This document shows, in pieces, positions 1 through 64,000 of a DNA stretch of 64,000 nt. Numbering within the stretch: position 1 is the first letter of the stretch; every line of letters begins with the position of its first letter. Position numbers and translations under genes: made by a program. The notes below the pieces were generated by a model. That model searched no databases, was not told the origin of the DNA, and worked only from the letters and a program-made list of their open reading frames with translations. The stretch spans positions 1,984,001 through 2,048,000 of the forward strand of contig JBBODD010000001.1 of the NCBI GenBank assembly GCA_038002745.1. Direction: 5' to 3'. The DNA comes from Bacillus sp. FSL H8-0547. GTDB taxonomy: Bacteria; Bacillota; Bacilli; Bacillales; Bacillaceae.

Positions 1-1319
1 ACATCGGCAACAATGAAAAGCTTCAGGTTGAGTTTGTATCAGCCAACCCGACAGGCACGCTTCACTTGGGCCACGCCCGCGGTGCAGCGGTCGGCGATTC
101 CCTGTGCAACATTCTTGATAAAGCAGGCTACGATGTTTCCCGCGAATATTACATCAACGATGCAGGCAATCAGATCAACAACCTCGCTCTGTCAGTTGAA
201 GCGCGCTACCTTCAGGCTCTCGGACAGGACGCAGCGATGCCTGAAGACGGCTACCACGGCAAGGACATCATTGACATCGGCAAAAAGCTTGCTGATGAAT
301 TCGGCGACCGGTTTGTGTCAGAAAGCAAAGAAGAACGCCTTGCGTTTTTCCGTGAGTACGGCCTGAAATTCGAAATGGATAAATTGAAGAAGGATCTGGA
401 TGCTTTCCGCGTGCCGTTTGACGTCTGGTATTCAGAAACATCTCTTTACCAAAACGGGAAAATTGACGATGCTCTTGCCGTTCTCCGCGAAAAGGGACAT
501 ATTTTCGAGGAAGACGGAGCGACATGGTTCCGTTCAACTGCTTACGGCGATGATAAAGACCGCGTGCTTATTAAAAACGACGGCTCTTACACGTACTTAA
601 CGCCGGATATCGCTTATCACAAAGATAAGCTTGACCGCGGTTTTACAAAGCTGATCAACATCTGGGGCGCTGACCACCACGGCTACATTCCGCGTATGAA
701 AGCGGCAATTGAAGCCCTAGGATACGAAAAAGACACGCTGGAAGTTGAAATCATTCAGCTCGTTCACTTATATAAAAACGGCGAAAAGATGAAAATGAGC
801 AAACGGACAGGCAAAGCTGTGACGATGCGCGATCTGATGGAAGAAGTAGGACTTGATGCTGTACGCTATTTCTTCGCGATGAGAAGCGCTGATACCCACA
901 TGGACTTTGACATGGACCTTGCAGCATCACAGTCAAACGAAAACCCGGTATTCTATGCCCAATATGCACATGCCCGCATCGAAAGCATGCTGCGCCAGGG
1001 GGCAGAGCAGGGACTTTCATACGAAGGTGTTCAGGACTTTAAAGATATAGCGTCTGAAAAAGAAGTCGAGCTTCTGAAAAAACTCGGCGAATTCCCGCAG
1101 GCAGTAGCAGAAGCAGCTGTAAAGCGGATCCCGCACAGAATCACAAACTACATTTATGATCTGTCTTCTGCGCTTCACAGCTTCTACAACGCAGAAAAAG
1201 TGCTTGACCCTGAAAACGAAGCGAAAAGCAAAGCGCGTCTCGCTTTAATGAGAGCAACACAAATTACATTGAAAAACTCGCTTACACTAATTGGAGTATC
1301 TGCTCCTGAAAAGATGTAA
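1..1319 (+). CDS. argS: Arginyl-tRNA synthetase, 5'-truncated by window edge
   Basis: Charges tRNA-Arg with arginine in the cytoplasm. The reading frame is open from base 3, so the gene begins upstream of the window; 438 codons are visible and B. subtilis ArgS has about 556 residues. The class I signature appears as HLGH in the context [14 protein letters not shown] (the first visible TTG lies inside this motif and is not a start), and the second signature as KMSKRTG. The C-terminal anticodon-binding helical domain is complete and ends in PEKM. A terminator follows within 10 bases. Identification is secure; only the N-terminal domain is missing. Confidence 0.97.
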
Positions 1320-1328
1320 GGAAGAAAG

Positions 1329-1354
1329 AACGGCTGATGGCCGTTCTTTTTTTT
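1329..1354 (+). terminator. Intrinsic terminator of argS
   Basis: AACGGC and GCCGTT form a 6-bp stem around a 5-base loop, followed by C and eight Ts. It lies just after the argS stop codon. Confidence 0.88.
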
Positions 1355-1364
1355 GTAGGAAATG

Positions 1365-1682
1365 GCAGGAATCGTATGTTAAAAACGGCCGGCGCCAGGA
1401 AATAGCATAAGTAAAAGGCAGAATCGTACGTTATAAGTGACTTGCGCCAGGAAGATAGCATAAGAGCACAGGAGAATCGTACGTTATAAGTGGCTAACGC
1501 ACGGAAGATAGCATAAGAAAACAGGAGAATCGTACGTTATAAGTGGCTGTCGCACGGAAGATAGCATAAGAAAACAGGAGAATCGTACGTTATAAGTGGC
1601 TGTCGCATGGAAGATAGCATAAGAAAACAGGAGAAACGTACGTTAAAAATGGCTGGTACCGAAAAGATAGCATACAAAAACA
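1365..1682. repeat. Tandem array, six copies of a 53-bp unit
   Basis: Six head-to-tail units of 53 bp start near 1365, 1418, 1471, 1524, 1577 and 1630. The core contains ATCGTACGTTATAAGTGGC and GGAAGATAGCATAAG. The middle three copies are almost identical and the outer ones diverge. The unit length is not a multiple of three and there are stops in the frames, so it is not coding. There is no unique spacer, so it is not CRISPR. It fills most of the gap between the argS terminator and the next gene. Confidence 0.93.
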
Positions 1683-1793
1683 GCAAAGACCTCAAATTCA
1701 GTACCATCCACCCATAAAATTTCCTTAAAAAGGGTTTAATCGGTATGAGGGTGAGGTATGAAATCAACAGAATACATAAAGGAGGTCATGAAG

Positions 1794-2189
1794 ATGGGAT
1801 GTCTTTCTTCCATGATGAAAATTCCGGGCACAATCCTTGTCCTGTTTCTTGGGTGGGTTGCAGTGGACGGCTTGTTTAAAAATCTTTCGGCGGGAGCAAT
1901 GGGGTATGCGGCAGCAAGCATGGTTTTCCTTGCGGTGTTTGCTGGGATTCTGTACATGATGTGGGGGAAAAACCGACATAGAGTCAGATCCAGAGTGGGG
2001 GATTATATGATGATGGTCCTGATGCCGCTCGGTACTTTCCTTGCGGGGTATGGAGCTTATGAAGGATTTAAGGAAGGTGAATATTTTCTGTCAATAGTCG
2101 CTGCTTTTTTCAGTATTGTTTTAGCCTTCCTGTCATGGGCTTCATTCTTAGCATTATTTGATAACGAAACAGAGGATCAGGGGGCTTAA
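1794..2189 (+). CDS. Small integral membrane protein, unknown function
   Basis: I do not recognise this gene. The 131-residue product starts MGCLSSMMKIPGTILVLF and has about four hydrophobic segments (residues about 8-25, 30-55, 70-90 and 95-120), with a basic loop (KNRHRVRSRVGD) between the second and third and an acidic C-terminus. The start at 1794 was chosen because AAAGGAGG at 1778-1785 sits 8 bases before it; ATGs at 1758 and 1788 are in frame but less well placed. It lies between the argS-side repeat array and the convergent uvsE gene. No domain supports a function. Confidence 0.7.
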   Translation: MGCLSSMMKIPGTILVLFLGWVAVDGLFKNLSAGAMGYAAASMVFLAVFAGILYMMWGKNRHRVRSRVGDYMMMVLMPLGTFLAGYGAYEGFKEGEYFLSIVAAFFSIVLAFLSWASFLALFDNETEDQGA

Positions 2190-2200
2190 GCCAACTGATC

Positions 2201-3157
2201 CTACCACACAACAGATCCTCCGCTGATCCGCTTTACACCCCGGATTGCGGAAATCTCCTCTACAAGCTTCAATACGGCACGGTCCTTCTGTTTCGCTTCA
2301 ATCATAAAATCACTGTCCAAATCCATCTCTTTCAGCTTTTTCAAAAGAGGCATAATAAAATCCAGATCCACATAATCGGCATGGGCTCTGAGTTCCTTCT
2401 CTGATTTTGGGGAGGATATATGGATTTTCGGCTTTTTCCCGGTGCCGTCCCACGTCCGGGCAAACCTGATCAGCAGCTTCTCAAGATCATCCTCATCTGT
2501 TTTATTGGCAAAGCAGTGATGATAATCAAACATGAGCGGGATGTTTTCCTTCTCGCAGATTGCCAGTGTTTCGGATGTTGTATACGTTTTATCATCATTT
2601 TCAAGGGTCATCCGTGCTTTAATTTCAGCCGGAAGCTTTTTTATATTGCGGTGGAAGCGTTCTGTCGCCGTTTCTTTGTTCCCGTATGCCCCGCCGACAT
2701 GAATGTTGATAAACCCTTCATCTTCAAGCCCCATTCCTTTCAGCAGGTCATAGTGATACTGCATATCAGCTACGGTATTTTCTGTAATATGGGGCTTATC
2801 GCTCGTGAACAAAGTGAACTGATTTGGATGAAAGCTCACCCGGAGCCTGTTTTTTTTCACTAAGCTGCCGATTTCCCGCAGAAGACCGCCAAACGGCGTC
2901 AGAAAATCCCACTTTACTTCAGGGTGGGTAGCAAGGGGAATGAGAGAAGATGAGAAACGGTAGAGCGGAATTTCATGGGCCACGCTGTAATGCAGAATGC
3001 GCAGCGTATGCTCAAGATTCTGCTTTGCAACAGTGTGAAGCGCTTGTTCGGCTTCTTCACGGTCAAGCTTGGAATAGCGGGCAAAAGTCATCGTTTTTGC
3101 AGGAGAACAGTCCCACAAGTTGAGAGCATTTGATACATAGCCGAACCGGATCTCCAT
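2201..3157 (-). CDS. uvsE: UV damage endonuclease UvsE (UvdE family)
   Basis: Cuts DNA 5' to UV photoproducts as the first step of alternative excision repair. The 318-residue protein starts [16 protein letters not shown] and has the TIM-barrel, metal-binding pattern of the family: the SFHPNQFTL segment, [22 protein letters not shown] and MFDYHHCF, which supply the His, Glu and Asp ligands. Its length and position match B. subtilis YwjD. The ribosome-binding site AAAGGAG precedes the ATG by 6 bases. It lies 16 bases downstream of clsB on the same strand, so the two are probably cotranscribed. Confidence 0.95.
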
Positions 3158-3173
3158 GATATTCTCCTTTCGT

Positions 3174-4376
3174 TCATAAGAAATAAGATACGATGGAAGC
3201 GGTCTTCTCCATCACCCTCTGACGGAAAGATCTGCTGTTATAGTGGTCGAGGGTAAGCTTAGCTGAACTCTTCATATCTTTTATAACCGAGAGTTTCAGC
3301 TGTGAAATAAACGCTTCGTCATAAATCAGGCAGTTGAATTCATCATTTAAGAACAGGCTGCGCTTATCAAAATTGGCTGTCCCGATATCACAGAAGACGT
3401 CATCAACGACAATGACTTTCGCATGATAAAATCCATAATAATATTGATATATGTCACAGCCTGCCTTCAGAAGAGGACCGAAATAAGGGAAAGACGCCTC
3501 TTTCACAAGCGGATGATCCGCCTTCATCGGCACCATGATTTTGACTGAAACTCCCCGGTTCCTTGCGTTCAAAAGCGCTTTCATCAGTTTCTTTCCGGGA
3601 ATGAAATAAGGAGAACAAATCAGAAGCTCCGTTTTTGCTTCTTTAACGAACGTGAGAAAATTCTTCTCAAGATCTTTGCCGGGAGTTGTAAGAAACCTGT
3701 GGCTGAATTTGCCTTGAGACAGGGAAGGAAAAAGCCCGGTTTCTTCTTCAGAATGCTCATCAGACGCAGCGTTCCAGTCTGTCAGAAACTGCCGCTGCAA
3801 ATCCTGTACACCTTCCCCTGTAACACGCAGGTGATAATCTCTCCAGAAGCCAAACTTTGGATCTTTGCCAAGGTATTCTTTTCCGATATTAAACCCGCCT
3901 GTGTAGCCCGTCCTGCCGTCAATGACAGTAATTTTTCTGTGATTTCTTGTCTGTGAGCTGTAAAAAAAGAACGGCCATTTCGGTTTATGGGCAAAAGCAA
4001 AGGAAATGCCGCTTTCTTTCAGCTGTTGGATTTTCTTTTTTTCAAGCTTATGGCTGCCGACATAGTCAGCGAGCAGCCGCACGCTGATTCCCTGCTTCGC
4101 TTTTTTCTGCAGGAGAGAAAGAAAGGACTCGCTGTCGGCATCATTTTTTATAATATAAAATAACACATGAACGGAATGGGTGCTATTTTCAATATCTTCA
4201 AACAGCCGTTCATAAAAGTGCTGGCCTACAGTGAACAGCTCCAAATCACTTTTTCTTGGAGGAAAGCCAGTTGCTGCAGCCGTTTTTATGTGCTGTCTGC
4301 GACCAAAATAAAAGTCCATAGAGAGAAAGACAGCAAAAATAATCATAACCGCTGTGATAAAAAGAATGCCGTTCAT
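3174..4376 (-). CDS. clsB: Cardiolipin synthase-like phospholipase D protein (YwjE/ClsB)
   Basis: Joins phosphatidylglycerol molecules to make cardiolipin in the membrane. The 400-residue protein has an N-terminal membrane anchor (about residues 2-20) and two phospholipase D HKD motifs, [16 protein letters not shown] and [20 protein letters not shown]. It is shorter than the main cardiolipin synthase, having one anchor instead of two, as in B. subtilis YwjE. GGAGGG lies 6 bases before the ATG. It is divergent from fadF and is followed by uvsE. Cardiolipin synthase activity is inferred from the family; other phosphatidyl transfer is possible. Confidence 0.9.
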
Positions 4377-4458
4377 TCTAAACCCTCCATGAATTCATCT
4401 ATCTTTTATCTTTTACGTCCGGATGAAAAATTATCAGGGGAAGATTGAGTGAAAATCA

Positions 4459-4487
4459 TTGACTGAATGCTCATTCATTATTATCAT
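4459..4487 (+). promoter_or_regulatory. fadF promoter with overlapping FadR-like operator
   Basis: A sigma-A promoter reads TTGACT (4459-4464), 17-base spacer, TATCAT (4482-4487). TGACTGAATGCTCATTCA at 4460-4477 matches the B. subtilis FadR box (TGAATGA-N4-TCATTCA) with one mismatch and covers the -35 element and the start of the spacer. A repressor bound here would block RNA polymerase. In B. subtilis fadF is a FadR target relieved by long-chain acyl-CoA; transfer of that control to this organism is inferred. Confidence 0.75.
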
Positions 4488-4582
4488 GTAAATATAGGTT
4501 GAATTCTGAAAATTAAATGGATTTAAAGTATTTAAAATCATGGGGAAACGGGAAATTTCATCACAGAAACGGGGGAGAGACA

Positions 4583-6694
4583 GTGGACGCACTGCTATGG
4601 GTCAACTTTTTGGCATTCATACTTGTAACCGCTTACGGAGTCAGTTTGTTTGTATACCTGATCCGTTCACGCATGGCTTATATCAAGCTCGGACGTAAAC
4701 AGGAGTTTGATCAGCGATTAAATGAGCGGCTGAAAAACATTATGGTGAATGTTTTCGGCCAGAAAAAGCTTTTAAAGGACAAAAAGAGCGGAATCATGCA
4801 CGTCATGTTCTTTTACGGATTTATCCTTGTCCAGTTTGGGGCGCTTGATTTTATTATTAAAGGGTTAATTCCGGATGCTCACCTGCCGCTTGGGCCGCTG
4901 TATCCAGGTTTTACATTCTTCCAGGAAATCGTCACGCTGATGATTCTTGTTGCGGTTGTCTGGGCTTTTCACCGCAGATACATAGAAAAGCTCGTTCGCC
5001 TCAAAAAGAATTTTAAAGCCGGTCTTGTTCTGATTTTCATCGGCGGGCTGATGCTTTCTGTTCTTCTTGGAAACGGAATGAACCTCATCTGGCACAATCA
5101 CGAGCTGACGTGGACAGAACCGATCGCTTCAAGCTTTGCTTATCTGCTGAGCTTTGTCGGTGAAACGGGAGCTGCCGTCATCTTTTACATTTCATGGTGG
5201 GTTCATTTATTGATCCTATTAACATTCCTTGTCTATGTGCCGCAGTCAAAACACGCACATTTGCTTGCAGGCCCGGCCAACGTCTATTTCGGTCGCCTTT
5301 CGAACCCTGGAAAGCTAGAGAAAATTGACTTTGAAGATGAGAGTCAGGAGACGTTCGGGGTAGGTAAAATTGAAGATTTCAAACAGACGCAGCTGATTGA
5401 CTTATATGCCTGCGTGGAGTGCGGACGCTGTACGAATATGTGTCCTGCAACTGGTACAGGCAAAATGCTGTCGCCGATGGACCTGATCTTAAGGCTTCGC
5501 GACCATTTAACGGAAAAAGGGGCTGCCGTCACATCGATGTCCCCGTGGGTTCCTGCCTATGCGTTTGCAGATACGAAAGGAAACCAGCTTGCTGCGATGG
5601 CCCAGGGACAGGGTTCACAGGAAGCTGCAGCATCACTTGCCTATAACCCGAGCCTGATCGGCGAAATCATCACAGAAGAGGAAATCTGGGCATGTACAAC
5701 GTGCCGCAACTGTGAGGATCAGTGTCCGGTAATGAATGAGCACGTCGATAAAATTATTGATATGCGCCGTTATCTCGTTCTTACAGAAGGAAAAATGGAC
5801 GCAGATGCCCAGCGCGCCATGACGAACATTGAGCGCCAGGGAAATCCGTGGGGCCTTAACCGCAAAGAGCGTGAAGACTGGCGCGAGGCGCGCGAAGATG
5901 TTCATGTTCCGACGGTGAAAGAAATGAACAAGGCAGGCGAAGAGTTTGAGTACCTGTTCTGGGTCGGCTCTATGGGATCTTATGACAACCGAAGCCAAAA
6001 GATCGCCCTTTCGTTTGCAAAGCTTCTGAACGAAGCGGGAGTGAAGTTTGCCATTCTCGGCAACAAGGAAAAGAACTCGGGAGACACGCCTCGCCGTCTT
6101 GGAAATGAATTTTTGTTCCAGGAGCTTGCGACGAAAAACATTGATGAATTCCAGAAAAATGAGATCAAAAAGATTGTCACAATTGATCCGCATGCTTATA
6201 ACATTTTCAAAAATGAATATCCTGACTTTGGGCTTGAAGCAGAGGTATACCATCATACAGAGCTGCTTGCAGCGCTTGTTAAGGAAGGAAGGCTTGTTCC
6301 AAAGCATGAAGTGAAGGAAACGATTACGTTCCACGATTCCTGTTACCTTGGCCGCTACAACGAAGTGTATGAGCCGCCTCGCGAAATCTTGAAAGCCATT
6401 CCGGGCGTGAAGCTTGTCGAGATGAACAGGAACCGCGAAACAGGCATGTGCTGCGGTGCCGGTGGAGGTCTGATGTGGATGGAAGAGGATGCCGGTTCGC
6501 GTGTTAACGTGGCGAGAACGAACCAGGCGCTTGAAGTGAATCCGACGGTCATCAGTTCAGGATGTCCTTACTGCCTGACCATGCTAAGCGACGGCACGAA
6601 GGCAAAAGAAGTAGAAGAAACAGTCAGCACGTATGATGTGGCAGAGCTGCTTGAAAAAGCAGTGATTGGTGAAGGAAAAGAAAGTGCCGCTTAA
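4583..6694 (+). CDS. fadF: Membrane iron-sulfur oxidoreductase FadF (YwjF)
   Basis: Likely passes electrons from acyl-CoA dehydrogenases and ETF to the membrane quinone pool. The N-terminal third has several transmembrane segments (about residues 5-240). Two 4Fe-4S clusters follow, CVECGRCTNMCPATG and CTTCRNCEDQCPV, then two CCG-type cysteine domains (SCYLGRYNEVY and GMCCGAGGG). GTG at 4583 is chosen because GGGGGAGA lies 5-12 bases before it and the resulting 703 residues match the B. subtilis protein; an ATG at 4517 has no good ribosome site. A FadR-like box lies upstream. The electron-transfer role is from family knowledge. Confidence 0.92.
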   Translation: MDALLWVNFLAFILVTAYGVSLFVYLIRSRMAYIKLGRKQEFDQRLNERLKNIMVNVFGQKKLLKDKKSGIMHVMFFYGFILVQFGALDFIIKGLIPDAHLPLGPLYPGFTFFQEIVTLMILVAVVWAFHRRYIEKLVRLKKNFKAGLVLIFIGGLMLSVLLGNGMNLIWHNHELTWTEPIASSFAYLLSFVGETGAAVIFYISWWVHLLILLTFLVYVPQSKHAHLLAGPANVYFGRLSNPGKLEKIDFEDESQETFGVGKIEDFKQTQLIDLYACVECGRCTNMCPATGTGKMLSPMDLILRLRDHLTEKGAAVTSMSPWVPAYAFADTKGNQLAAMAQGQGSQEAAASLAYNPSLIGEIITEEEIWACTTCRNCEDQCPVMNEHVDKIIDMRRYLVLTEGKMDADAQRAMTNIERQGNPWGLNRKEREDWREAREDVHVPTVKEMNKAGEEFEYLFWVGSMGSYDNRSQKIALSFAKLLNEAGVKFAILGNKEKNSGDTPRRLGNEFLFQELATKNIDEFQKNEIKKIVTIDPHAYNIFKNEYPDFGLEAEVYHHTELLAALVKEGRLVPKHEVKETITFHDSCYLGRYNEVYEPPREILKAIPGVKLVEMNRNRETGMCCGAGGGLMWMEEDAGSRVNVARTNQALEVNPTVISSGCPYCLTMLSDGTKAKEVEETVSTYDVAELLEKAVIGEGKESAA

Positions 6695-6721
6695 AGTGTG
6701 AACAGCCAATAGTCTGAATAG

Positions 6722-6750
6722 GAAGGTGAGACGGATTTCGTTTCACCTTC
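6722..6750 (+). terminator. Hairpin after fadF, weak terminator
   Basis: GAAGGTGA (6722-6729) pairs with TCACCTTC (6743-6750). No real T tract follows, so it may be a weak or partial terminator, or an mRNA end stabiliser. Confidence 0.45.
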
Positions 6751-6766
6751 TTGGCTGGACGCATAC

Positions 6767-6780
6767 TGAGCGAGCGTTCA
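6767..6780. promoter_or_regulatory. Palindrome upstream of thiolase, possible TetR-family operator
   Basis: TGAGCGAGCGTTCA is an imperfect inverted repeat of the form TGA-CG-N2-CG-TCA, 62 bases before the thiolase start codon. It shares the TGA...TCA ends with the FadR-like box at 4460. It could be the binding site of the TetR regulator encoded at 11255 or of FadR. This is inference from symmetry and position only. Confidence 0.4.
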
Positions 6781-6842
6781 ATCGACAGTTTTGTAACCGC
6801 TTTCTATAGGGTTTTTATAAAAATACGGAGGGATGATGAACG

Positions 6843-8021
6843 ATGAACCGGACAGTCATTGTAAGCGGAGTGCGCACACCTTTTGGGAAATTTGGCGGAG
6901 GGCTCAGCACGCTGACAGCATCGCAGCTTGGCGGCATCGCCATTAAAGAAGCGTTAGAGCGTGCAGGCGTGAAAGCAGAGGAAGTAGATGAAGTCATCAT
7001 GGGTTCTGTTCTGCAGGGCGGACAGGGGCAGATTCCTTCCCGCCAGGCAGCAAGACACGCCGGCATGCCATGGGAAGTTAAAACCGAAACAATTAATAAA
7101 GTATGTGCTTCCGGTCTTCGAAGCGTGACGCTAGCAGACCAGATTATCCGTGCAGGCGACGAGGAAGTCATTGTTGCAGGCGGAATGGAGTCGATGAGCA
7201 ATGCGCCGTACATGATGCCAAAAGCAAGATGGGGCCTTCGCATGGGAGATGCAAAGGTTCAGGACATGATGGTTCATGACGGACTGACGTGCACATTTAC
7301 AGGCGTGCATATGGGAACCTACGGAAATGAAACGGCATCGGAGCTTGAAATTTCAAGAGAAGCACAGGATGCATGGGCGCTCAGAAGCCATGAGCGGTCC
7401 GTCGCAGCCATTGAGTCAGGAAAACTGGGAGAAGAAATTGTTCCTGTCCCTGTACCGCAGAGAAAAGGAGATCCTATCATCGTTCAGCACGACGAAGCAC
7501 CAAGAAAAGATACTTCAATCGAAAGGCTTTCAAAGCTGTCTCCCGTTTTTAATCAGGCAGGGACGATTACAGCCGGCAATGCCCCTGGAGTGAATGACGG
7601 TGCAGGCGCCCTTGTTCTCATGAGCGAGGAACGTGCGCAAAAAGAAGGAAAGCAGCCTCTGGCAACAATCCTTGGCCACACGGCCATTGCGCTTGAAGCA
7701 AAGGATTTTCCAAAAACACCGGGTCTTGTCATTCTTGAACTTTTAAAGAAAACGGGCAGAAAGCTTGAAGAAATCGATCTGTTTGAAATTAACGAGGCCT
7801 TCTCGGCGGTTGCTCTTGCAAGCAATCAGCTGGCAGGTCTTGATCCTGAAAAAGTGAACGTAAACGGAGGAGCTGTTGCACTCGGCCATCCGATCGGGGC
7901 AAGCGGAGCGCGGATTATCATCACATTGATTCACGAGCTGAAACGGCGCGGCGGCGGCATCGGTATTGCAGCCATCTGCAGCGGCGGCGGCCAGGGCGAC
8001 GCGATTATGGTGGAAGTTTAA
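6843..8021 (+). CDS. Acetyl-CoA C-acetyltransferase (thiolase)
   Basis: Condenses two acetyl-CoA or, in catabolism, cleaves acetoacetyl-CoA and 3-ketoacyl-CoA. The 392 residues carry the thiolase landmarks: the nucleophilic Cys in [11 protein letters not shown], the histidine in [11 protein letters not shown] and the second Cys in CSGGGQGDA at the C-terminus. GGAGGG at 6827-6832 sits 10 bases before the ATG. It is first in a tight run with hbd and the acyl-CoA dehydrogenases, which points to a degradative role. Length and motifs are typical of AtoB/MmgA-type enzymes; chain-length preference cannot be read from the sequence. Confidence 0.93.
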
Positions 8022-8038
8022 TAGCAGGGGGGATAATA

Positions 8039-8893
8039 ATGAGTATTCAAAACGTAATGGTAATTGGCGCAGGACAGATGGGATCAGGCATCGCACAGGT
8101 GTGCGCAATGGCAGGGTACAGCGTTTTAGTGAATGACCTGAAAGAGGAATTTGTTTTAAAGGGACTCGCATCAATTGAAAAAAACCTGCAGCGCCAGGTT
8201 GATAAGCAGAAGCTCACGGCAGATCAAAAGCAGGAGATATTAAGCAGGCTTTCTCCATCAACGGATCTTCAGGATGCAGCCGGGACGGACCTGGTCATTG
8301 AAGCAGCTGTTGAGAACATGGCGATCAAAACAGACATTTTTGCAAAGCTTGATAAAATCACGCCGGAAAGCACTATACTTGCCACAAACACTTCTTCCCT
8401 GCCGATCACGGAAATTGCGGCAGCAACAAACCGTCCGGAAAAAGTAATCGGCATGCACTTTATGAATCCTGTTCCTGTCATGAAGCTGGTTGAGATTATA
8501 CGGGGCCTTGCAACGGCAGATGACGTGTATCAGTCGATAGAAGACATGACAAAGACGCTGAATAAAATCCCCGTTGAGGTCAATGACTTTCCCGGATTTG
8601 TTTCAAACCGCATCCTGATGCCGATGATCAATGAAGCGATCTATACGCTGTATGAAGGGGTAGCAGAGAAGGAAGCAATTGATGAAGTGATGAAGCTTGG
8701 CATGAACCATCCGATGGGGCCGCTTACGCTTGCTGATTTTATCGGGCTTGATACATGCCTGTACATTATGGAAACGCTGCACGAGGGCTTTGGCGACGAT
8801 AAATACCGGCCGTGTCCGCTTCTCAGAAAATATGTAAAAGCAGGCTGGCTTGGACGCAAGACAGGCAGAGGGTTTTATTCATACGAAGGGTAA
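8039..8893 (+). CDS. hbd: 3-hydroxybutyryl-CoA dehydrogenase
   Basis: Oxidises 3-hydroxyacyl-CoA to 3-ketoacyl-CoA with NAD(P). The 284-residue protein starts with a Rossmann motif [14 protein letters not shown] and has the catalytic histidine in [16 protein letters not shown], then the all-helical C-terminal domain ([16 protein letters not shown]). It follows the thiolase by 17 bases with a strong GGGGGG ribosome site and precedes acyl-CoA dehydrogenase by 24 bases. It matches B. subtilis MmgB and clostridial Hbd in length. The operon setting supports short-chain beta-oxidation. Confidence 0.94.
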
Positions 8894-8917
8894 TCGGACA
8901 TCACAGGGGGACGGGAT

Positions 8918-10057
8918 ATGAATATTCGCTTCACGGAAGAACAGGAAATGATGAGGAAAATGGTTCGGGATTTTGCCCAGGCTGAAATTGAACCGTTTGT
9001 CGAACGGATGGAAAAGGGAGAATTCCCCCGGGACATCCTCCGGAAAATGGGATCACTCGGCCTGATGGGTATCCCTGTGTCGGAGCAGTACGGAGGAGCG
9101 GGAATGGACTTTACGTCCTACATTATCGCCATTCATGAACTCTCAAAGGTCAGTGCGACAGTCGGGGTCATCCTGAGCGTTCATACATCGGTAGGAACAA
9201 ATCCAATCCTCTATTTCGGAACGGAAGAGCAGAAAAACAAGTACATTCCAAAGCTTGCAAGCGGCGAGTATCTTGGCGCATTCTGCCTGACCGAACCGGG
9301 ATCAGGATCTGATGCAGGCAGCCTGAAAACAAAAGCAGTCAAAAAAGACGGCACCTACATCCTGAACGGCTCAAAGGTGTTTATTACAAACGGCGGAGAA
9401 GCAGATACGTACATTGTTTTCGCTTCTACGAACGCTGAGGCGGGCATAAAAGGGATTTCTGCTTTTATCGTCGAGAAAAACACAAAAGGACTTGTCATCG
9501 GAAAAGACGAACATAAAATGGGTCTGTACGGTTCAAGAACGGTTCAGCTTTCGTTTGAAGATGCAGAAGTGCCTGCTGAAAATCTGCTTGGCGAAGAAGG
9601 CGAAGGCTTTAAAATCGCGATGGCCAACCTTGACGTCGGGCGCATCGGAATTGCTGCCCAGTCTCTCGGTATTGCCCAGGCAGCCCTAGAAAAATCGGTT
9701 GAATACGCAAAAGAGCGCGTCCAGTTTGGAAGGCCGATCTCATCCCAGCAGGGAATCGGCTTCAAGCTTGCCGACATGGCGACAGCCGTCGAAGCTTCAG
9801 AACTGCTGACCTACAGAGCGGCATTCATGAGGGAAAACGGCATGCCGTGCGGCAAAGAAGCCTCCATGGCAAAGCTTTTCGCCTCCAAAACGGCTATGGA
9901 AACAGCAACAGAGGCCATCCAGGTCTTCGGCGGCTACGGCTACACAAAGGACTACCCGGTCGAACGCTACTTCCGCGATGCCAAAGTGTGTGAAATCTAC
10001 GAAGGTACAAGCGAGATTCAAAGAATCGTCATCAGCAAGCATTTAACTAAGGGGTAA
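8918..10057 (+). CDS. acdA: Acyl-CoA dehydrogenase AcdA
   Basis: FAD-dependent dehydrogenation of acyl-CoA to 2-enoyl-CoA, delivering electrons to ETF. It has 379 residues, the same as B. subtilis AcdA. The FAD/substrate segment [11 protein letters not shown], the VFITNGG strand, and the catalytic glutamate in [12 protein letters not shown] are all present. It is about 60 percent identical by eye to the next gene, so the pair looks like an old duplication with different substrates. In B. subtilis acdA follows fadF directly; here thiolase and hbd lie between them. Confidence 0.93.
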
Positions 10058-10087
10058 ATAATAATAAGAACACGGGAGATGAACGCA

Positions 10088-11227
10088 ATGTTTTTCAAAC
10101 TGTCAGATGAACATGAAATGATCCGCAAAATGGTAAGAGATTTCGCTAAAAATGAAGTTGAGCCTACAGCTGCAGAGCGCGACGAAGAAGAGCGCTTTGA
10201 CCGTGAGCTGTTCGACAAAATGGCTGAGCTTGGACTGACAGGAATTCCATGGCCGGAAGAGTACGGCGGCATCGGCAGCGACTATCTGGCATACGTCATA
10301 GCCGTAGAAGAGCTATCTAGAGTGTGCGCTTCCATCGGAGTAACCCTTTCAGCCCACACCTCGCTAGCAGGCTGGCCGGTTTACAAATTCGGTACAGAAG
10401 AGCAAAAGCAGAAGTACTTAAAACCAATGGCCCAGGGCGAGAAAATCGGTGCTTACGGACTGACAGAACCGGGCTCGGGTTCAGACGCCGGCGGCATGAG
10501 AACAACTGCCAAACTGAACGGCGATCATTATGTCTTTAACGGATCCAAGATTTTCATAACAAACGGTGGCATTGCTGATACGTATATTGTTTTTGCCGTC
10601 ACAGATCCTTCAAGCAAGCATAAAGGCACGAGTGCATTCATCGTCGAGAAGGACTTTAAAGGCTTCTCCGTCGGCAAAAAAGAAAGCAAGCTCGGCATCC
10701 GCTCATCGCCTACAACCGAAATCATGTTTGAAGACTGCATGGTTCCGAAAGAAAACCTTCTCGGTCAAGAAGGAGAAGGCTTTAAAATTGCCATGATGAC
10801 TCTTGACGGCGGCCGCAACGGCATCGCAGCCCAGGCTGTAGGAATCGCACAGGGAGCCCTTGATGCATCTGTTGCCTATGCGAAAGAGCGCCAGCAGTTC
10901 GGCAAGCCGATTGCACAGCAGCAGGGAATCGGCTTTAAGCTTGCTGATATGGCGACAACGATTGAAGCATCGCGTCTATTAACCTACCAGGCTGCATGGC
11001 TTGAGTCTGAGGGCCTTCCGTACGGAAAAGAATCGGCCATGTCCAAACTGTTTGCCGGAGATACGGCTATGAAAGTCACGACAGAAGCGGTGCAGGTGTT
11101 CGGCGGCTACGGCTATACGAAGGATTATCCGGTTGAACGCTACATGAGAGATGCGAAGATTACCCAGATTTACGAAGGCACTCAGGAGATTCAGAGACTT
11201 GTCATTTCGCGCATGCTGACAAAATAA
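10088..11227 (+). CDS. Second acyl-CoA dehydrogenase
   Basis: A paralogue of the preceding enzyme with the same landmarks: [24 protein letters not shown] and the catalytic glutamate in [11 protein letters not shown]. The start at 10088 is preferred over an in-frame ATG at 10079, because GGGAG ends at 10078, directly against the first ATG but 9 bases from the second; this gives 379 residues ([11 protein letters not shown]). Its position next to icmF suggests a short or branched substrate such as isobutyryl- or butyryl-CoA. That preference is inferred from context only. Confidence 0.92.
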
Positions 11228-11254
11228 AGGGCCTAAACAGGGAGGCGGTGGAAC

Positions 11255-11893
11255 ATGTCTAAACGGGAAGTGCATGCCTCTGTCAAAGATGAGAGGCTTG
11301 TGGAAAAGCGGCGTGACCAGATGATTAAAGGGGCGGTTCATCTTTTTAAACAAAAGGGATTCCACCGCACAACCACAAGGGAAATTGCCAAAGCGGCAGG
11401 CTTCAGCATCGGCACGCTCTATGAATATATCAGGCAGAAGGAAGACGTCCTCTACCTGGTCTGCGACACGATCTATGATCAGGTGCGCGACCGGCTGGAG
11501 AAAAACATCGACATGAAGCTTGGAACGATTGAGAGTCTCAAGCTTGCCATCGCAAACTACTTCAGAGTGGTGGATGAGATGCAGGATGAGGTTCTCGTCA
11601 TGTACCAGGAAGCGAAGTCACTGTCACGTGACGCGCTTCCTTATGTGCTTCAAAAAGAAATTGAAATGGTCGGGATGTTTGAAAAGGTGATAGCAGGCTG
11701 TGCGGATAAAGGGGAAATCTCGCTTACAGCAACGGAAAGACAGCTGCTTGCCCACAACATCTTCGTTCAGGGACAGATGTGGGGCTTCAGAAGATGGGCC
11801 CTTCAGCGGAACTATACGCTTGAGGAATACATTGAAGTTCAGACCCAGCTGATTCTGCGGGGGATACAAAAAAGCGGAAATCAGCCGGAATAA
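11255..11893 (+). CDS. TetR/AcrR-family transcriptional regulator
   Basis: The 212-residue protein has an N-terminal TetR helix-turn-helix: about residues 25-70, with [20 protein letters not shown] and [19 protein letters not shown]. The C-terminal half is an all-helical ligand domain resembling the acyl-CoA-binding FadR group ([17 protein letters not shown]). It sits between an acyl-CoA dehydrogenase and icmF, so it probably senses an acyl-CoA and controls this operon, perhaps at the palindrome at 6767. It is not certain whether it is the FadR orthologue, which in B. subtilis lies elsewhere. Confidence 0.88.
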
Positions 11894-11918
11894 CGACAAT
11901 AAAGGGGATGCGGCCAGC

Positions 11919-14900
11919 ATGCATACAAAGGAAACCTATAAACCGAAACATGCCGTTCGTTTTGTAACGGCATCCAGTTTGTTTGACGGACATGATGCAT
12001 CAATCAACATTATGCGGAGAATTCTTCAGGCGAGCGGCGCAGAAGTGATTCACCTCGGCCATAACCGTTCGGTTGAAGAGATTGTCAATGCAGCCATCCA
12101 GGAGGACGCGCAGGGAATTGCCATTTCTTCTTATCAGGGCGGGCACGTGGAGTTTTTCAAATACATGTATGATCTTTTAAAAGAAAGAGGAGCTTCGCAT
12201 ATCAGGCTCTACGGCGGAGGAGGCGGGGTCATCCTTCCGCGGGAAATCAAAGAGCTTCATGAATACGGGATTGCCCGCATCTTTTCTCCTGAGGACGGGA
12301 GAGAGCTCGGTCTTCAGGGCATGATTGAACTTATGATGAAAGAGTGCGATTTCCAGACAGCCGCAAAGCTTGAGGAAGAGATGGAGAAGCTGAAAACAGG
12401 CGATGCCGGAGCAATCGCAAAACTGATCACGGTTGCCGAATCGCAAATCGGCAGCAGGCAGGAAGCGGCAGCTGCAGCAGAAAAAGTCATTTCAGAGGTC
12501 AAGCAGCATGCATCCGATGCACCTGTCCTTGGGATTACCGGTACCGGCGGGGCAGGCAAAAGTTCACTGACAGATGAATTGATCAGGCGTTTTTTAAATG
12601 AAGTGCCTGAAATTAAGATTGCCGTCATTTCCATTGACCCGACAAAACAGAAAACAGGCGGAGCTCTGCTTGGTGACAGAATCCGGATGAATGCGATATT
12701 TTCTCCTCGGGTATATATGAGAAGTCTTGCGACGAGACAGTCCAGATCAGAGCTGTCGCTTGCCATCCATGACGCCATCGCCGTTGTGAAAGCAGCAGGC
12801 TATGATTTAATTATTGTAGAAACAAGCGGAATTGGGCAGGGCGATGCAGCCATCACTGAGATTTGCGACATGTCCATGTATGTCATGACAAGCGAATTCG
12901 GTGCGCCGTCCCAGCTTGAAAAAATCGACATGATTGACTACGCGGACTTGATCGTCATCAACAAATTTGAACGTAAAGGGTCCCAGGATGCAAAGCGCCA
13001 GGTGCAAAAGCAGTACCAGCGCAGCCATATGCTGTTTGAAAGTCCTGCTGAGGATCTTCCGGTTTACGGAACGATTGCAAGCCAGTTCAACGATCCCGGT
13101 ACAAACACCCTGTTTGTAGCCCTGCTTGACCTCATCAACAAAAAGAAAAATAAAAACTGGTCTTCAAGTCTGCCTATTGTCAAAGATGTTGAAAAACAGA
13201 ATGTCATCATTCCGACAGACCGCCGCTACTATCTGAGAGAGATCAGCGAATCTGTCCGGAACTACCACAAAAATGCCGAATATCAGGCTGATACTGCCAG
13301 AAGACTGTTTCAGCTTCAGGGTGCGATTGAAAGTGTCAAAGAGCAGAACGGGGCACCCGAGGTGATTGACTCTCTTGAAGCAATTAAAAAGAAAACAGAA
13401 GAAGAGCTTTCTCCGGAATCAAAGCGGATCCTTGACGGGTGGGGAGAGCTAAGGGAGAAATACGAAGCGGATCAGTTTGTGACAAAAATCCGCGATAGAG
13501 AAATTGTGACATCATTAAAGATGGTTTCCCTGTCAGGACTCGCGATTCCGAAAGTCTCGCTTCCAAAATACAAAGACTACGGGGAAATTCTAAAGTGGGT
13601 CTACAAAGAAAATGTACCTGGAGCATTTCCGTATACCGCCGGCGTCTTCCCGTTCAAGCGGGCAGAAGAAGATCCGAAGCGGCAGTTTGCAGGGGAAGGT
13701 ACACCAGAACGGACGAACCGACGTTTTCATTACCTTTCAAAAGATGACCCGGCAAAACGCCTGAGCACCGCATTCGACTCTGTTACCCTTTACGGAGAAG
13801 ACCCTGCATACCGTCCCGACATTTACGGGAAAATCGGCGAGAGCGGAGTCAGCATCTGTACGCTTGATGACATGAAAAAGCTTTATGCAGGCTTTGATTT
13901 GTGCGCGCCGGCCACATCTGTTTCAATGACCATCAATGGACCTGCGCCAATCATCCTGGCCATGTTCATGAACACGGCCATTGCCCAGCAGGCTGAAAAG
14001 CAGCGGACAGAGCTTGGACGCGAGTTAACGGCAGAGGAAATGATGCAGGTGAAAAAAAGAACCCTTCAAACGGTCCGCGGAACGGTTCAGGCAGACATTC
14101 TGAAAGAAGACCAGGGACAGAACACCTGCATCTTCTCAACAGAATTTGCCCTGAAAATGATGGGGGACATCCAGGAGTACTTTATCAATGAAAAAGTGAG
14201 AAACTATTACTCTGTCTCCATTTCCGGCTATCATATTGCAGAAGCGGGAGCAAACCCGATTTCACAGCTTGCGTTTACACTCGCAAACGGGTTTACGTAT
14301 GTCGAATACTATTTAAGCAGAGGCATGAAAATCGATGATTTTGCGCCGAACCTTTCTTTCTTTTTCAGCAACGGCCTTGATCCGGAATACACCGTCATCG
14401 GACGTGTGGCACGCCGCATCTGGTCAACCGTTATGAGGGAAAAATACGGGGCAAACGAACGGAGCCAGAAGCTGAAATACCACGTTCAGACATCCGGCCG
14501 TTCCCTGCACGCCCAGGAAATTGACTTTAACGATATCCGCACAACGCTGCAGGCTCTTATGGCGCTTCAGGATAATTGCAACTCGCTGCACACAAATGCG
14601 TACGATGAAGCCATCACGACACCGACAGAAGAATCGGTCCGCAGAGCCATGGCCATTCAGCTCATCATCACAAAAGAGCACGGACTCGCCAAAAACGAAA
14701 ATCCGCTGCAGGGCTCCTTCATCATTGAAGAACTGACAGACCTAGTTGAAGAAGCTGTCCTTAAAGAATTCGACAGCATCAACGAGCGCGGCGGAGTGCT
14801 TGGTGCAATGGAAACCCAGTATCAGCGCGGAAAAATCCAGGATGAATCCATGTACTACGAAATGCAGAAGCATTCAGGTGAACTCCCGATCATCGGCGTC

Positions 14901-15182
14901 AACACTTATATCAATCCGAACAAGCCATCTGAAGATTCCGTTGACAACATGGAAGTAGCCCGGGCCTCTAAAGAGGAAAAAGAAACACAAATTCAAAACT
15001 TAAAAGCGTTCCAGGAACGCAATGCCGCTCAAGCTGATGCAGCCATCGAAAGACTGAAGCAGGCAGCCATCCACAATCAGAACATCTTTGCTGAACTGAT
15101 GGAGACGGTCAACTACGCAAGTCTCGGCCAGATCACGCAGGCACTATACGAAGTAGGCGGACAGTACCGCAGGAATATGTAG
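11919..15182 (+). CDS. icmF: Fused isobutyryl-CoA mutase IcmF
   Basis: Adenosylcobalamin-dependent isomerisation of isobutyryl-CoA and n-butyryl-CoA. In its 1087 residues the cobalamin-binding domain comes first (DGHDAS at residues 23-28, with H25 the likely cobalt ligand, then SSYQGG and YGGGGG). A MeaB-like G domain follows ([10 protein letters not shown]-loop, ETSGIGQGD, and NKFERKG in place of NKxD). The large TIM-barrel mutase domain fills the rest (from about residue 560, including [10 protein letters not shown]). This order is the IcmF type, distinct from two-subunit Icm or methylmalonyl-CoA mutase. The built-in G domain acts as a cofactor chaperone. It is the last gene of the catabolic operon, before a terminator. 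Confidence 0.95.
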
Positions 15183-15190
15183 GAAGAGGG

Positions 15191-15225
15191 AGCTCCCGGT
15201 TTTAGAGGGGGCTTCTTTCTTTTTG
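15191..15225 (+). terminator. Intrinsic terminator of icmF operon
   Basis: AGCTCCC (15191-15197) pairs with GGGGGCT (15207-15213), including one G-T pair, and is followed by TCTTTCTTTTTG. Confidence 0.75.
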
Positions 15226-15250
15226 TGAAAGGAGATCACTGATTTTGTAG

Positions 15251-16292
15251 AATGGTGCCATCAAGAAGAGAAATTCCTGGGTTGATGGTACTTACCGGGA
15301 AGAATAGAACCATCAAAAGGAAGAATGTTCTGGTTGATGTTACTCATCCGGGAGAACAGTGCTATCAAAAGGAGGAATAATCAGGGTGATGGTACTTATC
15401 AGGAAGAACAGTGCCACCAAAAGAAAGAATATTCAGGTTGATGGCACTAATCTGGTAGAACAGTGCTATCAAAAGGAGGAATCCGGAGGTTGATGGCACT
15501 TATCGGGAAGAATAGAACCATCAAAAAGAAGAATCCGGAGGTTGATGGCACTTATCAGGAAGAATAGAACCATCAAAAAGAAGAATCCTCAGGTTGATGG
15601 CACTTATCAGGAAGAATAGAACCATCAAAAAGAAGAATCCTCAGGTTGATGGCACTTATCCGGGAGAACAGTACCATCAAAAGGAGGAATCCTCAGGTTG
15701 AAGGCACTTATCAGGAAGAACAGTACCACCAAAAGAAAGAATCCTCAGGTTGAAGGCACTTATCAGGAAGAACAGTACCATCAAAAGGAAGAGTCAGCTG
15801 GTTGAAGGCACTTATCATGAAGAACAGTACCATCAAAAGGAAGAGTCAGCTGGTTGAAGGCACTTATCAGGAAGAACAGTACCACCAAAAGAAAGAATCT
15901 TCAGGTTGAAGGACTTATCAGGAAAAATAGAACCACCAAAAAGAAGAGTCCTCAGGTTGAAGGCACTTATCAGGAAGAACAGTACCACCAAAAGAAAGAG
16001 TCAGCTGGTTGAAGGCACTTATCAGGAAGAACAGTACCATCAAAAGGAAGAGTCAGCTGGTTGAAGGCACTTATCAGGAAGAACAGTACCATCAAAAGGA
16101 AGAGTCCTCAGGTTGAAGGCACTTATCAGGAAGAACAGTACCATCAAAAGGAAGAGTCAGCTGGTTGAAGGCACTTATCAGGAAGAACAGGACCACCAAA
16201 AGAAAGAACCTTCAGGTTGAAGGCACTTACCGGGAAAAACAGAACCACCAAAAAGAAGAATCCACAGGTTGAAGGCACTAACCCGGAAAGAA
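15251..16292. repeat. Tandem array, about 20 copies of a 52-bp hairpin unit
   Basis: Units start at GGTTGA and recur at 15280, 15332, 15384, 15436 and so on to 16267. The spacing is exactly 52 bp except for one 51-bp step caused by a lost base near 15913. A typical early unit carries TTGATGGTACT and AGTACCATCAA, an 11-base inverted repeat with a loop of about 13. Copies 1-8 mostly read TTGATGG and copies 9-20 read TTGAAGG. No open frame runs through it and 52 is not divisible by 3, so it is not coding. It fills the gap between the icmF terminator and the ATP-grasp gene. Confidence 0.96.
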
Positions 16293-16347
16293 ATTTTTTC
16301 CCAATGACTTATCTTCCCGTTTTATGTAAAATGAAAGAAATAGAAAA

Positions 16348-16365
16348 CTTCGGACTGTTCCGAAG
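16348..16365 (+). promoter_or_regulatory. Hairpin just before the ATP-grasp ribosome site
   Basis: CTTCGGA (16348-16354) pairs with TCCGAAG (16359-16365) around a 4-base loop. It directly abuts the ribosome-binding site GAGAGGGG. It may stabilise or gate translation of the following gene; there is no T tract. Confidence 0.45.
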
Positions 16366-16384
16366 AGAGGGGTTTTTCTGAAAA

Positions 16385-17401
16385 ATGAGTACATATAAAA
16401 TCTGGTTCAACCGCTGGTTCTCGGTTGCCTATCACTATATTGATATGATTCGGAACAATGAAGACGGGATTAAGTTTGAAGTGTACGGGACGCATCCGGA
16501 TGCTGATCATGTCATGCTTGCCAACTGCGATTATTCAGAGGTTGAACCGAAGTGCGAAACGGATGAGGAATATGTTCAGTACTGTCTTGATTTTTGCCGA
16601 AAACATGGCATTGAGCTGTTCATCCCAAGGTATAAAATGCTGCCAATTGCAAAAGCGCTGGACAAGTTTGAAGAGCTCGGTGTAAAGGTATTAGTCAATA
16701 GAGATGCTGAGCTGCTAGAGGCTATAGACAATAAAGATGATTTTTACGAGATTTGCAGAGAGAAGGGCTTATTTGATATCCCTTCCTTTTATACAGCAAA
16801 AACACCTGAAGAATTCAAAGATACATATGAAAAATTGAAAAACGAAGGACTCGGTGTCTGCTATAAGCCTGTGGTCGGAGAGGGAGGATACGGGTTCAGA
16901 ATCATCGATGACAATGTTGATCCCCTTAAAGAAGTGATGGCGCCGAGCTACCGGATTCCGTTTCAGAGAGTCTACGACGGGCTGAAAGCTGCCGGAGAGT
17001 TCCCGGAGCTTATGGTCATGGAATTTCTCGAAGGAGAAGAATACAGCATTGACTGCCTGGCCTTTAATGGCGAACTCATCGCAGCTGTGCCGCGCAGGAA
17101 AGGCGGAGGAAGAATCCGGATTCTTGAAAACAACAAAGAATTAATTGAACTTGCAGAGGCGTTCACCAAGGAATTTAAGCTGGACTACATTTTTAATATC
17201 CAGGTCAAATATAATCAGGGGCTTCCAAAGCTGCTTGAGATTAACCCGCGGATGTCGGGCGGCCTGTATTTCAGCTGCCTCTCGGGAGTGAACTTCCCGT
17301 ATCTGGCGGTCAAGCTGCTGCTTGGCGAAAAAGTAGAAAAGCAGGAGGCAAAGCTTGATATAAAGGCAACCTTCCTGGAAAAGGAAATTATTTTATCTTA
17401 G
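16385..17401 (+). CDS. ATP-grasp ligase of the Ter biosynthetic cluster
   Basis: The 338-residue protein has the ATP-grasp layout: an N-terminal pre-ATP domain, a lysine strand CYKPVVGEGGYGFRII (about residues 160-175), an acidic EFLEGEEYSID and the metal-binding LLEINPRMSGGLYFS near the C-terminus. These enzymes join a carboxylate to an amine or similar nucleophile through an acyl-phosphate. It resembles carbamoyl-phosphate-synthase-like ATP-grasp proteins encoded beside terD and telA genes. The ATG at 16385 follows GAGAGGGG by 12 bases. Its substrate is unknown. A SigW-type promoter begins 7 bases after its stop, so it may be transcribed separately from the TerD genes. Confidence 0.85.
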   Translation: MSTYKIWFNRWFSVAYHYIDMIRNNEDGIKFEVYGTHPDADHVMLANCDYSEVEPKCETDEEYVQYCLDFCRKHGIELFIPRYKMLPIAKALDKFEELGVKVLVNRDAELLEAIDNKDDFYEICREKGLFDIPSFYTAKTPEEFKDTYEKLKNEGLGVCYKPVVGEGGYGFRIIDDNVDPLKEVMAPSYRIPFQRVYDGLKAAGEFPELMVMEFLEGEEYSIDCLAFNGELIAAVPRRKGGGRIRILENNKELIELAEAFTKEFKLDYIFNIQVKYNQGLPKLLEINPRMSGGLYFSCLSGVNFPYLAVKLLLGEKVEKQEAKLDIKATFLEKEIILS

Positions 17402-17407
17402 CTTCTA

Positions 17408-17433
17408 TGAAACTTTTCTTCTTTTAAAACGTA
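17408..17433 (+). promoter_or_regulatory. ECF sigma (SigW/SigM-type) promoter for the Ter genes
   Basis: TGAAAC (17408-17413), 16-base spacer, CGTA (17430-17433). This equals the B. subtilis SigW consensus (TGAAAC-N16-CGTA) and is close to SigM and SigX sites. In B. subtilis the related yceC operon is known to be under extracytoplasmic-function sigma factors and SigB, so the site fits the gene content. Confidence 0.8.
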
Positions 17434-17503
17434 TGAAATAGTGCGGGCCAGTAAAAGGTTTTTAGTTGAAATTTGCTCAGATATTGGTAGTATAAGACTT
17501 GTG

Positions 17504-17519
17504 GTCACGTTATCGTGAC
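17504..17519. promoter_or_regulatory. Perfect palindrome upstream of terD, possible operator
   Basis: GTCACG and CGTGAC flank TTAT, 85 bases before the first TerD start codon. A possible sigma-A promoter overlaps it on the left (TTGAAA at 17468-17473 region, then TAGTAT). The arm sequence is unlike the other palindromes in the window. It could be an operator or a short mRNA hairpin; no regulator is assigned. Confidence 0.4.
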
Positions 17520-17603
17520 AATAGACCGAATAATACATAAAGAAGTATGGCTCAGGTCTCTGTTTGCAAGTTTCCCCATTACCCAGAAAGGGAGAGTGAA
17601 GAA

Positions 17604-18209
17604 ATGGCAATTACACTGCAAAAGGGTCAGAAGATTGATCTGACAAAAGGAAATGCCGGTCTTAAAAACATTATGGTAGGACTAGGATGGGATCCTGTCC
17701 AGCAAAAAAGCGGCGGTCTTCTCGGCGGACTCTTCGGAGGCGGCGGAAGCAACGTTGACTGCGATGCTTCAGTATTAATGCTTGATGAAAATGACCGTCT
17801 GCTTGATAAAAAGAGCGTCATTTATTTTGGCAACCTTACAAGCAAATGCGGTTCAGTTAAACATACCGGAGACAACCTGACAGGAGACGGCGATGGAGAC
17901 GATGAGCAGGTGCTGATCGATCTGAGCAAGGTTCCTGCAAATGTTCATAAGCTTGTGTTTGTTGTTAACATCTATCAGGCTGTCCAAAGAAAACAGCATT
18001 TCGGCATGATTCAAAATGCCTTTATCCGTGTAGTGGATTCTGCAAGCCGCACGGAACTTGTTCAGTTTAACCTGAGCGATGATTACTCCGGTCTAACATC
18101 CCTTATCCCGGGCGAAATCTACCGCCACGGAGGCGAGTGGAAGTTTTCCGCAGTCGGTTCAGGTACAAAAGACGCTTCCATTACAGAAATTGCAAACCGT
18201 CACGCATAA
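17604..18209 (+). CDS. TerD-family stress protein (YceC-like)
   Basis: TerD-domain protein of the tellurite and chemical stress response, likely a cytoplasmic calcium-binding protein associating with membrane stress complexes. Its 201 residues begin [17 protein letters not shown], the typical TerD N-terminus, and carry the acidic signatures DCDASVLMLDEND and HTGDNLTGDGDGDDEQ that bind calcium in characterised members. A glycine-rich insert (GGLLGGLFGGGGSN) follows the first strand. The ATG at 17604 follows GGGAG. It is 73 bases before a second TerD gene. The exact biochemical role of TerD is not known. Confidence 0.93.
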   Translation: MAITLQKGQKIDLTKGNAGLKNIMVGLGWDPVQQKSGGLLGGLFGGGGSNVDCDASVLMLDENDRLLDKKSVIYFGNLTSKCGSVKHTGDNLTGDGDGDDEQVLIDLSKVPANVHKLVFVVNIYQAVQRKQHFGMIQNAFIRVVDSASRTELVQFNLSDDYSGLTSLIPGEIYRHGGEWKFSAVGSGTKDASITEIANRHA

Positions 18210-18282
18210 TTTCTTTCCGGAATCCTGACACGGGATTCTGAAAGACATAAAAAATAACAGGATAAAAGGAGTCGAATTCAAA

Positions 18283-18861
18283 ATGGCAATCAGCTTATCT
18301 AAAGGTCAGAAAATCGATTTAACAAAAACAAACCCTGGTTTAACAAAAGTATTGGTCGGTCTTGGCTGGGATACAAACAAGTATGACGGCGGAAAAGACT
18401 TTGACCTTGACACATCTGTTTTCTTATTGGATGAAAACGGCAAAGCAGCAAGCGAAGCAGATTTCATTTTCTACAACAACCTTGTTGGCGGAAACGGATC
18501 AGTTGAGCATACTGGCGACAACCGTACGGGCGAAGGTTCAGGTGACGATGAAGTCATCAAAGTTAACCTTTCACAAGTTCCTGCTTCTATCAGCAAAATT
18601 GCGTTCACAATCACGATTCATGATGCAGAATCACGCAGCCAGAACTTTGGACAAGTTTCCAATGCTTACGTGCGCATCTTGAACGAAGACAGCAATTCAG
18701 AGCTTATCCGCTATGACTTAGGGGAAGACTTCTCTATTGAAACTGCAGTCGTTGTAGGCGAACTTTACCGTCACGGCGCAGAGTGGAAATTTAATGCAAT
18801 CGGAAGCGGCTACCAGGGCGGTCTTGGTTCACTTGTAAAAGACTACGGCTTGGACGTTTAA
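18283..18861 (+). CDS. TerD-family stress protein (YceD/YceE-like)
   Basis: Second TerD-domain protein, 192 residues starting [17 protein letters not shown]. It has the conserved [15 protein letters not shown] and [15 protein letters not shown] acidic loops and the C-terminal [19 protein letters not shown] block. It lacks the glycine-rich insert of its neighbour and is closer to B. subtilis YceD/YceE. A strong terminator lies 27 bases after the stop, so the two TerD genes can form a transcript of their own. Confidence 0.94.
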
Positions 18862-18888
18862 TTGCAGAAGTGTAAATAAACATGAAGG

Positions 18889-18921
18889 GGTGCGTTGTTT
18901 TTATAAACAACGCGCCTTTTT
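18889..18921 (+). terminator. Intrinsic terminator after the TerD genes
   Basis: GGTGCGTTGTTT (18889-18900) pairs with AAACAACGCGCC (18905-18916) with one G-T pair around TTAT, followed by five Ts. Confidence 0.9.
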
Positions 18922-18947
18922 CAAAGCTGAAAGAACAGCAAGGCGGT

Positions 18948-18973
18948 GAATCGCCCGGCCATCCGGGCGATTC
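18948..18973 (+). terminator. Second hairpin downstream of the TerD terminator
   Basis: GAATCGCCCGG (18948-18958) pairs perfectly with CCGGGCGATTC (18963-18973) around 4 bases; TGCTTTTC follows. It may back up the first terminator or be the edge of the adjacent dispersed repeat. Confidence 0.5.
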
Positions 18974-18984
18974 TGCTTTTCGCA

Positions 18985-19104
18985 GTGTCCAGCTCCACCT
19001 TCCAGCTCCTCCGCCAGAACAAAATCCCCCAAAAAGTCTAAAAGCGGACTTTTCGGGTGATTTCTTTTCTGTCTGTCGGAGCTAAACGGAAGGTTCCGCA
19101 TTTC
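18985..19104 (+). repeat. Dispersed palindromic element, copy A
   Basis: Runs from GTGTCCAGC to TTCCGCATTTC. The central hairpin pairs AAAAAGTC with GACTTTT, flanked by CCAGAACAAAATC and GATTTCTTTTCTGTC. It is the same family as the elements at 33054, 35949, 36072, 45909 and 53906. Confidence 0.85.
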
Positions 19105-19161
19105 AGTGTGGAAATTTACCACTTAGTACATCACGAACGGTCCCTGAATGGAGGAACAATC

Positions 19162-20379
19162 TTGAAACATTTTCAATATTTAAGCAAGGAAAAACGCAGC
19201 GAGATTTTTTTATATGAGCCGATTCACTTTTCAAAGGAGACCGAGCGGGAAATGCTTGCCTATGCTCTGGGCGCAACTCTCTATATGCCCGGAAGCAGGA
19301 CAGCCATTGCAGGAGATGTACTATCTGGTAAATTTCTTAATGGAAAGCACGAAGGACTGACTTCGATGGTCATTTGTCTTGAAGATTCCATCGGCGATAC
19401 AGAAGTAGAGGCAGCAGAAGCAAATACTGTGAGCCAGATTCAAACCATTTCAGACAGTGTGCTGAAAGGACAGTTTGACCAGAGAAATCTTCCGCTTATT
19501 TTTATCAGAATCAGAAGCCGGGAACAGATGCAGCGGGTGTCTCGGAAGCTTAAGCATCACATTCAGCTGATCAGCGGATTTGTTTTTCCGAAATTCACAT
19601 CTGAAAACGGGAGAGGGTATTACACAGCGCTGCAGGAAATTGCATCCGATTATTCTGTTACGCTTTACGGAATGCCGATTCTTGAAACAAAAGAGATTAT
19701 TTATAAAGAAACACGCTTGAACGAACTGCTTGGCATCAAAGCGATTCTGGATGATTTTTATGAGTATGTGCTGAATGTAAGGCTTGGAGGCACAGACTTA
19801 TCCGGTCTGTTTGGAATCAGGAGAAGCAGGGATACGACCATCTATGATATTTCAGTCATCCGGGACTGCATTACGGACATTATCAATGTTTTCGGCCGAT
19901 GTGAAAAAGAGTACGTCATCTCCGGTCCGGTATGGGAGTATTTTGGGGGCGGACAGCGAATTTTGAAGCCGCAGATCAGACAAACTCCTTTCCAGCAGGC
20001 ATATGGCCATGAAGGGCTTGAATTCAGAGCGAACCTCATTGACCGTTATGACGACGGACTTATTCATGAGATCGTTCTGGATAATACGAACGGGCTTGTA
20101 GGGAAAACGATCATACATCCTCTTCATATTAAAATCGTCAATGCGCTGAACGCGGTCACAAGGGAGGAATATTTGGACGCCTCCTCCATCCTTGATCAGG
20201 CGCAGTCCTACAACGGCGTGATCCGAAGCGAATTTTCAAATAAAATGAACGAAATTAAACCCCATTACAATTGGGCGCGGAAAATCATCTTGAAATCTAA
20301 ACTATACGGGGTGTTCCATGAGCAGCAATCATTTATCGACCTTATCAGCGAAACCGCAAACGAACAGCTATACATTTGA
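19162..20379 (+). CDS. CitE/HpcH-like C-C bond lyase of the Ter cluster
   Basis: A TIM-barrel protein of the HpcH/HpaI and citrate-lyase beta type, matching what I recall as the C-C_Bond_Lyase family of Ter operons. Features include MVICLEDSIGDTEVEAAEAN (acidic metal site), LIFIRIRSREQM, GFVFPKF, LYGMPILETKEI and GKTIIHPLHI. The start is TTG at 19162: GGAGG at 19150-19154 lies 7 bases before it and the product is 405 residues (KHFQYLSKEKRSEIF...). Upstream codons in frame fall inside the dispersed repeat. Its 3' end overlaps the next gene by 62 bases, so the genes are cotranslated. The substrate is unknown. Confidence 0.85.
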   Translation: MKHFQYLSKEKRSEIFLYEPIHFSKETEREMLAYALGATLYMPGSRTAIAGDVLSGKFLNGKHEGLTSMVICLEDSIGDTEVEAAEANTVSQIQTISDSVLKGQFDQRNLPLIFIRIRSREQMQRVSRKLKHHIQLISGFVFPKFTSENGRGYYTALQEIASDYSVTLYGMPILETKEIIYKETRLNELLGIKAILDDFYEYVLNVRLGGTDLSGLFGIRRSRDTTIYDISVIRDCITDIINVFGRCEKEYVISGPVWEYFGGGQRILKPQIRQTPFQQAYGHEGLEFRANLIDRYDDGLIHEIVLDNTNGLVGKTIIHPLHIKIVNALNAVTREEYLDASSILDQAQSYNGVIRSEFSNKMNEIKPHYNWARKIILKSKLYGVFHEQQSFIDLISETANEQLYI

Positions 20380-21691
20380 CCTGCTGGGTCAGCTTTCGGT
20401 AGACATCGAATTGACCGGAAATCCTTATCTTCTACCGCTGGACAGGCTGTTCCAGATGGCGGCGCGCATTAACAAAAAGCGCTCGTTTCTTTTTGTCAGC
20501 ACCGTTCTCGGCAAGCATATTCCTGTTGATCCTTCGCTTGCTCTTCTTACTGGTCAGGCGCTTGCAGCCAGATACATGGAAGTCGTTGAGGCAAAAACGC
20601 ATCCGGAGCGGGATCAGATTCTTGCAGGATTGATGGGCGGACAGGCAAAGAAAAGCGAATACCGCCATGCACTAGCTGAACCGGCATTATTTATCGGGTT
20701 TGCAGAAACAGCGACAGCTCTTGGGCACGCGGTGTTTGAGAACTTCAGAAATGCGGCTTTTTTCCATACGACAAGAGAACAGGTGTCTGAAATGGATTCT
20801 ATTATTAACTTTGAAGAGGAGCATTCTCACGCCACTTCACACCGGTGCTATGTTGATGAAAAGCTTTTTGATAACACGAGGCCGATCGTTCTTGTTGATG
20901 ATGAAGTCACAACAGGGAAAACGGCGCTGAATATCATTGAATCCATTCAGGAAAAATTCCCGCGCAGCGAATATACGGTCGTATCCATCCTCGACTGGCG
21001 TTCAGAGGAAGATCAAAAGAGATTCAGAGATACAGAGAAACGGCTGGGCATTACCATTCATGAGGTTTCTCTTGTAACGGGACTGATTACAGCAAATGGA
21101 GATCCGGTTGCAGAAAGCAAACCCCAAACCCGTTCTCTGTCTTCACTCCATGCAGAAATGGAGGAAATCGTGATTTCTCCGGAAGAAGGCGATCTTACGT
21201 CATGTGCGTCAGAACAGCTGTCTTCCCCATATGTGAAGCATACGGGAAGGTTCGGTCTGACTGATGCAGAACAATTGGAGGCAGACATTTATTGCCTGAA
21301 GGCGGCAGCAAGGCTGCGCGAAGCCAGAAAAGGAAAAAGAACCCTTTGTCTCGGTACAGGGGAATTTATGTACATTCCTATGAAAACAGCCTCCTACATG
21401 GGGGACGGCATCTACTATCAGTCTACGACAAGAAGCCCGATTCATCCTGTTAACCGCGTGAATTACGCTGTGAACAGCGCGTTCCCGTTTTCAAATCCAG
21501 AAGACGGGGAAACAGCAAACTTTTTCTACAATGTCACAGAGGGCCAGTATGATGAAGTTTTTGTCTTCTTCGAACGTTCTGTTCCTGAGGAGAGACTGCA
21601 GCCGATGCTTGATCAGCTGAAAACTGTTTTCCCGGTGATTCATTTTGTATATTTCAGTACAAACCAAAAAGGAAGTGCATCTGATGAGTAA
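20318..21691 (+). CDS. Phosphoribosyltransferase with C-terminal TRSP domain
   Basis: The 457 residues contain a type I PRTase domain with the PRPP-binding motif PIVLVDDEVTTGKTALNI (about residues 190-207) and a C-terminal domain with the signature QSTTRSPIHP, the TRSP motif that names it. Such proteins are known from Ter-linked gene clusters, where they are predicted to act on a base or ribose-phosphate in making a nucleotide-like compound. It overlaps the upstream lyase by 62 bases and the downstream gene by 8 (ATGAGTAA), which indicates translational coupling. No experiment on the reaction is known to me. Confidence 0.88.
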   Translation: MSSNHLSTLSAKPQTNSYTFDLLGQLSVDIELTGNPYLLPLDRLFQMAARINKKRSFLFVSTVLGKHIPVDPSLALLTGQALAARYMEVVEAKTHPERDQILAGLMGGQAKKSEYRHALAEPALFIGFAETATALGHAVFENFRNAAFFHTTREQVSEMDSIINFEEEHSHATSHRCYVDEKLFDNTRPIVLVDDEVTTGKTALNIIESIQEKFPRSEYTVVSILDWRSEEDQKRFRDTEKRLGITIHEVSLVTGLITANGDPVAESKPQTRSLSSLHAEMEEIVISPEEGDLTSCASEQLSSPYVKHTGRFGLTDAEQLEADIYCLKAAARLREARKGKRTLCLGTGEFMYIPMKTASYMGDGIYYQSTTRSPIHPVNRVNYAVNSAFPFSNPEDGETANFFYNVTEGQYDEVFVFFERSVPEERLQPMLDQLKTVFPVIHFVYFSTNQKGSASDE

Positions 21692-22802
21692 GGTGGAGCA
21701 GCAATTGCCGAAGCCGGCAGCAATGGGAAGTTATTCAGAAAAGGACGTTGTTTTCCTGCTGAAGGACTTGAGCCAAATTAGTCTTGAAAAATCAACACTC
21801 GAACGGGAGCAGGCTGTTCAGAGCGGAACACATTATTCTGAGATGCTTCCAATTGAATATAAGCCGACCGATGAATATTTGCAGCTTTTTCATCACTCAT
21901 TAGACATGTATAAACAAAAGCTTGCAGCTGCTGTTGGAACGGTGTCAGAGCAGATTTTAAAAACAAAGGGCAAGAGCATCGTGCTCGTTTCGCTTGCCCG
22001 CGCAGGCACTCCGGTAGGAATTCTGATGAAGCGCTACTTGCAGGAGGTGCATCAGATCGATGTTCCTCATTACAGTGTCTCCATTGTGAGAGGACGCGGC
22101 ATTGATGCCAACGCCATGAATTATATCGCCCATAATCATCCGGATGAAAGCGTGCAGTTTGTGGATGGCTGGACAGGAAAAGGCGCCATCACAAGAGAGC
22201 TTAGAGAAGCAATGGAAGTTTTCAACAGCAAACACGGCCTTGCCATTGATGACTCGCTCGCGGTACTTGCAGATCCCGGTTATTGCACGGATATTTATGG
22301 AACCAGAGAAGATTTTCTGATTCCGAGCGCCTGCCTGAACTCAACTGTATCAGGCCTTGTCAGCAGAACTGTCCTGAACGATGCCTTCATCGGGCCGGAT
22401 GACTTCCACGGTGCCAAATATTACGAAGAACTGCTGCCGGAAGACGTGTCCAATCATTTCATTGACGTAGTAGTCTCTGAGTTTCCAAACGTTAAAGAGG
22501 AGATCTCAAAGCAGGTTTCGCTGCTTGATAAAGAGGACCGGACACCGACATGGAAAGGGATTGAGGATATTAAGCAAATTCAGGACGAGTTTGGCATTGA
22601 AAACATCCACCATGTGAAGCCGGGAGTGGGAGAGACGACGCGTGTACTGCTCAGAAGAGTGCCATGGAAGATCCTTGTTAAGGATTTAGGCAATAAAGAC
22701 CTCGAGCATATCTTCCTGCTGGCAAAAGAACGGAACGTCCCTGTCATTGAATACAAGAATATGTCTTACTCATGCTGCGGGATTATCAAGCCCTTAAACT
22801 AG
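21684..22802 (+). CDS. StiP family protein with C-terminal Pelota-like domain
   Basis: The 372-residue protein matches the family annotated as 'cysteine protease StiP' and, in Pfam as I recall it, PRTase_1 plus PELOTA_1. The N-terminal part has LARAGTPVGILMKRYL, SIVRGRGID and FVDGWTGKGAITREL, which look like a PRTase loop rather than a protease site. The C-terminal 100 residues (ETTRVLLRRVPWKILVKD to YSCCGIIKPLN) resemble L7Ae/Pelota RNA-binding folds. The ATG at 21684 overlaps the previous stop (ATGAGTAA). The function is unproven. Confidence 0.82.
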   Translation: MSKVEQQLPKPAAMGSYSEKDVVFLLKDLSQISLEKSTLEREQAVQSGTHYSEMLPIEYKPTDEYLQLFHHSLDMYKQKLAAAVGTVSEQILKTKGKSIVLVSLARAGTPVGILMKRYLQEVHQIDVPHYSVSIVRGRGIDANAMNYIAHNHPDESVQFVDGWTGKGAITRELREAMEVFNSKHGLAIDDSLAVLADPGYCTDIYGTREDFLIPSACLNSTVSGLVSRTVLNDAFIGPDDFHGAKYYEELLPEDVSNHFIDVVVSEFPNVKEEISKQVSLLDKEDRTPTWKGIEDIKQIQDEFGIENIHHVKPGVGETTRVLLRRVPWKILVKDLGNKDLEHIFLLAKERNVPVIEYKNMSYSCCGIIKPLN

Positions 22803-22813
22803 GAGGTACTGCT

Positions 22814-23629
22814 GTGATTTTTGCAAGTGATCTGGATCAGACGCTCATTTATTCGAGAAGATCGTTCCGTGAGCCGGTTGGAGAAGAGGATATTCAATTG
22901 ATTGAAACTCTCGACGGCCAGGAAATTTCGTTCATGACGAAAAAAGCGATTTCCATGCTGAAGGAAATAGCCGGACAGATGACGTTTGTTCCTGTAACAA
23001 CCAGAACCCCGTCCCAATACGGACGGATCTCCATCTTTCAGCAGGAAATCCTTCCGCGCTACGCTGTAACGAGCAACGGCGGACATGTATTCAAAGAGGG
23101 GAAGCTTGACGAGGAGTGGAAACAGCATCTTGAAGCACGCATGAAAGATGAGTGTACAAGTTTGGAGGATGTCTCCCTTAAATTTCAGGAGATTGCTTCA
23201 GATGACTGGGTGCTGAAGCAGAAAAACGCCGAGAATCTCTTTTTATACAACATTATTGAACGCGGAAATATTCCGGAGGCTCGCCTGCAGGAGTTTATCC
23301 TCTGGGCGGACCGTCACGGCTGGAAGCATTCACTGCAGGGAAGAAAGCTGTATTTTGTGCCGAAACCGATTAATAAATGGGACGCCGTTGCCTATGTGAA
23401 AGAAGCTGCCGGTGCAAAAACCGTGATGACTGCGGGCGACTCCCTGCTTGATTTGTGCATGCTCGAAGAAGCCGATCTTGCCTTTTCACCGTTGCACGGC
23501 GAGCTTGGCGAGTCAGGCGCAAGGCTGTCTGGAACCATACAGCGAACGTCGAAAAATGGAATCTTCGCTTCAGAGGAAATTCTGGAAAATGTCCTGGCGA
23601 AAATCAAGCCTGTCCCTGCTGAACAGTAA
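22814..23629 (+). CDS. HAD-superfamily hydrolase of the Ter cluster
   Basis: A phosphatase-like HAD protein of 271 residues. Motif I is DLDQT near the N-terminus, motif II is TTRTP, the lysine lies in the KPINKW region and motif III is AGDSLLDLCMLEEAD. The GTG start at 22814 is chosen because AGGAGG at 22801-22806, overlapping the previous stop codon, lies 7 bases before it; an ATG at 22772 would lie inside the upstream gene. It resembles sucrose-phosphate-phosphatase-like HADs with a cap domain. In this operon it may remove a phosphate from the metabolite produced. Confidence 0.88.
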   Translation: MIFASDLDQTLIYSRRSFREPVGEEDIQLIETLDGQEISFMTKKAISMLKEIAGQMTFVPVTTRTPSQYGRISIFQQEILPRYAVTSNGGHVFKEGKLDEEWKQHLEARMKDECTSLEDVSLKFQEIASDDWVLKQKNAENLFLYNIIERGNIPEARLQEFILWADRHGWKHSLQGRKLYFVPKPINKWDAVAYVKEAAGAKTVMTAGDSLLDLCMLEEADLAFSPLHGELGESGARLSGTIQRTSKNGIFASEEILENVLAKIKPVPAEQ

Positions 23630-23733
23630 ATAGAAATATTTACCTGTATAAGGTGGTACAATAGGAGCGGGGTGTTCTCAGGGTACCTATGGCTGCACGG
23701 CTGATTTTCTCAGTTCTTATTGGAGTGAACGTC

Positions 23734-23949
23734 TTGGCAACAGCAGAAAAAACAAAAACCAATCTATTGGATAAAAACATTATGAGTTCCGCTCAGGCCT
23801 GCAAAGAATGGGGGATTGACGATTCTGCTCTCAGAAAAAGGGTCAATCAGTTTCCGCCGGGCACCATCCGGAAGTTCGGAAAAACATGGGTGGTTACGAG
23901 TGAAGGAATGTGCCACGTCTTTGGCGAAAAAAGACGAAACGGTCAGTAA
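23734..23949 (+). CDS. Small helix-turn-helix-like protein in Ter cluster
   Basis: A 71-residue basic protein. SSAQACKEWGIDDSALRKRV looks like a helix-turn-helix, followed by a beta-like RKFGKTWVVTSEGM segment. TTG at 23734 is the favoured start: GGAG at 23722-23725 lies 8 bases before it, and the alternative ATG at 23689 would add a poor hydrophobic leader. It lies between the HAD gene and yceG on the same strand. It may be a DNA- or RNA-binding regulator of the cluster; this is not established. Confidence 0.68.
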   Translation: MATAEKTKTNLLDKNIMSSAQACKEWGIDDSALRKRVNQFPPGTIRKFGKTWVVTSEGMCHVFGEKRRNGQ

Positions 23950-23981
23950 ACATGGAGATATTTTCAGAGGAGGGAAGAGAG

Positions 23982-25583
23982 ATGATAAGAACATATAAGC
24001 CTGCGCTTGCAGAACATCTGGATACAGACTGGCAGACTCTTCTTTTTATGCCGCTGCCTGAGCGTCCGGATTATGTGAACACTCCCTCTGAAGTGAAAAT
24101 TCCGCAAGTCGCCATCCGTCTGCTTGGAACACCATTAACAGACGACGAATACTATCAAATGCTTTTTGACCTTGTTCATCACGAGGAACTCGGTGTGCAT
24201 TTTCTAAGTGAATCTTTAGATAAAAACATCCCGCAGGAAAAATTTCAGGCGATACAGAACCTGCTGATTCTGCATAAAAACGAAAAGCTCTCCGTGAACC
24301 GGTTTGTTGCTTTTATGGACAGAGACCGCCTGCTTCCGGTTCTTTCCGATCCGGAGTTAAACCGCCACCTGCGGACTTGTGTCATTCATATGCTTTCGCG
24401 CTTCTTTCCTGACAAAGCGAACGACAGTGCCGATTTCCGGCGCATCATTGTTGATTTGATCAAATGGACCTGGAACCACCTGCATCCTGAGCTGCGAAAA
24501 ACAGACGGCCTCCGGCCGCCTGCGTTTTTCTGGTACGGAAATGCAACGAAAAGCGAACAGTTCTTCCTTCATTTCCTGATCCGGTTCGGATGCGATGTCA
24601 TCATTGCCCATCCGGAGGGGATAGACATCCTGAAGGAGGAAGATCCGGAAGAAACGGTCAGCAAAATCGTCCGTTTTCCGGGGACTCACGAACTGACAGC
24701 GTTCCCAAAGGTAAGGCCTGAGCGCACATCAACTGTGGCATACAAAGCTTCAAAACAAATTGACCAGGTTCTTCATTCAGATGAATCCATGCTCTATAAG
24801 CCATGGCAATTCAAAAATTATTCCCCAAATGCACGGACGCTGAAAACAACGTATGATGAACTTTTTATTCTTATAAAAGAAAGAGCATTTCTGCGTCCGG
24901 ACTTTGAAGTCCGGGATAACATGGTTCATATACCCGCTATTTTTTCAAAAATCTTCGGGGTGACAAAAAACAGACGCTCGTACTGGGGCAAAATTCAGGA
25001 CCTTGCTGACTATGAACATGCGGCTGTCGTAAAGTACTTTCCGTTTACCTGGGAGGCTAAAGGCAATCCTCATTTTCATTATCAGAACGCTCTGAACGAA
25101 AGTCAGGTGCTGCAGGCTGATAAAATGATGGGAAGCCACTGGTGGAAGTATTCAAACCTTCCGACCGGCCTTCAAAAAGGGCTGGCTGATGCGATTTCGA
25201 GGTATTGTGCTGATCCAAAACTTAAAAGGCTGGAACAGGAAAGTCCTTATGATCTGCAGCTTTACCTGTTCAATCAGGCGCTTAATATTCCGGAAACCCT
25301 TATTAAATTGATGCAGAATTTTGATTACTCCCAGCATGTGCCCCGGCTCATTCTTTATAATAATGAAAACAACGGCTACATGACGCGCTCAGACGCTGCG
25401 ATGCTTATGCTGATGAATGAATTCGGCCTGGATATCGTGATCTGTAATCCTCCCGGCCATAATGACATTGAAAATTTTGTCGATGAAAAGCATTACGACA
25501 GCCACTGGCTAGAGGAAATGAGCTTTAATGAAGTCTACCAGGAGCCGTCGAAATTCAAAAAATTCATCCGGAAAATCTTTTAA
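23982..25583 (+). CDS. yceG: YceG-like component of the Ter biosynthetic module
   Basis: The 533 residues match B. subtilis YceG in length and neighbourhood (beside yceH/telA). No catalytic motif is obvious. Two segments repeat the same pattern: FFWYGNATKSEQFFLHFLIR then FGCDVIIAHPEG (about residues 180-213), and LILYNNENNGYMTRSDAAML then FGLDIVICNPPG (about 454-490). This suggests two related domains. The ATG at 23982 follows AGAGGAGG by 8 bases. Family annotation calls it a putative component of a biosynthetic module; the chemistry is unknown. Confidence 0.85.
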   Translation: MIRTYKPALAEHLDTDWQTLLFMPLPERPDYVNTPSEVKIPQVAIRLLGTPLTDDEYYQMLFDLVHHEELGVHFLSESLDKNIPQEKFQAIQNLLILHKNEKLSVNRFVAFMDRDRLLPVLSDPELNRHLRTCVIHMLSRFFPDKANDSADFRRIIVDLIKWTWNHLHPELRKTDGLRPPAFFWYGNATKSEQFFLHFLIRFGCDVIIAHPEGIDILKEEDPEETVSKIVRFPGTHELTAFPKVRPERTSTVAYKASKQIDQVLHSDESMLYKPWQFKNYSPNARTLKTTYDELFILIKERAFLRPDFEVRDNMVHIPAIFSKIFGVTKNRRSYWGKIQDLADYEHAAVVKYFPFTWEAKGNPHFHYQNALNESQVLQADKMMGSHWWKYSNLPTGLQKGLADAISRYCADPKLKRLEQESPYDLQLYLFNQALNIPETLIKLMQNFDYSQHVPRLILYNNENNGYMTRSDAAMLMLMNEFGLDIVICNPPGHNDIENFVDEKHYDSHWLEEMSFNEVYQEPSKFKKFIRKIF

Positions 25584-25656
25584 GCCGCATCATTTATGCG
25601 CGCAGAATTGCCTGTGTGAAAGGGCATCCAAACTATATTGAAGGAGGATTTCGCGT

Positions 25657-26742
25657 ATGTCTCAAGTACCTGGACTCAGCAAAACGGATCAGATGGAAGA
25701 GGTTCTCGGACAAGGACCGAACAATATGAAGCTTCAGCTTCAAAAAGAGCCTGAGGTTCAAAAGCTTGCAGAGAGCATTGACCACAAGAACCAGGTGGCA
25801 ATCCTTGAATACGGAAAAGCACCTGCTGATGAAATTTCAGCTTTTTCAGGAAAAATCCTGAACACCATGAAGTCAAGCAGCATGGAAGAATCAAGCGCCC
25901 TCCTGAAACATCTCGGGAGAATCATGGACCGCTTTGACCCGAAAGACTTTGCCGAGCAAAAAGGAATAAAGAAATTCTTCAGCCGCGGCCAGAAGCTGGT
26001 AGAGAAAATCATGTCGAAGTATCAGACAATGGGCGGCGAAATTGATAAAGTCTACCTTGAAATTGTGAAATACGAGGATGAAATGAAGCGTTCAACAAAT
26101 ACGCTTGAGCAGCTTTACGAACAGAACTTCAACTATTATATGGAGCTTGAAAAATATATTGTGGCAGGAGATATGAAAGCAGCTGAACTAAAGCAGCAGC
26201 TGCCGGCATTAGAAGCAAAAGCTGCGGAGGGAAACCAGCTTGCTCAAATGGAGCTTGATACGATGCGGAACTCAATTGAGGTGCTTGAGCAGCGGGTATA
26301 CGATCTCGAACTTGCCAAACAGGTAGCCTACCAGTCCGCACCGCAAATCCGTCTTCTGCAAAGAGGGAACACAAAGCTGATTGGAAAAATCAATTCTGCG
26401 TTTGTCACAACAATTCCTATCTTCAAAACCGGCCTGATCAACGCAATAGCAGCTAAAAGACAGAAGCTCGTCGCAGATTCAATGAATGAGCTTGAAAAAC
26501 GCACAAATGAAATGCTTGTCCGAAACGCACAGAATATATCAAAACAGAGTGTGGACATTGCAAGACTTGCAGGAAGCCCCGGCATTAAAATGGAAACAAT
26601 CGAAGAAACATGGAGCATCATCCTAAAAGGCATGCACGAAACAAAAGCCATCGAAGACGAAAACAAACAGCTTCGTGAACAAGGAAGAGTGCGCCTTGAA
26701 GAACTGCAGAACAACTTTAAGCAGCTGAATAATGGCCGCTGA
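25657..26742 (+). CDS. Toxic anion resistance protein TelA (YceH-like)
   Basis: TelA-family protein linked to tellurite and other stress resistance, 361 residues, close to B. subtilis YceH. It is largely alpha-helical and coiled-coil (LEQLYEQNFNYYMELEKYIV, AKAAEGNQLAQMELDTM) with the conserved TIPIFKTGLINAIAAKRQKL block and the C-terminal TIEETWSIILKGMHETKAIE. AAGGAGGA precedes the ATG. It closes the Ter operon, and a strong terminator lies 18 bases after the stop. The molecular activity of TelA is not known. Confidence 0.93.
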   Translation: MSQVPGLSKTDQMEEVLGQGPNNMKLQLQKEPEVQKLAESIDHKNQVAILEYGKAPADEISAFSGKILNTMKSSSMEESSALLKHLGRIMDRFDPKDFAEQKGIKKFFSRGQKLVEKIMSKYQTMGGEIDKVYLEIVKYEDEMKRSTNTLEQLYEQNFNYYMELEKYIVAGDMKAAELKQQLPALEAKAAEGNQLAQMELDTMRNSIEVLEQRVYDLELAKQVAYQSAPQIRLLQRGNTKLIGKINSAFVTTIPIFKTGLINAIAAKRQKLVADSMNELEKRTNEMLVRNAQNISKQSVDIARLAGSPGIKMETIEETWSIILKGMHETKAIEDENKQLREQGRVRLEELQNNFKQLNNGR

Positions 26743-26760
26743 TAGTTAATAGCAAATAAT

Positions 26761-26796
26761 AATCCGGACTGAGGTTTAAACAGTCCGGATTTTTTC
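26761..26796 (+). terminator. Intrinsic terminator of the Ter operon
   Basis: AATCCGGACTG (26761-26771) pairs perfectly with CAGTCCGGATT (26781-26791), followed by five Ts. Confidence 0.93.
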
Positions 26797-26906
26797 TATG
26801 GGAATCCTTTTATATTGACCAGTGTACTCTTTGTGAATCTAATAGAACGTTCAAGAGGGGGAGAGATTTAAAATCTGGAAGTAGTGCAGCCTCTTTTGTC
26901 GGTTGC

Positions 26907-27062
26907 GGAACCTCAATAGTGGCGTCACTCCCTCGAGTGCTGCCACTTTTATTGGTAATGGAACCTCAAAAGTGGCGTCATTCCCCCGAGTGCAGCCACT
27001 TTTACCAATGGTGGAACCTCAATTAGTGGCTACACTCCCACCGAATGATCACTTTTACTTGT
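26907..27062. repeat. Tandem array, three copies of a 53-bp hairpin unit
   Basis: GGAACCTCAA recurs at 26907, 26960 and 27013. Each unit holds an inverted repeat: AGTGGC...GCCACT, with an inner CACTC...GAGTG in the first. The third copy is degenerate. It is not coding. It shares the 53-bp period but not the sequence of the array at 1365. Confidence 0.85.
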
Positions 27063-27083
27063 TTCCTAAATGTAAATTTAAAA

Positions 27084-27201
27084 CTCCAGTGAACTGCAGC
27101 GGAAGGCACTTGACTCCTGCGGGATGAAGAGGGCACGGGAGACCCCGCAAGCGAAGCTGAGGAGGCTCCCGGCACTCCCCGCGGAAAGCAAGTGACTGGA
27201 G
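27084..27201. repeat. 118-bp element with nested inverted repeats
   Basis: CTCCAGT (27084-27090) and ACTGGAG (27195-27201) are the outer inverted repeats; CACTTG (27107-27112) and CAAGTG (27189-27194) are the inner ones. The middle is GC-rich (GGGAGACCCCG, GGAGGCTCCCGG). I recall similar elements dispersed in Bacillaceae genomes, but could not search. No open frame of note crosses it. Confidence 0.75.
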
Positions 27202-27486
27202 CGAAAGAGAACGGGTACAAATGAAATCAAAGTTCAACAATCTATGGGGAAAGACATTATAAAAACATGAGTCTGCGCAGTTTTGACAAAAATTATTCCG
27301 ATTTATTAGAAGGAAGAAGATTAAGGTAGCATAAAGTGTTAGAATTTGTTTATAATGAATGGTATGACTTGAATACATAGGATTCGGACAGTACTAGCAA
27401 TCTCACTTCCGGATTTCTTAAAAGATGAGAATAGAACCTGCTCTTATCTACAAATAGATGAACGACTAGAAAGGGAGTGCCTCACT

Positions 27487-28035
27487 TTGAGTATTTCACA
27501 ATATTCTAAGGACCAGCTTAAAGAATTGTCAATGGTTGAAGTAGCCTACGACCTGATGACTGAAAAGAAACAGCCGTACGTTTTCATGGACCTGGTAAAG
27601 GAAATCAGCCAGATTATCGGTCTTACGAAAAGCCAGGTGGAAGATAAAATTTCGCAATTCTACACAGATCTTAACATCGACGGCCGTTATATTTGTGTTG
27701 GAGAAAACACTTGGGGACTGCGCAGCTGGTACCCGTACGAGCAAATCGAAGAAGAGGTTGTGCCTGTTGCAAAACCTAAGAAGAAAAAGGCGAAAAAAGC
27801 GGTTGATGAGCTTGAGCTTGAAGACTTCGATGAAGTGGATGAAGAAGAACTAGAATACGATGATATTGAAGAGTATGAAGATGATACGGACGACGATCTG
27901 GACGACGATGATCTCGAAGATGATGCAGAAGAAATCGACGAAGTCATTGAAGACGAAGATTTTGATCTTGAAGAGGAAGAGCTTGACGAAGACCTTGATG
28001 AAGATCTTGAAGAAGACGAAGAAGAAGATAAATAA
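27487..28035 (+). CDS. rpoE: RNA polymerase delta subunit
   Basis: Delta subunit of Gram-positive RNA polymerase, which helps core recycling and promoter selectivity. The 182 residues have a folded N-terminal domain (SISQYSKDQLKELSMVEVAY to NTWGLRSWYP) and a long, almost purely Asp/Glu C-terminal tail from about residue 105. The TTG start at 27487 follows AAGGGAG. A possible promoter, TTGACA at 27283-27288 with a weak TAGAAG, lies upstream after the 118-bp element. The pyrG promoter begins 6 bases after the stop codon. Confidence 0.95.
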   Translation: MSISQYSKDQLKELSMVEVAYDLMTEKKQPYVFMDLVKEISQIIGLTKSQVEDKISQFYTDLNIDGRYICVGENTWGLRSWYPYEQIEEEVVPVAKPKKKKAKKAVDELELEDFDEVDEEELEYDDIEEYEDDTDDDLDDDDLEDDAEEIDEVIEDEDFDLEEEELDEDLDEDLEEDEEEDK

Positions 28036-28040
28036 TCGTC

Positions 28041-28082
28041 TTGACTTTAGAGGTCCAACTAGGTAGAATCTTATTTGGGCTC
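28041..28082 (+). promoter_or_regulatory. pyrG promoter with GGGCTC initiation region
   Basis: TTGACT (28041-28046), 17-base spacer, TAGAAT (28064-28069), then seven bases and GGGCTC (28077-28082). In B. subtilis pyrG transcription starts with GGGCTC, and at low CTP the polymerase slips and adds extra G residues. The match here is exact at the start site. Confidence 0.9.
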
Positions 28083-28116
28083 TTTAAAAGCTATACCAAT
28101 GGTTTATATATACCAT

Positions 28117-28154
28117 GCTCCCTTTCGCAACGCGCAAGGGAGCTTTCTTTTTTT
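28117..28154 (+). terminator. pyrG leader attenuator terminator
   Basis: GCTCCCTT (28117-28124) pairs with AAGGGAGC (28136-28143), followed by TTTCTTTTTTT. The 5' arm reads GCTCCCTTTC, the same sequence that in B. subtilis pairs with slippage-made poly(G) to prevent termination when CTP is low. It also serves rpoE read-through transcripts. Confidence 0.9.
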
Positions 28155-28239
28155 AGCGCAGTTAAGCCTTCAGGCTGACATAGGCGCTTTTCCTTTTTTT
28201 AGGCATGAAAGACCCCCTGACAACACTTATAAAAGATAA

Positions 28240-29925
<1,686 letters not shown>

Positions 29926-29935
29926 CAATAAACAA

Positions 29936-29966
29936 AACCCCTGACACGCCTGTCAGGGGTTTTTTA
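29936..29966 (+). terminator. Intrinsic terminator of pyrG
   Basis: AACCCCTGACA (29936-29946) and TGTCAGGGGTT (29951-29961) form an 11-bp stem around CGCC, then Ts. Confidence 0.93.
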
Positions 29967-29985
29967 CATAAATGCGGCATTGTTT

Positions 29986-30519
29986 TTACTCGTACTCACT
30001 TACCATCTCTTTGATCGTAAAGCTCAGGGCATAATAGGCAAAAAGCGATGTCATCAGAGCGGGGTAGCCGTAGCGGCTGCCGTCTTCATCCGGAATAAGG
30101 GCTTTTTTCAGTTTTGAATCAATATGGACATCGGCAAGCTCTTCCAAGCCGCCCGGTTCTTCTTTCATATAACATGAGACTGCCGCGGTCCCGATCATGT
30201 CTTCGCGGAGCTTTTTCGCAAGTTCAACCGCTTCTTTGTCATTTGAACGGTGCGAGAATAGAAGCACGCGGTCAGCATCCGTCAGTGCATTCATTGTGCC
30301 GTCCGTAAGAAAAAGCGGTTTTGCACCTGGCAGGGGGTTTGAACCTGCTGTTGCTTCGAGCGTAATCCCTTCAAGCTCTCCAAAGCCGTGCACATAAATC
30401 GTGCCGCTTCCGACTGCAGCCTGAGCGAGCAGTCTTGCGCCGTCTTCAATGGCTTCTTCCTCCTGCTCATGAATGCGGCTGAAATGGCCGGTTAACTGGG
30501 TTGAAAATATCTTCATCAT
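29986..30519 (-). CDS. ywjG: YwjG family protein (DUF2529)
   Basis: Protein of unknown function, 177 residues, convergent with pyrG and divergent from spo0F, as in B. subtilis. It has a SIS-like (sugar isomerase) look: GSGTIYVHGFGELEG, ADRVLLFSHRSNDKEAVELA and TAAVSCYMKEE. The ATG at 30519 is favoured, since AAAGGAG lies 11 bases upstream; a GTG at 30531 overlaps that ribosome site. It may bind a phosphosugar, but no catalytic residues can be assigned. Confidence 0.85.
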   Translation of the reverse strand: MMKIFSTQLTGHFSRIHEQEEEAIEDGARLLAQAAVGSGTIYVHGFGELEGITLEATAGSNPLPGAKPLFLTDGTMNALTDADRVLLFSHRSNDKEAVELAKKLREDMIGTAAVSCYMKEEPGGLEELADVHIDSKLKKALIPDEDGSRYGYPALMTSLFAYYALSFTIKEMVSEYE

Positions 30520-30594
30520 CTGTCTGAACACTCCTTTACGACTCCATTATAACGAATGAGAGAGCCAATACCTAACCGGACAGGTTCAGAAATT

Positions 30595-30637
30595 TGTCGA
30601 TAAGTTTAAGCAGGAATAAGAATACACACAACCGAAT
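30595..30637 (+). promoter_or_regulatory. Sigma-H-type promoter of spo0F with a possible 0A box
   Basis: GCAGGAATA (30610-30618), 12-base spacer, ACCGAAT (30631-30637), which fits the sigma-H pattern RnAGGAwWW and RnnGAAT. TGTCGAT at 30595-30601 differs by one base from the Spo0A box TGTCGAA and lies just upstream. In B. subtilis spo0F has a sigma-H promoter controlled by Spo0A. Confidence 0.75.
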
Positions 30638-30811
30638 AACTATCGTATGTTTCACCGGACTGTTTTATACTAAAGAAAGGCAAATCGGGCATGCGTTAGG
30701 CGCCTTATTTGTTTTTATGATGCAAACAGTTTTCCGGACGTTTTGGTTCCTTGCAATACATGCTGACCGGCAGAATAGCTGGATAATCCAAATATGAAGA
30801 GGTGCAGGAAG

Positions 30812-31183
30812 ATGAATGAAAAAATCTTAATTGTAGACGATCAATATGGAATCCGTATTTTACTAAACGAAGTGTTTCAAAAAGCGGGATATCAGACCTT
30901 CCAGGCAGCAAACGGTTTTCAGGCTCTGGAGATTGTAGACAAGCATAAGCCGGATCTTGTGCTTCTTGATATGAAAATTCCTGGTATGGATGGAATAGAA
31001 ATCCTGAAAAGAATGCGGGTGGTTGAGCCGGATATCCGCGTCATTATCATGACTGCTTACGGTGAACTGGACATGATTCAGGAGGCGAAAGACCTTGGGG
31101 CTCTAACGCATTTCGCAAAGCCGTTTGATATTGACGAGATCCGCGACGCTGTCCGCAAGTACCTTCCAATCCGCTCGAACTGA
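30812..31183 (+). CDS. spo0F: Sporulation response regulator Spo0F
   Basis: Single-domain phosphorelay protein that takes phosphate from the sporulation kinases and passes it to Spo0B. The 123 residues hold the receiver-domain residues D9-D10, phospho-acceptor D53 ([10 protein letters not shown]), T81 and K103 (FAKPF). There is no output domain. The ATG at 30812 gives [11 protein letters not shown], matching B. subtilis; an upstream GTG/ATG at 30794 would add six residues. A sigma-H promoter and an 0A-like box lie upstream, and a terminator follows. Confidence 0.97.
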
Positions 31184-31196
31184 CGCCGCCCTAAAT

Positions 31197-31228
31197 CGGC
31201 AAACTTATGTCGAAAAGTTGCCGTTTTT
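31197..31228 (+). terminator. Intrinsic terminator of spo0F
   Basis: CGGCAAACTT (31197-31206) and AAGTTGCCG (31215-31223) form a stem with one bulged A, followed by five Ts. Confidence 0.85.
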
Positions 31229-31372
31229 CTCAGAAGTTGGTATGCTAGTGAATGAGAAAAGCCCGTGTACATTTTAATCAGATTACATACATTGCAATCG
31301 TTCTGGTCATGCTAGATGTTACGTAAGCTTTTCGGGTTTAGCAAATTAGCTGCATAGGGAGGATATTTCGAC

Positions 31373-32230
31373 ATGCCTTTAGTATCAATGACAGAAATGT
31401 TGAATAAAGCAAAAGAAGAAGGTTACGCTGTAGGTCAGTTTAACCTGAACAACCTTGAGTTCACTCAAGCGATTCTTCAAGCTGCTGAAGAAGAAAAATC
31501 ACCGGTTATCCTTGGTGTATCCGAGGGCGCTGCACGTTACATGAGCGGCTTCAAAACAGTTGTAAAAATGGTTGAAGGTCTTATGGAAGACCTGAACGTA
31601 ACAGTTCCTGTTGCGATTCACCTTGACCATGGTTCAAGCTTTGACAAATGTAAAGAAGCAATCGATGCAGGTTTCACATCTGTAATGATCGACGCTTCTC
31701 ACCACCCATTTGAAGAGAACATTGAAACAACAGCTAAAGTTGTTGAATATGCTCATTCAAAAGGCGTTTCTGTTGAAGCTGAGCTTGGAACAGTAGGCGG
31801 ACAAGAGGACGACATTATCGCAGAAGGCGTTATCTACGCTGACCCTAAAGAGTGCGAAGAGCTTGTTAACCGCACTGGCATCGACTGCCTTGCTCCTGCA
31901 CTAGGATCTGTACACGGCCCTTACAAAGGCGAACCTAACCTTGGCTTCAAAGAGATGGAAGAAATCGGCAAAGCTACTGGCATGCCTCTAGTTCTTCACG
32001 GCGGAACGGGTATCCCTACTCACGATATCCAAAAAGCAATCTCTTTCGGTACAGCTAAAATCAACGTAAACACTGAAAACCAAATCGCTTCTGCTAAAGC
32101 TGTTCGCGAAACACTTGCAGCTAAGCCGAACGAATATGACCCACGCAAATACCTTGGACCTGCCCGCGATGCAATCAAAGCAACAGTTGCAGGCAAAATG
32201 AAAGAATTCGGTTCTGCGGGAAGAGCATAA
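31373..32230 (+). CDS. fbaA: Class II fructose-1,6-bisphosphate aldolase
   Basis: Zinc-dependent cleavage of fructose-1,6-bisphosphate into dihydroxyacetone phosphate and glyceraldehyde-3-phosphate. The 285 residues match B. subtilis FbaA. Metal and substrate residues sit in [11 protein letters not shown] (two His), [18 protein letters not shown] and VLHGGTGIP. Codon use is strongly biased, as expected for a highly expressed glycolytic gene. GGGAGGA precedes the ATG. A terminator follows, so it is probably monocistronic. Confidence 0.98.
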
Positions 32231-32248
32231 TTTATTTTGAAAAAAGAA

Positions 32249-32293
32249 AAACCGCCTCTGATACACAGGAAACGACAAGGCGGTTTCCTTTTT
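32249..32293 (+). terminator. Intrinsic terminator of fbaA
   Basis: AACCGCCT (32249-32256) pairs with AGGCGGTT (32277-32284), followed by TCCTTTTT. Confidence 0.8.
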
Positions 32294-32350
32294 AAGTGAA
32301 AGTAAGCGTAAACAAGTTCTATTTTTCTGATATCTTAGGAGGATGGCAGA

Positions 32351-32995
32351 ATGTTATTTTTCATTGATACAGCAAATGTCGAAGAAATTAAAGAAGCACA
32401 GGCACTCGGTGTCTTATCCGGAGTAACAACAAACCCGAGCTTAGTAGCTAAAGAGAACGTATCCTTCCATGACCGCCTTAGAGAGATTACCGGAATCGTA
32501 TCCGGGTCTGTCAGTGCTGAGGTCATTTCCTTAAAGGCAGAGGAAATGATTGAAGAAGGCAAAGAGCTTGCTGAAATTGCCCCTAATATCACAGTGAAAG
32601 TGCCAATGACGCCGGACGGCTTAAAAGCAGTAAAAGCCTTAACGGACCTTGGCATCAAAACGAACGTGACCCTGATTTTTAACGCGAACCAGGCGCTTCT
32701 TGCTGCAAGAGCAGGAGCGACATATGTATCGCCGTTTGTCGGACGTCTTGATGATATTGGCCAAAATGGCATGGAGCTGATTTCTACCATCGCACAGATC
32801 TTTGATTTACACGGAATTGAATCAAAGATTATCGCGGCATCAATCAGACATCCAATGCACGTGACAGAAGCAGCGCTGCACGGCGCCCATATTGCGACCA
32901 TTCCATTCAGCGTCATCAAACAGCTCTGCAAACACCCCCTGACAGATCAGGGCATCGAAAAGTTTCTGGCAGACTGGAACAGCAGACAGCAATAG
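32351..32995 (+). CDS. tal: Transaldolase (TalC/YwjH type)
   Basis: Transfers a dihydroxyacetone unit between sugar phosphates in the pentose phosphate pathway. The 214-residue short form starts [17 protein letters not shown], has [12 protein letters not shown] and the Schiff-base lysine in [14 protein letters not shown], and ends with the SIRHPMHV block. This subgroup also contains fructose-6-phosphate aldolases, so the exact activity is inferred. TTAGGAGGA precedes the ATG by 9 bases. Confidence 0.95.
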
Positions 32996-33019
32996 ATTGC
33001 AAGATAAATAGATAACAGG

Positions 33020-33043
33020 AATGGCAAGCCTAGGCTTGCCATT
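33020..33043. terminator. Perfect 24-bp palindrome after tal, possible terminator
   Basis: AATGGCAAGCC (33020-33030) and GGCTTGCCATT (33033-33043) pair fully around TA. CTCTACTAG follows, without a T tract, so it is either a weak terminator or a transcript end stabiliser. Confidence 0.55.
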
Positions 33044-33053
33044 CTCTACTAGA

Positions 33054-33171
33054 AAAGCGGAGCCGACTGTTTAATTCTTTCAGTCAGATAAGAAATTACC
33101 GGAAAAGTCCGGGTCCCTCCTTTTTCGGGGATTTTGTTCTGACAGAAGGGCTAGGAGGCGCAGCTGGACAA
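33054..33171 (-). repeat. Dispersed palindromic element, copy C
   Basis: Reverse-orientation copy of the element at 18985: GCTGGACA at the right end, TTCTGACAGAAGGGC, and a central AAAAGTCCGG segment. The rest of the 553-base gap before murZ (33172-33548) shows no gene; TTGAAC at about 33314 with a weak TTAATG may be the murZ promoter. Confidence 0.82.
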
Positions 33172-33548
33172 TGTGAAAAGCACCGCACTAGATAAAACAA
33201 TGCGATTCTTCCATCCATTCAGGCAATGACCCTCATTTTACATGCCTCCACAGGAACCATATCGTGCACTAAAATAATTTCATATGTCATAATAGGTTAA
33301 AGAAAAAAAACTTGAACTTGTATTCTTTGTCGGATTAATGGAAAATATTTGTTGAAAAGAGGCATTTTTTGTTGCTCTTTCGTCTCAACCCGAAACGTCA
33401 GCTTGATTTTGGTCACAGTACCACCATTTTATTCTCATAACATGATGGCTTTTCAAAAAGGAGCCGGCTTTTCAGTTCTGAATGAAACTGAGAGGGCGAA
33501 ACCTGACAAGACATCGAAAAGCCAACTTCTTTGAGAAAGGAGACTATC

Positions 33549-34838
33549 ATGGAAAAATTAAAAATAGCAGGCGGTTACCCTTTAAAAGGGACGGTAAGCA
33601 TCAGCGGCGCCAAAAACAGTGCAGTTGCCCTTATACCGGCGACAATACTGGCACAGTCACCCGTCACCATTGAAGGTTTGCCCGATATTTCAGATGTACA
33701 TATTTTAAAGGACTTGCTTGAGGAAATCGGGGGAACCGCAGAGTTTAAGAATAACGAGATGTATGTGAATCCTGCGGAAATGATTTCAATGCCTCTGCCA
33801 AGCGGAAAAGTGAAAAAGCTCCGCGCTTCCTACTACTTGATGGGAGCGATGCTCGGCCGCTTCAAAAAGGCAGTGATCGGCCTTCCAGGAGGATGCCATC
33901 TTGGTCCGCGCCCGATTGATCAGCATATCAAAGGCTTTGAGGCTCTCGGAGCACAGGTCACAAATGAACAGGGCGCAATCTATCTGCGTGCCGAGGAGCT
34001 TAAAGGGGCCCGCATTTATCTTGATGTCGTCAGTGTTGGTGCAACCATCAACATCATGCTTGCAGCTGTGCTTGCTAAAGGACAGACCATTATTGAGAAT
34101 GCAGCAAAGGAACCTGAGATCATCGATGTCGCCACGCTTTTATCAAGCATGGGTGCAAGAATTAAGGGAGCCGGAACGGATGTAATCCGTATCGACGGCG
34201 TTGAAAGCCTTCACGGCTGCAGACACTCTATTATCCCTGACCGGATTGAAGCCGGCACGTATATGATTATTGGAGCTGCCATGGCGCAGGAAGTGCTGAT
34301 TGACAACGTTATTCCGCTTCACCTTGAATCTCTCATTGCAAAATTCAGAGAGATGGGGATTCATGTTGAAACAAACAACGAACAGATCTGGATTGTCGGC
34401 GGACAGAAGGAATTGAAATCAGTCGACATTAAAACACTCGTCTATCCTGGTTTTCCTACAGATCTGCAGCAGCCGTTTACGTCACTCCTTACAAAGTCAA
34501 CCGGAACAAGTGTCGTGACAGATACAATCTATTCTGCGCGCTTTAAGCATATTGATGAGCTCCGGAGAATGGGAGCCAAAATTAAAGTGGAAGGCAGATC
34601 TGCTATTGTTACAGGCCCGACAAAGCTTCAGGGTGCGAAAGTGAAAGCGAGTGATCTTCGTGCAGGAGCTGCGCTAGTCGCAGCAGGCCTGATGGCGGAA
34701 GGTGTAACCGAGGTAACAGGACTTGAGCATATCGACCGCGGATACAGCCAGCTTGAAGAAAAACTGACAAGCCTTGGCGCGACAATCTGGCGCGAAAAGC
34801 TGACAGAACAGGAAATTGAACAGCTTCAAAGTTCTTAA
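33549..34838 (+). CDS. murZ: UDP-GlcNAc 1-carboxyvinyltransferase MurZ (MurAB)
   Basis: First committed step of peptidoglycan synthesis: transfers enolpyruvate from PEP to UDP-GlcNAc. The 429 residues match B. subtilis MurAB/MurZ, and the gene's place between tal and glpX is the MurZ position (MurAA lies in the window's atp-distal region in B. subtilis). The catalytic cysteine is C116 in [13 protein letters not shown]22-N23 lie in [10 protein letters not shown]. The ATG at 33549 follows AAAGGAG by 8 bases. Confidence 0.96.
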
Positions 34839-34886
34839 GTAAATAGATACCTATAACAACAGGGGATACATGGGGAGGAAGAAACA

Positions 34887-35849
34887 ATGGAGAGAAGTTT
34901 ATCAATGGAGTTAGTCCGTGTAACAGAAGCGGCTGCACTTGCATCTGCACGCTGGATGGGACGCGGGAAAAAAGACGAAGCAGACGATGCTGCAACATCA
35001 GCTATGAGAGATGTTTTTGACACCATTCCGATGAAAGGAACGGTTGTGATCGGGGAAGGCGAGATGGATGAAGCGCCGATGCTCTATATCGGTGAAAAGC
35101 TTGGGACAGGCTATGGCCCGCGCGTTGACGTGGCCGTTGATCCGCTTGAAGGAACAAATATCGTTGCCTCCGGCGGCTGGAATGCCCTTGCTGTTATCGC
35201 AATCGCAGACCACGGCAACCTTCTAAATGCACCGGATATGTACATGGACAAAATAGCAGTCGGTCCTGAAGCAGTAGGCTGCATTGATATTAACGCTCCA
35301 ATCATTGACAACCTTAAGGCGGTTGCAAAAGCTAAAAACAAAAATGTGGAAGATGTCGTCGCCACAATCTTAAACCGCGAAAGACATGAGCATATCATTA
35401 AAGAGCTTCGCGATGCAGGCGCACGCATCAAGCTGATCAATGACGGTGATGTCGCAGGTGCCATCAATACGGCTTTTGACCACACAGGCGTCGACATCCT
35501 GTTCGGTTCAGGCGGCGCACCTGAAGGCGTTCTTGCGGCAGTTGCCCTAAAATGCCTCGGCGGAGAAATCCAGGGCAAGCTTCTTCCGCAAAATGACGAA
35601 GAAATCGCACGATGCGAGAAAATGGGAATCGACACAAGCAAAGTTCTCCGCATGGAGGACCTTGTAAAAGGCGATGACGCGATTTTCGCAGCAACCGGGG
35701 TTACTGACGGCGAGCTGCTGAAAGGCGTTCAGTTTACAGGCACCGCGGGAACGACTCAATCTCTCGTCATGCGTGCCAAATCAGGAACCGTCCGCTTTAT
35801 CGACGGAACTCACAGCCTAAGCAAAAAACCGAACCTTGTCATAAAGTAA
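34887..35849 (+). CDS. glpX: Class II fructose-1,6-bisphosphatase GlpX
   Basis: Gluconeogenic hydrolysis of fructose-1,6-bisphosphate. The 320 residues begin [18 protein letters not shown] and carry the metal-binding [15 protein letters not shown] and [12 protein letters not shown] motifs and [22 protein letters not shown] lies before the ATG. The gene is 48 bases after murZ, so the two may share a transcript. It adds a second sugar-phosphate enzyme to the fbaA-tal neighbourhood. Confidence 0.96.
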
Positions 35850-35868
35850 AACGCAGCTACGCTGCAGC

Positions 35869-35912
35869 CAGCCGGGTATAGAAATGGTTTGTTCTATTTC
35901 CGGCTGTTTTTT
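35869..35912 (+). terminator. Intrinsic terminator of glpX
   Basis: CAGCCGG (35869-35875) pairs with CCGGCTG (35900-35906), with an inner ATAGAA-TTCTAT stem, followed by six Ts. Confidence 0.88.
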
Positions 35913-35948
35913 CTTGTGGGGAAGACCAATGTGATTCCGCATTTCGTG

Positions 35949-36068
35949 GTGTCCAGCTGCATCGCCTAACTCCTCGGCCAGAACGGCTCCGTCAAAAAAA
36001 GCAAACCCGGCTTTTTCTGCCGGATCCTTTTCTGCCCTTCGGAGCTGACCAAGGCGATTCCGCATTTC
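35949..36068 (+). repeat. Dispersed palindromic element, copy B1
   Basis: Runs from GTGTCCAGC to TTCCGCATTTC, with AACCCGGCTTTTTCTGCCGGATCC in its centre split across the stem. It is directly joined to copy B2, giving a tandem pair. It is the most diverged copy in the central part. Confidence 0.8.
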
Positions 36069-36071
36069 GTG

Positions 36072-36190
36072 GTGTCCAGCTGCGCCTCCTAGTCCTTCTG
36101 TCAGAACAAAATCACCGAAAAAGTCAAATTCGGACTTTTCCGGTGATTTCTTATCTGACTGCCAGGCCTGATCAGTCGGCTCTGCATTTC
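36072..36190 (+). repeat. Dispersed palindromic element, copy B2
   Basis: Runs from GTGTCCAGC to CTGCATTTC. The central hairpin pairs ATCACCG-AAAAGTC with GACTTTT-CGGTGAT. It lies directly upstream of the rho promoter. Confidence 0.85.
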
Positions 36191-36224
36191 AATGTTTCAA
36201 TCTCATTTCAAAACCCGAAATCTG

Positions 36225-36415
36225 TTGATTAAATCCATCAAATAAGGTAAAACTAAAGAGTGCTGCGTAATTTGAAAGGGCTGCCTTTCACACTGCTTTT
36301 CCTACTTCTAGCCTATCTTCTCTTTCTTCTCTATATCTGATCCTTTTACTAGTTTTTTTCTCGCATATAGATGGAAGAACAACTGTATTTATAATTTATA
36401 AAGTGTGGTGCTGTT
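36225..36415 (+). promoter_or_regulatory. rho promoter and pyrimidine-rich leader
   Basis: TTGATT (36225-36230), 17-base spacer, TAAAAC (36248-36253). The leader of about 155 bases contains GAAAGG/CCTTTC (36274-36289) as a small hairpin and then about 80 bases that are almost all C and T (36284-36363). Such unstructured, C/U-rich RNA is what Rho binds, so the leader may give autogenous attenuation, as known for B. subtilis rho. Confidence 0.65.
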
Positions 36416-37699
36416 ATGAGCGAGGTTTCTATTTCCAATCTCGAACATCTTAAATTAAAAGAATTATATGAGCTTGCACGTCATTACAAAGTGTCGTATT
36501 ACAGCAAGCTGACGAAAAAAGAATTGATTTTTGCCATTTTAAAAGCGAACGCTGAGCAAGAGGACTTATTGTTCATGGAAGGCGTTCTTGAAATCATTCA
36601 GTCTGAAGGATTCGGGTTCTTAAGACCTATCAACTATTCTCCAAGCTCTGAGGATATTTATATTTCGGCTTCACAGATCCGCCGTTTTGATTTGCGGAAT
36701 GGGGACAAGGTGTCCGGAAAAGTCCGTCCGCCAAAGGAAAACGAGCGTTACTACGGCCTGCTTCATGTGGAAGCCGTTAACGGAGATGACCCTGAGTCTG
36801 CGAAAGAGCGTGTTCATTTCCCGGCTTTGACGCCGCTTTATCCGAACCGCCAAATCATCCTTGAAACAAAACCGAGCGACCTTTCAACACGCATCATGGA
36901 TGTGATTGCTCCTGTTGGATTCGGACAGCGCGGACTGATCGTTGCGCCTCCAAAAGCAGGTAAAACGATGCTGCTGAAAGAAATCGCCAACAGCGTGACA
37001 ACAAATCATCCGGAAGCTGAACTGATTGTTCTCCTCATTGACGAGCGTCCTGAGGAAGTAACGGACATTGAGCGTTCTGTAGCAGGAGACGTTGTCAGCT
37101 CAACATTTGATGAGGTTCCTGAAAACCACATCAAGGTTGCTGAGCTTGTTCTTGAACGTGCGATGCGCCTTGTCGAGCATAAGAAGGACGTTATTATCCT
37201 TATGGACAGCATTACACGTCTTGCCCGTGCGTACAACCTTGTGATTCCGCCAAGCGGACGTACACTCTCAGGCGGTATTGATCCGGCTGCGTTCCATCGT
37301 CCAAAGCGCTTCTTCGGGGCTGCGCGGAATATTGAAGAGGGTGGAAGCCTCACCATTCTTGCGACTGCTCTTGTTGATACAGGATCCCGCATGGATGATG
37401 TGATCTATGAAGAGTTTAAAGGAACAGGCAATATGGAGCTTCATCTTGACCGCTCCCTTGCAGAAAAACGCATCTTCCCGGCCATTGATATTCGCCGCTC
37501 AGGTACCCGCAAGGAAGAACTGCTTATTCCGAAAGACCACCTTGAGAAGCTGTGGGCCATCCGGAAATCAATGTCAGATTCGCCTGATTTTGCTGAAAAG
37601 TTCCTGAAAAAACTGCGCAACTCCAAATCCAACGAAGAATTCTTCAGTATTCTTGATGCGGAATGGAAGGCAGCAGGCGTTTCCGGAAAACGATTGTAA
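36416..37699 (+). CDS. rho: Transcription termination factor Rho
   Basis: Hexameric RNA helicase that ends transcription. The 427 residues equal B. subtilis Rho. The N-terminal cold-shock-like RNA-binding domain has [21 protein letters not shown]; the ATPase domain has Walker [15 protein letters not shown] and Walker [18 protein letters not shown], with the arginine finger in the [20 protein letters not shown] region. It is preceded by a long pyrimidine-rich leader that may allow autoregulation. Confidence 0.98.
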
Positions 37700-37705
37700 A
37701 ATTAG

Positions 37706-37734
37706 TTGCAAATTAACTGGAAGCTTGTTATACT
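37706..37734 (+). promoter_or_regulatory. Sigma-A promoter of rpmE
   Basis: TTGCAA (37706-37711), 17-base spacer, TATACT (37729-37734), followed by seven Ts. It lies immediately after the rho stop codon. Confidence 0.8.
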
Positions 37735-37822
37735 TTTTTTATGTGCTTTTCCGGAAGAACCTCTTCTGGAAATGATAACTCTGTTTCGGTAAACGAATCA
37801 GGGCGGAAGGAGATGAAACGGA

Positions 37823-38023
37823 ATGAAAGCAGCTATCCATCCTAACTACAAAAAAGTTATGGTTAAATGTGCTTGCGGAAATGAATTTGAAACTGGTTCT
37901 GTAAAAGACGAGGTGCGCATCGAGGTTTGCTCTGAGTGCCATCCATTCTACACAGGACGTCAAAAGTTCGCTTCTGCTGACGGTCGTGTTGATCGCTTCA
38001 ACAAAAAATACGGTCTTAAATAA
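37823..38023 (+). CDS. rpmE: Ribosomal protein L31 (zinc-binding form)
   Basis: Large-subunit ribosomal protein of 66 residues, [12 protein letters not shown]. It keeps the zinc ligands CACG (C16, C18) and CSEC (C36, C39), so it is the zinc-requiring paralogue, which in B. subtilis is replaced by YtiA under zinc starvation. It has its own promoter and terminator. GGAAGGAG precedes the ATG. Confidence 0.98.
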
Positions 38024-38038
38024 TTATAGATTGAAGGA

Positions 38039-38070
38039 AACAGGCAAGATTTCTGTCTTGCCTGTTTTTT
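38039..38070 (+). terminator. Intrinsic terminator of rpmE
   Basis: AACAGGCAAGA (38039-38049) pairs with TCTTGCCTGTT (38056-38066), followed by Ts. Confidence 0.92.
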
Positions 38071-38235
38071 TACGCCGTTTCCCGCTATTTTTGGGAAAAA
38101 CAGCCATAATAAGCAGTATCCATGTACATATGGAACCTTACAATGAACGGCATTCCGTTCATTTAAAGATAGAAAGCAGCAAAAGGCTCGGGACCATAGA
38201 ACAACGTTTAAGAAATGAAGGGAGAGGCCGTTTTC

Positions 38236-38859
38236 ATGTATGTTATGAAACAAAGCGGGTGGCTTGAGGTCATCTGCGGAAGCATGTTCTCAGGTAAATC
38301 TGAAGAACTGATCAGAAGAGTCCGCCGTGCGCAGTTTGCCAAGCAGGAAGTGAAAGTATTCAAGCCTGCCATCGACAATCGCTACAGTGAAGATGAGGTT
38401 GTTTCGCATAATGGCACGGCCGTCATCAGTCATGCCGTTGCTTCTTCAAGCGACCTTTTTAAATACATTACACCAGAAACAGACGTGATTGCGGTTGATG
38501 AAGTGCAATTTTTTGACGATGAAATTGTCCAGGTCATCACATCACTTGCCAATCAGGGCTACCGCGTCATCGCTGCAGGGCTTGACCAGGATTTCAGAGG
38601 AGAGCCCTTTGGCACCGTCCCTGCGTTGATGGCCGTTGCGGAGCTCGTCACAAAGCTTCAGGCCGTCTGCTCAGTGTGCGGTTCACCTGCGAGCAGAACG
38701 CAGAGGCTGATCAACGGAAAGCCTGCATCCTACCATGATCCAATCATTCTGGTCGGAGCTTCTGAATCATACGAACCAAGATGCCGCCACCATCACGAGG
38801 TGCCGGAAAAGCCGGCTCAGTCAAAACAATCAGAGCCGGAAACACAAAATTTGTCATAA
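38236..38859 (+). CDS. tdk: Thymidine kinase
   Basis: Salvage phosphorylation of thymidine. The 207 residues start [25 protein letters not shown] with the P-loop GSMFSGKS, the DEVQFFDDE Walker B-like motif, and four zinc cysteines/histidines in [13 protein letters not shown] and CRHHH. The ATG at 38236 fits the B. subtilis N-terminus; AAGGGAGAGG lies upstream. The C-terminal tail is short and polar. A terminator follows. Confidence 0.97.
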
Positions 38860-38865
38860 AGATGA

Positions 38866-38900
38866 AAGCTGCCTGAATTTTTTATAGGGCAGCTTTTTTT
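38866..38900 (+). terminator. Intrinsic terminator of tdk
   Basis: AAGCTGCC (38866-38873) pairs with GGCAGCTT (38888-38895), followed by five more Ts. Confidence 0.88.
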
Positions 38901-38938
38901 CATAACCTTTTGGGCACCTTACAAATGGAGGTGTTTTT

Positions 38939-39349
38939 ATGAAAATGTTATGGATCCTTTTTTTAATCCTGGTTCTTGGCGCATGCGACAATCCATCGAA
39001 TCAGTCTGAAATCCAGCCTGAATCAGACAAGGGCAGCGAGCTGAGAAGGACAGGGGAGAGTGTTTCCAATAACCGGGGAACAACTGAGCAGAACCCGAAC
39101 TTCTTGAATCTGTCCAAAAACAGGGAGCAGAATGAGGATGAAATGGATAAGCTTCGTGAGGTCATCCGCAATGACCCGTCACTGAAAATTGAGAACACCA
39201 CGATGAACGGCGGAAAAATCAGCGTGGATGTCGTGTCCTCAAAAGATATGACCGATCAGGAGATGCGTGACAAACAGAAAGAACTGCAGAGGAAAATGCA
39301 GAACATCATCCCGAGATATGACGTTCATGTCGACTTGGAGGCAAAATAA
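38939..39349 (+). CDS. Predicted lipoprotein, unknown function
   Basis: I do not recognise this gene. The 136-residue product has a signal peptide with lipobox LGAC (lipidated C16), a polar, Asn/Ser/Glu-rich linker (residues 20-60) and a small C-terminal domain (DKLREVIRNDPSLKIENTTM to VHVDLEAK). It resembles YhcN/YlaJ-type sporulation lipoproteins in outline only. GGAGGTG precedes the ATG. It lies between tdk and racA, and a terminator shared with racA follows. Confidence 0.72.
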   Translation: MKMLWILFLILVLGACDNPSNQSEIQPESDKGSELRRTGESVSNNRGTTEQNPNFLNLSKNREQNEDEMDKLREVIRNDPSLKIENTTMNGGKISVDVVSSKDMTDQEMRDKQKELQRKMQNIIPRYDVHVDLEAK

Positions 39350-39378
39350 AAAACTCGTTTCTGATTAAACGAGTTTTT
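39349..39378. terminator. Bidirectional terminator between lipoprotein gene and racA
   Basis: AAAAACTCGTTT (39349-39360) pairs with AAACGAGTTTTT (39367-39378). A-rich and T-rich ends allow it to work on both strands. Confidence 0.88.
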
Positions 39379-39385
39379 GTTTTGT

Positions 39386-39907
39386 TCAGAAGCTGAAAAG
39401 AGAGCTGATCAGACTTCTTCGCTTCTGTTTTTTAGGCGGTTTTACATGGTCGAACACGAGAGCGTGCTCCATCGGATGTTTTTCTTTCTGCTTCTCAAGT
39501 GTCTGTACTTTAGCTTCAAGCTCTTCAATGCGGCTGTTCAGTTCTTCAATTTCTCTCCGGTGCTGGAGAAGCTGATAGGAGACGACGCTGTCTGCCTTGC
39601 TGCTGATTTTTTGGTCCAGCGCCTTCAGCTTTTGCATAATTTCCTCATAATTAAGATCAGCGGGTGGCGCTTCCGCTGTTTTTACGACCGCTTTTATAGG
39701 CGGTTTTTTCTCCGTTACTTTTACTTCCTGAAAAAGAATCCCCTTACCCAGCTGATCCTTAATATCCCGAAGCGTGTTAATATCCTCATCCGTAAAAAAG
39801 TAATGACCAAGCTCATTCCGCTCCATCTGAAGATTCAGCTGCTTTACCCAGCGCTGAACGGTTTTAGGCGAAACACCCAGCAGTTTGGCAACCTGGCTTG
39901 TATTCAT
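39386..39907 (-). CDS. racA: Chromosome-anchoring protein RacA
   Basis: Sporulation protein that binds origin-proximal DNA and ties it to DivIVA at the cell pole. The 173-residue protein has a MerR-like N-terminal helix-turn-helix, MNTSQVAKLLGVSPKTVQRW, followed by a proline-rich linker and a coiled coil (residues about 90-145), then a basic tail KPPKKQKRRS. The ATG at 39907 is favoured over 39913, because AAGGGGG lies 7 bases before it and the result begins MNTSQVA as in B. subtilis (MNTNMVA). Its place next to ywkD and prfA agrees. Confidence 0.9.
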   Translation of the reverse strand: MNTSQVAKLLGVSPKTVQRWVKQLNLQMERNELGHYFFTDEDINTLRDIKDQLGKGILFQEVKVTEKKPPIKAVVKTAEAPPADLNYEEIMQKLKALDQKISSKADSVVSYQLLQHRREIEELNSRIEELEAKVQTLEKQKEKHPMEHALVFDHVKPPKKQKRRSLISSLFSF

Positions 39908-40061
39908 CTCCATTCCCCCTTGTCCAGTTTTCCCGAAACATACAAAACACGATGAACAACATGTTCGATAAGAGAAAGTCCGATCCCTTCCGGCCAGACA
40001 AAAGAAGAATCAATTCGCCAAAGAAAGTGCTGATTTTACGAATTCCGCCAACTCTTTCGAC

Positions 40062-40448
40062 TTAATCCTCATACAGCTCAAGCGGCAGCCCGTCCGGATC
40101 CTGGAAAAACGTAAATTTTCTCTCTGTAAACTCATCCACCCGGATCGGTTCTGTCTCAATGCCCAGCGCATTAAGCTCTGCGACTGCATCATCTATATTT
40201 TCAACAGAGAAAGCAAGGTGTCTGAGACCTGCCGCCTCAGGACGCGATGGACGCTCCGGCGGGGTGGGAAAAGAGAACAGCTCAATTTGTGTGTGACCGC
40301 TGACAGCAAGATCAAGCTTGTATGAATCTCTTTCTGACCTGTAAGCCTCGTTTAGAACGCCAAAACCAAGCTTGTTCACATAAAAATCCTTTGAAACCTC
40401 ATAATCTGTACAGATAATGGCGATGTGGTGCACTTTTTTGATGTTCAT
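40062..40448 (-). CDS. ywkD: VOC-family protein (YwkD, glyoxalase-like)
   Basis: The 128-residue protein has the two beta-alpha-beta-beta-beta modules of the vicinal oxygen chelate family. The metal-ligand set is visible as His in VHHIAIICTDY, Glu in TQIELFSF, His in LRHLAFSVEN and Glu in PLELYED. It could be a lyase, dioxygenase or resistance protein; the substrate cannot be told. It is divergent from the prfA promoter and lies 154 bases upstream of racA on the same strand. Confidence 0.88.
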   Translation of the reverse strand: MNIKKVHHIAIICTDYEVSKDFYVNKLGFGVLNEAYRSERDSYKLDLAVSGHTQIELFSFPTPPERPSRPEAAGLRHLAFSVENIDDAVAELNALGIETEPIRVDEFTERKFTFFQDPDGLPLELYED

Positions 40449-40481
40449 GGAATTGTCCCTTTCTTTTCTGTCAATTTGCTT

Positions 40482-40510
40482 TTGACGCTTTGAATAACCT
40501 ATACTATAAT
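40482..40510 (+). promoter_or_regulatory. Sigma-A promoter of prfA-prmC
   Basis: TTGACG (40482-40487), 17-base spacer, TATAAT (40505-40510). It is one of the strongest matches to consensus in the window. Confidence 0.88.
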
Positions 40511-40544
40511 TATAACGTTATGGACGAAAATAGAGGTGAATAAC

Positions 40545-41615
40545 GTGCTGGACCGCTTACAATCCGTAGAAGACCGCTACGAAAAGCTAAACGGACTCTT
40601 GATGGATCCTGATATTATCAACGATTCAAAGAAGCTCCGCGAATATTCAAAAGAACAATCCGATTTGCAGGAAACAGTTGACGTATACCGTGAATATAAA
40701 TCAGTAAAAGAACAGATTGACGACGCCAAAGCCATGCTTGATGACAAGCTGGACGCTGATATGCGCGATATGGTTAAGGAGGAGCTATCTGAGCTGCAGT
40801 CACAGGAGAAAGACCTGGCTGCACGCCTGAAGATTCTTCTGATTCCAAAGGACCCGAACGATGACAAAAACGTTATCATGGAGATTCGCGGTGCTGCAGG
40901 CGGAGACGAGGCAGCCCTGTTTGCAGGAGACCTTTACCGCATGTACAGCCGTTTTGCCGAAGCTCAAGGGTGGAAGACAGAAGTCATGGAAGCCAACACG
41001 ACCGGTGTCGGCGGCTACAAAGAGATCATCTTTATGATCAACGGAAACGGCGCATTCTCAAAGCTTAAATATGAGAACGGTGCACACCGTGTGCAGCGTG
41101 TCCCTGAAACAGAATCCGGCGGAAGAATTCACACGTCTACAGCGACGGTTGTCTGCCTTCCGGAAGCGGAGGAAGTGGAAGTGGAAATTCATGATAAAGA
41201 CATCCGCGTAGATACATTTACTTCAAGCGGACCGGGCGGACAGAGTGTCAACACGACAATGTCAGCCGTACGCCTGACGCATTTGCCGACAGGAACAGTG
41301 GTTTCCTGCCAGGATGAAAAATCACAGATTAAAAACAAAGAAAAAGCCATGAAAGTACTCCGCGCGCGCGTATATGACAAATTCCAGCGCGAGGCACAGG
41401 CTGAATACGATCAAAACCGGAAGCTTGCTGTCGGTACTGGTGACCGTTCAGAACGGATCCGCACGTACAACTTCCCGCAAAACCGTGTAACAGACCACCG
41501 CATTGGCCTGACGATCCAAAAGCTTGATCAAATCCTGCAGGGGAAACTGGATGAGTTTGTCGATGCTCTAATCGTAGAGGATCAGTCAAGCAGACTTGAC
41601 CAGGCAGACCGTTAA
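40545..41615 (+). CDS. prfA: Peptide chain release factor 1
   Basis: Recognises UAA and UAG stop codons and triggers peptide release. The 356 residues equal B. subtilis RF1. The codon-reading tripeptide region is [14 protein letters not shown] and the catalytic motif is SGPGGQSVN, whose Gln is methylated by PrmC. GTG at 40545 is the start, since GAGGTGA ends 7 bases before it; the GTG at 40536 overlaps the ribosome site. It is 2 bases upstream of prmC. Confidence 0.97.
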
Positions 41616-41617
41616 GC

Positions 41618-42490
41618 ATGATTAAGGTGTACGAAGCCCTGAAGTGGGCTTCTTCTTTTTTGGCAGAAGCAGAGCGTGATCATAATGCGGGAGAGCTCCT
41701 GCTTCGCCACCATCTGAACATGAGCCGTTCAGAAATGCTTGCCTCCCTGAGGATGGAACTGCCTGACGGAGTCTGGGAACTATTCAAAGCAGACGTTCAC
41801 CGTCATGCGGACGGAGTTCCTGTACAGCACATGATTGGATCAGAAGAATTTTACGGCCGTTCGTTTACGGTCAATAAAGAAGTGTTAATTCCGCGCCCTG
41901 AAACAGAGGAACTGGTTGAAGGGATTTTGCTTAAAGCGAAAAGCCTGTTTAAAGGCTATGAAACGATTGCTGCAGCAGACATCGGGACAGGCAGCGGAGC
42001 TATTGCCATTTCCCTCGCGCTTGAAAATCCTGCTTTTAAAGTAAGGGCTGTCGATATTGCACCTGAGTCGCTTGAAGTCGCAAGCATGAATGCAGAAAGC
42101 CTCGGAGCTGAAGTGGAGTTCATGCATGGAGACTTGCTTGCGCCGGTGATGGAAAGCGGAACGAAAATGGATGTGGTAGTCTCGAATCCTCCGTATATCC
42201 CGGATGCAGAAGTGCTGGAGCTTTCACCGGTCGTAAGGGACCACGAGCCTCACCGCGCCCTTGCAGGCGGTAAAGACGGACTGGATTTTTACCGCAGGCT
42301 GGCAGCTGACATCCCGCGCGTCATCAGCACCCGTGCCTTAATTGCGTTCGAAGTCGGAGCAGGGCAGGGTGAAGACGTTAAAGCCCTCCTGCTTGAACAG
42401 CTTCCGCACGCACAGGCTGAAGTCAGATACGACATCAATGGCAAGGACAGAATGGTATTTGCTGTTGTAGAAGGAACGCCTCATGATTGA
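41618..42490 (+). CDS. prmC: Release factor glutamine methyltransferase PrmC
   Basis: Methylates the GGQ glutamine of release factors. The 290 residues have an N-terminal helical domain, the SAM-binding ADIGTGSGAIAISLA motif and the catalytic VVSNPPYIPD (residue about 190). It starts 2 bases after the prfA stop and is cotranscribed with its substrate. The stop codon lies inside the terminator hairpin. Confidence 0.96.
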   Translation: MIKVYEALKWASSFLAEAERDHNAGELLLRHHLNMSRSEMLASLRMELPDGVWELFKADVHRHADGVPVQHMIGSEEFYGRSFTVNKEVLIPRPETEELVEGILLKAKSLFKGYETIAAADIGTGSGAIAISLALENPAFKVRAVDIAPESLEVASMNAESLGAEVEFMHGDLLAPVMESGTKMDVVVSNPPYIPDAEVLELSPVVRDHEPHRALAGGKDGLDFYRRLAADIPRVISTRALIAFEVGAGQGEDVKALLLEQLPHAQAEVRYDINGKDRMVFAVVEGTPHD

Positions 42491-42504
42491 GGCGTTTTTT
42501 TTAC
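42475..42504 (+). terminator. Terminator overlapping the prmC stop codon
   Basis: AACGCCTCA (42475-42483) pairs with TGAGGCGTT (42488-42496) around 4 bases, followed by six Ts. The TGA stop at 42488-42490 is in the 3' arm. Confidence 0.92.
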
Positions 42505-42688
42505 ACCCAACCCCAAACTACCTCTTTTACTAGCAAGATCTTTACCATTCATCAGTTTCTTTTCAGTCCTAAACTGAGTCGAACACTTTCCAGTTGCAAA
42601 ACACTCAAAAAAATAGATTACTAGTTTTCAAAAAGCTAGTTTAAGATTCTGCCTCCCTGTCCATACTGGTTGCTAGAAGGGGATGGTG

Positions 42689-43420
42689 ATGAAAATGAAG
42701 AAGCATTATATGGCATTTATATATATTTCATTATTAATGATCGGGGCGGTTATGAACGTGTATAAGGAGCCGCTTGCAGCTGGTGCGCAGCAGGTGAATG
42801 AGGCGGTTGTGATTCCGGAAGAGGCGATTCGCCTGCGGATTCTTGCAAATAGTGACTCTGAAGAGGATCAGGTGCTGAAGCGCAAGATCCGCGATGAGGT
42901 AAACAAGGAAATTACTGTTTGGGTGGAGAAGCTGACATCGGTTGAAGAGGCAAGAGAGCTGATCAAGTCAAGGCTTCCTGAAATTGAGAAGATTGTCCAG
43001 GCGACACTTGTGAGGGAGAACATGGTTCAGGAGTTTACGGTTGATTTCAATAATGTAAGCTTTCCGACGAAGATGTATGGCAGCTACATTTACCCTGCTG
43101 GTGATTATGAGGCGATTTTGATTACGCTCGGCGAAGGAAATGGTGCCAACTGGTGGTGTGTGCTGTTCCCGCCTTTATGTTTCCTCGATTTTTCAAACGG
43201 GCAGGCTGTTCAGGCAGCTGAACTGGAGGAAGAAGCGCCGCCTGCTGCTGAAGAGGCAGATGCATCTGAGGAGCTTTCTTCGTTGCTTGCAGATGAGGAA
43301 GAGACAGCTGAAAAAGCATCTGAAGAGATGACATCCCTGGTTGTGGATGAAGAAGAGGAAAAAGAAGAAGTAGAAGTGAAATTCTTTCTAGTAGAGTGGT
43401 TTGAAGGAGTATTTTCGTAA
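42689..43420 (+). CDS. spoIIR: Stage II sporulation protein R
   Basis: Secreted forespore signal that activates the SpoIIGA protease and so sigma-E in the mother cell. The protein has an N-terminal signal/anchor segment (AFIYISLLMIGAVMN), then the family core EEAIRLRILANSDSEEDQVLKRKIRD and ANWWCVLFPPLCFLDF with two cysteines. The C-terminal 80 residues are very rich in Glu and end KFFLVEWFEGVFS. The ATG at 42689 is chosen 6 bases after AAGGGG (243 residues). No sigma-F promoter could be picked with confidence. Confidence 0.94.
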   Translation: MKMKKHYMAFIYISLLMIGAVMNVYKEPLAAGAQQVNEAVVIPEEAIRLRILANSDSEEDQVLKRKIRDEVNKEITVWVEKLTSVEEARELIKSRLPEIEKIVQATLVRENMVQEFTVDFNNVSFPTKMYGSYIYPAGDYEAILITLGEGNGANWWCVLFPPLCFLDFSNGQAVQAAELEEEAPPAAEEADASEELSSLLADEEETAEKASEEMTSLVVDEEEEKEEVEVKFFLVEWFEGVFS

Positions 43421-43424
43421 AAGG

Positions 43425-43455
43425 CGTACGGTTTGACCGTACGTCTCTCTTTTTT
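43425..43455 (+). terminator. Intrinsic terminator of spoIIR
   Basis: CGTACGGT (43425-43432) pairs with ACCGTACG (43436-43443) around TTG, followed by TCTCTCTTTTTT. Confidence 0.9.
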
Positions 43456-43537
43456 CAGAGACTAGATTGTACCTTGAGTCATATCCCATCATTTTTCGTC
43501 ATAGAGTTGAAGTAGAAACGAAAAACGGGGGGATTGG

Positions 43538-43978
43538 ATGTACTATCAGTTAAGAATTGCTGAAAAAAAGGATGTACAGGCTATAAAAGCGTTTATTGAG
43601 AAAGCCGGCTTGAGATCGGACGGAATTGAAGAGTTTGCGGAGTATTTTGCCCTGCTGGAAAGTGATGGACAGATCACCGCTACGCTGGGAGTGGAACCGG
43701 TCGGCGGGGACGGCCTGCTGCGGTCGCTTGCCGTTTCGGAATCTATGAACCAGGCGCACCTGCTTTCTCTTTTTGAGAGTGTTTATGCGCTTGCGAAAGA
43801 AAAGGGGATGGGGAGCTGTTATCTTGTGGCAAACAGCAGAAGTGCAGTTGATTTTCTAAGCATCATTGGCTTTCAGGCTGTGGAAAAAGAAAACATTCCG
43901 CAGCATTTGCTGCAGTCAGCGCATTTTAAAGAGTCTTTCAGCAAGGAACATGCAGAAGTGATGGCAAAAACATCCTGA
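43538..43978 (+). CDS. ywlB: GNAT-family acetyltransferase YwlB
   Basis: A 146-residue N-acetyltransferase-like protein. The GNAT core runs from MYYQLRIAEKKDVQAIKAFI through LLRSLAVSESMNQAHLLSLF, where the usual acetyl-CoA pyrophosphate loop (Q/RxxGxG/A) is poorly kept, to CYLVANSRSAVDFLSIIGF. Activity is therefore uncertain. GGGGGGA precedes the ATG. The DnaA-box cluster starts at its stop codon. Confidence 0.85.
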   Translation: MYYQLRIAEKKDVQAIKAFIEKAGLRSDGIEEFAEYFALLESDGQITATLGVEPVGGDGLLRSLAVSESMNQAHLLSLFESVYALAKEKGMGSCYLVANSRSAVDFLSIIGFQAVEKENIPQHLLQSAHFKESFSKEHAEVMAKTS

Positions 43979-44416
43979 TGTGGATATATCCACATAGTTA
44001 TCCACTAATTCACTCGCCTTATCCACAATTTGTGGATAAGGCTTGTATTCTTTTAGGGGTTCTTTTATACTTTCATGAGGAATGAATGAAAAGTGCGGGA
44101 AATACAAAGTTATTCACATGTTAGACAGGAGAGTAAGGAAAATGAAGACAAATGTTTGGATTGTGGATAATTTGGAGGATTTATCTTCAAGTTATCCACA
44201 AATTGCACAGGCAGCAGCACAATTAAGGGAAAATGAGGTTGTTGCTTTTCCTACGGAGACGGTTTACGGCCTTGGTGCCAATGCAAAATCGGACGAAGCT
44301 GTGGGTAAAATCTATGAGGCTAAAGGCAGACCTAGTGATAATCCCCTGATTGTCCACATTGCATCCATTGAACAGCTGCATGAGATTGCATCGCATGTGC
44401 CTGCTTATGTGGATAA
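43979..44416. promoter_or_regulatory. Cluster of DnaA boxes at ywlB-ywlC
   Basis: Perfect DnaA boxes (TTATCCACA or its complement) lie at 44019-44027, 44031-44039, 44162-44170, 44192-44200 and 44408-44416. One-mismatch boxes lie at 43979-43987 and 43986-43994 (overlapping), 43998-44006, 44110-44118 and 44350-44358. The pair at 44019 and 44031 is a close inverted repeat. Several are inside the ywlC coding sequence. I recall the ywlC region as a known DnaA-box cluster outside oriC in B. subtilis. Confidence 0.88.
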
Positions 44417-45182
44417 ACTGATTCACGCTCTTTGGCCGGGGCCAATTACATTTGTATTGCCCAAAAGAGCCGGTTTGTCAGACCGTGTAACAGCCGGACT
44501 TGATACAGTGGCAGTGAGAATGCCGGATCATCCGCTTGCGCTTGCACTTATAAAGGAAGCGAATCTCCCGGTAGCAGCACCGAGTGCGAATCTCTCGGGA
44601 AAACCAAGCCCGACACGGGCGTCGCATGTTTTTGATGATTTAAATGGAAGAATTGCTGGAATAGTAGACGGCGGATCAACAGGCGTAGGCGTGGAATCCA
44701 CCGTTTTGGACTGCACCCAGCAAATCCCTGTCATCCTGAGACCGGGCGGCGTCACAAAGGAACAGCTTGAAACACTGATTGGAGAAGTCACCGTTGACCA
44801 GGCGCTGGTCGACGAGAACCAGGCGCCAAAATCACCGGGAATGAAATATACACACTATGCCCCCGCTGCACCGATGACGATTGTTGACGGCACACCTTCC
44901 TTCCTTCAGAAATTAATCAGCGAGGCAAAAAGCGAAGGAAAAAAAGTCGGCGTTCTCTCTGCAGCAGAAACGGCAGGTAGCTATGAGGCCGACGTCGTCC
45001 TTTCCTGCGGAAGCAGAGAGGACATGCAGACAGTCGCTTCAGAGCTATATGACGTTCTGAGGGCATTTAATGAAACGGATGTAGACTGTATTTTCAGCGA
45101 AAGTTTTTCGTCGGCCGGTGTCGGCCAGGCAGTGATGAACAGGCTTATGAAGGCGGCTGGCCACCGTTTAATAAAAGAATAG
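44142..45182 (+). CDS. ywlC: Threonylcarbamoyl-AMP synthase (Sua5/YwlC)
   Basis: Makes threonylcarbamoyl-AMP for the t6A modification of tRNA. The 346 residues, equal to B. subtilis YwlC, have the YrdC domain (VVAFPTETVYGLGANAK, KGRPSDNPLIVHI, PVAAPSANLSGKPSPT) and the extra Sua5 C-terminal domain after about residue 210. The ATG at 44142 follows AGGAGAGTAAGGAAA; codons upstream would run into the DnaA-box region. Several DnaA boxes lie in its 5' part, so replication-linked control by DnaA is possible. Confidence 0.95.
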   Translation: MKTNVWIVDNLEDLSSSYPQIAQAAAQLRENEVVAFPTETVYGLGANAKSDEAVGKIYEAKGRPSDNPLIVHIASIEQLHEIASHVPAYVDKLIHALWPGPITFVLPKRAGLSDRVTAGLDTVAVRMPDHPLALALIKEANLPVAAPSANLSGKPSPTRASHVFDDLNGRIAGIVDGGSTGVGVESTVLDCTQQIPVILRPGGVTKEQLETLIGEVTVDQALVDENQAPKSPGMKYTHYAPAAPMTIVDGTPSFLQKLISEAKSEGKKVGVLSAAETAGSYEADVVLSCGSREDMQTVASELYDVLRAFNETDVDCIFSESFSSAGVGQAVMNRLMKAAGHRLIKE

Positions 45183-45217
45183 GACGAATTGTCCAAACCG
45201 GAAAATTGAAATGTTCT

Positions 45218-45268
45218 AAGCCTTCCCGGACATGCATAAGTTTGATTGAGGCGTGTCCGGGGAGGCTT
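45218..45268 (+). promoter_or_regulatory. Long hairpin sequestering the mntP ribosome-binding site
   Basis: AAGCCTTCCCGGACATGC (45218-45235) pairs along its whole length with GCGTGTCCGGGGAGGCTT (45251-45268): 18 bp with two G-T pairs and a 15-base loop. The GGGGAGG ribosome site is within the 3' arm and the ATG is 5 bases beyond it. No T tract follows, so it does not look like a terminator. Opening the hairpin would be needed for translation. Confidence 0.8.
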
Positions 45269-45272
45269 GTAT

Positions 45273-45833
45273 ATGAATCTGGAAGCATTGATTGGCGAAC
45301 TGATTACGTTATTTATGATGGCATTTGCGCTTGGAATGGATGCATTTTCGGTCGGACTTGGCATGGGGATGATCAAACTCAGGCTTCGGCAGATTTTTTA
45401 TATTGGCCTGACAATCGGCCTGTTTCATATATGGATGCCGCTCGCCGGCATGTGGATCGGCAAAGTCCTTTCAGGAACTTTCGGCCATATAGCTTCGCTT
45501 GCAGGCGGGGCACTGCTTATCATTCTTGGGGTCCAGATGATTCTTGCCTCATTTAAAAAGGACCAAGAATCAATGATCACTCCAGTTGGATTCGGCTTGC
45601 TTTTTTTCGCGCTCAGTGTCAGCCTCGACAGTTTTTCAGTTGGCCTGACGCTTGGGATTTATGGGGCGAGGACGCTTTTGACCATTTTGATGTTTGGTGT
45701 TGTGAGCATGCTTCTCACGTGGACCGGCCTGCTGATTGGGAGACGCGTTCAAACCTGGCTTGGTACATACGGCGAAGCTCTTGGGGGCAGTATTCTGCTC
45801 GGCTTTGGGCTGAAGCTTATTTTTCCGATGTAG
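45273..45833 (+). CDS. mntP: Manganese efflux pump MntP (YwlD)
   Basis: Exports excess manganese. The 186 residues form six transmembrane helices in two similar halves, each with an acidic signature: [18 protein letters not shown] and [14 protein letters not shown], where the aspartates are needed for transport in characterised members. The ATG at 45273 lies 7 bases after GGGGAGG. That ribosome site is hidden in a strong hairpin. It is between ywlC and ywlE as in B. subtilis. Confidence 0.93.
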
Positions 45834-45839
45834 GGAAGG

Positions 45840-45860
45840 GTCCGGAAACGGGCTTTTTTT
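45840..45860 (+). terminator. Intrinsic terminator of mntP
   Basis: GTCCG (45840-45844) and CGGGC (45849-45853) close a GAAA tetraloop, followed by seven Ts. Confidence 0.75.
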
Positions 45861-45908
45861 GTTGTTCACCAGAAAATTATTTAGTCTATAACATGACAAA
45901 GGCATCAT

Positions 45909-46025
45909 CGTCCAGCTCCAGCGCCTAGATCCTCTGTCAGAACAAATCCGCCAAAAAAGGCGGGACCCGGACTTTTCCGTCGGATTCTTATCTGTCTATC
46001 GGATCTGACCAAGGCGCCTCCGCTT
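45909..46025 (+). repeat. Dispersed palindromic element, copy D
   Basis: Runs from GTCCAGCTCCAGCGCC to GGCGCCTCCGCT. The centre has ATCCGCC, GGCGGGACCCGGACTTTTCC and CGGAT arranged as a hairpin. It lies between the mntP terminator and ywlE. Confidence 0.85.
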
Positions 46026-46093
46026 TTGTTAGAGCCGGGTCACTATGTTCCCGGCGTTTTTCAGGTTATAATAACAGAAAAGGGGGAACACGA

Positions 46094-46543
46094 ATGACGA
46101 ATATCCTTTTTGTTTGTACGGGAAATACATGCAGAAGCCCGATGGCTGAAGCATTGTTGAATCATATGAAAGAAGACAGGCAGCTGTCCGTTAAGTCTGC
46201 CGGTGTGTTTGCAAGCGACGGCAGCGATGCCTCGCATTTTGCGAAACAGGCGCTTGATGAAAAAGGCATCGCCTGCAGTCATCAGTCGTCTCTGCTTGAC
46301 GAAGAGCACATCAAGTGGGCGACGTACATTCTGACGATGACGGAAAGCCATAAAGAGCTGATTTTTGAAAGGTATCCGCAGGCGATTGAAAAAACGTTTA
46401 CGCTTTCAGAATTTACCGCCGAAGATGAGCATTCACGCAGGGATGTGATGGATCCGTTCGGCGGGTCGCTTGAGGTATACAGAATGACACGCGAAGACTT
46501 GGAGAAGATGATTGTACGATTAATGGATAAGCTCAAAGACTAA
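46094..46543 (+). CDS. ywlE: Protein-arginine phosphatase YwlE
   Basis: Low-molecular-weight tyrosine-phosphatase fold that removes phosphate from arginine residues put on by McsB. The 149 residues start MTNILFVCTGNTCRSP, giving nucleophile C8 and R14, with T12 in the position that makes B. subtilis YwlE specific for phosphoarginine. The general acid is the Asp in VMDPFGGSLEVY. AAGGGGGA precedes the ATG. It is followed by rpiB after 20 bases. Confidence 0.93.
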   Translation: MTNILFVCTGNTCRSPMAEALLNHMKEDRQLSVKSAGVFASDGSDASHFAKQALDEKGIACSHQSSLLDEEHIKWATYILTMTESHKELIFERYPQAIEKTFTLSEFTAEDEHSRRDVMDPFGGSLEVYRMTREDLEKMIVRLMDKLKD

Positions 46544-46563
46544 TTAATGTGGAGGGTATTTTC

Positions 46564-47007
46564 ATGAAAATTGCGATTGCATCTGATCACGGCGGTCTAA
46601 GACTGCGCGAGGAAATAAAAAGCTTGATGGACGAGATGAATATTCCATATGAAGATTTCGGCTGTGAGTGCGAAACGTCGGTTGATTATCCTGACTATGC
46701 ACTTCCTGTTGCTGAAAAAGTGGCAAGCGGGGAATTTGACCGCGGCATTCTGATTTGCGGAACTGGTATCGGCATGAGCATTTCTGCCAACAAAGTGAAG
46801 GGCATACGCTGTGCGCTTGTGCATGATACGTTCAGTGCGAAGGCAACGCGTGAGCACAACAACAGCAACATGCTTGCGATGGGCGAGCGCGTCATAGGGC
46901 CCGGACTTGCACGTGAAATTGCGAAAATTTGGCTGACAACTGAGTTTGAAGGCGGACGGCATGAAAACCGCGTGAATAAAATCACTGAGTTTGAAAATAA
47001 GCTCTGA
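46564..47007 (+). CDS. rpiB: Ribose-5-phosphate isomerase B
   Basis: Interconverts ribose-5-phosphate and ribulose-5-phosphate. The 147 residues have SDHGG, the catalytic cysteine in [17 protein letters not shown], and THEHNNSN-type [14 protein letters not shown]. The ATG at 46564 follows GGAGG by 9 bases and gives the conserved [11 protein letters not shown] start. It lies in the ywlE-rpiB-ywlG-glyA run, as in B. subtilis (ywlF). Confidence 0.95.
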
Positions 47008-47020
47008 GGGTGAAGAGAAA

Positions 47021-47599
47021 ATGACTGACATTCAGGAGTGGAAGGTTCAGCTTGGAACCATGCTTGCCGACTTGGAGGAGCAGTCCTCTTTCAGACCCGG
47101 CATGGTGTTTGCGGTCGGCTGCAGCACGAGTGAAGTGATTGGCGAAAAGATTGGTACAGCAGGCACCACTGATGTGGCAGAGATGATTTTTTCAGAGCTT
47201 GAGGCTTTTAAAGAGCGGACTGGCGTGCATCTCGCTTTTCAGTGCTGTGAACATTTAAACAGAGCCCTTGTGGTGGAGCGGGAAACGGCTGAGAAATACG
47301 GGCTTGATGAAGTAACGGTTACACCTGTCCGCTCAGCGGGAGGGGCAATGGCCACATACGCCTATTCAGTTTTTAGAAATCCTGCCGTTGTTGAGTTTAT
47401 TAAGGCGGACGGCGGAATAGATATAGGTGATACCTTTATCGGCATGCACCTCAAGCATGTGGCGGTTCCGGTGAGAAGCTCTATAAATCAAGTCGGGCAT
47501 GCCCATGTGACGATGGCCAAAACCCGTCCCAAGCTGATTGGCGGAGAGAGAGCGGTCTATTCTGCTTCAAAAAAAGAGAATGAACAATGCACGTCATAA
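47021..47599 (+). CDS. ywlG: YwlG family protein (DUF436/TIGR01440)
   Basis: Conserved Bacillus-group protein of unknown function, 192 residues. Recognisable blocks are [33 protein letters not shown] and [12 protein letters not shown], the last resembling a metal- or nucleotide-binding motif with a CxEH-like arrangement. The ATG at 47021 follows GAGGGTGAAGAG, 14 bases after the rpiB stop, so the genes are probably cotranscribed. Confidence 0.88.
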
Positions 47600-47602
47600 A
47601 TA

Positions 47603-47725
47603 CGAACGATAAATATATATAGATGTGTTTTATTCGTTATTTTAGTGCTTTTTTATCAAAAATAACGCAATTAGACGAAAATCACGCATAAATCTATTAC
47701 ATTCTTCTTTCTGAACGTGTACAAT
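47603..47725 (+). promoter_or_regulatory. glyA promoter region with possible PurR half-sites
   Basis: TACAAT at 47720-47725 with ATTACA 18 bases upstream is a plausible sigma-A promoter. Farther up, CGAAC (47603-47607) and ATTCG (47632-47636) are inverted CGAA motifs about 26 bases apart in AT-rich DNA, near but not equal to the B. subtilis PurR spacing. Confidence 0.35.
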
Positions 47726-47789
47726 GTAGATGAATGAAAATGTGAAACTGTCAGCAAAATCGTTTGAATTGGATAGGGGGATTCTTAGC

Positions 47790-49025
47790 ATGAAACATTT
47801 AAGCAAGCAGGATACTAGTGTATTTGAAGCAATTCAGGATGAACTGCAGCGACAGCGCACGAAAATTGAGCTGATCGCGTCTGAAAACTTTGTTACAGAA
47901 GCAGTCATGGAAGCCCAGGGCTCTGTGTTAACAAACAAGTATGCAGAAGGCTATCCTGGACGCCGCTATTATGGCGGATGTGAGCACGTAGATGTTGTGG
48001 AAAACATTGCAAGAGACCGCGCGAAAGAAATCTTTGGTGCTGAGCACGTCAATGTGCAGCCTCATTCAGGCGCACAGGCGAATATGGCTGTTTACTTCAC
48101 GATTCTTGAGCATGGGGATACTGTTCTTGGCATGAACCTTTCACACGGCGGCCATTTAACTCACGGCAGCCCAGTTAACTTCAGCGGAGTTCAGTACAAT
48201 TTCGTTGAGTACGGCGTTGATAAAGAAACACACCGCATCAATTACGAAGACGTCCTTGAAAAAGCACGCCTTCACAAGCCGAAGCTGATTGTAGCAGGTG
48301 CGAGTGCTTATCCGCGTGCCATTGATTTCAAGAAGTTTCGTGAAATTGCAGATGAAGTCGGCGCTTACTTTATGGTCGATATGGCCCACATTGCAGGCCT
48401 CGTTGCTGCAGGCCTTCATGAGAACCCTGTCCCGTATGCTGATTTTGTGACAACAACAACGCATAAAACGCTTCGCGGTCCGCGCGGCGGCATGATTCTC
48501 TGCAAAGAAGAATACGCTAAAAAAATTGATAAATCCATCTTCCCGGGCATTCAGGGCGGTCCGCTTATGCATGTGATCGCTGCAAAAGCTGTTTCGTTTG
48601 GAGAAGTCCTGCAGGAAGATTTCAAAACGTACGCTTCAAACATCATTGCCAATGCAAACCGTCTGGCAGAAGGTCTGAAAAGCCAGGGTCTGAATCTCGT
48701 ATCTGATGGAACGGACAACCACCTCATTCTGATTGATGTCCGCTCACTTGGCCTGACTGGAAAAGTGGCTGAGAAAGTACTTGATGATGTCGGCATTACA
48801 GTCAACAAAAACACGATTCCATTTGATCCTGAAAGCCCGTTTGTAACAAGCGGAGTGCGCATCGGAACGGCTGCAGTAACAAGCAGAGGCTTCGGTCTTG
48901 AGGACATGGATGAAATTGCTTCTATAATGGTGCTTGCCCTCAGCAACACTGAAGATGAGACAAAACTTGAGGAAGCGAAAAACCGTGTAGAATCTCTGAC
49001 AGCTAAATTCGATTTATACGTGTGA
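47790..49025 (+). CDS. glyA: Serine hydroxymethyltransferase
   Basis: Converts serine and tetrahydrofolate to glycine and methylene-THF. The 411 residues have [30 protein letters not shown], the aspartate of [10 protein letters not shown] and the pyridoxal-phosphate lysine in [14 protein letters not shown]. The ATG at 47790 follows GGGGG by 9 bases; an in-frame ATG at 47730 lies at the transcription start and is unlikely. It shares a bidirectional terminator with uppP. Confidence 0.97.
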
Positions 49026-49036
49026 TTTTTCCATAC

Positions 49037-49072
49037 AAAAAGAGCAAATCCCCGCGGATTTGCTCTTTTTTC
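49037..49072. terminator. Bidirectional terminator between glyA and uppP
   Basis: AGAGCAAATCC (49041-49051) and GGATTTGCTCT (49056-49066) pair around CCGC, with As on the left and Ts on the right, so it serves both strands. Confidence 0.92.
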
Positions 49073-49912
49073 TTACAAGAATACGAAATAAATAACGGCT
49101 GCAAGCACGATGCGGTAAATCGCAAACGGCACGAGCTTTATTTTATTGATAAGAGCCAGGAAAAAGCGGATGGAAATGAGTGCAACAACAAATGCACTGA
49201 TGAATCCGGCAATGAAAAACGGCAGAGCATCAAGGGTGAAGTACTCCCAGTTTTTTATTAGGGAAAGTCCGCTTGCTCCGGCCATAATCGGCACGGCCAT
49301 AATAAACGTGAAGTCTGATGCTGTTCTGTGGTTCATGCCGAGCATGACGCCTGCAGACATCGTCGATCCGGAACGTGAAAATCCCGGCCATAATGCAATA
49401 CACTGTACAAGACCGACAATTAAAGCCTGTTTATTTGTAATCTGGTCCACGCTTTTCGTCGTAATTGTGCGGCGTTTCTGAACAAAGTCGGCAACGATCA
49501 TCAGAATGGCACCTGCAAGTAAACTTAAAACGACATAATTAATCGTAAATAAATGCTTATCGATGATATCTTCAAACAAAAAACCAAGGACCGCTGCCGG
49601 CAGCAAACCGATGATAACCTGAGACAGCTTCAGTTTTGATTCTTTCCTTGCTTCCGTTTCCTTCTTTAATCCAAGCAGGCTTAGAAATCTGTCTTTGAAG
49701 ATGATTACAACCGCTAAAATGGAACCAAGCTGAATGACAATTTTAAAGGTATTGGCAACTTCCCGGCCAAAAATGTCTTTTGACTGAAACAGCAGATCAT
49801 CAAAAATAATCATATGTCCAGTAGAAGATACCGGTGCAAACTCTGTTAATCCTTCCACAATGCCAAGTACAACTGCAACAAAAATCTCCCACAAATTCAA
49901 AATTCCATTCAC
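49073..49912 (-). CDS. uppP: Undecaprenyl-diphosphatase UppP (BacA)
   Basis: Membrane phosphatase that recycles the C55 lipid carrier of cell-wall synthesis and gives bacitracin resistance. The 279 residues form about eight transmembrane helices with the two active-site motifs EGLTEFAPVSSTGHM and PGFSRSGSTMS. In B. subtilis glyA is followed by upp instead, so this gene is an insertion in the local order. It is convergent with glyA. Confidence 0.95.
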   Translation of the reverse strand: MNGILNLWEIFVAVVLGIVEGLTEFAPVSSTGHMIIFDDLLFQSKDIFGREVANTFKIVIQLGSILAVVIIFKDRFLSLLGLKKETEARKESKLKLSQVIIGLLPAAVLGFLFEDIIDKHLFTINYVVLSLLAGAILMIVADFVQKRRTITTKSVDQITNKQALIVGLVQCIALWPGFSRSGSTMSAGVMLGMNHRTASDFTFIMAVPIMAGASGLSLIKNWEYFTLDALPFFIAGFISAFVVALISIRFFLALINKIKLVPFAIYRIVLAAVIYFVFL

Positions 49913-50064
49913 CTCATGTCTGTCTTTTTAAAAAACACTCTTTGATGATTTTAAACGTTAACCAGGTAGAAGTCTATGAATTTCATGAAATTGTAAATCT
50001 GTGTCAAAAAAAGAGTAGGCAAATGGACACAACTTTCATTTTTAGAAAATAGGAAAATAGAAGT

Positions 50065-50200
50065 TTGTGTATATTCTGAAAACTTATTACGATCAGGATA
50101 GATAAAAACAGCGAGCGCGATCATCTTAACTTGAGGGCCATGCATTGTCTCCGGACAACAACCCCGTTATTCATTTATGAATAGCGGGGTTTTATTTTTG
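50065..50200 (+). promoter_or_regulatory. Leader or small RNA with terminator upstream of the CGTase gene
   Basis: A possible promoter TTGTGT (50065-50070), 17-base spacer, TACGAT (50088-50093). About 50 bases on, TTGTC/GACAA (50145-50158) form a small hairpin, and a 14-bp terminator stem (50160-50173 with 50178-50191) is followed by a T tract. It ends 60 bases before the CGTase ATG. It may be an attenuated leader or an independent small RNA of about 100 bases. The rest of 49913-50064 shows nothing clear. Confidence 0.6.
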
Positions 50201-50259
50201 GGAAAAGGAGGGCAGTAAAGTCTCGTATTCTTATTATTACTATCAGGGGAGATGGGGAA

Positions 50260-52386
50260 ATGTTGAAAAAAGCGGTAAGTCTCGGTTTTGCAGCAGCACT
50301 GGTATTAGGCAGTTTTGGACCTATTACGGACAATTATGCAAACGCTTCCATAAACAATAAGGTCAACTACTCAAATGATGTCATCTATCAAATTATGACG
50401 GATCGTTTCGTTGATGGAAATCCGGCGAACAATCCGACAGGGTCTCTTTTCAGCTCAGACTGTTCAAATCTCAGAAAATACTGCGGGGGAGACTGGCAGG
50501 GAATCATCAATAAACTGAATGACGGCTATTTCACGGATCTCGGGATTACCGCTCTCTGGATTTCCCAGCCTGTTGAAAATGTCTATACCGTACTGAATGA
50601 TGCGGCGGGAACAACTTCCTATCACGGTTACTGGGGACGGGATTTTAAAAAGACAAACCCTTTCTACGGGACGATGCAGGAGTTTCAGACGCTTATAAAC
50701 ACGGCACACCAGAAAGGAATAAAAGTCATTATCGATTTCGCACCGAACCATACATCGCCAGCGTCAGAGGACACACCGTCCTATATGGAAAACGGAAAGC
50801 TTTATGATAACGGCACGCTTGTCGGCGGCTATACAAATGATACGAAAGGTCTGTTTCATCACAATGGCGGCACGAACTTTTCATCTATTGAAGACGGAAT
50901 CTACCGAAATCTCTATGATCTGGCCGATTTTAATCACCAGAATCCGACTGTCGACAAGTATATGAAAGATGCCGTCAAGCTGTGGCTTGATATGGGAATC
51001 GACGGGATCCGCGTTGATGCTGTGAAACACATGCCGTTTGGCTGGCAGAAGACCTTTATGGAGACGATCTACAGCCACAAGCCGGTGTTCACTTTCGGGG
51101 AATGGTTCCTTGGAGAGAATGAAGTCGATCAGAACTACTACAATTTTGCCAACAGCACAGGCATGTCCCTGCTTGATTTCCGCTACGGCCAGAAGCTGAG
51201 ACAGGTGCTGCGCAACGGTTCTGACAACTGGTACGGTTTTAATGCCATGATAGCAGAATCAGAGGCGAAGTATGAGCAGACCGCCGATCAAGTAACCTTC
51301 CTTGATAATCATGATATGGACCGTTTCCACTTTGACGGAGCCGATGTGAAAAATACAGACCTTGCCCTCGCTGTTATGCTTACCTCGCGCGGTGTACCGA
51401 ATATTTACTACGGAACAGAGCAGTACATGACAGGAAACGGCGATCCAAACAACCGTAAAAAGCAAACATCCTTCAATAAAACAACAAAAGCCTACCAGAT
51501 TATCAGTAAGCTTGCTGCTCTCCGCAAGAATAATCAGGCGTTAGGCTATGGAAAAACTAAAGAAAAGTGGATTAATAATGACGTATACGTTTATGAACGC
51601 ACATTCGGAAAAGACGTCGTTTTAACAGCAGTCAACAAAAGCAAAACAGCATCTTACAACATCAGCGGCCTCACATCAACGCTGCCTGCAGGCACATATA
51701 CTGACCAGCTCACAGCACTCCTGGGAGGAAGCAGCATTTCAGTAGGAAGCGGAGGAGCGGTATCAGCTTTTGACCTCTCGCCTGGAGAAGCAGCTGTTTA
51801 TTCTTTTAATGGAAGCGCAGCAGCCCCATCAATCGGGCAGGTCGGTCCTGTTATGGGAGCGCCTGGAACGACTGTAACCATCAGCGGAGAATCATTCGGA
51901 TCCACAGCAGGCACTGTGAAATTCGGAACCGTCAATGCCTCTGTCGTTTCATGGTCCAATACGGAAATCACCGTCAAAATCCCGACAGCTTCAGCCGGAA
52001 ACTACCAGGTATCTGTCGTCACATCAGGCGGTGCGGCAAGCGGCGCGTACGGACCAGTTGAAGTTCTTTCAGGCAAGCAGTCATCCGTTCGATTTATCGT
52101 AAACGGTGCTTCCACCAATCTCGGCCAGGCCATTTATATAGTAGGAAACGTAAGCGAGCTTGGCAATTGGGATGCTGCAAAAGCAGTCGGACCATTCTAC
52201 AATCAGGTTATCACCAAATATCCTAGCTGGTACTACGACGTAAGCGTGCCGTCCGGACGTTCAGTCGAATTCAAGTTTATTAAAAAAGACGCAAGTGGAA
52301 ACGTTGTATGGGAAAGCGGCTCAAACCACGTCTACACAACTCCGGCAAGCGGACCGGGAACATCGGTTTCAAGCTTTCAGAATTAA
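50260..52386 (+). CDS. cgt: Cyclodextrin glucanotransferase (CGTase)
   Basis: Secreted GH13 enzyme that turns starch into cyclodextrins. The 708 residues start with a signal peptide ([22 protein letters not shown]). Domain A holds the catalytic D253 ([11 protein letters not shown]), E281 (FGEWFLG) and D352 ([10 protein letters not shown]). Domain C, an IPT/TIG domain D ([18 protein letters not shown]) and a starch-binding CBM20 domain E ([10 protein letters not shown] to the end) follow. The segment before D253 has the [11 protein letters not shown] loop with no maltogenic-amylase insertion, which favours CGTase over amylase. A structured leader lies upstream and a terminator downstream. Confidence 0.93.
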
Positions 52387-52397
52387 TTACTGCAAAG

Positions 52398-52436
52398 AAG
52401 TCCCAAAAGAGAATGGCCTTTGGGGCTTTTTCTTTT
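52398..52436 (+). terminator. Intrinsic terminator of the CGTase gene
   Basis: AAGTCCCAAA (52398-52407) pairs with TTTGGGGCTT (52419-52428) with one G-T pair, followed by TTTCTTTT. Confidence 0.85.
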
Positions 52437-52468
52437 AGTGAACATGATACTGATGGAAGGAGATCAAC

Positions 52469-52519
52469 ATGAAGCATAATAAACAAAAAAAGCTGCCTGA
52501 CACGATGCCGGCAGCATAA
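52469..52519 (+). CDS. Possible 16-residue small protein
   Basis: ATG at 52469 is preceded by AAGGAG at 52457-52462 with a 6-base gap, and the frame reads MKHNKQKKLPDTMPAA then TAA. The N-terminal half is very basic. The ribosome site is better than that of many real genes here, but the frame is so short that chance cannot be excluded. No homologue is recognised. Confidence 0.45.
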   Translation: MKHNKQKKLPDTMPAA

Positions 52520-52544
52520 ATATGGCCATTTCCAGCTGCTGCAT

Positions 52545-52949
52545 TCAACATTCTTGCAGGCTCTCAGACCGCAGGCTATAAGCCACTGTTTTCTTTTTTC
52601 CGTGCTTGAACACATCTGCATGACCGCTGTAAATATACACAGACAGCGTTACACCTCTTTTACCCGTATTTGTATTAATAATAAAAGGAGTGCCCGTATT
52701 GCTTGCAGGCAGATTATATTCATTATATTTATCAAAAAATGTTGCTTCATTAAACATGCGGATAAATTGAGTTTTGTCTTCGCCTTCCAAACGTTTTCCG
52801 CTGAGGGTTACAGTGGCACTCTCTTCACTAAGCTTGGAATGAAGGGCAAATTTGCCGAGCAGCCATTCGACAACGAAGGTTGGCGGACTTGCAAGAATTA
52901 CTTTAAGCATACTAATTGCAATTGTCAGAATGATAATACCGATTGTCAT
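52545..52949 (-). CDS. YfmQ-like protein, unknown function
   Basis: The 134-residue protein has an N-terminal membrane segment (MTIGIIILTIAISMLKVILA) and the block FVVEWLLGKFALHSKLSEES, then SGKRLEGEDK and GTPFIINTNTGKRGVTLSVY. This matches what I recall of B. subtilis YfmQ; the identification is from memory. GGAG lies 11 bases before the ATG. It sits alone between the CGTase gene and upp on the opposite strand. Confidence 0.72.
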   Translation of the reverse strand: MTIGIIILTIAISMLKVILASPPTFVVEWLLGKFALHSKLSEESATVTLSGKRLEGEDKTQFIRMFNEATFFDKYNEYNLPASNTGTPFIINTNTGKRGVTLSVYIYSGHADVFKHGKKKTVAYSLRSESLQEC

Positions 52950-53206
52950 CTATCGTTCATCTCCATAAAGTGAATATATAGCCAGAATAGCTTTATGTTA
53001 ACATAGATGGGTTTTTCAATTTGTGTATGTTATATGAAAGTTGCCATTACATGAAATTGCGGCTCTCCATAAGAATTCCTTTCCCAATTGATAACACTGC
53101 CAAATGATAGAGGCTGTCAATAGTTCAAGCATCAGTCTCCATCCTTTCAAGAACACCGTGAAGATGCATCCCATATAAACCCATAAAAATAAATCTCCGA
53201 TCCTCC

Positions 53207-53235
53207 TTGAAACGGTTCTTCTTTTTCTGTAAAAT
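53207..53235 (+). promoter_or_regulatory. Sigma-A promoter of upp
   Basis: TTGAAA (53207-53212), 17-base spacer, TAAAAT (53230-53235), 33 bases before the upp ATG. The rest of 52950-53206 holds no gene I can support. Confidence 0.75.
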
Positions 53236-53268
53236 CTATTGAAGTGTATTAGAAAAGGAGATGAGCTG

Positions 53269-53898
53269 ATGGGCAAAGTTTACGTGTTTGATCATCCACT
53301 TATTCAGCATAAACTGACATATATCCGCGATGTGAAAACAGGCACGAAAGAGTTTCGCGAGCTTGTTGATGAAGTGGCGAGCCTGATGATGTTTGAAATC
53401 ACAAGAGACATGCCTCTTGAAGAAGTAGAGGTTGAAACACCTGTTCAGATGGCAAAATCCATGGTGCTTGCAGGCAAAAAGCTTGCGATTGTTCCAATTC
53501 TGCGTGCCGGTCTTGGAATGGTAGACGGTATCCTTAAGTTGATTCCGGCTGCAAAAGTTGGACATGTAGGGCTATACCGTGACCCGGAGACGCTAAAACC
53601 GGTTGAATATTACGTAAAGCTTCCATCAGACGTAGAAGAGCGCGAGTTCATCGTCGTCGATCCAATGCTTGCTACTGGCGGCTCAGCGGTAGAGGCGATT
53701 AACAGCGTGAAAAAACGCGGCGCAAAGAACATCAAGTTCATGTGCTTGATTGCAGCTCCTGAAGGCGTTGAAATTGTGAAAGAAGCTCATCCTGATGTCG
53801 ACATCTACATTGCGGCACTTGATGAAAAATTAAATGATCACGGATATATTGTCCCTGGCCTCGGTGATGCCGGAGACCGTATGTTTGGAACTAAGTAG
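53269..53898 (+). CDS. upp: Uracil phosphoribosyltransferase
   Basis: Salvages uracil with PRPP to give UMP. The 209 residues equal B. subtilis Upp and contain [15 protein letters not shown], the PRPP loop [17 protein letters not shown] and the C-terminal uracil-binding [17 protein letters not shown]. The ATG at 53269 follows AAAGGAG by 8 bases. In B. subtilis it lies between glyA and atpI; here it is flanked by extra genes on both sides. Confidence 0.98.
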
Positions 53899-53905
53899 AG
53901 ACAAA

Positions 53906-54016
53906 AGCGGAAGCGCCAAGGCCCGCTCCGATAGGCAGATAAGAATCCGTCAGAAAAGTCCGGTTCCCGCCTTTTTTGGCGGATTTGTTCTGACAGAGGA
54001 GCTAGGCGCTTCCGCT
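53906..54016 (-). repeat. Dispersed palindromic element, copy E with perfect terminal repeats
   Basis: AGCGGAAGCGCC (53906-53917) and GGCGCTTCCGCT (54005-54016) are perfect 12-bp inverted ends of a 111-bp element. The centre has GAAAAGTCCGG and a CCGCC...GGCGG hairpin. It lies 8 bases after the upp stop and may act as its terminator. Confidence 0.88.
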
Positions 54017-54061
54017 AGCCGAGGATAACTTTATAACGTTATTCTTTTTATATGTACCGCG

Positions 54062-54090
54062 AATCCTCCTTACACAAGGGGGATTTTTTT
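54062..54090 (+). terminator. Intrinsic terminator downstream of upp
   Basis: AATCCTCCTT (54062-54071) pairs with AAGGGGGATT (54076-54085) with one G-T pair, followed by Ts. Confidence 0.85.
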
Positions 54091-54127
54091 ATACCCGTTT
54101 GAGAAGGATAAAAGAGAGGTGACGGTG

Positions 54128-56374
54128 ATGACAAGGAAATTCATTCTCTCTTTTTTTCTCATAGCATCTATTTTTCCAATACATACAAGTGCAGTAAATT
54201 ATCCGGATGTGCCTGCCATACCGGACGTTTCTCCCAACCGCACAGAAACGGTAATGATTATCGTGGAAGAAGCTCATGCGCAGGCCTTCTCTGAAAAAAT
54301 CAAAGAAAACTATCCTGGAGTAAAAATCCGCCGAACGTTCAAAAAAGTGTTCAGCGGCTATTCGCTAGAAGGCAGCCATAACGATTTAATCGCTCTCCAA
54401 AAGGATCCTCATATTATCCATGCCAGTCCGGTTGCGTCTTATCGGGTGGATCTTGAGGAAAGTGTGCCGTTTATTGGCGGTGACGATGTGAGGGGGCTTT
54501 TTGATTCTGAGCAGCACCGCCTGACAGGAGAGGGAGTCAAAGTAGGCATTATTGATACAGGCATCGATTACACTCATCCGGACTTATCCCGCAGCTATGC
54601 GGGCGGGACAGACATCATTGACGGTGACGATGATCCAATGGAGACAAAAGCGACTGACGGCACAGAAACTCTCCATGGCACACATGTGGCAGGGATTATT
54701 GCGGCAAACGGCAGGCTGAAAGGGGTAGCGCCTGAAGCGGAAATCATTGCATACCGCGCACTTGGCCCGGGAGGATTCGGGACAAGCGAACAGGTCATTG
54801 CGGCGATCGAAAAAGCGATTGAAGACAAAGTAGATGTGCTGAATCTGTCGCTCGGCAATATGGTCAATGGACCGGACTGGCCGACTAGTCTTGCGCTTGA
54901 CCGTGCGGTAGAACACGGCATTACTGCTGTTGTATCCACCGGAAATTCCGGTCCCGGTGTCTGGACAGTCGGTTCACCGGGTACGTCCGGCAAGGCCATT
55001 TCTGTTGGCGCCTCAACTCCTCCGCAGCGGATTCCCTACCTCACAGCAAGCGGTTCAAGGAAAGAAATACCGGTCACTCAGATGGCGGGTGCAAAAGAGT
55101 GGACGCTGCATCAGGGAGAAGAGATGGTATTTGCCGGAATTGGCGAGGAACATCAGTATTCCCCAGACATGAAAGGGAAAGTAGTGCTTGTTGAGCGCGG
55201 GAAAATCACCTTTACCGAAAAAGCTCTTTTTGCTGAAAAGATCGGCGCAAAAGCGGTTGTGATTTATAACAATATGAAAGGAAGCTTTGCGGGCAACCTT
55301 GAACTTCCGGCAAACATTCCGGTTGTCTCCATTTCAAAGGAAGACGGCTTGTGGCTGAAAAAACAACTGGACAAAAAACCGGTGATTCGAACAGTTTACC
55401 GGAACGAATCAGATCAGATGGCTGATTTCAGTTCAAGGGGCCCTGTTACCCGCACATGGGAAATCAAGCCTGACGTTGTTGCCCCCGGAGTAGCAATTGA
55501 CAGTACAGTGCCTGAAGGGTACTTAAGCCTTCAAGGTACAAGTATGTCAGCCCCTCATGTGGCAGGTGCTGCTGCACTGATTAAGCAGGCCCATCCGGAA
55601 TGGAAACCGGAGCAAATCAAGGCTGCCCTCATGAATTCGTCCAGGCCTCTGAGCGGGAAAAAGGCGGATTATTACCAGCCGATCGAACAGGGTGCCGGAC
55701 GAATAGACGTCATGAAAGCACTTGAAACAGAAGCGCTGATGTATCCGGGTACACTGTCATTCGGCCAAGTCATTTCAAAAGGCGGGGGAAGCATTCAGAA
55801 AAAGGTAAAGCTGACACTTGATAATCAATCAGACAAAGAAGTCGTCTATTCGTTCTCGTATCCTTTCTATAAAAAAGGTGTGCAGTGGGATATGCCTGGA
55901 AAAGTGACAGTTCCCGCCGGCGGAAAAAGAGAGATATACGTAAAGTTGAATATCTATGCAAGCAAACTGGAAAAAGGCCTGCATCAGGGCTGGATAAAAG
56001 CAGAAGCGGACGAAACGGTCAGGGAACTCCCGTACTTGTTTGTTGTGGATGAACCGGATTACCCGCGGGTGATGGGCTTTGAGTTCGGATTCGGAGATTC
56101 TGCAGGAGTCTATCAGTATGAACTGTACCTGCCGGGAGGCGCGGATGAAATGGGCATTGCGCTCTATGATCCAGACACTCTTAGGTTTGTTGCGTTTCTG
56201 GACTGGGGCAGGGATCTTCAGAAGGGTGCGGTTAAAAAGACGTTCAGACAAAAGGATCTAGGTCTTGAGGACGGGCTTTACAAAGCAGTCGTTTTTGCCA
56301 GAAAAGGGGACAGGGAGGACACGTTTGAAACGGACCTGATCTTAGAAAATCCCAAGACAAAACTGGGAAACTGA
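54128..56374 (+). CDS. Secreted subtilisin-like serine protease (Vpr-like)
   Basis: Extracellular S8 protease of 748 residues. A signal peptide (FILSFFLIASIFPIHTSA) is followed by an inhibitor I9-like propeptide (about residues 30-105). The catalytic triad is D143 (IIDTGID), H183 (HGTHVAG) and S472 (GTSMSAPH). A PA domain is inserted between His and Ser (about residues 310-430), and an Fn3-like C-terminal domain follows. The ATG at 54128 lies 8 bases after AGAGAGG. The domain order fits minor extracellular protease Vpr. It interrupts the upp-atp order of B. subtilis. Confidence 0.93.
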   Translation: MTRKFILSFFLIASIFPIHTSAVNYPDVPAIPDVSPNRTETVMIIVEEAHAQAFSEKIKENYPGVKIRRTFKKVFSGYSLEGSHNDLIALQKDPHIIHASPVASYRVDLEESVPFIGGDDVRGLFDSEQHRLTGEGVKVGIIDTGIDYTHPDLSRSYAGGTDIIDGDDDPMETKATDGTETLHGTHVAGIIAANGRLKGVAPEAEIIAYRALGPGGFGTSEQVIAAIEKAIEDKVDVLNLSLGNMVNGPDWPTSLALDRAVEHGITAVVSTGNSGPGVWTVGSPGTSGKAISVGASTPPQRIPYLTASGSRKEIPVTQMAGAKEWTLHQGEEMVFAGIGEEHQYSPDMKGKVVLVERGKITFTEKALFAEKIGAKAVVIYNNMKGSFAGNLELPANIPVVSISKEDGLWLKKQLDKKPVIRTVYRNESDQMADFSSRGPVTRTWEIKPDVVAPGVAIDSTVPEGYLSLQGTSMSAPHVAGAAALIKQAHPEWKPEQIKAALMNSSRPLSGKKADYYQPIEQGAGRIDVMKALETEALMYPGTLSFGQVISKGGGSIQKKVKLTLDNQSDKEVVYSFSYPFYKKGVQWDMPGKVTVPAGGKREIYVKLNIYASKLEKGLHQGWIKAEADETVRELPYLFVVDEPDYPRVMGFEFGFGDSAGVYQYELYLPGGADEMGIALYDPDTLRFVAFLDWGRDLQKGAVKKTFRQKDLGLEDGLYKAVVFARKGDREDTFETDLILENPKTKLGN

Positions 56375-56434
56375 GTAAATGTGAACTTTTTGTGATAGGC
56401 TTTTTTGATTGTCAAGTTTTTGGTTTTAAAGCAA

Positions 56435-56463
56435 TTGACATTAAATAGAGCCTATTGTATGCT
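56435..56463 (+). promoter_or_regulatory. Sigma-A promoter of the atp operon
   Basis: TTGACA (56435-56440), 17-base spacer, TATGCT (56458-56463), 95 bases before the atpZ start. Confidence 0.85.
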
Positions 56464-56558
56464 AGACGAGGGTAAATGATAAGGTTTTCATACCGCTTTC
56501 AATTACCCGTTTCTATCCCCAGATAAACCCTTTATTAATCTATTAGCGAGGCGGTCGA

Positions 56559-56780
56559 ATGCGCAAAAAAGAGCGTCATCCCATGCAGGCAATGGCCCTT
56601 ATGACAGGCATTCTGTCTCAGCTAGTCGGTTCAACACTAATTGGCATCTTTTCAGGAAGATGGCTCGACCGTTATTTCCATACAGAACCGCTTTTTATGA
56701 TCATAGGCCTTTTACTGGGCCTTGCAGCCGGAATTGCCGGCATGATCAAGCTTGTCCACCACTTTTTTTCAGGAGACTGA
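56559..56780 (+). CDS. atpZ: ATP synthase accessory protein AtpZ
   Basis: The 73-residue protein of the AtpZ/AtpI family has two transmembrane helices (LMTGILSQLVGSTLIGIFSG and PLFMIIGLLLGLAAGIAGM) with the conserved GRWLDRYFHTEP between them. AtpZ is known upstream of atpI in Bacillus operons and has been linked to Mg2+/Ca2+ supply and assembly of the synthase. It is the first gene of the operon. B. subtilis 168 annotation does not usually list it here. Confidence 0.88.
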   Translation: MRKKERHPMQAMALMTGILSQLVGSTLIGIFSGRWLDRYFHTEPLFMIIGLLLGLAAGIAGMIKLVHHFFSGD

Positions 56781-56787
56781 ATCATTC

Positions 56788-57168
56788 ATGTTTGATTTGC
56801 ACCAGATATTTAAAAGGCAGCGCAAATACATATTCTTTCTGCTTGCCATCTATGTGTTAGGCTGGGGCTTTACGAGATATCAGTCTGTATTTCTTGGTCT
56901 TATAGTAGGAACAGCTATCAGTTTTTACAGTTTATGGCTTCTCGTGCGCAAATACCATCAGTTCTCGCAGGCGATGGAGCACGGTCGGAAAATCAGATCT
57001 CTGGGGACAGCTGCCCGGATGGCTGCTGCGGGTTTTGGTGTGCTCATTTCAGCACAATATCCCGAGTACGTACATCTAATAGGCTTGGTTATTGGATTAA
57101 TGACAATCTATATTGTTATTATGATAGATTATTTTTTTTATGCAGCATTTAACCGGGAAGAGAGGTGA
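56788..57168 (+). CDS. atpI: ATP synthase protein I
   Basis: A 126-residue membrane protein with four transmembrane helices (IFFLLAIYVLGWGF, FLGLIVGTAISFYSLWLLV, and two in the C-terminal half). It helps assemble the c-ring in other bacteria. The ATG at 56788 (MFDLHQIFKRQRKY) is preferred over 56752, which would lie inside atpZ; AGGAG lies 12 bases upstream. It is 7 bases after atpZ and 6 before atpB. Confidence 0.92.
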   Translation: MFDLHQIFKRQRKYIFFLLAIYVLGWGFTRYQSVFLGLIVGTAISFYSLWLLVRKYHQFSQAMEHGRKIRSLGTAARMAAAGFGVLISAQYPEYVHLIGLVIGLMTIYIVIMIDYFFYAAFNREER

Positions 57169-57174
57169 ATATAG

Positions 57175-57909
<735 letters not shown>

Positions 57910-57943
57910 TATAAAAGTTCATTCATTTGGACAAAGCATTTAA

Positions 57944-58192
<249 letters not shown>

Positions 58193-58222
58193 TTATCCCG
58201 CGCTTACAATACGTTCCAAAAT

Positions 58223-58252
58223 GGCGAAGATCATTCATAGCGAACCTTCGCC
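58223..58252 (+). other. Intercistronic stem-loop between atpE and atpF
   Basis: GGCGAAG (58223-58229) pairs with CTTCGCC (58246-58252) and is followed by TTTCCTTT. It may protect atpE mRNA from 3' decay, or cause partial termination, so that more subunit c is made. Confidence 0.65.
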
Positions 58253-58352
58253 TTTCCTTTATGTAAACAATTTTTAATGATTTCAGGCTGAAAGAAGCCT
58301 TTGATTTTTGCCATACCCATCATGCTACTCTTGAAGGGAGTGAAACCGAGCT

Positions 58353-58874
58353 ATGTTATCAATGGATTTTGTATTAGGAGCAAGTGCAGGAACTTTTAAT
58401 GGAGGAGATGCCATTTTCCAGCTTGTCATGTTCCTGATTCTACTGGCTTTGCTTAGAAAATACGCGTTTGGCCCTGTTATGAATATTATGAAGCAGCGTG
58501 AAACATACATTGCTGATGAAATTAGCTCTGCTGAATCAACACATCAGGAAGCGAAAAGACTTGTTGAAGAGCAAAAGGATCTGCTAAAGCAGGCTCGAAC
58601 TGAAGCTCAGAGCTTGGTAGAGAACGCGAAGAAAATCGGCGAACAGCAAAAAGAAGAAATTCTTCTTGCCGCCCGCGCTGAGTCAGATCGTATGAAAAAA
58701 GCCGCTATTCAGGAAATTGCTACGGAAAAAGAGCAGGCTATTACCGCTCTTCGTGAGCAAGTTGCATCACTCTCTGTATTAATTGCAACAAAAGTTATCG
58801 AAAAAGAATTGAATGAGAAAGAACAAGAAAAGCTTATCCACGATTATATCAAAGAGGTAGGCGAAGGTCGATGA
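58353..58874 (+). CDS. atpF: ATP synthase subunit b
   Basis: Peripheral stalk protein of 173 residues: one N-terminal membrane helix ([21 protein letters not shown]) and a long charged coiled coil. It overlaps atpH by 4 bases (ATGA), so the two are coupled. Confidence 0.97.
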
Positions 58875-59416
58875 GTAAAGAAATAGTTGCAGCTCGCTAT
58901 GCATTGGCTCTTTTTCAAATCGCTAAGGAAAACGGCACGATTGACCAGATTGAAGAGGAACTGCTTGTCATCCAGAAGGTGACGTCAGAGAATCCTGAAT
59001 TACTGAACGTGCTTACACATCCAAAAGTGCTGCTAGAAAAGAAAAAATCCATGATGAGTGAAGCGTTCGCTTCTTTATCTCAACCTGTTTTAAGTACGAT
59101 TCTTCTATTGATTGAGCGTCAGCGGATCAGTGTGATTCCTGATCTTGCCGAGCATTTTGTGAAACTTGCAAACGACGAGCGGGGCACAGAGGATGCTATC
59201 GTCTATTCTGTAAGACTGCTTGATCAGGATGAATTAACAGCGCTGTCTGATACATTTGCCAAAAAAATCGGCAAATCTTCTCTTCGTTTAAGAAACGTAA
59301 TTGATCAGAATCTGATCGGCGGAGTGAAGCTTCGTATCGGCAATCGCATTTATGATGGAAGCATAAGCGGTAAGCTTGAACGTATAGAGCGACAATTAGT
59401 TGCAAAAAGATCGTAG
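58871..59416 (+). CDS. atpH: ATP synthase subunit delta
   Basis: Links F1 to the peripheral stalk. The 181 residues have the N-terminal helical domain [17 protein letters not shown] and the C-terminal [23 protein letters not shown]. The start overlaps the atpF stop as ATGA. Confidence 0.97.
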
Positions 59417-60940
<1,524 letters not shown>

Positions 60941-60947
60941 ACTTGGT

Positions 60948-60975
60948 AAAGTATGAAGGTTTGCCTTCATACTTT
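60948..60975 (+). other. Intercistronic stem-loop between atpA and atpG
   Basis: AAAGTATGAAGG (60948-60959) pairs perfectly with CCTTCATACTTT (60964-60975) around TTTG. ATCTTCACG follows, so termination would be weak; it may adjust subunit ratio. Confidence 0.7.
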
Positions 60976-61021
60976 ATCTTCACGTAAATGGATCAGGTTG
61001 ATTTTTATAAAAAGGTGGTGA

Positions 61022-63358
<2,337 letters not shown>

Positions 63359-63381
63359 TTTTGGGACGCAGGAGGGTATAG

Positions 63382-63789
<408 letters not shown>

Positions 63790-63795
63790 GCATTA

Positions 63796-63821
63796 AACCC
63801 CCGGATTTCCCGGGGGTTTTT
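63796..63821 (+). terminator. Intrinsic terminator of the atp operon
   Basis: AACCCCCGG (63796-63804) pairs with CCGGGGGTT (63810-63818) around ATTTC, followed by Ts. Confidence 0.93.
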
Positions 63822-63859
63822 GTTTTGGGCTGAAATCGAAGGTACACCCCGCCAGTTTT

Positions 63860-64000
63860 CCCGCCGGCTTGTTAGGTTGCATGGTTTGGCTTGTAAGAGC
63901 GTGAGTTTGGCTTGTTACATTGCCGTTTTGGCTTGTTAAACGACTGGTTTGGATTGTTAGCAGCCTGTTTTGGACTGTAACCGTTCAAAACATGACTGTT
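63860..64000. repeat. Tandem 21-bp repeats running off the window
   Basis: GGCTTGT or a close variant recurs at 63866, 63888, 63909, 63930, 63951 and 63972 (steps of 22, 21, 21, 21 and 21). The core TTTGGCTTGTTA is kept, while the other nine or so bases vary. It directly follows the atp terminator and continues past the edge. Confidence 0.8.

What the first reader, a model, noticed from the sequence alone, without database searches (positions are those of the whole stretch)
16385..26742. Ter/Tel island that encodes a full putative biosynthetic set
Two TerD proteins and TelA sit with an ATP-grasp ligase, a CitE-like C-C lyase, a PRTase-TRSP protein, a StiP/Pelota-like protein, a HAD phosphatase, YceG and a small HTH-like protein. 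Overlaps (62 and 8 bases) and stop codons shared with ribosome sites show tight coupling. The enzyme mix suggests assembly of a nucleotide-like metabolite tied to stress; such clusters were described computationally by the Aravind group, but the product is unknown to me. B. subtilis has only yceC-yceH here, so this version is larger and lies at a different chromosomal place.
Basis: partly seen in the sequence, partly recalled or inferred. Interest (0 to 1): 0.85.

Follow-up and report, generated by a model that had tools for sequence, protein, structure and literature searches.

The report
Ter stress operon with two PRTases
This is a known kind of bacterial stress operon that pairs tellurite-resistance-type proteins with enzymes for an unknown ribose-containing product; one of its proteins, named a protease in databases, looks like a second phosphoribosyltransferase, and the operon appears to be switched on by a cell-envelope stress sigma factor.

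Summary
All ten proteins fall in the named families, and the 62- and 8-base overlaps are real. The system is not new: an E. coli IncHI2 ter island has the same five enzymes, 76 of 80 named Firmicutes/Streptomyces loci hold the four-enzyme core, and a nucleoside-like product was predicted in 2012. Here ATP-grasp sits at the 5' end, with two TerD genes and no TerC.

Added here: (1) 'StiP' is predicted with high confidence to have a phosphoribosyltransferase fold, and no cysteine is invariant. (2) It is fused to the first PRTase in 22 of 77 loci. (3) A SigW-type promoter, TGAAAC-N16/17-CGTA, precedes the TerD genes in 48 of 97 loci (48 of 80 without Streptomyces; at most 2 of 80 for 1,000 permuted patterns). 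In this genome the motif also precedes sigW, a TerD-TerF pair and a TerC. (4) A strong internal terminator and separate promoters argue against one tightly coupled ten-gene unit.

The product remains unknown; a PRPP-dependent ribosyl compound is the best guess.

The parts
16304..16332 (+). promoter-like site (ATGACT-17-TAAAAT) ahead of the ATP-grasp gene; TAAAAT is conserved in 7 of 7 same-genus genomes (window included)
16348..16365 (+). short 5'-UTR hairpin CTTCGGA-CTGT-TCCGAAG; 7 pairs kept in siblings, one pair changed on both sides (A-T to C-G) and one changed on one side (G-C to G-U)
   Evidence: z -1.4 on its own, so weak alone
16385..17401 (+). ATPgrasp_Ter ligase
   Evidence: PF15632, 166 bits; only the 7 same-genus genomes of 80 family genomes have a match over 160 bits
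17408..17433 (+). SigW/ECF-type promoter TGAAAC-N16-CGTA
17466..17493 (+). second promoter-like site TTGAAA-16-TAGTAT with TG before the -10; -10 block conserved in siblings
17504..17519 (+). inverted repeat GTCACG-TTAT-CGTGAC just after the second promoter; the core TCACG-TTAT-CGTGA is conserved in 7 of 7 (one loop change); hairpin or operator
   Evidence: z -1.9
17604..18209 (+). TerD-domain protein 1
   Evidence: PF02342, 254.6 bits
18283..18861 (+). TerD-domain protein 2
   Evidence: PF02342, 286.9 bits
18884..18921 (+). internal terminator-like hairpin with T run; similar hairpin in the 6 siblings and a shorter one in L073 (energy computed for the window only)
19162..20379 (+). CitE-like C-C bond lyase (TTG start after GGAGG)
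20318..21691 (+). PRTase_2 + TRSP; PRPP motif VLVDDEVTTGKT, with D194, D195, E196, T199 and G200 invariant in 37 sequences
21684..22802 (+). 'StiP' (PF11202, listed as PRTase_1 in one paper) + PELOTA/L7Ae-like domain; predicted PRTase fold
22814..23629 (+). HAD-IIB phosphatase (DLDQT and GDSLLD motifs), GTG start
23734..23949 (+). HTH_59 protein (likely TTG start; ORF opens at 23689)
23982..25583 (+). YceG
25657..26742 (+). TelA
26761..26797 (+). terminator-like hairpin plus T run closing the island

Best explanation
This is a chromosomal Ter stress island of a Bacillaceae-like bacterium, induced at least in part by an envelope-stress ECF sigma factor, most likely SigW. Its core is a PRPP-consuming enzyme set. 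The CitE-like lyase (with the ATP-grasp ligase) makes or trims an acceptor. Two phosphoribosyltransferases, PRTase_2-TRSP and the misnamed StiP-PELOTA, work as a pair and attach phosphoribose to it. The HAD phosphatase removes the 5'-phosphate to give a ribosylated product. TerD proteins, YceG and TelA then sense the product or act with it at the membrane. Shown by computation: family membership, conserved order, fusion of the two PRTases in relatives, PRTase fold of StiP (model), SigW-type promoter. Inferred: order of reactions, acceptor, product and its receptor.
Confidence: 0.55

Rival explanations
1. StiP is a cysteine protease, as its current Pfam name says, and the operon couples a nucleotide-like signal to protein cleavage.
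For: Pfam and plasmid annotations name it so; C217 and C364 are present in 52 of 52 close relatives of alignment A2.
Against: In a set of 7 picked for diversity (it includes L085, which an earlier alignment had shown to lack C217) no cysteine is invariant: C201 5 of 7, C217 4 of 7, C364 4 of 7. The invariant residues sit in SLxRxGxPxG and DGWTGKG, and the model is PRTase-like. A 2026 paper lists PF11202 as PRTase_1; another lists a PRTase_1 domain beside PELOTA_1, without accession.
Confidence: 0.07
2. The PRTases act on a macromolecule, not a base: PRPP-dependent ribosylation of an envelope glycan or lipid, or of an RNA held by the PELOTA/L7Ae-like domain, followed by HAD dephosphorylation, as in the gPRT + PRP pairs.
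For: Best structural match 7shg is such a transferase. The two-step PRPP transferase + HAD chemistry is documented (PMC10299916 and PMC11127046, passages). The envelope-stress promoter fits. The PELOTA part weakly matches eL8/L7Ae/Snu13 (E 0.037-0.98).
Confidence: 0.2
3. The operon is mainly a tellurite/metal resistance determinant.
For: TerD and TelA are present; in Lactococcus a locus that includes TelA was linked to tellurite tolerance through an sRNA (PMC13109727 passages).
Against: In Klebsiella, terZ-F genes are reported as sufficient for tellurite resistance (figure legend in PMC8115787). No TerC is in this island, and the promoter points to envelope stress.
Confidence: 0.08

Closest known systems
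Ter-associated biosynthetic operon (Anantharaman, Iyer and Aravind 2012; paper not held, known from recall and from passages that cite it in PMC7824862, PMC8115787 and PMC5571608)
   Same: ATPgrasp_Ter, PRTase_2-TRSP, StiP/PRTase_1-PELOTA, C-C bond lyase, HAD, TerD and TelA all present
   Different: ATP-grasp at the 5' end behind its own promoter-like site; two TerD genes; no TerC in the island; HTH_59 gene before YceG
E. coli IncHI2 plasmid ter island (pSDE-SvHI2, L192)
   Same: the same five enzymes side by side (its HAD matches S6PP just below the curated cut-off)
   Different: order ATP-grasp, PRTase, HAD, StiP, lyase; divergent TerD/TerC/TerB genes; terW, vWA, TerY-C-type, kinase and phosphatase genes beside it; nothing named YceG or TelA in the stretch annotated
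B. subtilis yceCDEFGH
   Same: YceC-YceH operon reported under SigW; TerD rings in B. subtilis
   Different: no PRTase_2 or StiP hit in B. subtilis; TerC (MeeF/YceF) is in that operon
glycan phosphoribosyltransferase + HAD phosphatase pairs (gPRT/PRP; CriT/CrpP)
   Same: PRTase fold using PRPP next to a HAD phosphatase; best structural match of StiP
   Different: StiP carries an RNA-binding-type domain; the HAD lies nearer to trehalose/sucrose phosphatases; no glycan gene in the island

Membership tests
Ter-associated biosynthetic operon | PRTase_2-TRSP beside StiP(PRTase_1)-PELOTA | tested here: met
   order conserved
Ter-associated biosynthetic operon | C-C bond lyase, HAD and Ter-type ATP-grasp with them | tested here: met
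Ter-associated biosynthetic operon | linkage to TerD/TelA | tested here: met
[quoted passage not shown]
   needs metabolite analysis
Type I phosphoribosyltransferase (for StiP) | PRTase fold | tested here: met
Type I phosphoribosyltransferase (for StiP) | PRPP motif with two adjacent acidic residues | tested here: inconclusive
   FVDGWTGKG: one aspartate and invariant T-G-K-G, second acidic residue missing in 7 of 7
Type I phosphoribosyltransferase (for PRTase_2) | PRPP motif with two adjacent acidic residues | tested here: met
   D194, D195 and E196 invariant in 37 sequences
Cysteine protease StiP | invariant catalytic cysteine | tested here: not met
   no cysteine column is invariant in 7 members picked for diversity; two are invariant in 52 close ones
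Glycan phosphoribosyltransferase (gPRT) | gPRT-like structure | tested here: inconclusive
   7shg ranks first, but Z differs from PyrR by under 1
Glycan phosphoribosyltransferase (gPRT) | partner HAD of the PRP kind | tested here: inconclusive
   HAD profile hits trehalose phosphatase, 7shg not reached at E 0.01
SigW (ECF) regulon | SigW-type promoter ahead of the operon | tested here: met
SigW (ECF) regulon | SigW ortholog in the genome with its own SigW-type promoter | tested here: met
   356 bits against a cut-off of 243.1; motif 40 bases upstream
SigW (ECF) regulon | loss of expression in a sigW mutant | not testable with these tools
   needs RNA measurements

The most novel reading that the evidence does not exclude
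Ter biosynthetic islands of Bacillaceae and Paenibacillaceae are an envelope-stress response in which a two-PRTase machine plus a HAD phosphatase ribosylates a non-nucleobase acceptor (an envelope glycan/lipid, or an RNA bound by the PELOTA domain). Dispersed TerD-TerF and TerC genes would be joined to it through shared SigW promoters.
Probability: 0.15. Interest if true: 0.75.

Novelty: new member of a known kind. Interest (0 to 1): 0.45.

Why it matters
I found no report of the product of the Ter enzyme set in the searches made, although homologs of its StiP and PRTase genes lie on about 2,500 plasmid records (2,567 and 2,554 of 72,556), most of them Enterobacterales. Recognising StiP as a second PRTase says which assay to run (PRPP turnover by the PRTase pair). 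The SigW motif says which stress should switch it on in a harmless Bacillaceae host. The fused version gives one protein to purify.

Tried and rejected
The tandem array upstream as a regulatory element of this operon: 52-base units at 15282-16268 are a genome-wide repeat (112 matches at up to 3 mismatches against 1 for the reversed pattern). Of six same-genus siblings only L070 has it here, and the arms do not co-vary cleanly, so it was set aside.

Anti-phage filing: PADLOC gave only weak PRTase_III-A hits to the PRTase (E 1.6e-4 to 9e-3), so no known defence system was assigned.

Single ten-gene operon: weakened by the internal terminator and separate promoter-like sites.

SigB-type (GTTT-N14/17-GGGTA) and CGTC/CGAC-type ECF promoters upstream of TerD: 0 of 80 each. 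Other spacers of TGAAAC-Nx-CGTA from 10 to 23 gave 0, except 1 at 21 and 3 at 23.

Rfam: no match over a curated cut-off in 15000-28500. The best was a PyrG leader below its cut-off.

A profile search of the PDB gave one chance-level hit (E 0.16). Foldseek E-values for StiP could not be had, so only the VIA-align list exists. No protease appears in its 50 rows; this absence excludes nothing by itself.

Literature: in the listings of searches I saw no experimental study of the enzyme core's product and no earlier statement of a SigW promoter on the extended operon. One search returned mostly unrelated papers and search 17 none. The library holds only open-licence papers, and the two key papers (Anantharaman 2012, Franks 2014) are not held. 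Only passages of papers were read, none in full.

Subsets: alignments used part of what was fetched. A2 has 52 StiP sequences (window + 51 of 80 named loci), A3 31 YceG, A4 37 PRTase_2 (window + 36 of 77 loci), A7 25 lyases. A6 has 21 HADs (window + 20 of 24 picked; L114, L147, L161 and L177 were left out for odd ORF lengths). Four of 101 loci had no TerD found upstream of StiP and are not in the promoter count (L123, L173, L189, L191). L128 and L129 are two contigs of one genome.
Full report
WHAT IS THERE. The window is part of one 4.23-Mb genome (C1:1984001-2048000). Between an icmF-like mutase gene (11919-15182) and the rpoE-delta and pyrG genes (from 27487 and 28255) lie ten + strand genes (flank names are my reading of the translations). 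Pfam assigns every one above its cut-off: ATPgrasp_Ter; TerD; TerD; C-C_Bond_Lyase; PRTase_2 + TRSP; StiP + PELOTA_1; a HAD phosphatase; HTH_59; YceG_bac; TelA. My start choices are TTG 19162 for the lyase, GTG 22814 for the HAD, TTG 23734 for the HTH protein and ATG 23982 for YceG, from ribosome sites.

IT IS A KNOWN KIND. PRTase_2 occurs in 44 of 80 genomes of the same family and in 7 of 7 of the same genus; StiP in 17 of 151 genomes sampled from the class. In them, tblastn with the window's proteins finds lyase in 76, PRTase in 77, HAD in 80, YceG in 36, TelA in 36 and ATP-grasp in 21; 76 have lyase, PRTase, StiP and HAD together. TerC is found in 49 of 80. Some loci are cut by contig ends. 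The lyase-PRTase-StiP-HAD order holds in Bacillaceae, Paenibacillaceae, Clostridia and Streptomyces records. ATP-grasp sits at the 5' end in 5 and after the HAD in 16 of the 21. An E. coli IncHI2 plasmid carries the same five enzymes, and 2,567 of 72,556 plasmid records match StiP. The 2012 prediction of a nucleoside-like product is cited in papers whose passages I read. B. subtilis is not hit by PRTase_2 or StiP (controls). The window's version is therefore a member of a known class. It has ATP-grasp at the 5' end (within the family, matches over 160 bits occur only in its genus, 7 of 7), two TerD genes and no TerC. The outgroup L073, also between icmF and rpoE-pyrG, has a third TerD and no ATP-grasp. 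In the same-genus genomes the corresponding gap holds zero to three copies of an intergenic repeat (my reading). TerC exists four times elsewhere in the genome.

OTHER ENZYMES. The lyase profile matches CitE and citrate-lyase beta chains (best E 8.8e-7); the single sequence had found none. The HAD profile matches trehalose phosphatase (E 1.7e-16) and sucrose phosphatase (6.8e-6) and keeps DxDxT and GDSxxD. The ATP-grasp matches a carbamoyl-phosphate-synthase-like chain (2pn1, E 6.1e-7). No significant solved relative was found by sequence for PRTase_2, YceG or TelA.

CONTROL OF THE OPERON. Aligning the seven same-genus genomes showed a conserved TGAAAC-N16-CGTA ahead of TerD1. Within 400 bases upstream of the first TerD it occurs in 48 of 97 loci (window, 20 family genomes and 76 named loci; 4 of 101 had no upstream TerD), with spacer 16 in 33 and 17 in 15; a slightly looser pattern has a background of 0.0105 per 400 bases over the same loci. 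Without Streptomyces the count is 48 of 80. Controls on those loci: opposite strand 1 of 80, downstream of TelA 0 of 54, the best of 1,000 permuted patterns 2 of 80, other spacers from 10 to 23 at most 3. Loci are not independent, and at least one genome is probably in both sets (L076 and L115 share the contig length), but the set spans Bacillaceae and Paenibacillaceae records. In the window alone one match is not significant (0.20 expected); the comparative count carries the claim. In this genome the pattern occurs 50 times against 8 for its reverse. Of the 30 places fetched, 9 lie inside an ORF of 100 aa or more by a rough test and may be chance. Among the rest, and one more read inside L091, the motif lies 40 bases before sigW, 44 before a TerD followed by a TerF-type vWA gene, and 120 before a TerC. 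The other three TerD and three TerC places have no listed match nearby. Other ECF factors could read the motif. B. subtilis yceC-H is reported as SigW/B/M-dependent, and YceC/H are envelope-stress markers. The motif lies after the ATP-grasp gene, so that gene is not on this transcript. A terminator-like hairpin follows TerD2 in all seven genomes and in L073 (energy for the window only). TerD is thus probably made in excess over the enzymes (inference).

MECHANISM. Shown: families, fusions, fold model, promoter motif. Inferred: SigW induction; lyase and ATP-grasp supply an acceptor; the PRTase pair adds phosphoribose from PRPP; the HAD removes the 5'-phosphate; TerD/YceG/TelA respond. Phage ME3 keeps PRTase_2, an annotated HAD (no Pfam match), StiP, TerD and TerC, without a lyase or ATP-grasp among the annotated names of the stretch, where many genes are hypothetical. 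This hints that the two PRTases and the HAD are the minimal chemistry. PRPP transferase + HAD phosphatase pairs that ribosylate glycans are documented (passages), and PELOTA hints at RNA, so a macromolecular acceptor stays open.

VERDICT.

Noticed in passing
window 15282-16268: Tandem array of 52-base units with imperfect inverted arms between icmF and the ATP-grasp gene; 112 related matches across this genome (1 for the reversed pattern); at this place only in the window and L070 among seven same-genus genomes.
   Followed up: partly
window about 26905-27070: A second, shorter tandem run of hairpin-like units (AGTGGCGTCACTCCC...GAGTGCTGCCACTTT) just after the TelA terminator.
   Followed up: no
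window 18930-19100 and L067-L072 equivalents: TGTC(T/C)AGCT-type repeat of about 100 bases, zero to three copies between TerD2 and the lyase in seven same-genus genomes, where outgroup L073 has a third TerD gene.
   Followed up: partly
L089:8830-16463 (genome C1 about 1903829-1911462): Eleven successive ORFs (140-243 aa), several with a lipoprotein-like start and a shared (E/D)T-AF--EFTR-like motif, following a TerD-containing protein; the one tested had no Pfam hit.
   Followed up: no
L088:7942-9366 (-): TerD domain fused to a C-terminal TerB domain in one 474-aa protein.
   Followed up: no
window 28077-28154: PyrG-leader-like match (51.9 bits, below Rfam's 65) ahead of pyrG.
   Followed up: no
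window 17503-17518: Near-perfect conservation of GGTCACGTTATCGTGA just downstream of the second TerD1 promoter-like site in seven genomes; hairpin or repressor site unknown.
   Followed up: partly
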